Below are positions 1 to 36,209 of a DNA stretch of 36,209 nucleotides, one piece after another. The position numbers and the translations under genes were made by a program. Where the stretch lies: the IMG/VR virus record IMGVR_UViG_3300013006_001265, positions 1 to 36,209 of that record, one strand, 5' to 3'. Every line of letters starts with the position of its first letter. Position 1 is the first letter of the stretch. The stretch comes from a virus. Under the pieces are notes generated by a model. The model did no database searches. It saw nothing but the letters and a program-made list of their open reading frames with translations, and was not told the origin of the DNA.

Positions 1-18
1 CCAAGCTAAGGAGCTGGT

Positions 19-219
19 ATGAGTTACGCAGTGTTTAAACACAACCAAGAGTATACTGCACGTAAGGGACTAGAAGGCCCTTTCCACTACCCTAACGGAC
101 AGGTTCTTTACTACGATGCCAAGGCAGGTGAGTACTGGGATCCACGCACAGACTTCTATGTGCCTGCCGACGAGGTTCATCGCCTTCAGAATTCAATCTT
201 CGACACCATCCGAGGTTGA
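19..219 (+). CDS. small hypothetical protein (66 aa)
   Basis: I do not recognise this protein. It is soluble-looking, rich in Tyr/Asp/Pro, with no membrane segment or signal peptide; the middle (about residues 24-50) has several aromatic and acidic residues. The start is supported by a strong Shine-Dalgarno TAAGGAG at 7-13, 5 nt before the ATG, unlike the next plus-strand genes, which lack one. It is followed by 182 nt without a gene. It could be the last gene of a plus-strand operon entering from the left edge. Confidence 0.6.
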   Translation: MSYAVFKHNQEYTARKGLEGPFHYPNGQVLYYDAKAGEYWDPRTDFYVPADEVHRLQNSIFDTIRG

Positions 220-401
220 AGGTGAGGACAGGTTGGCAGGTGGTGACAGGTGGTGAGGGGTATAGGTTATAGTGTATACTATGCTACTACTATTGTTCTA
301 GTGGTAGCAAATCACCACCCTGAAACGAAAAGTACTCCACCCTAATTTTTTACGCGGCCAATTTTTTATCCCTGTATACCCTTTTTCTACACTACGCAAT
401 T
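220..401. other. intergenic stretch with G-rich microrepeats and palindrome
   Basis: No gene seen. 220-260 is a G-rich tract in which CAGGTGGTGA and close variants repeat. TCACCACC at about 312-319 is the inverted copy of GGTGGTGA near 249-256. ATAGT-GTAT-ACTAT at 269-282 is a perfect short palindrome containing a TATACT that could act as a -10, but no -35 lies 17 nt upstream. The right half holds one copy of a repeat also present before the 745 gene. Confidence 0.4.
354..381 (+). repeat. intergenic repeat, copy 1
   Basis: A 28-nt element whose halves are GCGGCCAATTTTTTA and CCTGTATACCC. It recurs with a few differences at 692-720. In both places it lies 20-25 nt before the start codon of a small plus-strand gene that has no Shine-Dalgarno, and ACGCAAT follows near the start codon. 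A regulatory role is inference; a duplicated upstream region is the simplest alternative. Confidence 0.55.
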
Positions 402-671
402 ATGAACCATTCACTACATCACAGAGACATTGCCGGTCACCATCTCAATCCTGGAGACCACTGCCTAGTCACTGAACACAATAGACTCATCTTGGCCCGA
501 GTCATCAAATGCTATCCCGCTTCAAATGGTGTACAGCTACAGCCACTTAATAGCTCTGCAGGTGGTCGTAGATCTCGACCCAGCCAAAAGCTCATACGCA
601 GAGAGTGCTACAATGTATATAGAATTGCGGACACTGAAATAACCATGAGCATAATCAGAGGCGCTGTGTAA
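402..671 (+). CDS. hypothetical basic protein (89 aa)
   Basis: Not recognised. The protein is rich in His and Arg. Residues about 17-50 (NPGDHCLVTEHNRLILARVIKCYP) read like a small beta-barrel (KOW/SH3-like) fold, followed by an Arg/Ser-rich stretch, so nucleic-acid binding is possible but unproven. No Shine-Dalgarno precedes the ATG; the bases before it are ACGCAATT, as before the 745 gene. It lies between the two copies of the intergenic repeat. Confidence 0.5.
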   Translation: MNHSLHHRDIAGHHLNPGDHCLVTEHNRLILARVIKCYPASNGVQLQPLNSSAGGRRSRPSQKLIRRECYNVYRIADTEITMSIIRGAV

Positions 672-691
672 ACCTCAGATCAAAAAAAACT

Positions 692-720
692 GCGCCCAAT
701 TTTTTTAGGCCTGTAGACCC
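692..720 (+). repeat. intergenic repeat, copy 2
   Basis: Second copy of the element at 354-381, with halves GCGCCCAATTTTTTT and CCTGTAGACCC. It is flanked on the left by an A8 run, so A8 and T7 tracts could pair. A TATAAATA box (733-740) follows 12 nt later, directly before the next gene. Confidence 0.55.
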
Positions 721-732
721 ATTTGGACTCAC

Positions 733-740
733 TATAAATA
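733..740 (+). promoter_or_regulatory. late-type promoter box TATAAATA next to ATG
   Basis: Exact match to the T4 late promoter core TATAAATA, 4 nt before the ATG at 745. In T4 the transcription start lies about 6 nt after this box, so the predicted start is at or just inside the ATG (leaderless). No good -35 lies 17 nt upstream, which favours a late rather than a sigma70 reading. Confidence 0.55.
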
Positions 741-744
741 CGCA

Positions 745-936
745 ATGCGAATACTATATACCACTCTAAGTCTTGCTCCAGCACCCTTGTTCTTTATAGG
801 GTTCTTGTACAGCCTATACGCTCCTAGCCACTTGTGCGGCACAGACTACTCAATGACTGTAATGTGGTTTATAATGATGCTGGCACACACTCTACCTTGG
901 CTGCTATGGTTTCAACAGAGACACCTTACCAGGTAA
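745..936 (+). CDS. small two-helix membrane protein (63 aa)
   Basis: Two hydrophobic segments are visible, about residues 6-25 and 38-56, separated by a short polar loop, with a basic tail (QQRHLTR). Size and topology would fit a small inner-membrane protein, for example a class II holin, but there is no lysis gene nearby, so that is only a possibility. There is no Shine-Dalgarno; a TATAAATA box ends 4 nt before the ATG. It lies upstream of the antiporter gene. Confidence 0.5.
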   Translation: MRILYTTLSLAPAPLFFIGFLYSLYAPSHLCGTDYSMTVMWFIMMLAHTLPWLLWFQQRHLTR

Positions 937-1116
937 ACTAAAGCAACAGTGATAAGCACCATTTAGCACTGCCCAGCTTTCCCAGTAGTAGATTGCCAGC
1001 AAGTCTTGTCTATCTGCGGGACACCATACCAAATCACATATACGAATCACACCCACGGGGCCACTGATTGTAACTGTAGAGTCGTATTCACCAGTAGTTG
1101 AGATTAGGGTCAGCAT
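904..1116 (-). CDS. doubtful small ORF (70 aa)
   Basis: An open frame opposite the 3' end of the 745 gene and the following gap. The residue mix (several Trp, Tyr and Cys) is protein-like, and it is the only ORF of note in the 314-nt gap 937-1250. Against it, there is no Shine-Dalgarno, it overlaps the 745 gene by 33 nt antisense, and no family is recognised. A TATACT at 1119-1124 sits 2 nt before the ATG, without a clear -35. Confidence 0.25.
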   Translation of the reverse strand: MLTLISTTGEYDSTVTISGPVGVIRICDLVWCPADRQDLLAIYYWESWAVLNGAYHCCFSLPGKVSLLKP

Positions 1117-1250
1117 ACAGTATATAGCACAATTAACTACTCTGATAACCCACTGAAAATTTGCTTTTTACCGCTCCGCGCTTCGCGCTGTCGGACAGCA
1201 CCTGCCACGATCTAATCTAGCTCTAGTGGTCATTTAGTAAATAGTTCACT
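937..1250. other. long intergenic gap with GC-rich palindromic block
   Basis: Apart from the doubtful minus ORF, I see no gene. At 1171-1199 a GC-rich patch stands out from its AT-richer surroundings: CGCG-CTT-CGCG (1177-1187) followed by the near-perfect palindrome GCTGTC-G-GACAGC (1187-1199). The right end holds AGTAAATA (1236-1243) just before the antiporter ATG. The patch could be an operator, a structured leader or a scar of acquisition. Confidence 0.4.
1236..1243 (+). promoter_or_regulatory. late-type promoter box AGTAAATA
   Basis: Six of eight positions match TATAAATA. It lies 7 nt before the antiporter ATG, which has no Shine-Dalgarno, so a start at or within a few nt of the ATG is predicted. 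Weaker than the other boxes. Confidence 0.35.
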
Positions 1251-2420
1251 ATGATTAATACACTACTCATAATGGCCACTATGGTGTTTGTACCTTGGCT
1301 CATACTACGCACTCTACGACTAGAGCCTTGGATTCCCCTGCCCATGTTTCAGATATTCTGTGGCATCTTGTTGGGACCTTCAGCACTGGGAGCATTTTAT
1401 CCCGAAGTATTTGCTGCTGTGTTTACTCCCGGGGTACGAGCCAGTCTAGATACCATACAGACTCTGGCCATTGTGATCTTTGCCTTTATTGCTGGTCTGG
1501 AATTGAAACCTCGTGAAGTTCTGGCACAAGAAGGTTCTCAGTTATGGACCAAAGCCTTTCAGGTCATATTGGTACCCATTGGATTGGCAGCGGCTGCATT
1601 TTGGTTGTTGTTTGATCATCCGCAATGGCACAATCCCGACGGCAGCACGTGGAAGTACATATGGGCCATGGGTGTTGCCACCTGTATCACAGCCATGCCC
1701 ATGTTGGTCATTGCTTCAAAAAGCCTGGGCATACACGGTACAGATCTCTACCGTAGACTGTTGGCTTTGGTGACCTTTGACGATTTGATCCTATGGATCA
1801 CAGTGAGTCTGATCGTGGCCTTTGGCGAAACCATGCTGCTCAGCAGCTTATTTTTAGTCTCAGCATTTGTTCTGTATCATGTGTGGCCCAAGTTGATGGA
1901 TCACATGGGACCCGCCAGTTGGCCCACACTCACTGTGGTGCTGGTGCTGACTATGGCAGCTTTCAGTCACTGGGCAGGACTACACTATGTACTGGGTGCG
2001 TTCTTTGCGGGCATGATCATACCACGCAAGACCACAGCTTGGCTGGGAGGAATGGATCAACATCAAATGTACTGGCTCATGCCTGTGTTCTTTATTTGGA
2101 CCGGGCTTAAAGTACAATGGTCAGCTGGTCTGGATGTGATTTTGATCGCTGCTGTGGGCATGTATGTGATAGCTGTGACTACCAAATTTGTGGGTGTTTG
2201 GTTGGCCTATCGTTCAGAAGGTCTACAGGCAGTGTTGTTTAAAACTGCAATTTTACAAAACAAAGGCCTAATGGAAATTTTCCTGGCCACTGTGTTGCTC
2301 AAGGCTGCTATAATATCCAGCAACATGTTTGCTGCTGTGGTCATTATGAGTGTGATTTCCACAGTGAGTGCAGTGCCTTTGGCCCGACTGTTTCAACCAA
2401 AACTCAGCAGTTCACGATAA
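1251..2420 (+). CDS. CPA2-type cation:proton antiporter (Kef/NapA-like)
   Basis: A 389-aa integral membrane protein with about 11-12 hydrophobic segments along its whole length and no cytoplasmic domain after them. The early motif with GILLGP (about residues 38-43) and the FIAGLELKP motif (about 80-88) are typical of the monovalent cation:proton antiporter-2 family, as is the paired acid in TFDDLILW (about 175-182), the expected ion-binding DD. Predicted role: Na+/H+ or K+/H+ exchange in the inner membrane. TrkA-N/RCK regulatory domains are absent. The length is near the bare transport core. No Shine-Dalgarno; a TAAATA box lies 7 nt upstream. An antiporter is unusual cargo for a phage. Ion specificity cannot be read from the sequence. 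Confidence 0.88.
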   Translation: MINTLLIMATMVFVPWLILRTLRLEPWIPLPMFQIFCGILLGPSALGAFYPEVFAAVFTPGVRASLDTIQTLAIVIFAFIAGLELKPREVLAQEGSQLWTKAFQVILVPIGLAAAAFWLLFDHPQWHNPDGSTWKYIWAMGVATCITAMPMLVIASKSLGIHGTDLYRRLLALVTFDDLILWITVSLIVAFGETMLLSSLFLVSAFVLYHVWPKLMDHMGPASWPTLTVVLVLTMAAFSHWAGLHYVLGAFFAGMIIPRKTTAWLGGMDQHQMYWLMPVFFIWTGLKVQWSAGLDVILIAAVGMYVIAVTTKFVGVWLAYRSEGLQAVLFKTAILQNKGLMEIFLATVLLKAAIISSNMFAAVVIMSVISTVSAVPLARLFQPKLSSSR

Positions 2421-2423
2421 ATA
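2416..2423 (+). promoter_or_regulatory. late-type promoter box GATAAATA next to ATG
   Basis: Seven of eight positions match TATAAATA. The box overlaps the antiporter stop codon and ends 5 nt before the ATG at 2429, which has no Shine-Dalgarno. It has the same form and spacing as the box before the 28484 gene (GATAAATA, 5 nt, ATG). Confidence 0.5.
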
Positions 2424-2428
2424 TTTGC

Positions 2429-2641
2429 ATGAATCAAACATATCTATTAATCAAAGCTCGTAACACTGTTACAGGGCAAACAATCAAAACACAAGACCTC
2501 ACAGGCGCACGTTTTACTCTCAAACAGCGCAAATTGGCGCAGGACATGGCTGATCAAACAGCTGCCAAAATGAGTGCTAGAACAGGTCAGCTGTGGGAGG
2601 GATATTTGGTAGAATATCAACCCACTGAACGTGCCTCTTGA
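2429..2641 (+). CDS. small hypothetical protein (70 aa)
   Basis: Not recognised. It begins with a beta-strand-like hydrophobic stretch (YLLIKARN), followed by a Lys/Gln-rich helix-forming middle and a Trp/Tyr-containing end (LWEGYLVEYQP). It is a compact soluble protein with no membrane segment. It lies 8 nt after the antiporter stop and shares a plan with the 44-aa protein at 3385 (a YYLV/YLLI start, a T-rich turn and a helix with a conserved aromatic end). The -35 of the next promoter overlaps its last codons. Confidence 0.5.
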   Translation: MNQTYLLIKARNTVTGQTIKTQDLTGARFTLKQRKLAQDMADQTAAKMSARTGQLWEGYLVEYQPTERAS

Positions 2642-2666
2642 TCTTGATGGCATAATTGTGTATAAT
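2638..2666 (+). promoter_or_regulatory. sigma70-type promoter before the Bax-inhibitor gene
   Basis: -35 TTGATC (2638-2643), 17-nt spacer, perfect -10 TATAAT (2661-2666). It gives a leader of about 17 nt containing ATAAGGAG (2676-2683), 6 nt before the ATG at 2690, a conventional strong promoter and ribosome site. It contrasts with the SD-less genes on either side and suggests early expression by host RNA polymerase. Confidence 0.75.
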
Positions 2667-2689
2667 ATAGTATCTATAAGGAGATAAAC

Positions 2690-3385
2690 ATGTTTGGAAC
2701 AACCTATACGGGCGGTATCACAGATTATCGCTCAGCAAGTGAAATTAACTCAGCTATGGCTCGTGTGTATGGTCATATGAGTGTGGCAGTGGCCATATCA
2801 ATGTTGGTGAGTTGGTTCGTGGGATCAACGCCGGAATTGCTGGCTTTTTTCTTTACGGGTGTACTCAAATGGATTGTGATCTTTGCGCCCCTAGTGGCAA
2901 TAATGGCTTTTGCTTTTGCCAGTGAACGTTTTAACAAGAGTCAACTCAAGCTGTTCCTATACGGGTTCGCTGCTCTAATGGGACTCAGCATGGCCACCAT
3001 ATTTGCCATATTCACCATGGGATCAATTGTGAGTGCTTTTATGGGTGCTGCCATCTTGTTTGCAGTAATGAGCGGCTATGGCTACTTTACCAAGACCAAT
3101 CTAGACAGCATGGGCAAATTTATGCTTGTGGGTCTAATTGCCATTGTACTCGCTAGTATTGTGAATATCTTTATTGGCTCAACAGTCATGCAAATGGTAA
3201 TCTCAGCATTGGCCATCATTATCTTTCTAGGACTCACTGCCTACGACACACAAAAGATTCGTGAAGCTGTATCAGTAGATGGAGATATAGGTCGTCAAGA
3301 AGTTATCGGGGCTCTTACACTGTACATGGACTTTATCAATCTGTTTATCAACCTATTACAGTTGTTTGGCATCAAGAAAGACTGA
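2690..3385 (+). CDS. Bax inhibitor-1 (BI-1/YccA/YetJ) family membrane protein
   Basis: 231 aa with about seven hydrophobic segments from residue 28 to the end. The C-terminal part carries BI-1 hallmarks: SMGKFMLVGLIAI, then GLTAYDTQKIRE, and the last helix ALTLYMDFINLFINLLQLFG. The two family aspartates (in AYDTQ and YMDFIN) that form the proton/Ca2+ sensing pair in bacterial YetJ are present. Known members are inner-membrane proteins linked to Ca2+ leak or to FtsH (YccA); which applies here is unknown. Strong promoter and Shine-Dalgarno upstream. The stop overlaps the start of the next small gene (TGATG). Confidence 0.9.
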   Translation: MFGTTYTGGITDYRSASEINSAMARVYGHMSVAVAISMLVSWFVGSTPELLAFFFTGVLKWIVIFAPLVAIMAFAFASERFNKSQLKLFLYGFAALMGLSMATIFAIFTMGSIVSAFMGAAILFAVMSGYGYFTKTNLDSMGKFMLVGLIAIVLASIVNIFIGSTVMQMVISALAIIIFLGLTAYDTQKIREAVSVDGDIGRQEVIGALTLYMDFINLFINLLQLFGIKKD

Positions 3386-3519
3386 TGTGGCGAGTAAGCT
3401 ATTATCTAGTTGGCGGAACATTCACAGCCAAGACCTTTCCAAGTCTAACTGAAGCTACACATTTTATGGTGTATAAAATTTCTGCCTGGGACGTACACGA
3501 CTGCTATCGTGTAAATTAA
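3385..3519 (+). CDS. 44-aa hypothetical protein coupled to BI-1
   Basis: A short ORF starting MWRVSYYLVGGTF and ending DCYRVN. Its ATG overlaps the stop of the BI-1 gene as TGATG, the usual layout for translational coupling, and it fills the space exactly up to the converging nucleotidyltransferase gene, whose stop it overlaps by 4 nt. The composition (many aromatics, few low-complexity runs) looks like a real protein. No family recognised. Confidence 0.55.
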   Translation: MWRVSYYLVGGTFTAKTFPSLTEATHFMVYKISAWDVHDCYRVN

Positions 3520-4223
3520 TCCAAGAGCTGGGTTTGTTCTAGACTCAGCTCTTGATCTTCTAGTTCACGAATTTTGTCAGTGATCTGATCAATTAGACCT
3601 AGATTGCGCAGAATCTTAAACACTAGATTTTCCACACTCCACTCACCGGCTCGCTCTAGACCGCTCTTACGCATTTGTGTAATCTTGTCCTTGACTGCTC
3701 GCAGTTTTTCTAAATCTTTACTCAACAGTGCTCTTTCGATATCTCGCATAACACCGTCTTTTTTGGCTTCCACAGCACTATCATCTACTTCCGGTTTGAT
3801 TTTCTTAGGTTCAACCAGCCATTGACTTTGAACTATGCTATACACGCCTGTACTGTGGTGTGGCTCATCTTCTCCCTGTACATAACATTCTACAGGCAAG
3901 CCTTTAATGGTAATTGTGTGTTGTTCCGCCCAGAGTGCCTTTTTAGCTGAAAACAGTTCACGTTCTTGATCGCTGGGAGTTCCGGGTACTATTAGATGCA
4001 GATCTAGATCTGAGTAGGCAGTCCAGGTGTAGTTGGCATTTGAGCCAGTGATGGTATAGTCAATGATCTTTAGATCTACTCCGATGAACTTTTCAAAGGC
4101 TTGAGCTATCTGTTTCAGTTTGTTCGCAACTTCAGGCGCCAATTCTCCATCACGCCATATCTTGGGATTTAACCTACGATTTACTGTGACCACCGGCGAT
4201 GCTGTAAACTCTCTTAACTTCAC
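3516..4223 (-). CDS. nucleotidyltransferase-domain protein
   Basis: 235 aa. Residues about 60-80 contain the polymerase-beta-type nucleotidyltransferase signature GSN-x8-SDLDLHL (G-S, then the D-x-D metal pair), followed by a strand with ECYVQGED, where a third acid is expected. Such domains move a nucleotide onto a protein, RNA or small molecule; the target is unknown. The C-terminal third is helical and charged. The start is GTG, supported by GGAG 6 nt upstream; the product begins MKLREF, similar to MRAKEF of the upstream gene, which it follows by 1 nt. It converges on the 44-aa plus gene. Confidence 0.75.
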   Translation of the reverse strand: MKLREFTASPVVTVNRRLNPKIWRDGELAPEVANKLKQIAQAFEKFIGVDLKIIDYTITGSNANYTWTAYSDLDLHLIVPGTPSDQERELFSAKKALWAEQHTITIKGLPVECYVQGEDEPHHSTGVYSIVQSQWLVEPKKIKPEVDDSAVEAKKDGVMRDIERALLSKDLEKLRAVKDKITQMRKSGLERAGEWSVENLVFKILRNLGLIDQITDKIRELEDQELSLEQTQLLD

Positions 4224-4224
4224 T

Positions 4225-4566
4225 TTAAACTCCGTACCTGTTTCTTTTTACTTGAGCTACGGGACTGACTGTGGCTGTATTGTCAGTTTCGTGACTGCCA
4301 CGATCTGCTACCATTTGTCCTCGATGTCCAGTGACTCGTTCTCCGGCACGTATGATTTCTTCTTCTTCTGGAGTATAAGCACTAATAACAGCGTGTTGAG
4401 CAGTTACACTGGTTGGCGCTATTTCGTGATTGGCCATAGCAAGTCCAAATCTATAGGCCTGATAACCATCACTACTAGGCATGGTGGGAAATTCGAAAGT
4501 GGTTGCCATGGGCCCACTTTTTCTTTTTGAAAAACTACGTTCTACAATAAATTCTTTTGCTCGCAT
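4225..4566 (-). CDS. hypothetical phage protein (113 aa)
   Basis: Not recognised. It starts MRAKEFI, resembling the N-terminus of the next gene (MKLREF). The middle is mixed and the C-terminal half looks disordered (many Thr, Ser, Arg and Gly). No Shine-Dalgarno; GCTAAATA, 4 nt, then ATG stands immediately upstream, so a leaderless late transcript is possible. It lies 3 nt after the stop of the 78-aa gene. Confidence 0.5.
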   Translation of the reverse strand: MRAKEFIVERSFSKRKSGPMATTFEFPTMPSSDGYQAYRFGLAMANHEIAPTSVTAQHAVISAYTPEEEEIIRAGERVTGHRGQMVADRGSHETDNTATVSPVAQVKRNRYGV

Positions 4567-4569
4567 TCA

Positions 4570-4806
4570 TTATTTAGCCCACATCAAATGATACATGGCC
4601 AATGTCTGCTCGTCGTAGAATTCTGCCACTAATCTGCAGTAAAGGTCATTTTGTTCCAAGATCAGCTGGCACACATTATGCGGCTGTTCTAGCAGCCATT
4701 TGGTATGATCCAAGCCCAGTGTTTTGTGTACCTTGGGCCAATCTATTGCTATTGTTTCGTTTTCTTCGGGAATCCAGCTTAACAGTGAAACTTTTTTATT
4801 CTTCAT
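4570..4806 (-). CDS. hypothetical protein (78 aa) after gp41
   Basis: Not recognised. It is a soluble, Leu/Glu/His-containing protein with predicted helices (DHTKWLLEQPHNVCQLILEQND). It overlaps the end of gp41 by 11 nt, so it is likely translated from the same transcript. A small helicase-associated factor is possible from position only. Confidence 0.5.
   Translation of the reverse strand: MKNKKVSLLSWIPEENETIAIDWPKVHKTLGLDHTKWLLEQPHNVCQLILEQNDLYCRLVAEFYDEQTLAMYHLMWAK
4571..4578 (-). promoter_or_regulatory. late-type promoter box GCTAAATA next to ATG
   Basis: On the minus strand, GCTAAATA ends 4 nt before the ATG at 4566, overlapping the stop codon of the gene upstream. Six of eight positions match TATAAATA. 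It is a weak match alone; the spacing repeats that of the 733-740 box. Confidence 0.3.
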
Positions 4807-6226
4807 CGTTCATCGAATTTAAAATTTCACGCAGTTTAGTACTTTGTACACTGCCTCGAACTCGACCTAGACTAGAACCCTGTGTAGGATCTATAATTTC
4901 ACCAGTTTCTGCATCTGGTTTTATGGTTGATCTATTTTTAATGCTTTCAATCAGTGAACTAGACCCACGACTGGTAGCACCGTTAGATTCTTGTTCATCT
5001 TCGGGTAGATCACTGATTTTAAGAGTTTCGATATTGAACTCTAGATCAATTTTCATACCCACACCACTGGATGAACGTGTCTTCATCAACTGCAATTGAT
5101 ACCTACCACGTTCACGCATTGCACGACTGGTAAAAATACCAATCACGTTATCTGCGGTTTGAATCTTACTCAAACCACCTGAAATATGACTGAGATCAAA
5201 TTCAACTTCTTCTACTGCTCCACGATTCAACTGCGCCGCAGTCACAAACACACATTGTTTTTCCATTGCTAGATTTCGAAGTTCTTCTGACACATACTTG
5301 TCTTTGACAAACAGATTTTCTGCAGAGATCTTCTTGCCAATGGGCATCAACAGATCCATATAATCTACCAGTAGAACATCAACTTTCTTGCCGCATTTGA
5401 TTTCGTATTCTTTTAGATACGCACGGATATCGTTTACAGTTTTACCCGACGGCATATATTTGACCTGTAGCATACCCGACTTCTTGCCAATCATCTTGAC
5501 TTTCATTTCAATGTCGTCTAGATTCTTAAATATTTCTCTAGTGCTGACTCCAGTGATCATGCTGTCAATACGCATACTTACCAATGCTTCTGAAAGTTCC
5601 AGTGTTAGGTACACCACGTTGAGTCCAGCAAGTGCAAAGTTAACGCCTAGATTTGCCAAGAACAAACTCTTGCCCGCACCTGAACCGCCTGCAAATATGT
5701 TGAGCTCTCCTCGATTGAATCCGCCAAACAACTTGCGATCCATACAGGGCCAGCCTGTACTGACCTGTCCGTTCTTGTCCTTTAATCCCATTAGTCGTGC
5801 TCTAGGATCTGCAAAGTAATCTGTACCCATATCGCGAGCAAGACCAATCTGAACTGCTTCTTTAATCAAGGCCTCGACTTCACCGTAGTTTTTATTTTCC
5901 AACAATTCAGCACTGCTGATAATGGCACGTTCTAGTGCTTTGTGACGAGTAAAGTTTTCAAACTCGTCCAGCAGCCAGTCCATATGGCCTTCTTTCATAT
6001 CTTCTGGCCGTTTGAGATCTGTTCTGCAACTGGCATTTACCATGTCAAAGTCTGGCAATACATTATATCCTTTAGCGTATTCATTCATGAACTCTGCCGC
6101 ATCTTGTAATTTTCGATCAAACAGCGTGTGATCAAAAATACCTTGACAACGAACAAATACTTCTGCATCCGCCAGCATCAATTCAAGGTATAGTTTTTGT
6201 ACTTCGTAACCGTAATCTTTAATCAT
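4796..6226 (-). CDS. 41: replicative DNA helicase, T4 gp41 / DnaB type
   Basis: 476 aa. An N-terminal helical domain (about 1-125) is followed by a RecA-type ATPase. Walker A is GGSGAGKS (about 184-191), Walker B ends LLVDYMDLL (about 283-291), the sensor-like TAAQLNRG follows near 320, and a C-terminal R-finger region is present. Length matches T4 gp41 (475 aa). It should form the hexameric 5'-3' helicase that works with gp61 at the fork. The C-terminal 60 residues are Ser/Glu-rich and probably disordered. It lies just after gp61 but has its own promoter inside the primase end, and no Shine-Dalgarno at the ATG. Confidence 0.93.
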   Translation of the reverse strand: MIKDYGYEVQKLYLELMLADAEVFVRCQGIFDHTLFDRKLQDAAEFMNEYAKGYNVLPDFDMVNASCRTDLKRPEDMKEGHMDWLLDEFENFTRHKALERAIISSAELLENKNYGEVEALIKEAVQIGLARDMGTDYFADPRARLMGLKDKNGQVSTGWPCMDRKLFGGFNRGELNIFAGGSGAGKSLFLANLGVNFALAGLNVVYLTLELSEALVSMRIDSMITGVSTREIFKNLDDIEMKVKMIGKKSGMLQVKYMPSGKTVNDIRAYLKEYEIKCGKKVDVLLVDYMDLLMPIGKKISAENLFVKDKYVSEELRNLAMEKQCVFVTAAQLNRGAVEEVEFDLSHISGGLSKIQTADNVIGIFTSRAMRERGRYQLQLMKTRSSSGVGMKIDLEFNIETLKISDLPEDEQESNGATSRGSSSLIESIKNRSTIKPDAETGEIIDPTQGSSLGRVRGSVQSTKLREILNSMNDEE

Positions 6227-6232
6227 AGTATT

Positions 6233-6261
6233 ATTATATTACCTTTTTTCCTGAAATGCAA
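6233..6261 (-). promoter_or_regulatory. sigma70-type promoter abutting the gp41 start codon
   Basis: On the minus strand: -35 TTGCAT (6261-6256), 17 nt, perfect -10 TATAAT (6238-6233), then AATACT and ATG (6226). The predicted transcription start is the A of the ATG. The -35 lies inside the gp61 coding end. The nearest AAGGT is 15 nt from the ATG, too far for a normal ribosome site. Confidence 0.7.
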
Positions 6262-7252
6262 GACGTGTTTCGAGATTGTTTCTTGCCACTTTAATTTTAA
6301 TTTCACCTTGTTGTGCTGTCTTGATAGCATCAACTGTCACAAATAATTTACCATATTTTTTCACAGCATCTGCACAATCTTTAACATCTTCCGACCAATT
6401 AGGAAATGCCACTGACCAATCGTAGTCTATAGCCTGTTTGATTAACATTAGCCCGGCCTGATCTTGATCAGGAATAACAATAACTTCTTTGCCTAATTGA
6501 TTAATGATGTGTGCCTGTTGTTGTGATATTTCATTGGTTAGTAGCGCAACACCGTCTACAGCCAGCGCATCAAACGGGCCTTCACACACAAATACATATT
6601 TGTTCAAGGCATCTTGAGCATCGACATTAAACACAAAGAAGGGATGCTGATCCGATAGATACTTGGGCTTTCCGTCTTTGACTTTGCGAGCAGTATTACC
6701 AACTACAACTCCATCATACTTAAAAGGAATAATTACACGATCGATAAATCCGGGAGCAGGACTCCAGCAGAAGTTATCATCCATGGGATCGTATCCTCTG
6801 CCTATTAGATAATCAATGACCTTGCCAATATCTTCGGCAATGTCTGGCAAGTATGCACTGTTAACCCACTCTGCAATGGTCAGTGTTGCTTCAGGCAATT
6901 CTTTCTTGGTAAATTTAACCTTTTCAACAAAGTGTTCAGGTTCGTAGTCTAGACTTTCAGTTTTGAGTGCTTCAAAGACCAAATGTTTAATTTCGTCATC
7001 ATCTGCACCAAGCCATCGACACAGTGTTTTAAATTTTTCAGTTAAGGTTCTTCCTGGTTGCCAACTGGCTGTGTATTTGCAGTTGAAACAGTTGTAGACC
7101 ACTCCTTCACTGAACATTATACCAGCACGTTTTCTAGTGTCTCTTGCGTGACCTCTATGTTGACAACAGGGCGCATTGAAACTGATCCACCCACTTGGGC
7201 TAGCTTTGACTCTGGGCAATAATAAACGAAAACGGTCTAAGACAAGTGTCAT
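6239..7252 (-). CDS. 61: DNA primase, T4 gp61 type
   Basis: 337 aa. The N-terminal zinc-binding module has CCQHRGH (about 29-35) and NCFNC (about 54-58), as in DnaG-type primases. A catalytic Toprim fold follows, with the glutamate motif CEGPFDALAVDG (about 220-231) and the acidic pair PDQDQAG (about 256-262). Length is close to T4 gp61 (342 aa). It makes RNA primers for the lagging strand with gp41, the next gene. It is preceded by a near-consensus sigma70 promoter whose predicted start is the ATG, without a Shine-Dalgarno. Confidence 0.93.
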   Translation of the reverse strand: MTLVLDRFRLLLPRVKASPSGWISFNAPCCQHRGHARDTRKRAGIMFSEGVVYNCFNCKYTASWQPGRTLTEKFKTLCRWLGADDDEIKHLVFEALKTESLDYEPEHFVEKVKFTKKELPEATLTIAEWVNSAYLPDIAEDIGKVIDYLIGRGYDPMDDNFCWSPAPGFIDRVIIPFKYDGVVVGNTARKVKDGKPKYLSDQHPFFVFNVDAQDALNKYVFVCEGPFDALAVDGVALLTNEISQQQAHIINQLGKEVIVIPDQDQAGLMLIKQAIDYDWSVAFPNWSEDVKDCADAVKKYGKLFVTVDAIKTAQQGEIKIKVARNNLETRLAFQEKR

Positions 7253-7258
7253 AGACTT

Positions 7259-7287
7259 AGTATACTATCTATATAGTACTTTGTCAA
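7259..7287 (-). promoter_or_regulatory. near-consensus sigma70 promoter abutting the gp61 start codon
   Basis: On the minus strand: perfect -35 TTGACA (7287-7282), 17-nt spacer, -10 TATACT (7264-7259), then AAGTCT and ATG (7252). The promoter lies partly in the 3' end of the BppU-like gene. Transcription should begin at the first base of the ATG. It is the strongest of the three matching cases. Confidence 0.8.
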
Positions 7288-8068
7288 CAGTTCCGGAGGT
7301 CGGAGTGTGTTTTATTCTAAACCAATTGTACTTGCCAGTCAAATTGTGATAGCCATTGGTAGCGTTTTCAAAATTTAATGTAACAACATCAGCCCAAACT
7401 TCAGGAGTTCCGCCGTCACTGAGACTGCCTTGAACGATTACTGATCCACTATAGTTTGTAAAATAAAATTGAAACGTATGCAAGGAGTTTGGTGCTGAAA
7501 CTTCTGGTCTAGCATCAATAAGACTACTGATGTAATAGTCAGAAAATGGTTCACCAAAACTCTTGTGTAGACTAAACACCTTGATGGAATTGCTAATTGT
7601 AGGTGCGCCGTAGATTGATTGATAAACTTCTAAAGTTCCAAACGATCCGTATTGACTATCGGAATACAATGGCGTTTTTTCAGTTACTAGATATTCGTCT
7701 GCGTCTATATTAGTTCGACTTTCTCTATGTAGACTATATTGATAACTGCCTTCTTCTAGGCCTAGTAAGTCACTAGCTGTTAACGTAAAATATATTTTAC
7801 CAGTAGCAAGATCAGTCACAATACAATCTTTTTGTAAAATTAGTTCCTGCGTGTCTCTGCCCACCAGAGTAAAAACCACCGTAGATCCGGTTATATTCAA
7901 GGATTTTTGATCAGCATTTTTGACCTGCACTTTGATCCGATTATCCATTCCGCCGTAGACTTTTATGTTTCGTTGATACACTTTTCGATACCTCTCTGTT
8001 GTCCAGGCGCCGACATTTGTAAACACATCGATGTTATTTGGATATAAATAAACTGAAATTTGTTGCAT
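7265..8068 (-). CDS. putative virion/baseplate protein with BppU-like N-terminal domain
   Basis: 267 aa, beta-rich, few Cys. Residues about 40-112 fit the BppU_N (DUF2479-like) immunoglobulin-type fold of phage receptor-binding and baseplate proteins: a polar strand (RIKVQVKNADQKSL), ITGSTVVFTL, a polar loop, then GKIYFTLTASDLLGLEEGSYQYSL. The remainder is Ser/Tyr-rich strands, possibly a carbohydrate- or trimer-forming domain. It is preceded by a GATAAATA late box and AAAGGT, consistent with late expression. Placement within replication genes is odd for a structural gene. Exact virion position unknown. Confidence 0.6.
   Translation of the reverse strand: MQQISVYLYPNNIDVFTNVGAWTTERYRKVYQRNIKVYGGMDNRIKVQVKNADQKSLNITGSTVVFTLVGRDTQELILQKDCIVTDLATGKIYFTLTASDLLGLEEGSYQYSLHRESRTNIDADEYLVTEKTPLYSDSQYGSFGTLEVYQSIYGAPTISNSIKVFSLHKSFGEPFSDYYISSLIDARPEVSAPNSLHTFQFYFTNYSGSVIVQGSLSDGGTPEVWADVVTLNFENATNGYHNLTGKYNWFRIKHTPTSGTVDKVLYR
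8043..8050 (+). promoter_or_regulatory. late promoter box TATAAATA (plus)
   Basis: Perfect T4 late core, located inside the first codons of the minus-strand BppU-like gene and reading towards the plus gene at 8099. Predicted leader about 43 nt. It crosses the minus-strand box at 8090-8097, so the two 5' ends would be antisense to each other. Confidence 0.55.
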
Positions 8069-8089
8069 ACATTAACGGACCTTTAGCAA

Positions 8090-8097
8090 TATTTATC
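8090..8097 (-). promoter_or_regulatory. late promoter box GATAAATA (minus)
   Basis: Seven of eight matches to the T4 late core on the minus strand, 21 nt before the BppU-like ATG at 8068, with AAAGGT between box and ATG. It lies immediately before the start codon of the plus gene at 8099. Confidence 0.55.
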
Positions 8098-8098
8098 T

Positions 8099-8470
8099 AT
8101 GAGAATAACAGAAAACTTACAACAAAACTTTCCATTTATATCCGTGCTGAACCACGTAGATCAAGAATATGTTGGTATTATAATTAACCAAGATAATCAG
8201 ATCACTAGTATGTACGACTATTCTTTGATAAAATCAGACCTAGAAAAAAGCAGATTTATAGAACTTGGAGAAGCTTGGTGGTGGGAATCTAACCGGCAAA
8301 TCCCCATTAGTATCTTTCTTTCCAGAGAAATTTTTACTTATAGATATGCTATACGAAATTTTGCAACCAAAGATATTAAAGTTATACTAGGTCCGATTAC
8401 CAGTCTTAATAACATCATAATCAAACGTGTAAAACGAAAATCTATTACACTGGTAAGAAGAGTGCCCTAA
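8099..8470 (+). CDS. conserved-looking hypothetical protein (123 aa)
   Basis: Not assigned to a family. It is a compact alpha/beta protein: VLNHVDQEYVGIIIN forms strands, GEAWWWESNR is a Trp-rich turn, and a basic C-terminus (IIKRVKRKSITLVRRVP) could touch nucleic acid or membrane. It is the only plus-strand gene between 3519 and 20196, driven by its own TATAAATA box. Its stop overlaps the converging stop of the next minus gene (CTAA). Confidence 0.65.
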   Translation: MRITENLQQNFPFISVLNHVDQEYVGIIINQDNQITSMYDYSLIKSDLEKSRFIELGEAWWWESNRQIPISIFLSREIFTYRYAIRNFATKDIKVILGPITSLNNIIIKRVKRKSITLVRRVP

Positions 8471-9045
8471 GAGTACCCGTAACTGATTTGTTCGCAGATT
8501 AAATTCATTTGAACAACAATAGCAACAGCATAGGCTGTAGCATGGCTTTTCTTAAAGTAATAATCGTCAGTCTCTGGTTTCATCCACACTTCCGTCATCA
8601 CAGTTGTCCAATCTTTTCCTATAAGATGCCGTTTGGCTGGCCGTATCATCCCCAATACCGCTGCTAGTTGTTCTACGTTTTTCGGCTGCATTTCTTTGAG
8701 TATGGAACCATGCCCGTTGACGTGAAAGAGTAAACTGGTAAAATCGTCTTGTAATAGTAAATCCCATAACGGCTCCTGATTCATTAGATATATCAAATGA
8801 TCTTCATCTTTAATACCCTTGTATAATCCAACATTGAGAAAATCTATTTTAAAATACTCTCTTTGTTCGGCGGTATCATAAGGAATTGCACATAGTCCTG
8901 TTAGGGCGTTAACTGGTACTTTGTGCATATAGATGCCAGTGTTATGCTTGACCAATCGATTGTTTTCAACACGACTGGCTCCTACGTGTTTGAATAGTTT
9001 TAGTGCAGAATCTCTGTCTGTAAAATCTATGTCTATGTCAGGCAT
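8467..9045 (-). CDS. reduced DnaE-like (family C polymerase) protein, 192 aa
   Basis: The order of motifs follows the bacterial DNA polymerase III alpha palm. It starts with PDIDIDF (residues 2-8, the first two catalytic Asp), then a region like the HAAG segment, then FKIDFL (about 67-72, third catalytic Asp). LLFHVNGHGSILKEMQP and AAVLGMIRPAK correspond to the ES-x-GM...ALxRPG block, and KKSHATAYAVAIV to the late K-S-H-A-x-A-Y motif. The fingers segment with the RRAM-GKK motif is missing, as are the PHP, thumb, beta-clamp and OB parts. DnaE is normally above 1000 aa. Its function is unclear: regulatory, structural or degenerate. The start overlaps the previous stop (TAATG). Confidence 0.7.
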   Translation of the reverse strand: MPDIDIDFTDRDSALKLFKHVGASRVENNRLVKHNTGIYMHKVPVNALTGLCAIPYDTAEQREYFKIDFLNVGLYKGIKDEDHLIYLMNQEPLWDLLLQDDFTSLLFHVNGHGSILKEMQPKNVEQLAAVLGMIRPAKRHLIGKDWTTVMTEVWMKPETDDYYFKKSHATAYAVAIVVQMNLICEQISYGYS

Positions 9046-9284
9046 TATTGCAATCTCGTGCTTTCAAAAAGTAATAATGGTAGTGTCTCTGCTAAAAACT
9101 GTGCATATTCTTCAGCGTCTTCGGAGTCTTCAAATCCGGAGAATTTTACATAAACGTCACTGGAGTCTTCGGCTACAACCACTTCGATATCGATATCATC
9201 TCTAGAAATATGTTCTTCATTGTCTTTAAGTTCTTCTTCAACAATTTCTGGTTCCAGCTCTTCTCGTCGTTTCTTAAAAATCAT
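9045..9284 (-). CDS. small acidic protein (79 aa)
   Basis: Strongly acidic (many Glu/Asp), with a basic start (MIFKKRREE), a central strand (DVYVKFSGF) and a C-terminal helix (EYAQFLAETLPLLLF). It has a strong Shine-Dalgarno AAGGAGG about 10 nt upstream, lying in the end of the zinc-finger gene, and its ATG overlaps that gene's stop (ATGA). No family recognised. A small acidic protein beside replication genes could be a DNA mimic or a protein partner, but this is speculation. Confidence 0.6.
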   Translation of the reverse strand: MIFKKRREELEPEIVEEELKDNEEHISRDDIDIEVVVAEDSSDVYVKFSGFEDSEDAEEYAQFLAETLPLLLFESTRLQ

Positions 9285-9967
9285 AATATTTTTGCCTCCT
9301 TAATGACATCTTTTATTAATTCAACATCAGCAGGCAGTGCTTTAAATCTTCTCATCCAAAATTGTGGATCAATGTATGGCTCAACAATGGCCAGTTGTTC
9401 GTCGTTCATTTTTGTCAACATCTCTTTGCCTGCTTTCGTATTTAACACAAGCCAAGGACTAATCGTGCCTTCTTTAATATCATGAGTGGCCCTATTGAGA
9501 TTGACATAGGCAAAGTAGTGTTCCCATTGTGCATTGTTCACATTGGCCCAATCCATCATGGTTTTAATTGATCTTTGAATAGCACCGTCGGCCGGTTCTA
9601 TTTTTATCAATTCGGAAACATAGGTATCATAAAGTTCATCACGGCACCAATGGTCTAATTTGATACCACTCTTAATCACATAGTCTATAAATCTTTCTGG
9701 ATATATTGGCGATGTGTTAACTAAAAAACTTCCGAATTTAACAAAAGCAGTATAGTATGGACTACTAGCAAAATCATCAAAACTTTTAGTAGATTTGACC
9801 GTTTGGGTAATTTCATAAAACCTCTGATAGGTTAACAATCCTGCCTGAACGTGCTTTTCTGTTTTTGACATATGGCGACGTTTTTGTTCGCAGACATGAA
9901 CAAATAGTGTTTTTTCTTTGGCGAAGAGTTTTTCACAGAATTCGCATTTATAATTTAAGTTCTGCAA
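9281..9967 (-). CDS. zinc-finger-containing hypothetical protein (228 aa)
   Basis: The N-terminus has C-x2-C (CEFC) and, 13 residues later, H-V-C followed by RRH, giving a C2H2/C2HC-type zinc finger at about residues 8-34. The rest is helical with conserved-looking aromatics (DWANVNNAQWEHYFAYVNLNRATHD). The start is uncertain: the longest frame begins at ATG 10051 inside the gp62-like gene, but those residues look like an off-frame shadow, so I place it at TTG 9967, overlapping the gp62-like stop by 20 nt. Possibly a DNA- or RNA-binding regulator. Confidence 0.6.
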   Translation of the reverse strand: MQNLNYKCEFCEKLFAKEKTLFVHVCEQKRRHMSKTEKHVQAGLLTYQRFYEITQTVKSTKSFDDFASSPYYTAFVKFGSFLVNTSPIYPERFIDYVIKSGIKLDHWCRDELYDTYVSELIKIEPADGAIQRSIKTMMDWANVNNAQWEHYFAYVNLNRATHDIKEGTISPWLVLNTKAGKEMLTKMNDEQLAIVEPYIDPQFWMRRFKALPADVELIKDVIKEAKIL

Positions 9968-10427
9968 TTTGTTTTTTATCCCAACCAAGCCCCTGGCAGT
10001 ATTCTTTGATTTCTTTGTCTGTGGTGATTGCGGCAAGAGTTTCAATATCATTATGTTTCATATTAGGAAAGAATTGACCAATTATTTCTTCTTTTTTATT
10101 CTTGGATTTTTTTAAAGGTATGTATTCGTGAAAGTGTGTTTTACCATCACTATAACTGCACAAGCACAACAACATCCAAACCAACTTGGGATGTTGTTGT
10201 ATCGCTGCCCAATTTTTGTTGTAGATTTCATTTGTAATTTCTACAAAGTGTTCTTGGATTTCTCTGTTAGAACTTTTGACACTGCTAATGTAGCGATTTA
10301 AATTCCAAAAATCGCCTTTGATTTCTTTGCGACCTTCGTCTGTTGTAGCATCCCAAAGTTCTTTGACTCCTAGATCCACTGCTGGAATTATGTCTTTGAA
10401 AAGGTCTACGTGTTTATTTTTTGCCAT
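9948..10427 (-). CDS. 62: probable clamp-loader small subunit (gp62-like)
   Basis: 159 aa, all-helical. The plan resembles T4-type gp62: an N-terminal LFKDIIPAVDLG segment, a FWNLNRYISSVK block, a central helix pair (WAAIQQHPKLVWMLLCLCS), then HFHEYIPLKKSKNK, comparable to the HFNYLMAAVPRGK region of T4 gp62, and a C-terminal helix (KEIKEYCQGLGWD). If correct, it would join gp44 to load the gp45 clamp; neither is in the window. Overlaps of 14 nt upstream and 20 nt downstream indicate one operon. The match is by pattern, not by a diagnostic motif. Confidence 0.5.
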   Translation of the reverse strand: MAKNKHVDLFKDIIPAVDLGVKELWDATTDEGRKEIKGDFWNLNRYISSVKSSNREIQEHFVEITNEIYNKNWAAIQQHPKLVWMLLCLCSYSDGKTHFHEYIPLKKSKNKKEEIIGQFFPNMKHNDIETLAAITTDKEIKEYCQGLGWDKKQIAELKL

Positions 10428-10695
10428 GGTCTTTACTCAAGTGATATATGAGTATAGCACGATCCATGGCCTCTTGTAAAGCTGTATTTGTCCGAGCTTC
10501 TCTTCGAATATCGCCCCAAAGTTTATCTTCCTTGATATGGTCGTATAATGGACGGCCATCGTGAGTTCTAGGATCGATTTTATTTTTGTATTGGTAACCG
10601 ATTAATTTTCGATCGGTTTTGCCGGCTTCTCTAGCATAGATTTCTTCGCCGCTCCGTTCATAGACATAGGTTGCACCAGGAGTTAAGGTACCCAT
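10414..10695 (-). CDS. hypothetical protein (93 aa)
   Basis: Not recognised. It is hydrophilic: a beta-rich start (TPGATYVYERSGEEIYARE) and a helical end (ALQEAMDRAILIYHLSKDHGKK). It overlaps the sugar epimerase gene upstream by 13 nt and the gp62-like gene downstream by 14 nt, so it sits at the junction of the glycan and replication runs on one transcript. A role in either group is possible. Confidence 0.55.
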   Translation of the reverse strand: MGTLTPGATYVYERSGEEIYAREAGKTDRKLIGYQYKNKIDPRTHDGRPLYDHIKEDKLWGDIRREARTNTALQEAMDRAILIYHLSKDHGKK

Positions 10696-11519
10696 AATAA
10701 ATCTTCCATAGTATATAATTGCTGCATAAAAGGAGAAGGTATGTCAAGTACACTACTTTCAAGATCGCCTACACGTCTTGGACATACGACAACTTCAAAA
10801 TCACAATTATTAACTTTCTTATACAAGTTAATCATTTGTTTTACTGTTGTACCTACACCATGGCCAAGATTTTCTATTTGATTTGTTGAACGATCAATGG
10901 CCTGTTCTAGAGCACAACAAATTTCATTAACATGAGTGTAGTCGCGTACAGCAGACCTGTCTGGAGTGTTGTAGTCATCACCGAACAAATTAAAAATCCC
11001 AGTTTTCTGAGCATTCATTAAATTCCACATTAGTCCATCTGGATTAGTAGGCATTATACCATCAGATCCTGTTACGTTATAAAATCTAAAAGTAGTAAAC
11101 GGAATAGCTTTTTCTTTACAATATTGATTTACAATTTCTTCAGAGGCTCGTTTGCTAATACCGTAGGGATTGTTCATTGGTCCTGCCGAACCAGTACTGG
11201 CGTGTACAAATCGTTTGTATTTTAATTCTTGAAGAATCCTCAATGTACCTAGAGTATTTGTTTGATAATATTTTATGGGATTTTTTACACTGCGACCAAC
11301 TGCTACTTCTGCTGCTAAATGAATTACACAATCAAATTCAAAATCTCTCTTCCACAGAAAATATCCAGGCATTGTAATATTGTTCCAAGATTGCTCTTTA
11401 ACAGGCAACTGTGGTGGATTTCTATCTAGACCGTAGAGTTCTAAATCGGTTCGCTTGCTTAACAGTTTAGTTAAGTGAGAACCGATATATCCAGCATTGC
11501 CTGTTATCAGTATTTTCAT
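10683..11519 (-). CDS. NAD-dependent sugar epimerase/dehydratase (extended SDR)
   Basis: 278 aa. The Rossmann dinucleotide motif is GNAGYIGSHL (about 7-16), followed by an acidic end of strand 2 (YGLDRN) and the VIHLAAEVAVG motif. The active-site pair is Y-x3-K in NPYGISK. It fits UDP-glucose 4-epimerase/dTDP-glucose dehydratase-type enzymes, though it is shorter than GalE (about 338 aa), mostly through a shorter C-terminal substrate domain. Likely role: making a modified nucleotide sugar for the neighbouring glycosyltransferases. The substrate cannot be read. 4-nt overlap with the FkbM gene upstream. Confidence 0.8.
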   Translation of the reverse strand: MKILITGNAGYIGSHLTKLLSKRTDLELYGLDRNPPQLPVKEQSWNNITMPGYFLWKRDFEFDCVIHLAAEVAVGRSVKNPIKYYQTNTLGTLRILQELKYKRFVHASTGSAGPMNNPYGISKRASEEIVNQYCKEKAIPFTTFRFYNVTGSDGIMPTNPDGLMWNLMNAQKTGIFNLFGDDYNTPDRSAVRDYTHVNEICCALEQAIDRSTNQIENLGHGVGTTVKQMINLYKKVNNCDFEVVVCPRRVGDLESSVLDIPSPFMQQLYTMEDLLWVP

Positions 11520-12175
11520 TTATAAACCATAACGCAGTCTTTTGGCCAACTGACTTCCATAGTGTATCCCCAAGACAACAAAAGATCAACTGCTAAATTT
11601 CCTTCCTCACCGTAATACCGTTTTGAATAGTTTTTTTCTTCCATCAATATTACAGGTCTATATTTTTTAATAGTTTGCTCGGCACCTTTTAGAATATAAG
11701 GCTCATATCCTTCGCAGTCTAATTTTATAAATCCAACTTCTGTTAATTCGAAAGAATCTAAAGTTTTACAAATATGTGTTCCAGCAACTTCTTTATTGAT
11801 ATGAGTACCGAAACTAGTTTTTTCGTGAGTTAAAGAAACAAGTTCTTCTTTGTCACTTAACCCACAATCACATACTACTACATTATCTAATTGAAATTTT
11901 TCTACATTTTTTATAAGACAATCTCGAACTGGAGTATCCACTTCAAATGCATAAATCTTAGAAAACTTGCTGTTTAAGTTATAACTCATAATGCCATAGT
12001 TAGCACCTGCATCTATAGCTGTAGTAAAATTATTAACAAATCCTAATGCACTATCGAGTTTACTTTTTTGATAATCAAGAACACAAGGTGCTCGATCAGC
12101 ATTAACGTCTGCTTTTTTAAGAGCCGATCTTACAGCCTTGTCTCCCGGTATCACTATCCAGTCTTCGATATTCAT
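11516..12175 (-). CDS. FkbM family methyltransferase (1)
   Basis: 219 aa. The SAM-binding motif I is IDAGANYGI (about 54-62), then a strand ending in an acidic residue (IYAFEVD), a motif with VCDCGLSDK, and the family signature FIKLDCEGYEPYILKGAEQTI (about 149-169), typical of Methyltransf_21. These enzymes commonly O-methylate sugars in glycans or antibiotics. It differs from its neighbours by a longer N-terminus (about 50 residues before motif I). Flanked by an epimerase and gmd. Confidence 0.8.
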   Translation of the reverse strand: MNIEDWIVIPGDKAVRSALKKADVNADRAPCVLDYQKSKLDSALGFVNNFTTAIDAGANYGIMSYNLNSKFSKIYAFEVDTPVRDCLIKNVEKFQLDNVVVCDCGLSDKEELVSLTHEKTSFGTHINKEVAGTHICKTLDSFELTEVGFIKLDCEGYEPYILKGAEQTIKKYRPVILMEEKNYSKRYYGEEGNLAVDLLLSWGYTMEVSWPKDCVMVYK

Positions 12176-12188
12176 ATTGTGTATCTCG

Positions 12189-13169
12189 TTAAGTTTTATT
12201 TTTCTGCAATCTTTTTAAATCTGCATCTACCATTTCTTTAATCAGTGTTTCAAAATTTGTTTTTGGTTGCCATCCCAGCACCTTTTTAGCTTTAGCACTA
12301 TCACCACACAAACTGTGTAATTCTGCAGGACGTTTAAATCTAGGATCTAATTCGATATATTTTTTCCAATCCGTAATTCCAACATGAGAAAACCCAATAG
12401 TCAACAGATCTGCAATACTATGTTGAATACCAGTACTTACTACATAATCCCCCGGTTCTTCTTGTTGTACCATCAGCCACATGGCTTCTACAAAATCTCC
12501 AGCATATCCCCAATCTCTCTTGCTGTCAAGATTACCTAGGGTTAGTTTATCTTGTAATCCTAATTTTATTTTAGCAATTCCGTTGGTAACTTTTCTAGTT
12601 ACGAATTCTATTCCTCTCAATGGACTTTCATGATTAAACAAAATTCCATTTGATGCGTGTATGCTATAGCTTTCTCTAAAATTAATAGTCATCCAGTATG
12701 CATATAATTTGCTAACTCCGTACGGACTTCTTGGTTTAAAAGTTGTATTCTCATCCTGCATCCCGCCGTTACTATTACCGTACATTTCACTAGTGCTTGC
12801 CTGATAGTATCTAGACAATGGACTGTGCATTTTTATAGAATTTAAAATATTTAACGGGCCTAGGCTATTAACTTCTGTAGTTAATTTGTTTAAATCCCAA
12901 CTAGCACCAACAAAACTCTGTGCAGCCAAATTATAAATTTCATTAGGTTTTAAATTTTTAATAATATGATTCATGGAACCGTCGTCGGTAATGTCTCCAG
13001 TTACTAACTCAACATCGTTTTCAATTCCTAAAAATTCGAGATTATTTAAATTTGGATTAGAATATCTTTTTATTAAACCGTATACTTTATAATCTTTTTC
13101 AAGAAGAAATTTTGCAAGATAGGGACCATCTTGTCCTGTCATTCCTGTAACAAACGCTACTTTTTTCAT
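12189..13169 (-). CDS. gmd: GDP-mannose 4,6-dehydratase-like SDR
   Basis: 326 aa. The N-terminal motif TGMTGQDGPYLAKFLL is close to the canonical Gmd sequence TGITGQDGSYL. Catalytic residues are visible in STSEMYG and SPYGVSK (Y-x3-K), followed by FNHESPLRG, SKRDWGYAGDFVEAMW and RFKRPAELHSLCGD, all Gmd landmarks. Expected reaction: GDP-D-mannose to GDP-4-keto-6-deoxymannose, the precursor of fucose, rhamnose, perosamine and similar sugars. It is shorter than E. coli Gmd (373 aa) but has all core motifs. No partner reductase (WcaG/Rmd) or aminotransferase is obvious; the 278-aa SDR nearby might serve. Confidence 0.9.
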   Translation of the reverse strand: MKKVAFVTGMTGQDGPYLAKFLLEKDYKVYGLIKRYSNPNLNNLEFLGIENDVELVTGDITDDGSMNHIIKNLKPNEIYNLAAQSFVGASWDLNKLTTEVNSLGPLNILNSIKMHSPLSRYYQASTSEMYGNSNGGMQDENTTFKPRSPYGVSKLYAYWMTINFRESYSIHASNGILFNHESPLRGIEFVTRKVTNGIAKIKLGLQDKLTLGNLDSKRDWGYAGDFVEAMWLMVQQEEPGDYVVSTGIQHSIADLLTIGFSHVGITDWKKYIELDPRFKRPAELHSLCGDSAKAKKVLGWQPKTNFETLIKEMVDADLKRLQKNKT

Positions 13170-13894
13170 TTTATTTTTTTCCTTAATTTAGCTATTTTTT
13201 CATCTCTTTTTTCTTTTCTATTTCCTTTAAAATGTATCATGTATCCTTTAAAGGTTTGATTAAAATGGCTTTTTGTGATGTTAGGTGTAATATTATAACC
13301 TGTTATCTTTTTAAGATTTTCTAATTCTTTTCTAGTAGCGTCAAACACGTGACAATCAGTGTATGCTTCTAGTGTATATATTTTATCAGAATCGTAATAA
13401 TTTTTAAAAATATCAAAAAATTCTTGGGTATGAGGATTTCTTAAATCAAATGCAATAAATCCAGTTTCACTATACGTGTCTCTGCCTAGATAGCTGGTAA
13501 AATATCCGGTTGGTAAAAACTTCTGCAAATATTCTGCCGACACCTGTTGGATTAATTCGGTATCGGCATCTAGCCAAATTAGTATATCTACACCACTATG
13601 CATTGCGGCATGCCAAATAGCATAACTTTTATGACTAAATCTCACTCCGTCGTTTATAAATGAAGTAACAGGTTTAGTTTTATTCCTATTTTTAAATTGA
13701 GTCAACTCAGGAACTGCTTTTTCTAAATTTATAATGTTTACATTATGATTTTTTTTAAATAATCTTTTATTATCATCTATATAAAGAAATACTTCAACTC
13801 TTTTATCTAAATTATTGTTAAGACTGTGTACAAAGTTTTTTGCATAATCTGCATATCCTTGATCGCTAAAAGTTGATACGATTCCAATTTTCAT
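13166..13894 (-). CDS. glycosyltransferase (GT-A-like, DxD) paralog 1
   Basis: 242 aa. The start KIGIVSTFSDQGYADYAKNF begins a GT-A Rossmann half; the metal/nucleotide-sugar motif is in ILIWLDADTE (about 105-114). Then come an acceptor-side YLGRDTYSETGFIAFDLR block and a CHVFDATR motif. It is clearly related to the 20585 plus-strand gene, which has WMDADT, YLGRKGKYSECG and SFVFDAVR at matching positions. The C-terminus is very basic (KGNRKEKRDEKIAKLRKKIK). Sugar donor unknown. 4-nt overlap with gmd. Confidence 0.75.
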   Translation of the reverse strand: MKIGIVSTFSDQGYADYAKNFVHSLNNNLDKRVEVFLYIDDNKRLFKKNHNVNIINLEKAVPELTQFKNRNKTKPVTSFINDGVRFSHKSYAIWHAAMHSGVDILIWLDADTELIQQVSAEYLQKFLPTGYFTSYLGRDTYSETGFIAFDLRNPHTQEFFDIFKNYYDSDKIYTLEAYTDCHVFDATRKELENLKKITGYNITPNITKSHFNQTFKGYMIHFKGNRKEKRDEKIAKLRKKIK

Positions 13895-14569
13895 TTATAG
13901 TCCTAGTTCTTTTTTAAAATTATTAATAGCAGATAGTCTATGTGTATCGATTTTTGAAAACAATAAATCTAATTGTATTGTGTTGCCGGATTTGTTGGTA
14001 TGCATGCCAACAATATCCTGAATAAAAAAATTAAAATCTTCCATACGGCGTACGATAACATCTGCTAACGGTGCACCTTCGTTATATGGAATTAACGAAA
14101 CTTCAATAATAATATATGAAGAATTAATCAAGGTGGTAACTCCACCATTTATAACATCTAGTTCAGCACCTTGAACATCAATTTTAATTACATCAAATTT
14201 CTTAGTGGAAAATAAAGTATCTAGAGTAGTAACCGGAACGGTAATTTTAAGTATTTGATCATCAGATACACTATTAAAATTAATTTCTTTATAGAATGAT
14301 CCACCTTTAGAATTGAGTTTAAATTTAGGAACAATCAGTTCTAACTCTCCAATTTTATCAGAGACAGCACATTGCAAATAATTTACTCCTAATTTTCTAA
14401 GACCTTTTTCACAATGAGGATTCGGCTCAATTGATGTTACTTCACAGTTAGGAAATATTTTCCGCCATTCTGTAACAAACTGCCCGGTGTTTGCTCCAAC
14501 GTCAAGACAGGTAACAGGCACGAAAGAAGAAAATGCTGTTTTAAGTTTGTGTGCTATGGGATCGCTCAT
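13895..14569 (-). CDS. FkbM family methyltransferase (2)
   Basis: 224 aa. Motif I is LDVGANTGQF (about 19-28), then VTSIEPNPHCEKGL, CAVSDKIGELEL, and the signature VIKIDVQGAELDVINGG (about 121-137). The C-terminal part carries a DIVGMHTNKSGNTIQLDLLF segment usual in FkbM proteins. It has almost no extra N-terminus. It immediately follows the next FkbM gene upstream (4-nt overlap), forming a tandem pair of divergent paralogs. Confidence 0.85.
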   Translation of the reverse strand: MSDPIAHKLKTAFSSFVPVTCLDVGANTGQFVTEWRKIFPNCEVTSIEPNPHCEKGLRKLGVNYLQCAVSDKIGELELIVPKFKLNSKGGSFYKEINFNSVSDDQILKITVPVTTLDTLFSTKKFDVIKIDVQGAELDVINGGVTTLINSSYIIIEVSLIPYNEGAPLADVIVRRMEDFNFFIQDIVGMHTNKSGNTIQLDLLFSKIDTHRLSAINNFKKELGL

Positions 14570-15216
14570 TTATTGTCCTCATGCACCCAAATGTAATCAC
14601 GTTTAATTTTTGTTGCAGGAATATATCCTAAATCAGTTAGGAAAGATGACAAGATATCAAATTGTATTTTAAACTCTGCTTCCAAAATAATAACAGGCTT
14701 ACATCGCTCAATTGTTTTAATTGCTCCCTGCAGCACAGGAAATTCAAACCCCTGAGTGTCAATTTTTATTAAATCTGCCTCAAGCTGAAGATCGTCTAAT
14801 TTTATAATTTGAATTTCTTCTTTTATTAATTCGTCGCTGTTAGACTGAAAATCAACTATTGAGTAGTTTCCGCAATTGTCTGAAGACGCCGGCAAAGAAA
14901 TAACAGTTTCCTCATTACAACTACCCAACCCGTAGTTATGTAACACTATGTTTGTAAAACTTTTACAATTTTCTTCAAGACACTTGAAGTTAGATGTTAC
15001 TGGTTCAAAAGAATGAACATGTTTAAATTTTTGTGCAAATCTAACAGTGTGTAACCCTACATTTCCTCCAACATCGATTACAGTATTAAATTTTTTTACA
15101 AAATTATATGATGCATCGATTGTCAATTGCTGATATGTTGTATCCGGATATTGCAACAGATATATTTCAAAATGCATGTCATTATCTGGCATGGCCCAGC
15201 CTTTAATTTCCTTCAT
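14566..15216 (-). CDS. FkbM family methyltransferase (3)
   Basis: 216 aa. Motif I is IDVGGNVGLHTVRFAQKF (about 48-65), then HVHSFEPVTSNF, VLHNYGLGSCNEE, and the signature LIKIDTQGFEFPVLQGA (about 147-163). The C-terminal tail ends KRDYIWVHED, matching KRNFVWAP of the 22194 copy, so these two are the closest pair in the window. The short N-terminus (EIKGWAMPDND) likewise resembles that copy (KNGWMVPEDD). The start overlaps the cupin stop. Confidence 0.87.
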   Translation of the reverse strand: MKEIKGWAMPDNDMHFEIYLLQYPDTTYQQLTIDASYNFVKKFNTVIDVGGNVGLHTVRFAQKFKHVHSFEPVTSNFKCLEENCKSFTNIVLHNYGLGSCNEETVISLPASSDNCGNYSIVDFQSNSDELIKEEIQIIKLDDLQLEADLIKIDTQGFEFPVLQGAIKTIERCKPVIILEAEFKIQFDILSSFLTDLGYIPATKIKRDYIWVHEDNK

Positions 15217-15557
15217 TTACTAAATCCCACTGTCTCTCTGGTAATATCATCATGATCAAACTCTGCCCAATATAATTCAAAGGCAATGCAATCAGTGACT
15301 GCTTCAAACTGATGATATTCACCCGGAGCAACTTTGGTATATTGCCCAGCTTTTAATAATGTTTCATCCACTAGATCATAATTATTCTTCCACACACGAA
15401 TGATCATCTCGCCGGACTCTACAAAAAATCCATTCCATTTAAATTTGTGTGTATGCTTTGAACATACTCCTCCTGCTCGAGCTTCGATTCTATGAAATTC
15501 TAAAACGCCATTGGCTTCTAGTAATTCTGTCTGACCCCATACTTTTCCTTGTTTCAT
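15213..15557 (-). CDS. single-domain cupin protein (114 aa)
   Basis: One conserved beta-barrel cupin: the first metal motif is seen as GGVCSKHTHKFKWNGFFVESGE (about 29-50, with two His and a Glu) and the second as APGEYHQFEAV (about 76-86). Similar small cupins occur as mannose-6-phosphate isomerase type II or sugar-binding domains in glycan clusters; the C-terminal part of the 27726 fusion is of the same kind. Likely role: sugar isomerisation, epimerisation or binding. AAGGA lies 8 nt before the ATG. Confidence 0.75.
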   Translation of the reverse strand: MKQGKVWGQTELLEANGVLEFHRIEARAGGVCSKHTHKFKWNGFFVESGEMIIRVWKNNYDLVDETLLKAGQYTKVAPGEYHQFEAVTDCIAFELYWAEFDHDDITRETVGFSK

Positions 15558-15580
15558 ATTGTATCCTTATTTTTTACTTA

Positions 15581-16087
15581 TCACAAAACTTTATCCAGTT
15601 GTAGTATTTCACTTTGTCTGCTAACTTCCTTAACAAAATATGCACAGGGCGGGTTAGGATCATCGTGTAAAGGAACAGTTAATAACTGTCCGTTTTTCAT
15701 TTTAGGAAAATACCAACGAACGTCTTGATAAATGTTAACGATCTCTATGGGCAGATATTCACATTTGAATCCATTTACTGGATTAAAAATAAATGCATCA
15801 AATCCACGTTCATTAATACTGGTCAACGGTAATACTTCCGGATCCATACCGCAGTCACGATCTCCTACTATCATACACCAGTCTAATGGCATCTGGATTT
15901 CATATCCGCCAATGTTTAACAATATTGCAGGGCTATTAAATGATTCAAGAAAAATCAGCGGCATGAAGAAGAAATCAGGCTCGTTGGGATTTGAATTGTC
16001 TAGTACTGAAAATCTTGTATCTTCATCTACCTCATCTGGTAATTCATTTAGATCAAAAGATCTATTGTTTAGTGTTAGTATTTTCAT
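15581..16087 (-). CDS. hypothetical protein (168 aa)
   Basis: Not recognised. It is soluble, acidic and Pro-rich, with a pattern of beta-strands (FFFMPLIFLES, GGYEIQMPLDWCMIVGD) and aromatic residues (WYFPK). It lies inside the glycan/UvsW operon but shows no transferase motif. The segment with C-M-I-V-G-D-R-D-C-G-M-D (about 71-82) has two Cys and several acids and may be a metal-binding or functional site. It could equally be an unrelated core phage gene. Confidence 0.55.
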   Translation of the reverse strand: MKILTLNNRSFDLNELPDEVDEDTRFSVLDNSNPNEPDFFFMPLIFLESFNSPAILLNIGGYEIQMPLDWCMIVGDRDCGMDPEVLPLTSINERGFDAFIFNPVNGFKCEYLPIEIVNIYQDVRWYFPKMKNGQLLTVPLHDDPNPPCAYFVKEVSRQSEILQLDKVL

Positions 16088-16091
16088 TATT

Positions 16092-16646
16092 TTATTCCGT
16101 GTAATATGCTATCGTATCGCTCTTCCATTTTCTTACTGTGAATCCCAAGTCTAGAAGAACTAAAATTACCTGGTCGGCTTCATTTCTTTTATTTTCAAAA
16201 AATATTGTTGGTCGATGTTTTTTAATTGTTTTTATTCCACCAGTTACAACTTGAAGTTCGTATTGTTCTGTATCTATTTTAATAAAATCAACATTTTCAA
16301 ATTTAAAATCGTCAAGCCTTTTTACTTCAACTTCGAACTTTTCTCCGTTGGTCCAATCTTTATTTCTTAATTCGGAGAGAGATCCGTGTTCAGGATTATG
16401 AGTTGTATCATTCATAACTAACAACTTTGTTTCATTAGTATTACCTAACGCACAGTTATGACATATTAATTGGGGGAATTTCAATAATTCTTTAAAGCTG
16501 TTAGGATTAGGCTCGAAGCAATAAATTTTTTCAAACTTTCCAATGTAAGGGGATGAAGTTTTACCGGTACTTGCTCCGATATCTATGTATGTTCTAAAAT
16601 TTTTAATATAGGGCCAAGCCCATTCGGATAGTTTTTTTTCACTCAT
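16092..16646 (-). CDS. FkbM family methyltransferase (4), short
   Basis: 184 aa. Motif I is IDIGASTGKTSSPYIGKF (about 18-35), followed by IYCFEPNPNSF, CHNCALGNTNE and the signature FIKIDTEQYELQVVTGG (about 120-136). Here the usual Gly/Glu after DT-x-G is replaced (DTEQYE in place of DTQGxE), a departure from the other four copies. The short C-terminus ends soon after the last core strand. It overlaps the end of UvsW by 4 nt. Confidence 0.8.
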   Translation of the reverse strand: MSEKKLSEWAWPYIKNFRTYIDIGASTGKTSSPYIGKFEKIYCFEPNPNSFKELLKFPQLICHNCALGNTNETKLLVMNDTTHNPEHGSLSELRNKDWTNGEKFEVEVKRLDDFKFENVDFIKIDTEQYELQVVTGGIKTIKKHRPTIFFENKRNEADQVILVLLDLGFTVRKWKSDTIAYYTE

Positions 16647-18097
16647 ATATTGACCTTAGTTATTGTAAAGGGGTATTTGGCCTCTTTATAGTATTTCTTC
16701 CGCTCCGTAAGATGGCGCTTGGCGTATTTGCAGGTAGATGTGAAATCCCAGATCTCAACGTGGTCTTTGTCTTCTGCTTTTCTAATGCCTCGCCCAATGC
16801 TTTGTATAACGCGGACAAAGCTCTTTCCGGGCTCAATAAGAACCAGATTAAAAATACGGGGGATATTAATACCCACAGCGGCCACACCGTAAGTCGCCAC
16901 AATAATCTTATCAGCACTAGTTTTAATTTCATCATATTCTTCTTTTCTGTCAGTTAATTTAACTGCCCCGCTAATGAATACACTGTCTGGCAACATTGCA
17001 GTTAATTTGTCACCTGTGTCGATTCTATTGACCAACACAAGAGTATTACCAGTCTGAGAAATTTCTTTGATCTTATTTCCCATCCAACTGATACGGTGAT
17101 CATCGGTGACTAGAAAACTATATTCTTCTTGATAATTACGGAATACCTGTACGTCATTGGTTTGAAGAATGTTGATCTGTAAATTGGCCAATACGCCTTT
17201 TTCTTGTAAATCGTGCGCAGATACTTGATTGATTACTGGTCCTATACTGGCCAGTATGCCTTGAAATTCCCAAGCTTCTTTGGGCACAGTACCTGTAAGC
17301 CCCCAACGTATTGCACAGTTGCTAAAGTTCTGTGTCAACAATTTAGTTAATACCTCTGCCTTGGCCTGATGTACTTCGTCTATGATAATAGCTGCTACAC
17401 CCTCGATGAATTCTGCCAAGCTCAGTGTGGCATCGTCATAACTTTTCTTATCAAGAACATTGAGACTCTGCCAGGTGCAGATAGTGTGTGTCTTACCTAA
17501 TTCTTTTCTGTCGCCAAAATATACGCCAACATCCAACCCTAGATTTCGATAATCTTCTTCAGTCTGCACAACTAGACTTTTGTTGGGTACAATGACCATT
17601 GTGCGGCCATAAGGCTCACATAAGTGACTGAGTGTGGCAGTAGTAATGGTTTTGCCTGCACCTGTAGCAACTTCTTGTAAGGCCTGTGTATTAGCTAGAA
17701 ATTTATTGACCACAGCATACTGATAATCTCGTAGCACAATAGGAGTGCCGGCTTGTGGATGACCCAACGGCCAAGTCTTGCCTTGATCAGCCCAGTAATT
17801 TTCTGTGATAGGTTCAAATTTTATTTGACTGTGTTGTCTTAAATCTTCTATGTCAATTTCGTATCCTGCATCTTCTATTATAGGAAGTATTACATCAAGA
17901 TGTGCAAGATATCCGGTGCCGCCGATACCAAAATAAGTTTTTGTTCCGTCCCATCTGCCTAGCTTATATGCTGGCATATGACGTGCATAAGGCAAATCAA
18001 ACTTTAATTTGTTGGCAATCTTTCGTCGTGTTTCTACTGCAAGTCCTTCGAACTTGATATTGACTTCGTCTTTAATTATAAGTTTACAAGATGTCAA
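16643..18097 (-). CDS. uvsW: UvsW-type RNA/DNA helicase
   Basis: 484 aa. The N-terminal DNA-binding domain, with LPYARHMPAYKLGRWDG (about 35-51), is characteristic of T4-type UvsW. SF2 motifs follow: I is ATGAGKT (about 142-148), II is IIDEVH, III is GLTGT, V is ATYGVAAVGINIPR, VI is QSIGRGIRK (about 441-449). It would unwind branched DNA and R-loops at the switch from origin- to recombination-dependent replication. The start is TTG, supported by GGGG about 9 nt upstream; it overlaps the 398-aa gene by 14 nt. Length is close to T4 UvsW (502 aa). Confidence 0.93.
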   Translation of the reverse strand: MTSCKLIIKDEVNIKFEGLAVETRRKIANKLKFDLPYARHMPAYKLGRWDGTKTYFGIGGTGYLAHLDVILPIIEDAGYEIDIEDLRQHSQIKFEPITENYWADQGKTWPLGHPQAGTPIVLRDYQYAVVNKFLANTQALQEVATGAGKTITTATLSHLCEPYGRTMVIVPNKSLVVQTEEDYRNLGLDVGVYFGDRKELGKTHTICTWQSLNVLDKKSYDDATLSLAEFIEGVAAIIIDEVHQAKAEVLTKLLTQNFSNCAIRWGLTGTVPKEAWEFQGILASIGPVINQVSAHDLQEKGVLANLQINILQTNDVQVFRNYQEEYSFLVTDDHRISWMGNKIKEISQTGNTLVLVNRIDTGDKLTAMLPDSVFISGAVKLTDRKEEYDEIKTSADKIIVATYGVAAVGINIPRIFNLVLIEPGKSFVRVIQSIGRGIRKAEDKDHVEIWDFTSTCKYAKRHLTERKKYYKEAKYPFTITKVNI

Positions 18098-19280
18098 ATG
18101 TTTTTGCCCCTTTGGGTAGCGTTGGTTTTATTTCTCCTAGATAAATGACACAAGGATGACTGCCCATCCAGTCGTTTACATAGGTATTGGAATTAATATA
18201 TAAGCTGTTTGTAACAACAATTTTAACATCAATATTATCTTTGAACAACCACTTAGACGGTTTATGTTCAAATATAAAAATTTTTCCGTCTTCAACAGGT
18301 CCACCGAGACCATTGTCTTTTATCCATTGATTAAGTCCGCTATTAGATTCTTTGGATTCTCTAAAACAAATTCTAATATCAGACTTTAAAATTTGGCATT
18401 TTTTAGAATCTTTTATAAAGTTTTCTAACCATTGTTCTTTGTTAGACGCACGATCTAACACTATACAAATTTTGCCATCTATTTTTTTATATACATCAAA
18501 CAACTTTTCGTTACTATCGATCCAAAAAACATTATTACCGCTTGATGCAATTTTTTCCACAAGTTCTTGTGATTTTGAAATAAGGTTCAAGGGAAATTGC
18601 ATTGATTTTGCCAGCAGCATATCGTGATAGATATTACCGTTTGAATTTTTTTCAAAGTATGCATCTGCATATTCATTGCTGTTTATCAAGACTAATTGAT
18701 TTTCAAAAATTGTGCTGTAAGGTAAAAAATCTTCCTGATTGGCCCATATTTCTTCCACTGATTCTACAGCTTCCAAAAAAGAATCATCTATGTCAAAATG
18801 ATGTTTCTGTAAAAACTCATAAAGGGCCACGACATTAATTTCTGAAAATTTTATTTCTCTTAGTTTTTTTTCTTGATTCCATTTAGAGTGTCTAAAATGG
18901 TCTTGTGTTTTCGAAAATTCTCGGTCAAATACTTCTTTCATACTGAACGGAAATTTTAAAAATATTAAAAGTTCTCCAGTCTCGTCTTTTTCTACAAATA
19001 TTTTTTTAGTGAGATCTAGAATTCTAAACTCGTTTTTCCATACTGGATTTTCAATTTGATCAGCGTAGTCGAAATTATATTTTTGTGCTATGACCTTGTG
19101 TTTTTTCAGTATTTTTATGATCAGTCCAGCCTGACTTTGAGTCAATTGGGATCCATTTGATATCAATGAATAAAAATTATAAGTAGCACTTTGATCTTGA
19201 CCCGTTAACACAAAACCGTGACGCACCATAAGATTATAAAATTCTAAAAAGATGTCTTCGATGTATTCGTAAGGTATCAT
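18084..19280 (-). CDS. hypothetical protein (398 aa) upstream of UvsW
   Basis: Not recognised. An open frame extends upstream to 19400, but I place the start at the ATG (MIPYEYIEDIF) at 19280, because a strong promoter ends 6 nt before it and the longer version would overlap the 19312 gene. The N-terminal half is helical, with a DQSATYNFYSLISNG segment; the C-terminal half alternates strands and helices (NNVFWIDSNEK, KICIVLDRASN, VKIVVTNSLYINSN, HPCVIYLGEI), like a degenerate P-loop or Rossmann fold without a Walker A. Position and promoter class group it with replication-recombination genes, next to UvsW. Confidence 0.7.
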   Translation of the reverse strand: MIPYEYIEDIFLEFYNLMVRHGFVLTGQDQSATYNFYSLISNGSQLTQSQAGLIIKILKKHKVIAQKYNFDYADQIENPVWKNEFRILDLTKKIFVEKDETGELLIFLKFPFSMKEVFDREFSKTQDHFRHSKWNQEKKLREIKFSEINVVALYEFLQKHHFDIDDSFLEAVESVEEIWANQEDFLPYSTIFENQLVLINSNEYADAYFEKNSNGNIYHDMLLAKSMQFPLNLISKSQELVEKIASSGNNVFWIDSNEKLFDVYKKIDGKICIVLDRASNKEQWLENFIKDSKKCQILKSDIRICFRESKESNSGLNQWIKDNGLGGPVEDGKIFIFEHKPSKWLFKDNIDVKIVVTNSLYINSNTYVNDWMGSHPCVIYLGEIKPTLPKGAKTFDIL

Positions 19281-19286
19281 TGTTAC

Positions 19287-19315
19287 ATTATAACACCGAT
19301 AATTTTTAAAATCAA
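19287..19315 (-). promoter_or_regulatory. sigma70-type promoter abutting the 398-aa gene start
   Basis: On the minus strand: -35 TTGATT (19315-19310), 17 nt, perfect -10 TATAAT (19292-19287), then GTAACA and ATG (19280). The geometry is identical to the gp41 and gp61 promoters; no Shine-Dalgarno is present. Confidence 0.7.
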
Positions 19316-20166
19316 CGATGTGCGTATAATAGATGTTCGATGTGTGCTTGTAGTCTAAGAATCGGCGTGCCCTGACTAATTTCTTCCACAGTCCATTCAC
19401 TGTGACACAGTTTTAAAAACCATTCATCTCGATTGGGCAGTTGGGGATTTTCTAAATTTTCCCATTTTTCACTGACCGAATGTGCCAAACTTGAACTATC
19501 GCATATTATAGGAATTCCATTTATTGCGGCCTGCACTCCCGGTCCACTGTTGTGATTTATTACACAATGATAATTGTAATTGATGTCAAAATCGTCGTAG
19601 CTGCCTTGTATTTTTTTTGGCATTTCAACCACAGCATCTATGAATTTTTCACAAATTTGAGATCTGGGATGGGATCTAACCACAATTTTTCTATCACTGT
19701 ATTTTTTTATTTTAATAATTGTTTGCTTGATCCATTGTTCCATCGACGGCTGATCACACCATTGTAAACTAGCACTGTGTTGACAAGCAATTAGAATCTC
19801 ATCTCGTCGATAATGGTTAACAGGTCGAAGCGAAACACCTAAAATTTGTGGTCTTGCTAGATCTAAATCTTGTTGATTGCCGAATATGCCAAAATTGTTG
19901 ATGTGATTTAGACCTATTCGCCAAGTCGCTCCTCTTTTTAAATTTCCTACCTCAATGATTATAATAGGTCTGTGATTTTTTATAGAATTTTCATAAATTA
20001 ACTTATTTGGCCGCATTCTTCCCTGCCATAGCACGGACCAAATCACACAAACGTCTTCATCTTTGTCTACTATTGAGTGTCCTAGCTTTTTTAAACCTGC
20101 AGAAAAGGCAGCAAACACAGGTATACTGTTTAGTGCTCCATTTTCTTGATAAATTCTAAAACGCAT
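19312..20166 (-). CDS. GT-B-like glycan transferase family, member A
   Basis: 284 aa. The C-terminal half carries the pattern shared by six proteins here: W-IKQTIIKIKKYSDRKIVVRSHP (about 145-168), then HCVINHNSGPGVQAAINGIPII (about 203-224) and DEWFLKLCHSEWTVEEI near the end. This layout resembles the C-terminal domain of capsule (KpsC/KpsS-type) and CDP-glycerol-type GT-B transferases. Members A and C share the same N-terminal motif (IIEVGNLKRGATWRIGLN in A), unlike B, D, E and F. Enzyme activity is inference. Its promoter crosses that of the divergent plus gene. Confidence 0.65.
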   Translation of the reverse strand: MRFRIYQENGALNSIPVFAAFSAGLKKLGHSIVDKDEDVCVIWSVLWQGRMRPNKLIYENSIKNHRPIIIIEVGNLKRGATWRIGLNHINNFGIFGNQQDLDLARPQILGVSLRPVNHYRRDEILIACQHSASLQWCDQPSMEQWIKQTIIKIKKYSDRKIVVRSHPRSQICEKFIDAVVEMPKKIQGSYDDFDINYNYHCVINHNSGPGVQAAINGIPIICDSSSLAHSVSEKWENLENPQLPNRDEWFLKLCHSEWTVEEISQGTPILRLQAHIEHLLYAHR

Positions 20167-20175
20167 TTTGTTTGC

Positions 20176-20183
20176 AATAAATA
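20176..20183 (+). promoter_or_regulatory. late-type promoter box AATAAATA (plus)
   Basis: Seven of eight matches to TATAAATA, 12 nt before the ATG at 20196. The predicted leader is about 7 nt, with no clear Shine-Dalgarno. It interleaves with the minus box at 20190-20197. Confidence 0.45.
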
Positions 20184-20189
20184 TATGAG

Positions 20190-20197
20190 TATTTAAT
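20190..20197 (-). promoter_or_regulatory. late-type promoter box ATTAAATA (minus)
   Basis: Six of eight matches on the minus strand, ending 23 nt before the 20166 ATG. It lies across the start codon of the plus gene, so both boxes and both start codons fall within 33 bp. Confidence 0.35.
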
Positions 20198-20603
20198 GAA
20201 ACCTATGAACAAGTTTATTAAAAGAATTAGTAAATCAAAAAAAAATATTAGAAATATTCTAGTGGTAGGCACTGGATGGGAAAAATTACCAAATCTTTGT
20301 GATGGTTTTTCCAGCGTGTTTATAATTTCTACTGGGCCTCAAGACTTTCGAAGAAAAAATCTCATTTACAAGGAAAGTTTTGATCAAATAGAAACACTCC
20401 CAGACATAGATGCCATTGTGATGGATAGAGACCAAGATATTCATGTGTCTAAATTTCTTCCTTTACTCAACAGATATCAATCAGTTATACTAGTTCAGGG
20501 TGTTGAGTTGTTTGGAAAAGCAGAATACAAGTTTTTAAAAACATACGGATACGCTGTTACAGAAATGTTTGGAGATTCGCACTTATGGAAAAAAATAAAT
20601 TGA
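20196..20603 (+). CDS. hypothetical protein with Rossmann-like start (135 aa)
   Basis: After a basic leader (MNKFIKRISKSKKN) a strand-turn NILVVGTGWEKLPNL (about 20-34) resembles the first part of a SAM- or nucleotide-binding Rossmann fold; later strands are AIVMDRD and SVILVQGVELFG. At 135 aa it is shorter than a full methyltransferase, so it is either a minimal domain or a remnant. First of three plus-strand genes within the minus glycan block; its end overlaps the next gene by 19 nt. Confidence 0.6.
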   Translation: MKPMNKFIKRISKSKKNIRNILVVGTGWEKLPNLCDGFSSVFIISTGPQDFRRKNLIYKESFDQIETLPDIDAIVMDRDQDIHVSKFLPLLNRYQSVILVQGVELFGKAEYKFLKTYGYAVTEMFGDSHLWKKIN

Positions 20604-21433
20604 AAATTGCAGTCGTAACTACTTTTCATGATGAAGGTTTAAAAAAATATGCACAACGTATGATCAATACCTTTTGCGATAACTGGCCTGCTGAAGTAAT
20701 TCTTCATCTCTATCCGGAAAATTGCAATCCCGCAATTCGTGATCATAATCACGTTACGCTGAAACGTCTAGAAGAAGTCGAAGAATTAATGACTTTTAAA
20801 AACATTTGGCAGGGCGTACCAAAAGCTAACGGCGACGTGTCTGCTGACCCAATAAGGTCATTGAGAAAAGATGCCGGAAAGGGTTTTAAATGGCATGCAG
20901 TAAGATTTGCACACAAAGTCTATGCTATTTTTGACTGCGCAAAAAATACCGATGCAGATATCTTAATATGGATGGATGCAGACACCATTTGTCATAGTAC
21001 TATAACCATGCAGGATCTGTACAGAATGATTCCGGCAGACTCGGAACTGTGTTATCTTGGAAGAAAAGGCAAATATTCAGAGTGTGGTCTATACTCTATG
21101 AATTTACGTTCACCTCACATACAAGAATTCTTAAAAGAATTTCAAAGATTCTACGATCAAGCAGAAAAGGGAATTTTTCAGTTGGATGAGTGGCATGACA
21201 GTTTTGTTTTCGATGCAGTACGTGTGAAATTTCCGCAAATGAAGCAGCTAGATTGGGCAGCTCATCTACATGATATCCGTCCAAAGTTAGGAAGTTCCCA
21301 AGGTGAAGGCCATCCACTAATCAATAGTGAATGGGGTGCTTGGTTAGACCATCTCAAGGGCGGTCGAAAGAAACTAGGTCGTAGCAAGCCCGAAGATCTC
21401 AAAGTATCAAGAACAGAAGCATATTGGCAATGA
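20585..21433 (+). CDS. glycosyltransferase (GT-A-like, DxD) paralog 2
   Basis: 282 aa. KIAVVTTFHDEGLKKYAQRM starts the fold; the DxD-type motif is ILIWMDADTI (about 131-140), followed by YLGRKGKYSECGLYSMNLRSPHIQEF and SFVFDAVR (about 205-212). It is homologous along its length to the 13166 gene, with about 40 extra residues between the second strand and the DxD (KANGDVSADP region) and a longer C-terminus. Donor and acceptor unknown. It overlaps the genes on both sides (19 and 10 nt). Confidence 0.78.
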   Translation: MEKNKLKIAVVTTFHDEGLKKYAQRMINTFCDNWPAEVILHLYPENCNPAIRDHNHVTLKRLEEVEELMTFKNIWQGVPKANGDVSADPIRSLRKDAGKGFKWHAVRFAHKVYAIFDCAKNTDADILIWMDADTICHSTITMQDLYRMIPADSELCYLGRKGKYSECGLYSMNLRSPHIQEFLKEFQRFYDQAEKGIFQLDEWHDSFVFDAVRVKFPQMKQLDWAAHLHDIRPKLGSSQGEGHPLINSEWGAWLDHLKGGRKKLGRSKPEDLKVSRTEAYWQ

Positions 21434-22221
21434 CAAATTTTATATGTGTTGAAGGCACAGATTATGGAGCCAACGAATTTACTCGTGGTAGTGGTGGAAA
21501 CTTTGTCACCAAGGAAGAAATGTATGCAAACACTGTATTGCCTATGTGTTGGGCTGGTTTTTTTAAACCTCAATGGTCAGAAATTTGTAAGAAGTATAAT
21601 CTAAAATTTTACAATTTAGATAGTGGATATTTTGGTAATAAAAAAAGAAAAACAATTTTTAGATTAAGTGTTAATAATTTTCAAAATATCGATCCTATTA
21701 TAGATAGGCCCGCAGATAGATGGGAACAGCTAGGTATTGAGCAGCATTCTTTTAAACAAGGATCCTCAATTGTTATTGTGCCACCAGATAGAAAAATAGT
21801 GAATGCACTCGGACTAGGCTCGGAAGATAAATGGATTGATGAAATTGTTGTTAAAATAAAAAGTTTTACAGATCGTGCAATTAAAATAAGAAAACGACCC
21901 GAGCCCAGAGCCGATAGAATAGTGTTAAACACTTTTAAAGATTTTATTAAAGACGATACTTTCTGTGTAGTGGGCTATTCTTCTAATGCACTAGTTGAAG
22001 CAGCCATGCACAACATACCAGCAATAGCATTAGGTCATTCTGCTACTAAAAGTCTTTATAACTATCGATTACAGGACATTGAAAAAATAAAGCCTGCTTA
22101 TCTTAGTGATAAGCAGGCTTGGTTAAATCATTTAGCCTATTCTCAATTTACTAGAGAAGAATTTGTATCCGGATATGCTTGGGAAACTATAAATTATTTG
22201 CCACCGAATCTTTCTGCATAA
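21424..22221 (+). CDS. GT-B-like glycan transferase family, member B
   Basis: 265 aa. Family landmarks in order: YNLDSGYFGNKKRKT (about 58-72), FRLSVNNFQ, IVIVPPDRK, WIDEIVVKIKSFTDRAIKIRKRP, VVGYSSNALVEAAMHNIPAIAL (about 181-202), and AWLNHLAYSQFTREEF. It is closest in plan to D, E and F on the opposite strand. The codons for KPAYLSDKQAW also form a 13-bp hairpin acting as a terminator on the other strand. Its end overlaps the converging FkbM gene by 28 nt. Confidence 0.7.
   Translation: MAMTNFICVEGTDYGANEFTRGSGGNFVTKEEMYANTVLPMCWAGFFKPQWSEICKKYNLKFYNLDSGYFGNKKRKTIFRLSVNNFQNIDPIIDRPADRWEQLGIEQHSFKQGSSIVIVPPDRKIVNALGLGSEDKWIDEIVVKIKSFTDRAIKIRKRPEPRADRIVLNTFKDFIKDDTFCVVGYSSNALVEAAMHNIPAIALGHSATKSLYNYRLQDIEKIKPAYLSDKQAWLNHLAYSQFTREEFVSGYAWETINYLPPNLSA
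22082..22120 (-). terminator. intrinsic terminator for minus strand inside a plus-strand gene
   Basis: Perfect 13-bp stem: arms 22090-22102 (AAGCCTGCTTATC) and 22108-22120, with a 5-nt loop. On the minus strand it is followed by TATTTTTT (22089-22082). It lies 74 nt after the stop of the minus glycan operon (22194) and has no T-run on the plus strand, so it acts in one direction. Confidence 0.8.
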
Positions 22222-22907
22222 GGGCCTGCCCCTAGATATCTTTTCAAAATACTCTTATCTTGAGGACTGTTATGTCCAGTTTTTGGTGCCCAAACAAAAT
22301 TTCTTTTGCTCTTAATATACACAGCTTCATATCCGTAGTCTTCCATTAGTTTACAACAGAGATCGATATCTTCGTTGATTTCTATCATTATCCAAGGTCG
22401 TTGAGTAGTGATAATATTATGCATGCCTTTTAGTGCATCTAATTCCCAACCTTGTGTGTCTATTTTTATAAGATCGACTTCTGATAGATTTTCATCATCT
22501 AATTTTACTACTGGTACTGTGTACGTAGATTTCACACCTTCTCGACATAGTTTTCCATCCCCACAATTTTTTCCAGCCTGATGAAATTTAGCTTCGCCGT
22601 TAAAATCTGCTACTGCTTTTTCTCGCAGTTCAATGCCATTTGGAATATTTGTTTTTATACATTCGATGTTTTGTTGAGATGGCTCGTACGAAACTATTTT
22701 TTTAAAATGTTTTGTCATTGGCAAACTCCAAATGCCAACATTAGCACCGACATCGATAAATGTTCTTTGATTCGGAAGATGTTTTATTATTTCTTGCCTA
22801 TACTTGTCTTCATAAGAAGGAGATTTCATGTCGTCATCTTTTTCTAATAAGAAAGAGACTCTAGTATCGTCTTCAGGAACCATCCAACCATTTTTTAGTT
22901 TTTTCAT
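22194..22907 (-). CDS. FkbM family methyltransferase (5)
   Basis: 237 aa. Motif I is IDVGANVGIWSLPMTKHF (about 52-69), then IVSYEPSQQN, the AVADFNGEA strand and the signature LIKIDTQGWELDALKGM (about 146-162). The C-terminal KRNFVWAPKTGHNS is close to the 14566 copy. It is the last gene of the minus run 28484-22194, and its 3' end overlaps member B antisense by 28 nt. It probably methylates a sugar in the glycan made by this operon. Confidence 0.87.
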   Translation of the reverse strand: MKKLKNGWMVPEDDTRVSFLLEKDDDMKSPSYEDKYRQEIIKHLPNQRTFIDVGANVGIWSLPMTKHFKKIVSYEPSQQNIECIKTNIPNGIELREKAVADFNGEAKFHQAGKNCGDGKLCREGVKSTYTVPVVKLDDENLSEVDLIKIDTQGWELDALKGMHNIITTQRPWIMIEINEDIDLCCKLMEDYGYEAVYIKSKRNFVWAPKTGHNSPQDKSILKRYLGAGPYAERFGGK

Positions 22908-23503
22908 AGTATATTCTCGTTAATAATAATTGCACATTGCATTATAGTTTTTCCTTGATCATTTTTTTCAACTAATTCTTTTATGTTGATATTTTGTAAT
23001 CTCAACTCTTCTATAAACTTTGCTACTCCTGGAAATTTGATCGGGTAAGTATCATCAAATATTATAATCTTACTGTCTTTAACCTGCTCATAATCCCACT
23101 TGACTGTGGAATATGAATGCCCGCCATCAATATATACCATATCGAATGCCAATGGGCCGATTAATGTATCGTGTGTCCACCCCTTGATTAGCTCGTAAGA
23201 TTCTAATAACTCATTTTTAACATACTTATCGCATCGTTCTTTGATTACTTGATAGGATGCAGATTCTTTTCCGTTATGCTCCATTTCTCCCGTGATGGGG
23301 TTTTTTGGATATTCAAAGGTAGGACGGTCGGCTAGTTCAAATGCGTCATATCCAAAGTAATCAATTTTATATCCAAGTTCCTTGATAAGCGGCGTTAGAG
23401 ATTTTAATGTCAACCCTTCATGACACCCGATTTCACAGAATGTTTTTGGTTTATATTTTTCTATCAACGGTTTAAAAACCGCATTCCATTTATAATCTTT
23501 CAT
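22904..23503 (-). CDS. class I methyltransferase (Methyltransf_24-like)
   Basis: 199 aa. Motif I is FCEIGCHEGLTLKSL (about 22-36); an acidic strand FGYDAFELADR follows, then a characteristic DMVYIDGGHSYSTVKWDYEQV (about 122-142) and IIIFDDTY, as in macrocin-O-methyltransferase-like (TylF/Methyltransf_24) enzymes, in which the two Asp and His bind a metal. The expected role is SAM-dependent O-methylation of a sugar. 4-nt overlaps on both sides. Distinct from the FkbM group. Confidence 0.75.
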   Translation of the reverse strand: MKDYKWNAVFKPLIEKYKPKTFCEIGCHEGLTLKSLTPLIKELGYKIDYFGYDAFELADRPTFEYPKNPITGEMEHNGKESASYQVIKERCDKYVKNELLESYELIKGWTHDTLIGPLAFDMVYIDGGHSYSTVKWDYEQVKDSKIIIFDDTYPIKFPGVAKFIEELRLQNINIKELVEKNDQGKTIMQCAIIINENIL

Positions 23504-24423
23504 ATGTATTTTTTAAAAAACTGCCAAGCTTCGCCTGATTTTAATTCATCAAATTTCCAATGACACATTGATAATCGTTCTATCCATGCTTGCCTATCGA
23601 CCATTCTCGGATCTTCTATTCTACTTATGTCAGTGTTAGCTACTGCAATACTTTGACTATGTTGGGGTTTTGGATCTGTTAAAAATGCAGGAACTCCTTG
23701 TATAATACTAGCCACACTGGGACTGCTGTTATACACGACTGTAGCCCATGCATTAATCAAATCTTCTTTGAGATCAGTGTTAACACTCAGTGATACTGAT
23801 CTGTGATTTACTTTTAAGTAGTTTCCGATTTTTTTATCGCCGGGATGTGCTCTAACAACTATAGGTCTTTGACTATATTTTCTTATTTCTAAAATAGTTG
23901 AATTCATCCATTCGATAACATCTAATCCTCTCATACTCCACCCGCCGTTTCTCTGTAGGCAGATTAGAATGTGATTTCCTTGTGTTCTCCAAGGTTGTAA
24001 ACTTATACCTAAATCCTTGCTAATTTTTGTCCAACGAGACGGATCGATATCTCTATCAAAATAAAATCCAGTAGTCGGAAACACCCCGTCAAAACTATAT
24101 CTCAAATAATGTAAGGGATTAGATTTGTCTGCATACAAAAACAGATTGCTATCTACAATTAACGATCGGTTGTTCATACTTTTCTGAAGATCTACTGCAC
24201 TTTGTCTTAATTTTAAATGCGGGGCAGACTTACCGTGCTCATGTACAAATCCTTGTATAAGTGCAACATCGCAAGGAATCGCATTCATTCCGTGATGTGC
24301 GATTGCAGTATCGCCTGCTGCAACTACTCCTTGACAAAAATAATTTAATATCTGCGGCTTTTCCATATTATGATTATTTGACGGTATTCCAGCATAATAG
24401 GCCACAGCAGTTATATTAGACAC
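23500..24423 (-). CDS. GT-B-like glycan transferase family, member C
   Basis: 307 aa; GTG start within the end of member D. Landmarks: RSLIVDSNLF, GISLQPWRTQGNHILICLQ (about 140-158), EWMNSTILEIRKYSQRPIVVRAHPGD (about 170-195), WATVVYNSSPSVASIIQGVPAFL (about 228-250), and QAWIERLSMCHWKFDELKSGEAW. Like member A, it lacks the D[ST]GYFGN motif and has RAHP, the motif seen in KpsS-type capsule transferases. N-terminal 100 residues include a QGFVHEHGKSAPHL segment. Confidence 0.68.
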   Translation of the reverse strand: MSNITAVAYYAGIPSNNHNMEKPQILNYFCQGVVAAGDTAIAHHGMNAIPCDVALIQGFVHEHGKSAPHLKLRQSAVDLQKSMNNRSLIVDSNLFLYADKSNPLHYLRYSFDGVFPTTGFYFDRDIDPSRWTKISKDLGISLQPWRTQGNHILICLQRNGGWSMRGLDVIEWMNSTILEIRKYSQRPIVVRAHPGDKKIGNYLKVNHRSVSLSVNTDLKEDLINAWATVVYNSSPSVASIIQGVPAFLTDPKPQHSQSIAVANTDISRIEDPRMVDRQAWIERLSMCHWKFDELKSGEAWQFFKKYI

Positions 24424-25510
24424 TGTGATATTCCTTAACTATTCCAAGTGCAGTACCATCTATTAGTTCATCATATGTAAATTGACAATAACTGAGCCAT
24501 GCCAACCAATCTCCCAGTGGTCCGTAGTAAAGGTCATTAATCTGTGCAAGATTATTTCTAGTTACAGAATTGCTCACGTGCTTGTTAAGAGTAATGGCAG
24601 GTATACCAGCCCAGATAGATTCAACAGCACTGTTAGAATTAATACTGACTGTGCAATAGTAATCTCCTTTTAGCAGTGTCTTGTATAGACTGGTTCGAGT
24701 TTTTTTATTAACTTTAGATCTAATCTCTATTGGTCGATCTGTATGTTTTTTCAATTCTGTTACCACAGATTCAGTCCAAGATTTTACATTGACATGCATG
24801 ATACTGGCAGCAAACTCACCTGGCTCAACAATTAATATTTTTTTACCGTCTTTACGCCAGGGACTTGGAAACTCTGCAAAATTTTTCAATCTATCTGCAG
24901 GTGCAACAAATTGATTATTAAAGTGCAGATGATTTCTTGTGAGCCTATGCCATTTTTTATTAGATTCAACAAAATTTGTATATCCACTATCTATAAACCA
25001 AAACGGAAGATTGTTATCAATTTTATCTACAATGATATTTTCGTTGCCTACTGTATTTCGTAATAGGCAATCTTCTGCGCTGTTTGTAAAATCTTTCCGT
25101 CTAATCATAGTTGCTGTGGGATCAATTTGTTGTCCAACAGTTTTGATAAAATATTGTTGATTACTATTCATATAGGCGTCAATAATATTTTTGTCACCTA
25201 ATCTTTCTATTACATATTCAGCCTTCTTATGTATTTGACTAAAATAGTTTTTTTTATAGTTTTCTAAAACTGTGTTGACTTTACTGCGCCACTCTATAAT
25301 ATCTGCAGAGACTCCTCGCCATAGTTTTTCTTTAAACTTATCACGAAATTTTTCAATATCAAATTTATGATGATCTCTTTTTTCAATAATAAACTGTATA
25401 GCCTCAGCAGTTTTCTGTTCATTTAATTCTATGTGTGAACAATGGTCTTTTAGATCTATAAGACTGATAAGATAGTGTGCAAGCTCTTTGTCATTTACTA
25501 ATAGTTTCAT
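24416..25510 (-). CDS. GT-B-like glycan transferase family, member D, with extra N-terminal helical domain
   Basis: 364 aa if the start is the ATG (MKLLVND) at 25510, which overlaps the E stop as ATGA; an in-frame ATG lies 18 nt further upstream (25528). Residues about 1-140 form an extra helical, charged domain with no motif I recognise. The family part starts near FWFIDSGYTNF, then WHRLTRNHLHF, KKILIVEPGE, KKHTDRPIEIR, INSNSAVESIWAGIPAITL and AWLSYCQFTYDEL. The longest member; the added domain may bind another protein or the acceptor. Confidence 0.68.
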   Translation of the reverse strand: MKLLVNDKELAHYLISLIDLKDHCSHIELNEQKTAEAIQFIIEKRDHHKFDIEKFRDKFKEKLWRGVSADIIEWRSKVNTVLENYKKNYFSQIHKKAEYVIERLGDKNIIDAYMNSNQQYFIKTVGQQIDPTATMIRRKDFTNSAEDCLLRNTVGNENIIVDKIDNNLPFWFIDSGYTNFVESNKKWHRLTRNHLHFNNQFVAPADRLKNFAEFPSPWRKDGKKILIVEPGEFAASIMHVNVKSWTESVVTELKKHTDRPIEIRSKVNKKTRTSLYKTLLKGDYYCTVSINSNSAVESIWAGIPAITLNKHVSNSVTRNNLAQINDLYYGPLGDWLAWLSYCQFTYDELIDGTALGIVKEYHSV

Positions 25511-26265
25511 TTGTTTAATAATTTCCATGCTGTGCCATTGGCTATTTCTTCACCAGTAAATTGTCCATATGCCAACGATGCACAATGCTGTTGTACCAAT
25601 GACTGATCTGGATAGAATGGTGTGGATATTTGGCTAAGGTCAGTTAAGGCCAGAGGAGATGCTGCACATGGCACTGTAACGAACGACGGTATACCATATA
25701 TTACTGACTCTAATGCTGCAATACTATTGAATGCGACTGTAGCAAATATATTTTCATCTAGAGCATCGAATATCGAATGATTTTGTCGAGCTGATCTGCT
25801 GCCTTTTTCTCTAATAACAATCTCCATGTCTGTGTGTTTTTTTATAGTGTCTATGGTGTTCATTAGCCAAGTAGGCTTGCTTTCGTCTCGATCTTTCATC
25901 TTACCCTCTTCGTAACCATAAAATACACACGATTTTCTATTTGGTACAATTACTAATATTTTGTTGCCTTTTTTCTTCCAGCCTGTCCATTGATATCGAG
26001 GATCAATGTTACAGATTTCCTGCCAGCGGTCGATAGGACAGGTTTCTAGCCAATGTTTTTGTAAATCATTTTTAACTATTCTGTGAAACAGCTTTTTTCC
26101 GCTAGGATTGCCAGGACTTATAAAGTTTCCAAAGTATCCAGTATCCATGTAGTAGAAATCTTTTTTATCGTGCCAGTGTTGCTGTATGTATTTTCTCTTG
26201 ACCACTCCACGAAAAATTGAGGGGGGTAATCCCAATATTGATTTTCTAAATAATTCTTCATCCAT
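25507..26265 (-). CDS. GT-B-like glycan transferase family, member E
   Basis: 252 aa. Landmarks: FYYMDTGYFGNF (about 37-48), FHRIVKNDLQKHW, ILVIVPNRKS, IKKHTDMEIVIREKG, FATVAFNSIAALESVIYGIPSFV (about 177-199), and CASLAYGQFTGEEIANGTAW. It is very close to F over the whole length, indicating a recent tandem duplication: YYMDTGYFGN, ASPxxLxDLS and YPxQ are all shared. The N-terminus is about 20 residues shorter than F. 8-nt overlap with F. Confidence 0.7.
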   Translation of the reverse strand: MDEELFRKSILGLPPSIFRGVVKRKYIQQHWHDKKDFYYMDTGYFGNFISPGNPSGKKLFHRIVKNDLQKHWLETCPIDRWQEICNIDPRYQWTGWKKKGNKILVIVPNRKSCVFYGYEEGKMKDRDESKPTWLMNTIDTIKKHTDMEIVIREKGSRSARQNHSIFDALDENIFATVAFNSIAALESVIYGIPSFVTVPCAASPLALTDLSQISTPFYPDQSLVQQHCASLAYGQFTGEEIANGTAWKLLNK

Positions 26266-27052
26266 TAAGCAGAATCTCCATGGCTTTGCCGTTTTTCAGT
26301 TCTGAATTATGAAACTGGCCGTATGATAAGTGACACGCCCATGCATATAATTTATCTTGGTTAGGATAGTACGGTTCGTTTATTTTAGATAGATCTTGCA
26401 GGCTGACAGGTGAAGCTGCATTAGCTGGTGCTAGAGTAAATGCAGGAATTCCTTGAAATACAGCTTCTGTGGCCGCTACACTATTAAATGTGACTAAGGC
26501 GAACACATCATCATTAAGGGCCTGTTCTAGTGTATTGTTAACAGTTCTATCTAATCTTTTAGGCGCCCGCTCTCTAACTACTACAGGTCTATCTGTGTAT
26601 TTTTTTATTTCGTTTATTGTGTAAGCTAACCAGGTGTCTAGATCATAATCATAGAAGCGCATAGGCTTTTCATCTGGTTTTGCCACTAATATTTTTCTTC
26701 CATTTTTTTTCCAAGGCTGAAATGTTTTGTTAAAATGTTTGAATCTATCATCTTTTCTTGGTACAATTTCACCGTGTTGCAGATTGTTCTTTACTATCCG
26801 ATGCCAGTATTTCCATCCATTAGGATTTGAGTCAGTCCTTTCGTTGCCAAAATATCCTGTATCCATGTAGTAGAATGTTCTGCCATCTTCCCAACACTGA
26901 TGCATCCATTTTTTCTTAAGTATTCCTCTTAGTACAATAGGATCACTGCTGTCGTTATAATTAAAGTTATCAGTTGAAGTTGTTCTAGTGCTGCACCCCT
27001 GTGCAAACATGTTGATATACGGGTCCTTCCCATCCTTACTTAGAAAGATCAT
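26258..27052 (-). CDS. GT-B-like glycan transferase family, member F
   Basis: 264 aa. Landmarks: FYYMDTGYFGNERT (about 60-73), YWHRIVKNNLQHG, PWKKNGRKILVAKPDEK, INEIKKYTDRPVVVRERAP (about 150-168), FALVTFNSVAATEAVFQGIPAFTL (about 189-212), and ACHLSYGQFHNSELKNGKAM. It forms a tandem pair with E. The V-T-F-N-S...E-A...G-I-P block is what links the family to GT-B transferases. 4-nt overlap with the GT8-like gene before it. Confidence 0.7.
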   Translation of the reverse strand: MIFLSKDGKDPYINMFAQGCSTRTTSTDNFNYNDSSDPIVLRGILKKKWMHQCWEDGRTFYYMDTGYFGNERTDSNPNGWKYWHRIVKNNLQHGEIVPRKDDRFKHFNKTFQPWKKNGRKILVAKPDEKPMRFYDYDLDTWLAYTINEIKKYTDRPVVVRERAPKRLDRTVNNTLEQALNDDVFALVTFNSVAATEAVFQGIPAFTLAPANAASPVSLQDLSKINEPYYPNQDKLYAWACHLSYGQFHNSELKNGKAMEILLNG

Positions 27053-27729
27053 AGGCCGTGCTGTAGACAGTAATCTACATAGATTTTTTCTCTATGCCAT
27101 TCGGTAGCAAAATCTCCCTGATCTGAAAACTCATGAAAGCAAGGGGTTCCTAGAGTGTAGTGGACTAATTTTGCTGCAGGATTCCACTCATACTCAATAT
27201 CCAACCAATTCCATTCTATTGGCAGTTCGCCGACTAACTCATCAGCTAACCAGGTAAATCTATGTACCTGTGCTCCTGTGGCATTTTGTATAAACTCTGG
27301 AGTCACTACAGCATTAGCAGGATGACCACAGTTCCAAAGAATTACACTTGACCAATTTTTACAAGGATAGTCTTCGTTTTTAGAACCAAGATATTTTTCA
27401 GTCATTTTAGTTTTATAGTCGTGTTTGACAACCATAACTGCTTTTGACTCGTCTCGCAATGCCCATAGCTTTTCAATGTCATCACGCAACAACATGTCAC
27501 CATCCATGAAGATTGCCCAACCTTTGTATTCCATTAAATGTGGCACTAGAAATCGACTATAGATAAAATGATTGCTACCGTCGGTGTGTTTTTCTTCGTA
27601 GTCTTTTAGTATGTTCAATGCCAGCGGATTAATACTTACCGGATGACTAGAATGCCTAATGATACTGTTTGTGCATACATGATATGCTACGGCTTCTCGG
27701 GGATCATACCCGATAAAAATTGGAATCAT
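27049..27729 (-). CDS. GT8-like glycosyltransferase
   Basis: 226 aa. IPIFIGYDPREAVAYHVC starts a GT-A fold typical of glycogenin/LgtC-like family 8; the metal DxD is in GWAIFMDGDMLL (about 70-81), followed by VVKHDYKTK, WNCGHP and a C-terminal LVHYTLGTPCFHEF, which contains the H-x-xG motif usual in GT8 proteins. It would transfer a hexose from a UDP- or GDP-sugar. Second gene of the operon begun by the nucleotidyltransferase-cupin gene; 4-nt overlaps on both sides. Confidence 0.8.
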   Translation of the reverse strand: MIPIFIGYDPREAVAYHVCTNSIIRHSSHPVSINPLALNILKDYEEKHTDGSNHFIYSRFLVPHLMEYKGWAIFMDGDMLLRDDIEKLWALRDESKAVMVVKHDYKTKMTEKYLGSKNEDYPCKNWSSVILWNCGHPANAVVTPEFIQNATGAQVHRFTWLADELVGELPIEWNWLDIEYEWNPAAKLVHYTLGTPCFHEFSDQGDFATEWHREKIYVDYCLQHGL

Positions 27730-28484
27730 TTTCGTTCTATATCCTCTTCAACACATTGTTCGCCGTATTGTATCTCTACAATTTTTAATGGGTGTTCGTA
27801 AGGATTAGTAAGTTGATGCCACTCTTGTTTTACAACGTGTAGTTGATCGTGTTTATCTAGTGGTGCAGGCGGCAGTTGATAATCTAACGGTGTAGCTCTA
27901 TTAACAACAGCTTGCCCTTCACTGACAATCCAATATTCGGCACGTAGGTTATGGCGCTGCATTGATAAACTACATCCAGGATTTACAGTTAGTTCTTTGA
28001 CTTTCATGCCAGGAACTTCGTGTATTACACGATAGTAACCCCACTGCCGTTCAGTTTTAGGAGCCTTCCATTCTTGAAGAATCCACGAACTAGAATTCAT
28101 TTTATTTTCGCCGCCGACACCAAACACAAATGTCAAGTTGGAATCTACAACATCCATCTCCGGAATATTATCCTTAGTCCTATCGCCACCATTGGCAAAT
28201 ATCAGTTCGGCATCGGGATAGTGTGCTCTTGCTTGTTGAATAAAATGTTTTGCTGATCCGTCGTCGTCATTAAAGGTATAAACTTCGTTGACCATTGATA
28301 GATTATTAATAATACAAAGTCGTTCGTTCCACGGCATAAAGGCAGCGCCTTTTTTACGAACAAGCCAATCGTCAGAATTTAATCCAACAATTAACATGTC
28401 ACCTAGAGTTTTTGCAGCTTTGAAATAGGCAATGTGCCCTGAATGAAGGGGATCAAATCCACCAGTGATTAAAACGATTTTCAT
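27726..28484 (-). CDS. cytidylyltransferase-like / cupin fusion protein
   Basis: 252 aa. Residues 1-135: ITGGFDPLHSGHIAYFKAAK has the HxGH nucleotidyltransferase motif (as in RfaE-C/HldE, TagD), then the GLNSDDWLVRKKG loop and PWNERL (cf. RSERL of TagD/HldE). Residues about 150-252: a cupin with GYYRVIHEVPG, CSLSMQRHNLRAEYWIVSEG and HQLTNPYEHPLKIVEIQYG, as in the C-terminal domain of mannose-6-phosphate isomerase type II/ManC. A fusion of these two is not one I know; it would activate a sugar phosphate or polyol and isomerise a related substrate. First gene of the operon; GATAAATA, 5 nt, ATG, no Shine-Dalgarno. Confidence 0.78.
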   Translation of the reverse strand: MKIVLITGGFDPLHSGHIAYFKAAKTLGDMLIVGLNSDDWLVRKKGAAFMPWNERLCIINNLSMVNEVYTFNDDDGSAKHFIQQARAHYPDAELIFANGGDRTKDNIPEMDVVDSNLTFVFGVGGENKMNSSSWILQEWKAPKTERQWGYYRVIHEVPGMKVKELTVNPGCSLSMQRHNLRAEYWIVSEGQAVVNRATPLDYQLPPAPLDKHDQLHVVKQEWHQLTNPYEHPLKIVEIQYGEQCVEEDIERK

Positions 28485-28489
28485 GCAGA

Positions 28490-28497
28490 TATTTATC
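28490..28497 (-). promoter_or_regulatory. late-type promoter box GATAAATA next to ATG
   Basis: On the minus strand GATAAATA, TCTGC, ATG (28484). Seven of eight matches to the late core. Predicted start about the ATG; no Shine-Dalgarno. It heads an operon of eight overlapping glycan genes ending at the 22082-22120 terminator. Confidence 0.55.
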
Positions 28498-28516
28498 TGC
28501 TTATATTATCTAGTAT

Positions 28517-28972
28517 TTAAAGACTGGCGTCTTCTAATCCGGATACTCGTAACTTTACAATGTTACTTAAATGCCATTGTTTTTGATCAAGTGCCTTGAT
28601 AATACCTAACCATTTATTTCTTAGTAAAGCAAAATCATTGATGATCTTTTCAAAATCTACTACGTCGGCTTCACCCTCTACAAACTTTTCACAGTCTCTA
28701 GAGGACAAAGCACGTTGATAACTTTCAAGATATTTTCGAAAGTGCTGACTACGCAGTCTACGAAGTTCGATATTAAGGTATTCTAAAATACCTTCAATTT
28801 CTTGAAGTTGGTTAAATCGATTTTCTACTATACCGGGCATTTGCGAACTTGCTTTCTCGATGTTTCCCGCTATACGGACATCTTGTTTTGCATGAATTAA
28901 TTCGGCTTCATAATAGGCCACAGCATCTGGGATATTTGAGATATCTTTAGAAACACGATCGTACCAATTCAT
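28517..28972 (-). CDS. uvsY: probable UvsY-like recombination mediator
   Basis: 151 aa, all-helical. The plan follows T4 UvsY: an N-terminal AYYEAELIHAKQDVRIAGN helix (cf. KLQYEAANNVMLYSKWL), a coiled middle (EIEGILEYLNIELRRLR), a short YQRALSSRDCEKFVEGE segment, then DVVDFEKIINDFALLRNKWLGIIKALDQKQWHLSNIVKLR, matching the last two helices of UvsY. UvsY loads UvsX onto gp32-coated ssDNA, and UvsX and gp32 are close upstream, which supports the call. Length 151 versus 137 in T4. A perfect 8-bp hairpin (28775-28794) lies in its codons. Confidence 0.6.
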   Translation of the reverse strand: MNWYDRVSKDISNIPDAVAYYEAELIHAKQDVRIAGNIEKASSQMPGIVENRFNQLQEIEGILEYLNIELRRLRSQHFRKYLESYQRALSSRDCEKFVEGEADVVDFEKIINDFALLRNKWLGIIKALDQKQWHLSNIVKLRVSGLEDASL

Positions 28973-29206
28973 TTATTCCTCATCTTCATAGCTGTCCTCA
29001 TCATCCTCAATTTCTTCACCATCAATGACATAATCAATGGCATTATCAAGATATGGGTCAACTCCTCTAAGGCTGTCGAGTACACTTTCTTTGATACCAT
29101 AATCCATTAATGTGTTTACAAAATCTGCTGCAACATCTTTTCGATGTTTCTCAGGAATATGTTCTAGCACCAATGTCCAAATATCTGCAATTAAATCTTC
29201 TTTCAT
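28973..29206 (-). CDS. small acidic protein between UvsY-like and UvsX
   Basis: 77 aa. A helical start (DLIADIWTLVLEHIPEKHRKDVAADFVNTLMDYGI) and a very acidic tail (EEIEDDEDSYEDEE). Its ATG overlaps the end of UvsX (TGAATG). Not recognised. By position it belongs to the recombination operon; its acidic tail resembles the C-terminal acidic tail of gp32-type proteins and could bind the same partners, which is inference. Confidence 0.6.
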   Translation of the reverse strand: MKEDLIADIWTLVLEHIPEKHRKDVAADFVNTLMDYGIKESVLDSLRGVDPYLDNAIDYVIDGEEIEDDEDSYEDEE

Positions 29207-30282
29207 TCAGTGGCCTCCAAGTCTGGTTCAACTACATTAGTTATCTCAGAAGTAGAAATTTCACCGTGTTTAGAAATGTCTGCCATTGCAATGTCTAGTC
29301 CGTCTTTCTCATTACGTTCCCAGGCCTTGCGGAACTGTTTGATAATCTCACCGTCCTTAGTAGTGTACACAAGACTGTTACCTTCTTTCTTAAGTAATCC
29401 TTTAGCTTCGAACAAATCAACCAATCCACTGTATGGACTCATGCCTGTTTCATAAGGAATCTCAACCTGTACACTTTCAAACGGTTTAGCATAACGAGTT
29501 TTCATGATCTTACAGGCTGCACGAATACCTTGTACAGTTGTAGTCTTATTGCCATCTGCATCAAGTTTCAACTTTAATTTACGCATAGCAACTACGATAG
29601 AGCTAGCATAGATAAAGCCTTGGCCGCCACTAATCTTGTCATCGGGATCAAACATATCCTGTGATGCATATGTGTGGTTAGTTGCTACTAAACCAATGTT
29701 CAAGCTACCAAACATATTAACACAGTTACGTACAAGTGCTGTAAGTGCTTTAGGCTTACGACCCATGTCACCTTTCAAATCGCCTGCCTGGAACTGATTA
29801 ACGTCTGTCGGTGTTAGTAACATACCTAACGAATCAATAACAAAAAGAATCTTAGGACGATCTTCTTCGCTCATTGTTTTATATTCTGCCACAAATTCCG
29901 TAATAGTTTTTGCTACATCGTCAATCATGGCCATATTAAGTTTTAACAACTTATCTGGACTTGTATCTACACCAAGAGCGTGTAACCATTTTTCGTCAAG
30001 TGCATTTTCTGTATCGATCAAGATAGGATAAATGCCAGCTTTTTGTGCGTTTGCCACAAGATTACCCGAACAGATAAATGATTTACCTGCACCACTTTCA
30101 CCTGCAAACACAGTAACTTTACCTAGTGGAATACCGCGATCAAAATATCCGCTGATAAGATAGTTCAGTGCGTAGTTGTTTGTGCTAACCCAATCAGTTG
30201 GGTCGTTGAAGCCAATACTTAAACCGTCAATAGATTTAGTAATTGACTTTCTAAATTTAGAAATATCAAATGCTTTTGTCAT
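29203..30282 (-). CDS. uvsX: UvsX RecA-like recombinase
   Basis: 359 aa from the ATG at 30282 (MTKAFDIS). The frame extends to 30327, but that part would be read through a perfect hairpin between gp32 and this gene, so I reject it. Walker A is GESGAGKS (about 60-67), Walker B FVIDSLGML (about 139-147), then the DNA-binding loop region near MGRKPKALTAL and KISGGQGFIYASSI. Length fits T4 UvsX (391 aa). It forms the filament for strand exchange and recombination-dependent replication. Confidence 0.93.
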   Translation of the reverse strand: MTKAFDISKFRKSITKSIDGLSIGFNDPTDWVSTNNYALNYLISGYFDRGIPLGKVTVFAGESGAGKSFICSGNLVANAQKAGIYPILIDTENALDEKWLHALGVDTSPDKLLKLNMAMIDDVAKTITEFVAEYKTMSEEDRPKILFVIDSLGMLLTPTDVNQFQAGDLKGDMGRKPKALTALVRNCVNMFGSLNIGLVATNHTYASQDMFDPDDKISGGQGFIYASSIVVAMRKLKLKLDADGNKTTTVQGIRAACKIMKTRYAKPFESVQVEIPYETGMSPYSGLVDLFEAKGLLKKEGNSLVYTTKDGEIIKQFRKAWERNEKDGLDIAMADISKHGEISTSEITNVVEPDLEATE

Positions 30283-30304
30283 ATTATTTTTGCCCTGTTG
30301 CGAA

Positions 30305-30332
30305 ATAGAGTGTGAGTTGCCCCACACTCTAT
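30305..30332 (-). terminator. perfect 10-bp hairpin between gp32 and uvsX
   Basis: Arms ATAGAGTGTG (30305-30314) and CACACTCTAT (30323-30332), 8-nt loop. On the minus strand it is followed by TTTCGC only, so termination should be partial. It could set the gp32:UvsX ratio or protect the gp32 mRNA end. Confidence 0.55.
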
Positions 30333-30343
30333 GTTTAGTCTAA

Positions 30344-31333
30344 TTACTTTTGACGATTGCGAATCATGGCAAGGATGTCTTGCGCACGACTTGCACTTTC
30401 ACCAGCAGGTGCTGCCGGTGCCGACTTGACTGCCGGAGTAGCAGGTTCTTCCCAAGGAGCATCTTCTTCGACCGCTGCCACTGGAGCGGCTACTGCGGCA
30501 CGTGGTGCGGCGGATTTATTAGGATCACCTGTAGCTTGACCCATCCCTGCTGGTTTGAAGTATTGACCCCAACGATCCATATCATATGCTTCACCGTCAA
30601 CTGACGCTTCGAACATTTCTTTCATTACCTTAAGTTCTACATCAGTAGGTTTCTTAGGTAGAAAATCGCTTAGATTGTGTAATCCAAACTGTTCGATTGC
30701 TGCCTTGTCGGCATCGGAGATAGCACGTTCACGACGGCTCCACTTTGATGTAGAGTAATCAGCAAAGCCACCTTTTGATGTCTTAGCAATGCGGAAGTCG
30801 ACGCCACGCATATAGTCTGTTGGCAATTCTTCCAGTTCTGGATCCATCAATGCCGAACGAATGATTTGATAGATTTGAGGGCCAATAATGAATCGACGGA
30901 TTGGATTCTCCGGTGTCTTATCTTCCTTAATAGGATCTTCAACAACAAAGCCTTGAAAAATGTATGAACGCTTTTTCCAGTATTTTCGACCCATTTCTTC
31001 TAGAGCCTTGTCTTTAAACCAGCCACGAACTTCTGTAAGAATCGGACAGGCTGTCCCGTCATTGTACATTTCTACACAAGGAACCTGTACCTGTACCGCT
31101 CGTGAATCTGTTTCACCTTTGACACCGGCGAATGGCAATTTGATCATTGCACGTTCTACCCAGAAAAATGTATTGGCAGAGTTGCCATCTGGTAGTAAGC
31201 GAATTACTGCTTCCTTACCTTCCTGCATATTCCAATGTGGGTAAATTGCGTTGTCTCCACCGCCTGTGGATTGTCCTGTGGATTTTGATTGTGCTTCTTG
31301 AAGTTTCGCACGAATTTCTGCTAATGTTGCCAT
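30344..31333 (-). CDS. 32: single-stranded DNA-binding protein gp32
   Basis: 329 aa. N-terminal basic, Ala/Lys/Ser-rich cooperative domain (MATLAEIRAKLQEAQSK), OB-fold core with WKKRSYIFQGFVV (about 119-131) and RFIIGPQIYQII, and a C-terminal low-complexity Ala/Pro/Glu tail (EEDAPWEEP) ending in a basic-amphipathic ARAQDILAMIRNRQK-like helix. The zinc loop is reduced: VPCVEMYNDGTACPI keeps two Cys, fewer ligands than T4. It coats ssDNA and coordinates gp41/61 and UvsX. It has a strong sigma70 promoter, a leader of about 50 nt and AGGAGG 7 nt before the ATG. Confidence 0.93.
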   Translation of the reverse strand: MATLAEIRAKLQEAQSKSTGQSTGGGDNAIYPHWNMQEGKEAVIRLLPDGNSANTFFWVERAMIKLPFAGVKGETDSRAVQVQVPCVEMYNDGTACPILTEVRGWFKDKALEEMGRKYWKKRSYIFQGFVVEDPIKEDKTPENPIRRFIIGPQIYQIIRSALMDPELEELPTDYMRGVDFRIAKTSKGGFADYSTSKWSRRERAISDADKAAIEQFGLHNLSDFLPKKPTDVELKVMKEMFEASVDGEAYDMDRWGQYFKPAGMGQATGDPNKSAAPRAAVAAPVAAVEEDAPWEEPATPAVKSAPAAPAGESASRAQDILAMIRNRQK

Positions 31334-31389
31334 TTTAAATGCCTCCTATGTTATGCCTAAAATGTTTATATGCCTTATGCACATATGTT

Positions 31390-31418
31390 ATTATGCGCTT
31401 TTTATTTAGCAAGGTCAA
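31390..31418 (-). promoter_or_regulatory. sigma70 promoter of gp32 with overlapping palindrome
   Basis: On the minus strand: -35 TTGACC (31418-31413), 17 nt, -10 CATAAT (31395-31390). A perfect inverted repeat TCAAT-AATC-ATTGA (31428-31415) overlaps the -35, a typical operator position. The spacer contains GCTAAATA. The leader ends in AGGAGG before the gp32 ATG. Confidence 0.7.
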
Positions 31419-31466
31419 TGATTATTGATAATTTTTTGTTTAGTATTTTACCAAACATATCTATGG

Positions 31467-31784
31467 TTATGAACTGACGGTTGATCTAGTTTGAGTCAAT
31501 TCTTTTTTCAAAGACTCATAATCTTCCAACACAGATAATGTAGGTAAATTTGCTCCGCGATATGCAGGAGACACAGTCTGCCATTCTTGTTCTTGCACAC
31601 CGGAAACAATCATTGCATGATACTCGTGTCCATCACTGGTATGTAATTTTACACGCTGGAAGCCATGAACTGTCTGTGCTGCCTTGAGCATGGCATTGGC
31701 CAATGCTCGTAGAGCGGCAGGATCTGCTACTATCACGAGATCTTCTTGTGGTTCAGCGTGGGGATATATGTGTAGTCTAGCCAT
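31467..31784 (-). CDS. hypothetical protein (105 aa)
   Basis: Soluble; ARLHIYPHAEPQEDLVIVADPAALRALANAMLKAAQ forms a strand and a helix, followed by VKLHTSDGHEYHAMIVSG strands and an LEDYESLKKELTQTRS tail. Not assigned to a family. Its ATG overlaps the stop of the 557-aa polymerase gene (31784), so the two are co-translated and may work together. It is followed by an untranslated stretch with a TGTTTGGTA-AAA-TACTAAACA hairpin (31457-31437) and then the gp32 promoter. Confidence 0.65.
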   Translation of the reverse strand: MARLHIYPHAEPQEDLVIVADPAALRALANAMLKAAQTVHGFQRVKLHTSDGHEYHAMIVSGVQEQEWQTVSPAYRGANLPTLSVLEDYESLKKELTQTRSTVSS

Positions 31785-33457
31785 TATGTAATGTGTTCAA
31801 TGTCTTTGATATCTAATCTCTTACTCTTATATACTTTAACACACTCACTGCGGTTTGTATAGTCCAATTTACCTTTACCCCACAAGATTGGTTGATCGTG
31901 GAAACTGATAGCATGATTCAGCATGACATCCAAATAGCGACCATTGCCGGTGCCTATGGTTGCAAAGGTCATGTAATTTTTTGGACCACTCTTGAATACT
32001 CTATAGTTGGCGACTAACCCTAAGAATTCAACTTCGCCCGGACGTCTTATTTCTTGACAGGCTGGAATGAATCGTTCGCTGCTCCAACGTCCGGTGCGAA
32101 CTAATTCACTGCACTCGTCGCCTTCACCAAAACTATTCACAGCACCAGCTAATTTGGCCTCTTGCCAATAGACCCAACGGCTGTAGCTGCCTTGGCAGTG
32201 TTTTAGTACTGCTGCCCAAAATGCCTTGGGATTATGTGCTTTTTGGTAGGCCAAGGCCCAGATCAATCTGCCCAAGTTGGTAGCATGGGCACGGCATAGA
32301 CCAAAATGACTTAGTTCTCTAAGTGCAGTTAACACACTGTCTCTCTCAGGATGATCACCAATCAACTGCATGAACTCAAAAATCTTTTCCTCATTTTTTT
32401 TAGCAAATGCGCGGCGCCACATGTCTGCTGTATACATGTCACATTTTAAAATATCTGCTATCAGTGTAATAGCATCGTCCTCAAACACAATGGTGTCGTC
32501 GAAGTTGTCTTTGCTCCAGTCCTGAAATGCACTGGCCTTGCGTCGACCCATGGTGGCTACTGGTCTAATCAATGCAGTGGCCAGTGTGCAGTCACTACGA
32601 CTTTTTACTCGCAGTGCTCGAAACAATCGTTTCATGGCTGGCGATTCTCCTTGAGTCACACCCAGCACATTGCCTTGCTCTAGTATTCGACTGGTGGCTT
32701 CATCGTATTCAGGATAGTCCATTAACGGTCGTTGATCTATTTCCCACAGTTGGCTGAGACCCCTATTGGCCAATATGTCAATCTTGAAATGCTCAAGATC
32801 TTCACACTCATTTTTGTCCAGCAAGATTTGATTGGTCTGATTGATCAAGCTCTTGGGCACTGTTCGATCAAAGATAATGATGCCGCCGCAGTGCTTGCTG
32901 ATACAGCGTTTCTTGCCCATCAACTTGGCCGTTATTCTTTCTGCTTCAGTAACTTCGTGTTCTGGTAATACATCTTCAAATTTAAAATTGCGTTTAAGTA
33001 CACCCTTGGCGCCCATACGCTTGGCAGCTTCGCGTCTAGCTGACTTTTCTTTATACATGATATAGTTAGACACTCGCGCACTTTGGCCTGGCCAGCGTTT
33101 GAATATCCTATTCATTACTGTTTCTTGTTGCCAATGCGGAAAATCTAAATCGATGTCCGGCAAGTCATCGCGTTTGGGATTCATAAATCTAGCAATAGGT
33201 ATGCCTTCTGCTACCGGATCTAAATCACTGATGCCCATCAGCCAACATACGAGACTAGAACCTGCTGACCCTCTGGTGATGTGTGGTATGTCTGTTGTGA
33301 GATCCAGTATTTCGCGCACTCTTAAAAAATGTTTGCTGAAATTTTGATCTCTAATTAATTCTAATTCTTCTGCTAGTCTATCGGTGTATCTAACATCTTC
33401 TGGTATCGTGCGCCTAAATTGTGTTATGAGCTGTTCTAAGTCTTTGTATCTATCCAT
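31784..33457 (-). CDS. PHP-less DnaE-like family C DNA polymerase (557 aa)
   Basis: The motif order follows the DNA polymerase III alpha core: HITRGSAGSSLVCWLMGISDLDP (about 59-81, cf. GRGSGAGSLVAYALGITDLDP), PDIDLDFPH (about 100-108, two catalytic Asp), CGGIIIF (HAAG region), HFKIDIL (third catalytic Asp), SPAMKRLFRALRV...ALIRPV, YTADMWRRAFAKKNEEKI (fingers RRA-x-x-KK), LCRAHATNLGRLIWALAYQK and a C-terminal OB-like segment (VEFLGLVANYRVF). PHP exonuclease, beta-clamp and tau-binding parts are absent; length is half of DnaE. All three catalytic Asp are kept, so it may polymerise DNA. TATAAATA box and AAAGGT upstream. Confidence 0.83.
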   Translation of the reverse strand: MDRYKDLEQLITQFRRTIPEDVRYTDRLAEELELIRDQNFSKHFLRVREILDLTTDIPHITRGSAGSSLVCWLMGISDLDPVAEGIPIARFMNPKRDDLPDIDLDFPHWQQETVMNRIFKRWPGQSARVSNYIMYKEKSARREAAKRMGAKGVLKRNFKFEDVLPEHEVTEAERITAKLMGKKRCISKHCGGIIIFDRTVPKSLINQTNQILLDKNECEDLEHFKIDILANRGLSQLWEIDQRPLMDYPEYDEATSRILEQGNVLGVTQGESPAMKRLFRALRVKSRSDCTLATALIRPVATMGRRKASAFQDWSKDNFDDTIVFEDDAITLIADILKCDMYTADMWRRAFAKKNEEKIFEFMQLIGDHPERDSVLTALRELSHFGLCRAHATNLGRLIWALAYQKAHNPKAFWAAVLKHCQGSYSRWVYWQEAKLAGAVNSFGEGDECSELVRTGRWSSERFIPACQEIRRPGEVEFLGLVANYRVFKSGPKNYMTFATIGTGNGRYLDVMLNHAISFHDQPILWGKGKLDYTNRSECVKVYKSKRLDIKDIEHIT

Positions 33458-33484
33458 TATGTACCTTTATGTGCCTAAGGTAGA

Positions 33485-33492
33485 TATTTATA
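33485..33492 (-). promoter_or_regulatory. late promoter box TATAAATA before the 557-aa polymerase
   Basis: Perfect T4 late core on the minus strand, 27 nt before the 33457 ATG, with AAAGGT 7 nt before the ATG. A conventional late leader of about 20 nt. Confidence 0.6.
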
Positions 33493-33528
33493 ATCAACTT
33501 GGATTGGATAATATTTTATTTTGCCAAT

Positions 33529-33557
33529 AAAAAAGCCCAGGGCTTAACCGTGGGCTT
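33529..33557 (-). terminator. intrinsic terminator at end of the start-less ORF
   Basis: Arms AAGCCCA (33533-33539) and TGGGCTT (33551-33557), loop 11 nt, followed on the minus strand by TTTTTTATT. The stop codon of the ORF (33544-33546) lies in the loop; an inner GGGCTT offers an alternative pairing. It separates this group from the polymerase gene. Confidence 0.65.
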
Positions 33558-33720
33558 CTCTATATTTGGCCAATGCCATTCGTCTAGCTAGCCATAAACG
33601 AAACTTTACATAGTCTGATAGGTCATCTTCAACTAACTTACCAAACTCTTGACTTCTTCGATTACGGCCATAAGTGGCCTCATCTTCAATAATGAGGTCA
33701 CTATGTTCTAAATCAAATTT
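33544..33720 (-). pseudogene. 58-aa frame without a usable start codon
   Basis: The frame KFDLEHSDLIIEDEATYG...SQEFGKLVEDDLSDYVKFRLWLARRMALAKYREAHG looks like a genuine, charged helical protein, yet it has no ATG, GTG or TTG in the real-looking part. Upstream the same frame runs through the low-complexity gene at 33719 as an off-frame Gln/Leu-rich shadow. The neighbouring gene stops (TAA 33721-33719) exactly where this begins, in the +1 frame. It may be a 5'-truncated gene, a +1 frameshift product or an artefact. Confidence 0.5.
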
Positions 33721-33964
33721 ACTTTGCTGGAGCAGCGACTGGCTTTGCGTCTGCTTTAGGTGCGTCTTTCTTAGCACTGTCACTTTTTGCAGGCTTCTTT
33801 TCGTCCTTCTTAACTTCAGCCTTAGCAGGTGCTGGAGCACTTGCTGTTGCAGCTGGTGCTGTTGCAACCGGTGTTGCTGGCTTGACTTCTTCTTTCTTAG
33901 CAGGTGCTTGTGCGAATGTTGATACTGCGAACACTGTTGCGAGGATTGCGATTGCTGATTTCAT
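33719..33964 (-). CDS. secreted Ala/Lys/Pro-rich small protein (81 aa)
   Basis: The N-terminal 19 residues (MKSAIAILATVFAVSTFAQA) form a Sec signal peptide with an AQA cleavage site; the remaining 62 residues are low complexity (Ala, Lys, Pro, Val) and strongly basic. Such proteins are common in proteobacterial chromosomes, where they are exported, and unusual in T4-like phages. Shine-Dalgarno AAAAGGAAA upstream. Base use looks richer in G/C than in the glycan genes. It probably acts in the periplasm or at the surface; no family function known. Confidence 0.7.
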   Translation of the reverse strand: MKSAIAILATVFAVSTFAQAPAKKEEVKPATPVATAPAATASAPAPAKAEVKKDEKKPAKSDSAKKDAPKADAKPVAAPAK

Positions 33965-34060
33965 TTTAAAGTTTCCTTTTGGTTAAGTAGGAATTTCTAC
34001 CCCTACATATATATAACGCGGTAGCCAATGAACCCGTTGACAATCAATTTAGCCAAAATA

Positions 34061-34080
34061 AAAGCACCCAAAGGTGCTTT
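34061..34080 (-). terminator. bidirectional terminator hairpin
   Basis: Stem AAAGCACC (34061-34068) and GGTGCTTT (34073-34080), loop CAAA. Followed by TTTATTTT on the minus strand and by TATTAATTTT on the plus. It ends the LamG-type gene transcript (stop at 34099). Confidence 0.85.
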
Positions 34081-34098
34081 TATTAATTTTGACAAATA

Positions 34099-35055
34099 TT
34101 ACTTGCCTTTGTATGCGGCCTTAGTAGCATCATAATACTGTTTGATTTCAGCAGGTGTCAACACTCTGTTGTAAACTGTAACAGTACCAATTGAACCATT
34201 CAATCCCATGAAGTACTGTGTGTACTGTGGATCTTGTAGGTTTGGAACTGGGCAATACTGTCCAATCTGGAAGAAGTTTGAAATAGTATTGATCCCCAAG
34301 TTTGGTGTGAAGGTCTGTGTAACTGCGCCATCATCGATATAGATACTGGTTGTACCTCTACCTGGTGTTGTTGGAGTAACAGTTGCAGTCATCAAAATCC
34401 ACTGACTTGGATAAGCAGTTGTCATTACTTGTGGATTGTTGTGCGCCGCATCTGCTGGTGGAACAGCCTGTGCCGCAGTTGTGTTGTTTGCGGCCACTTC
34501 ACGACCTGTATAGATCAATGGCTTGCAATCATATGTGCTACCTAGAGCAAATTGATATCCAACTTCATCACGACCAAATGCCACAGCATACTGATAACGT
34601 TTCTGACCACTGTTGATATTGGTGTAGGCAAACGGATTGAACTTGACCCAAGTCAAGAAAGTACGAGCCTTATTAGCGGTAATTTGAGCACCTAAACTTC
34701 TTGTACCTGGATCAGTTGCGGCAAATTGTGCAGGAGTTAATCCCGGAATATCAGTTACGGCTGCATTTGGATTAAAACTTAATCCTTGGTTAGCTGTCTT
34801 GCTACCTGTAAAGTTCCAAGCCTTAGTGGCCGCATCATAAGTCGGTGCACCAGAGTGCTGACTTTGTACAGCATTATATCCATGTCCTGTTTGGTCATTA
34901 GCATTGCCTTTTGAACCATCAATGTGTACAAATGCGCCAACAGGAATTTCTACCACTGGAATTTTGCAGTAATCGCTGAGTATTGTGCCAACGGCACAAA
35001 GTTTAGCCTTGATATCATCTATCTGTGCTTGTAAATTTTCTATTTCTGACGCCAT
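34099..35055 (-). CDS. LamG/concanavalin-like virion protein (318 aa)
   Basis: Residues 1-30 form a coiled coil (MASEIENLQAQIDDIKAKL), likely the trimerisation or attachment end. The rest is a jelly-roll of the LamG (Laminin_G_3) type: NANDQTGHGYNAV, FTGSKTANQGLSF, FLTWVKFNP, the long polar central strands, SIYIDDGAV, and the family ending GSIGTVTVYNRVLTPAEIKQYYDATKAAY. It is a probable structural or fibre protein that binds carbohydrate. TGTAAATA box at 35095-35102 and AAAGGAGCG 8 nt before the ATG suit late expression. Terminator after it. Confidence 0.75.
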   Translation of the reverse strand: MASEIENLQAQIDDIKAKLCAVGTILSDYCKIPVVEIPVGAFVHIDGSKGNANDQTGHGYNAVQSQHSGAPTYDAATKAWNFTGSKTANQGLSFNPNAAVTDIPGLTPAQFAATDPGTRSLGAQITANKARTFLTWVKFNPFAYTNINSGQKRYQYAVAFGRDEVGYQFALGSTYDCKPLIYTGREVAANNTTAAQAVPPADAAHNNPQVMTTAYPSQWILMTATVTPTTPGRGTTSIYIDDGAVTQTFTPNLGINTISNFFQIGQYCPVPNLQDPQYTQYFMGLNGSIGTVTVYNRVLTPAEIKQYYDATKAAYKGK

Positions 35056-35094
35056 TGGACGCTCCTTTAAAATATATGTAGACCCTCTACGATA

Positions 35095-35102
35095 TATTTA
35101 CA
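35095..35102 (-). promoter_or_regulatory. late-type promoter box TGTAAATA
   Basis: Six of eight matches on the minus strand, 39 nt before the LamG-type gene's ATG. It gives a leader of about 33 nt with a strong Shine-Dalgarno. Confidence 0.45.
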
Positions 35103-35141
35103 TAAAATAGCATTACATTATTATTAAAAGGTCAAAAGAAA

Positions 35142-35157
35142 GGGCACCTAAGTGCCC
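35142..35157 (-). terminator. terminator hairpin after the 335-aa gene
   Basis: GGGCAC (35142-35147), CTAA loop, GTGCCC (35152-35157); the minus strand continues TTTCTTTTG. It lies 21 nt after the stop at 35178. Confidence 0.75.
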
Positions 35158-35177
35158 AATCTAGTCGATACTAAATT

Positions 35178-36185
35178 TTAATAGCCTGCAAGTTCTCTAA
35201 TACGAGCAAGTTCTGCAATCTGCGGATCTTGCTGTTGTGGAGCCATTCTTTCTACCATTTTGCGAGCAACCATTTCTGCCTGTTCACCAAACTTCTTGCC
35301 TACCATAATAGCAACGCCTTCTGGGCCTTTAGGGAATGTGCCTGATTCACGATCATAAAATGTATGAACAAATTCTGCTAACTCTTGAACATTCATTTTA
35401 GACTGCATGCCTCTTTGTGCTAATGCTCTAGCACTATCTTGACCTGTCCTGTTAGGATTGTTGGGCTTTTTAAAATTTGACTTTTCATCATCTGCATCCC
35501 ACGGAGGAGAACGATCATCATCATCTTTTTCACCTGGCTCATGGTCAGCTTCCCCCATACCTAGTTCTTGTTTTCTACGTGCTAGACCAGCGGAACTGGT
35601 TGGCGATTTTGTTTTCTCGTCATCCATATCCTTGGTGCTCATTTTCCAATCATCGTCACCTTTGGCTTTTCTCATAAAAGCAGGAACATCGCTTTTATTT
35701 GGACCATCGGATCCCTCTTGTGGTGCTTCTGGCGCTGTTATATCACCTCCTTGGTCAGTCGCCGGCGCTTCACCTTCCGGTGGAACAAAATCTCCAAAGT
35801 CTAGTTGTTCTAGAGTATCTGGTGCATTTTGTTCTAACCATTCTTTAACTAGACCTCTTGCATCTATTTCCGAATCTTGTTTTGATTGTTCTTTTATTGC
35901 CTGAAATAATTGTGAATCTTCAATTATACCCTTTAGGCTTTCGATGGCATTTGTACCATCTACTCCTGCTGGAAATGCTTGGCCTACTAGCTCTTGTAAT
36001 TCTTTTGTGGCTGCAGATTTTTCTTCTGGATCTTCGCTGGAAATAGCCGAAGCCTCGCCTAGTCCCATGGCCCAAGTTTCAAATCTAGCAAATGGATCGT
36101 TGTAATTTACACTAACCTCGTTTTCTACTACGTCTGGTTGTGTCATTTCGACTATGTCGTCATAGCCTATTTCGCTTTCTTTCAT
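35178..36185 (-). CDS. acidic low-complexity phage protein (335 aa)
   Basis: Strongly acidic and disordered over about residues 120-245 (Asp/Glu/Pro/Gly/Ser; KGDDDWK, EKDDDDRSP), with two helical ends. The C-terminal VQELAEFVHTFYDRE...VARKMVERMAPQQQD is helical and ends AELARIRELAGY. The last motif (ELxRIRELAG) is one I associate with T4-like marine phage proteins, but I cannot assign a function; a capsid-internal, scaffold-type or portal-related role is possible. It starts MKESEIGY; CTATATAGACTA precedes the ATG, the -35 region falling outside the window. Confidence 0.6.
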   Translation of the reverse strand: MKESEIGYDDIVEMTQPDVVENEVSVNYNDPFARFETWAMGLGEASAISSEDPEEKSAATKELQELVGQAFPAGVDGTNAIESLKGIIEDSQLFQAIKEQSKQDSEIDARGLVKEWLEQNAPDTLEQLDFGDFVPPEGEAPATDQGGDITAPEAPQEGSDGPNKSDVPAFMRKAKGDDDWKMSTKDMDDEKTKSPTSSAGLARRKQELGMGEADHEPGEKDDDDRSPPWDADDEKSNFKKPNNPNRTGQDSARALAQRGMQSKMNVQELAEFVHTFYDRESGTFPKGPEGVAIMVGKKFGEQAEMVARKMVERMAPQQQDPQIAELARIRELAGY

Positions 36186-36209
36186 TAGTCTATATAGAAC
36201 AGGGAATAC

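Follow-up and report, generated by a model that had tools for sequence, protein, structure and literature searches.

Two promoter classes phased onto start codons point to leaderless mRNAs in an uncultured jumbo-phage lineage

We asked whether three genes in a 36-kb IMG/VR virus record (36,209 nucleotides, here called the window) are transcribed from their own start codons, and how widely such an arrangement is used. All three lie on the minus strand: gp41 (promoter and start at 6224–6261: TTGCAT at 6261–6256, TATAAT at 6238–6233, ATG at 6226), gp61 (7250–7287: TTGACA at 7287–7282, TATACT at 7264–7259, ATG at 7252), and a 398-aa gene (19278–19315: TTGATT at 19315–19310, TATAAT at 19292–19287, ATG at 19280). 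At each, 17 nt separate the hexamers and 6 nt separate the -10 from the ATG, so that the predicted +1 is the A of the ATG (6226, 7252, and 19280, respectively). A sequence-only reading had called these three exact repeats; their positions and spacing are as it described, but the hexamers differ among the sites, so only the geometry is repeated exactly. The -35 of gp41 is weak (three of six consensus bases). It had also described the starts as lacking a Shine-Dalgarno (SD) sequence, and none is present at -5 to -15 before any of the three, while other genes in the window do carry one (e.g., those starting at 2690, 9284, 31333, and 35055).

The pattern TTG-N20-TATANT-N6-ATG occurs three times in the window against 0.03–0.05 expected, and three occurrences were reached in none of 450 Markov-1/3/5 shuffles, in agreement with the earlier claim that chance is an unlikely explanation. 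One could still argue from composition, TATAAT being often found near ATG in AT-rich intergenic DNA: single hexamers are frequent (47 exact copies in the window), and loose criteria give a background of ∼17–27 sites per three offsets. Taken alone, however, these hexamers show no clear distance preference and their window-only statistics are uninformative, whereas the bipartite pattern stands far above shuffles, reversed controls, and neighboring distances, and its geometry at gp61 recurs in 56 of 56 sequences (see below). We consider an origin by chance or composition extremely improbable.

Profile searches identified gp41 (4796–6226, minus strand, 476 aa) as a DnaB-like replicative helicase (PF03796, E = 1.6e-19; phrog_19, E = 7e-71) and gp61 (6239–7252, minus strand, 337 aa) as a primase (phrog_47, E = 1e-31). 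The conserved 398-aa gene (18084–19280, minus strand), which overlaps the UvsW-like helicase gene (16643–18097) by 14 nt, matched no Pfam or PHROG family, and its AlphaFold model (pLDDT 82) gave a best PDB match with E = 0.012 and a poor TM-score. The proposal that the layout stands before replication or recombination genes is thus borne out for gp41 and gp61 and unproven for the 398-aa gene, since the latter has neither a family match nor a confident fold; moreover, other gene classes carry the layout too. It is not special to replication genes, and promoters of two types show it.

The window, judged by protein similarity, is a member of an uncultured jumbo-phage lineage near PA5oct, Atu_ph07, and 121Q. 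The closest isolates for its gp41, single-stranded DNA-binding protein (SSB), and gp61 are PA5oct/Paride, Phosso, Atu_ph07, Vibrio 2.275.O, XaC1, and 121Q with their relatives, all below 60% identity. One viral scan returned 80 uncultured relatives that are much closer; their contigs, the longest of 280 kb, are unannotated, incomplete fragments. A search of bacterial genomes with gp41 gave no match that would point to a host, and a search with a phage S21 protein gave two distant, uninformative matches.

Comparison of the motif spacing in relatives, proposed in the sequence-only reading as one check on its claim, revealed strong conservation. We compared 55 distinct gp61 upstream regions with that of the window (n = 56). 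The -10 is exactly 6 nt from the ATG in 56/56, and TTGAC at the -35 is invariant (TTGACA in 55, TTGACG in one), while the -10 itself takes five forms (TATACT 31, TATAAT 18, TACAAT 3, TAAACT 3, and TAAAAT 1). The 6-nt discriminator has 24 different sequences, which shows that the distance is kept while the sequence drifts, and the -1 base is always a pyrimidine (T in 47, C in nine). The final codons of the upstream gene, with its stop, contain the -35 and spacer; in 53 sequences this stop occupies -15 to -13. In all 53, the Asp codon within the -35 is GAC and the codon before it ends in T, even though the residue of the latter varies among V, I, L, and F. Third positions elsewhere in this coding stretch (-37, -28, -25, -22, and -19) do vary. 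Synonymous sites frozen in the -35 and variable nearby indicate that selection acts on the gp61 promoter. The gp61 sites are not of the MotA-dependent T4 middle type, in which a MotA box near -30 replaces the -35 hexamer: TTGAC stands at -35, 17 nt from the -10, in 56/56. A palindrome resembling an operator within the gp61 spacer (ACTATAYAGATAGT) was also dropped, because this sequence codes for the conserved C-terminal residues of the upstream protein (GTVDKILYR-stop, up to -13).

The same data bear on whether the -10-like element might be a translation signal instead of a promoter, i.e., an AU-rich stretch bound by S1. An AU-rich stretch just before the AUG can promote initiation, which speaks for the idea. 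Yet AU-richness explains neither the fixed 6-nt distance nor the late-type peak described below, and it leaves unexplained an invariant TTGAC exactly 17 nt away, kept even at synonymous sites of an overlapping gene. We regard a purely translational role as highly implausible, and read the elements as promoters.

A TANNNT element lies 5–7 nt before the homologous ATG of the 398-aa gene in 8/8 relatives. The gp41 site is less constant: among 50 nonredundant relatives, a TATAAT-like -10 stands 5–7 nt from the ATG in 32 (exact TATAAT in 27), none of these 32 with an SD, and the close -10 is missing in 18. In some of the latter, an inserted ORF of ∼200 aa precedes gp41 and bears the close promoter itself (L022, L074, L051, and L019).

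Across the lineage, the exact sigma70 pattern was found 65 times in 15 large relatives, against two for the reversed control. We then measured d, the distance from promoter to ATG, in eight contigs (1.53 Mb nonredundant after masking repeats between contigs). Following TTG-N20-TATANT, ATG stands at d = 6 in 45 cases against ∼3 per neighboring distance, most other near distances having 0–7, and a broad hump follows at ∼24–35 nt. Following ATAAATA, ATG stands at d = 5 in 47 cases (∼4 at neighboring distances) and at d = 4 in 23, with a hump from ∼16 nt. Reversed patterns gave one (sigma70) and three (late). Treating sites as independent, Poisson P is ∼1e-35 for sigma70 at d = 6 and ∼1e-32 for late at d = 5; homologous sites are not independent, so these values and the Fisher test below overstate significance. 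Both distributions are thus bimodal, with a leaderless peak and a leadered hump, and at sigma70 d = 6 ATG is enriched and GTG and TTG are not.

Near and far sites also differ in their flanks. A strict SD accompanies 0/61 near sigma70 sites and 107/176 far ones (Fisher P = 3e-20), and 3/73 near and 19/119 far late sites. The -1 base is a pyrimidine in 39/46 near against 66/176 far sigma70 sites (P = 6e-9), and in 60/68 near against 65/119 far late sites (P = 2e-6). Counting ORFs of at least 40 aa, 20 protein clusters lie behind the sigma70 peak (d = 6) and 24 behind the late peak (d = 4–5), and several of the clusters recur in five to nine of the nine scanned sequences. Among their members are gp61 and gp41, a nuclease similar to SbcD, a DnaJ-like protein, an AAA ATPase, and many short early-looking ORFs, as well as a tail-tube protein, a head-tail adaptor, and further virion proteins. 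A rough census of 1629 ORFs, using a looser sigma70 rule with notable background, assigned 134 to a close promoter, 532 to an SD, and 963 to neither. In a 280-kb contig (G001, 69–82 kb, L129–L130), six near-consensus TTGACA-17-TATAAT promoters stand within ∼13 kb, all of them 6 nt ahead of a start codon; several share the discriminator ACACAC, and the region resembles an early gene region.

The late layout had been missed in the sequence-only reading. In the window, TATAAATA lies 4 nt before the ATG at 745 of a 63-aa ORF (733–747, plus strand; +1 predicted at the A or the base beside it). GATAAATA lies 5 nt before the ATG at 2429 of a 70-aa ORF (2416–2431, plus strand) and 5 nt before the ATG at 28484 of a 252-aa nucleotidyltransferase-like gene (28482–28497, minus strand); both are predicted to be leaderless, and the same layout occurs in five and seven of the scanned phages, respectively. 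All three share ATAAATA. A gp55-family sigma factor is encoded in all six of the largest contigs and was not found in the two smallest of the eight, so that the lineage has both a TATAAATA-like element and a phage gp55 sigma factor, as expected of gp55-type late promoters.

Transcription by sigma70 usually starts 6 nt after the -10, and T4 late transcription ∼5 nt after TATAAATA. With these offsets, the peaks at 6 (sigma70) and 5 or 4 (late) would bring +1 to the A of ATG or to a neighboring base. Many first-of-unit genes would then have a promoter set so that transcription begins on the A of the start codon, either a host sigma70-type promoter (TTGACA-17-TATAAT, ATG 6 nt on) or a T4 gp55-type late promoter (ATAAATA, ATG 5 and sometimes 4 nt on). 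With +1 at the A of the AUG, which we infer from the geometry, the mRNA would be leaderless and without SD, and its 5′-terminal AUG would have to be recognized directly by the ribosome, probably in the form of a 70S particle that carries initiator tRNA. The suggestion in the sequence-only reading that this could tie early replication-gene translation to 70S initiation is a prediction as to both timing and route. Other genes of the same phages would have normal leaders of ∼15–30 nt, often with SD, and inner genes, gp41 among them, may gain expression from read-through mRNA and coupling. The -10 to +1 offset can vary by a few bases, and a leader of 1–3 nt is possible at individual sites.

That last point leads to a further alternative, in which the promoters are real but the start is shifted by a few bases, or translation proceeds mainly from read-through mRNA by coupling, the spacing being a product of genome compaction. 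The gp41 ATG is just 12 nt past the gp61 stop, its d varies from 5 to 7, and upstream genes abut or overlap, all of which fit compaction. Compaction would permit any distance, however, whereas the sharp peaks at 6 and at 5/4 match the start offset of each promoter class; a trough separates the near peak from the leadered hump; the -1 base is a pyrimidine; and no SD serves the close-promoter starts. We judge this alternative unlikely. The geometry, its conservation, the absence of SD, the initiator-like -1 pyrimidine, and the synonymous-site constraint are all observed, and a predicted +1 on or within a few nucleotides of the start codon coincides with the lack of an SD. Leaderless mRNAs are therefore the most likely products of these genes; the 5′ ends are predicted, and conservation in relatives strongly supports the earlier proposal. 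That the lineage has many promoters phased so that an SD-less mRNA begins at the start codon seems to us very probable.

The named isolates differ. The sigma70 layout showed no excess (0–1 matches) in T4, 121Q, Phosso, Atu_ph07, Vibrio 2.275.O, or XaC1, equaled its control in SCTP-2, and gave three against one in Paride; the late layout showed no clear enrichment in any of the eight isolates. The statement that T4 itself does not follow this pattern holds, no leaderless peak appearing in the T4 scan. At gp61, the natural reading in PA5oct and Paride is TTGACA-17-TATAAT-6-GTG. The annotated start is 6 nt too early in PA5oct and 102 nt too late in Paride, where homology extends upstream of it; the likely starts, 6 nt after the -10, are L084:1959 in Paride (OR805295.1, 17178) and L201:162 in PA5oct (MK797984.1, 145890), with the predicted 5′ end of the latter at or next to it. 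In SCTP-2, a weaker TTGACA-16-TAGCAT-6-ATG precedes a start that is not annotated (L089:1951; MF360958.1, 160185); this phage probably shares the layout, its annotated start likely being wrong. Annotated starts in such genomes can thus be misplaced, as seen for gp61 of Paride and PA5oct and likely for that of SCTP-2. In eleven other isolates gp61 is leadered, and most of these genes carry an SD of the AAGGA or GGAGG type; that of Atu_ph07 is weak.

All eleven isolates with a leadered gp61 encode IF3 (one at L172:33944–34447), and IF3 was not found in PA5oct, Paride, SCTP-2, or the incomplete clade contigs searched. IF3 can antagonize leaderless initiation, and for this reason gain or loss of an IF3 gene, if the association is real, would have to accompany a rebuilt primase promoter. 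In the gp61 tree, the leadered and leaderless-type states form two groups each; with so few independent changes, the association is only a lead. We offer as a tentative and rather doubtful idea that leaderless and SD-led regimes operate side by side, that long evolution has settled which of them each gene uses, and that the choice is tied to initiation-factor biology, phage IF3 carriers having leadered gp61. No family match to a phage IF2 or S1 was found in the incomplete clade contigs searched. Six of eight large contigs encode a tRNA with a CAU anticodon, among only one to three tRNAs each (L092:2356–2432, L101:2144–2217, L115:16713–16790, L129:9473–9550, L149:6075–6147, and L170:14436–14513). 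Four of them (L092, L101, L115, and L129) were read: three have G1-C72 and resemble Ile2 or elongator Met, and the fourth (G002, L101) has a C1×A72 mismatch but not the three G-C pairs of an initiator. A phage-supplied initiator tRNA was rejected on these four sequences. In the 280-kb contig, the gene directly downstream of one for a phage ribosomal protein S21 (L192:1453–1755) has a leaderless-type promoter.

The usual subjects of work on leaderless translation are lambda cI, which is transcribed from PRM at its own AUG, and bacteria in which such translation is widespread. The cI mRNA is leaderless, and a leaderless initiation route has been described (PMC9031893); cI is one gene of one phage, whereas the layout described here extends across a lineage and involves some 20 protein clusters of the sigma70 class and 24 of the late class. 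Most middle and late mRNAs of the large Thermus phage phiYS40 are reported to be leaderless, host IF2 rising and IF3 falling during infection, and the host phylum uses leaderless genes widely (PMC3594737). The present lineage, where leaderless mRNAs are predicted from sequence, differs in consisting of gp55-encoding relatives of PA5oct and 121Q with consensus sigma70 and T4-type late promoters and a large SD-led gene set. In Deinococcus-Thermus, a -10 a few base pairs before the ORF, with specific spacing, has been experimentally tested and gives leaderless mRNA (PMC12340547); that is a bacterial phylum, often without a -35, whereas these phages have a full -35/-10 and a second, late promoter class. 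T4 likewise has ATAAATA as its late motif and a sigma factor of the gp55 family, but no leaderless peak. AR9 was rejected as a leaderless jumbo-phage precedent, its UTRs being 26–491 nt. We found no report of the layout for these phages in the open-access literature. Leaderless phage transcripts and close -10/ORF spacing are thus known already; what we rate as new is the phasing of two promoter classes onto the AUG in a jumbo-phage lineage, beside SD-led genes. Conserved core genes are among those with the layout (primase, helicase, tail tube, head-tail adaptor, and SbcD-like nuclease), and the lineage appears to be a natural experiment for asking when leaderless initiation is preferred, and for what reason.

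Two further features of the window were seen. Between the replication genes, a long series of sugar-nucleotide, methyltransferase-like, and glycosyltransferase-like ORFs (∼10683–28484) was recognized by eye from N-termini, with a profile run for 27726–28484 only. The window has no T4-type polymerase; in its place, a 557-aa fragment of a DNA polymerase III alpha-type polymerase (31784–33457) adjoins genes identified by profiles as a gp32-type SSB and UvsX.
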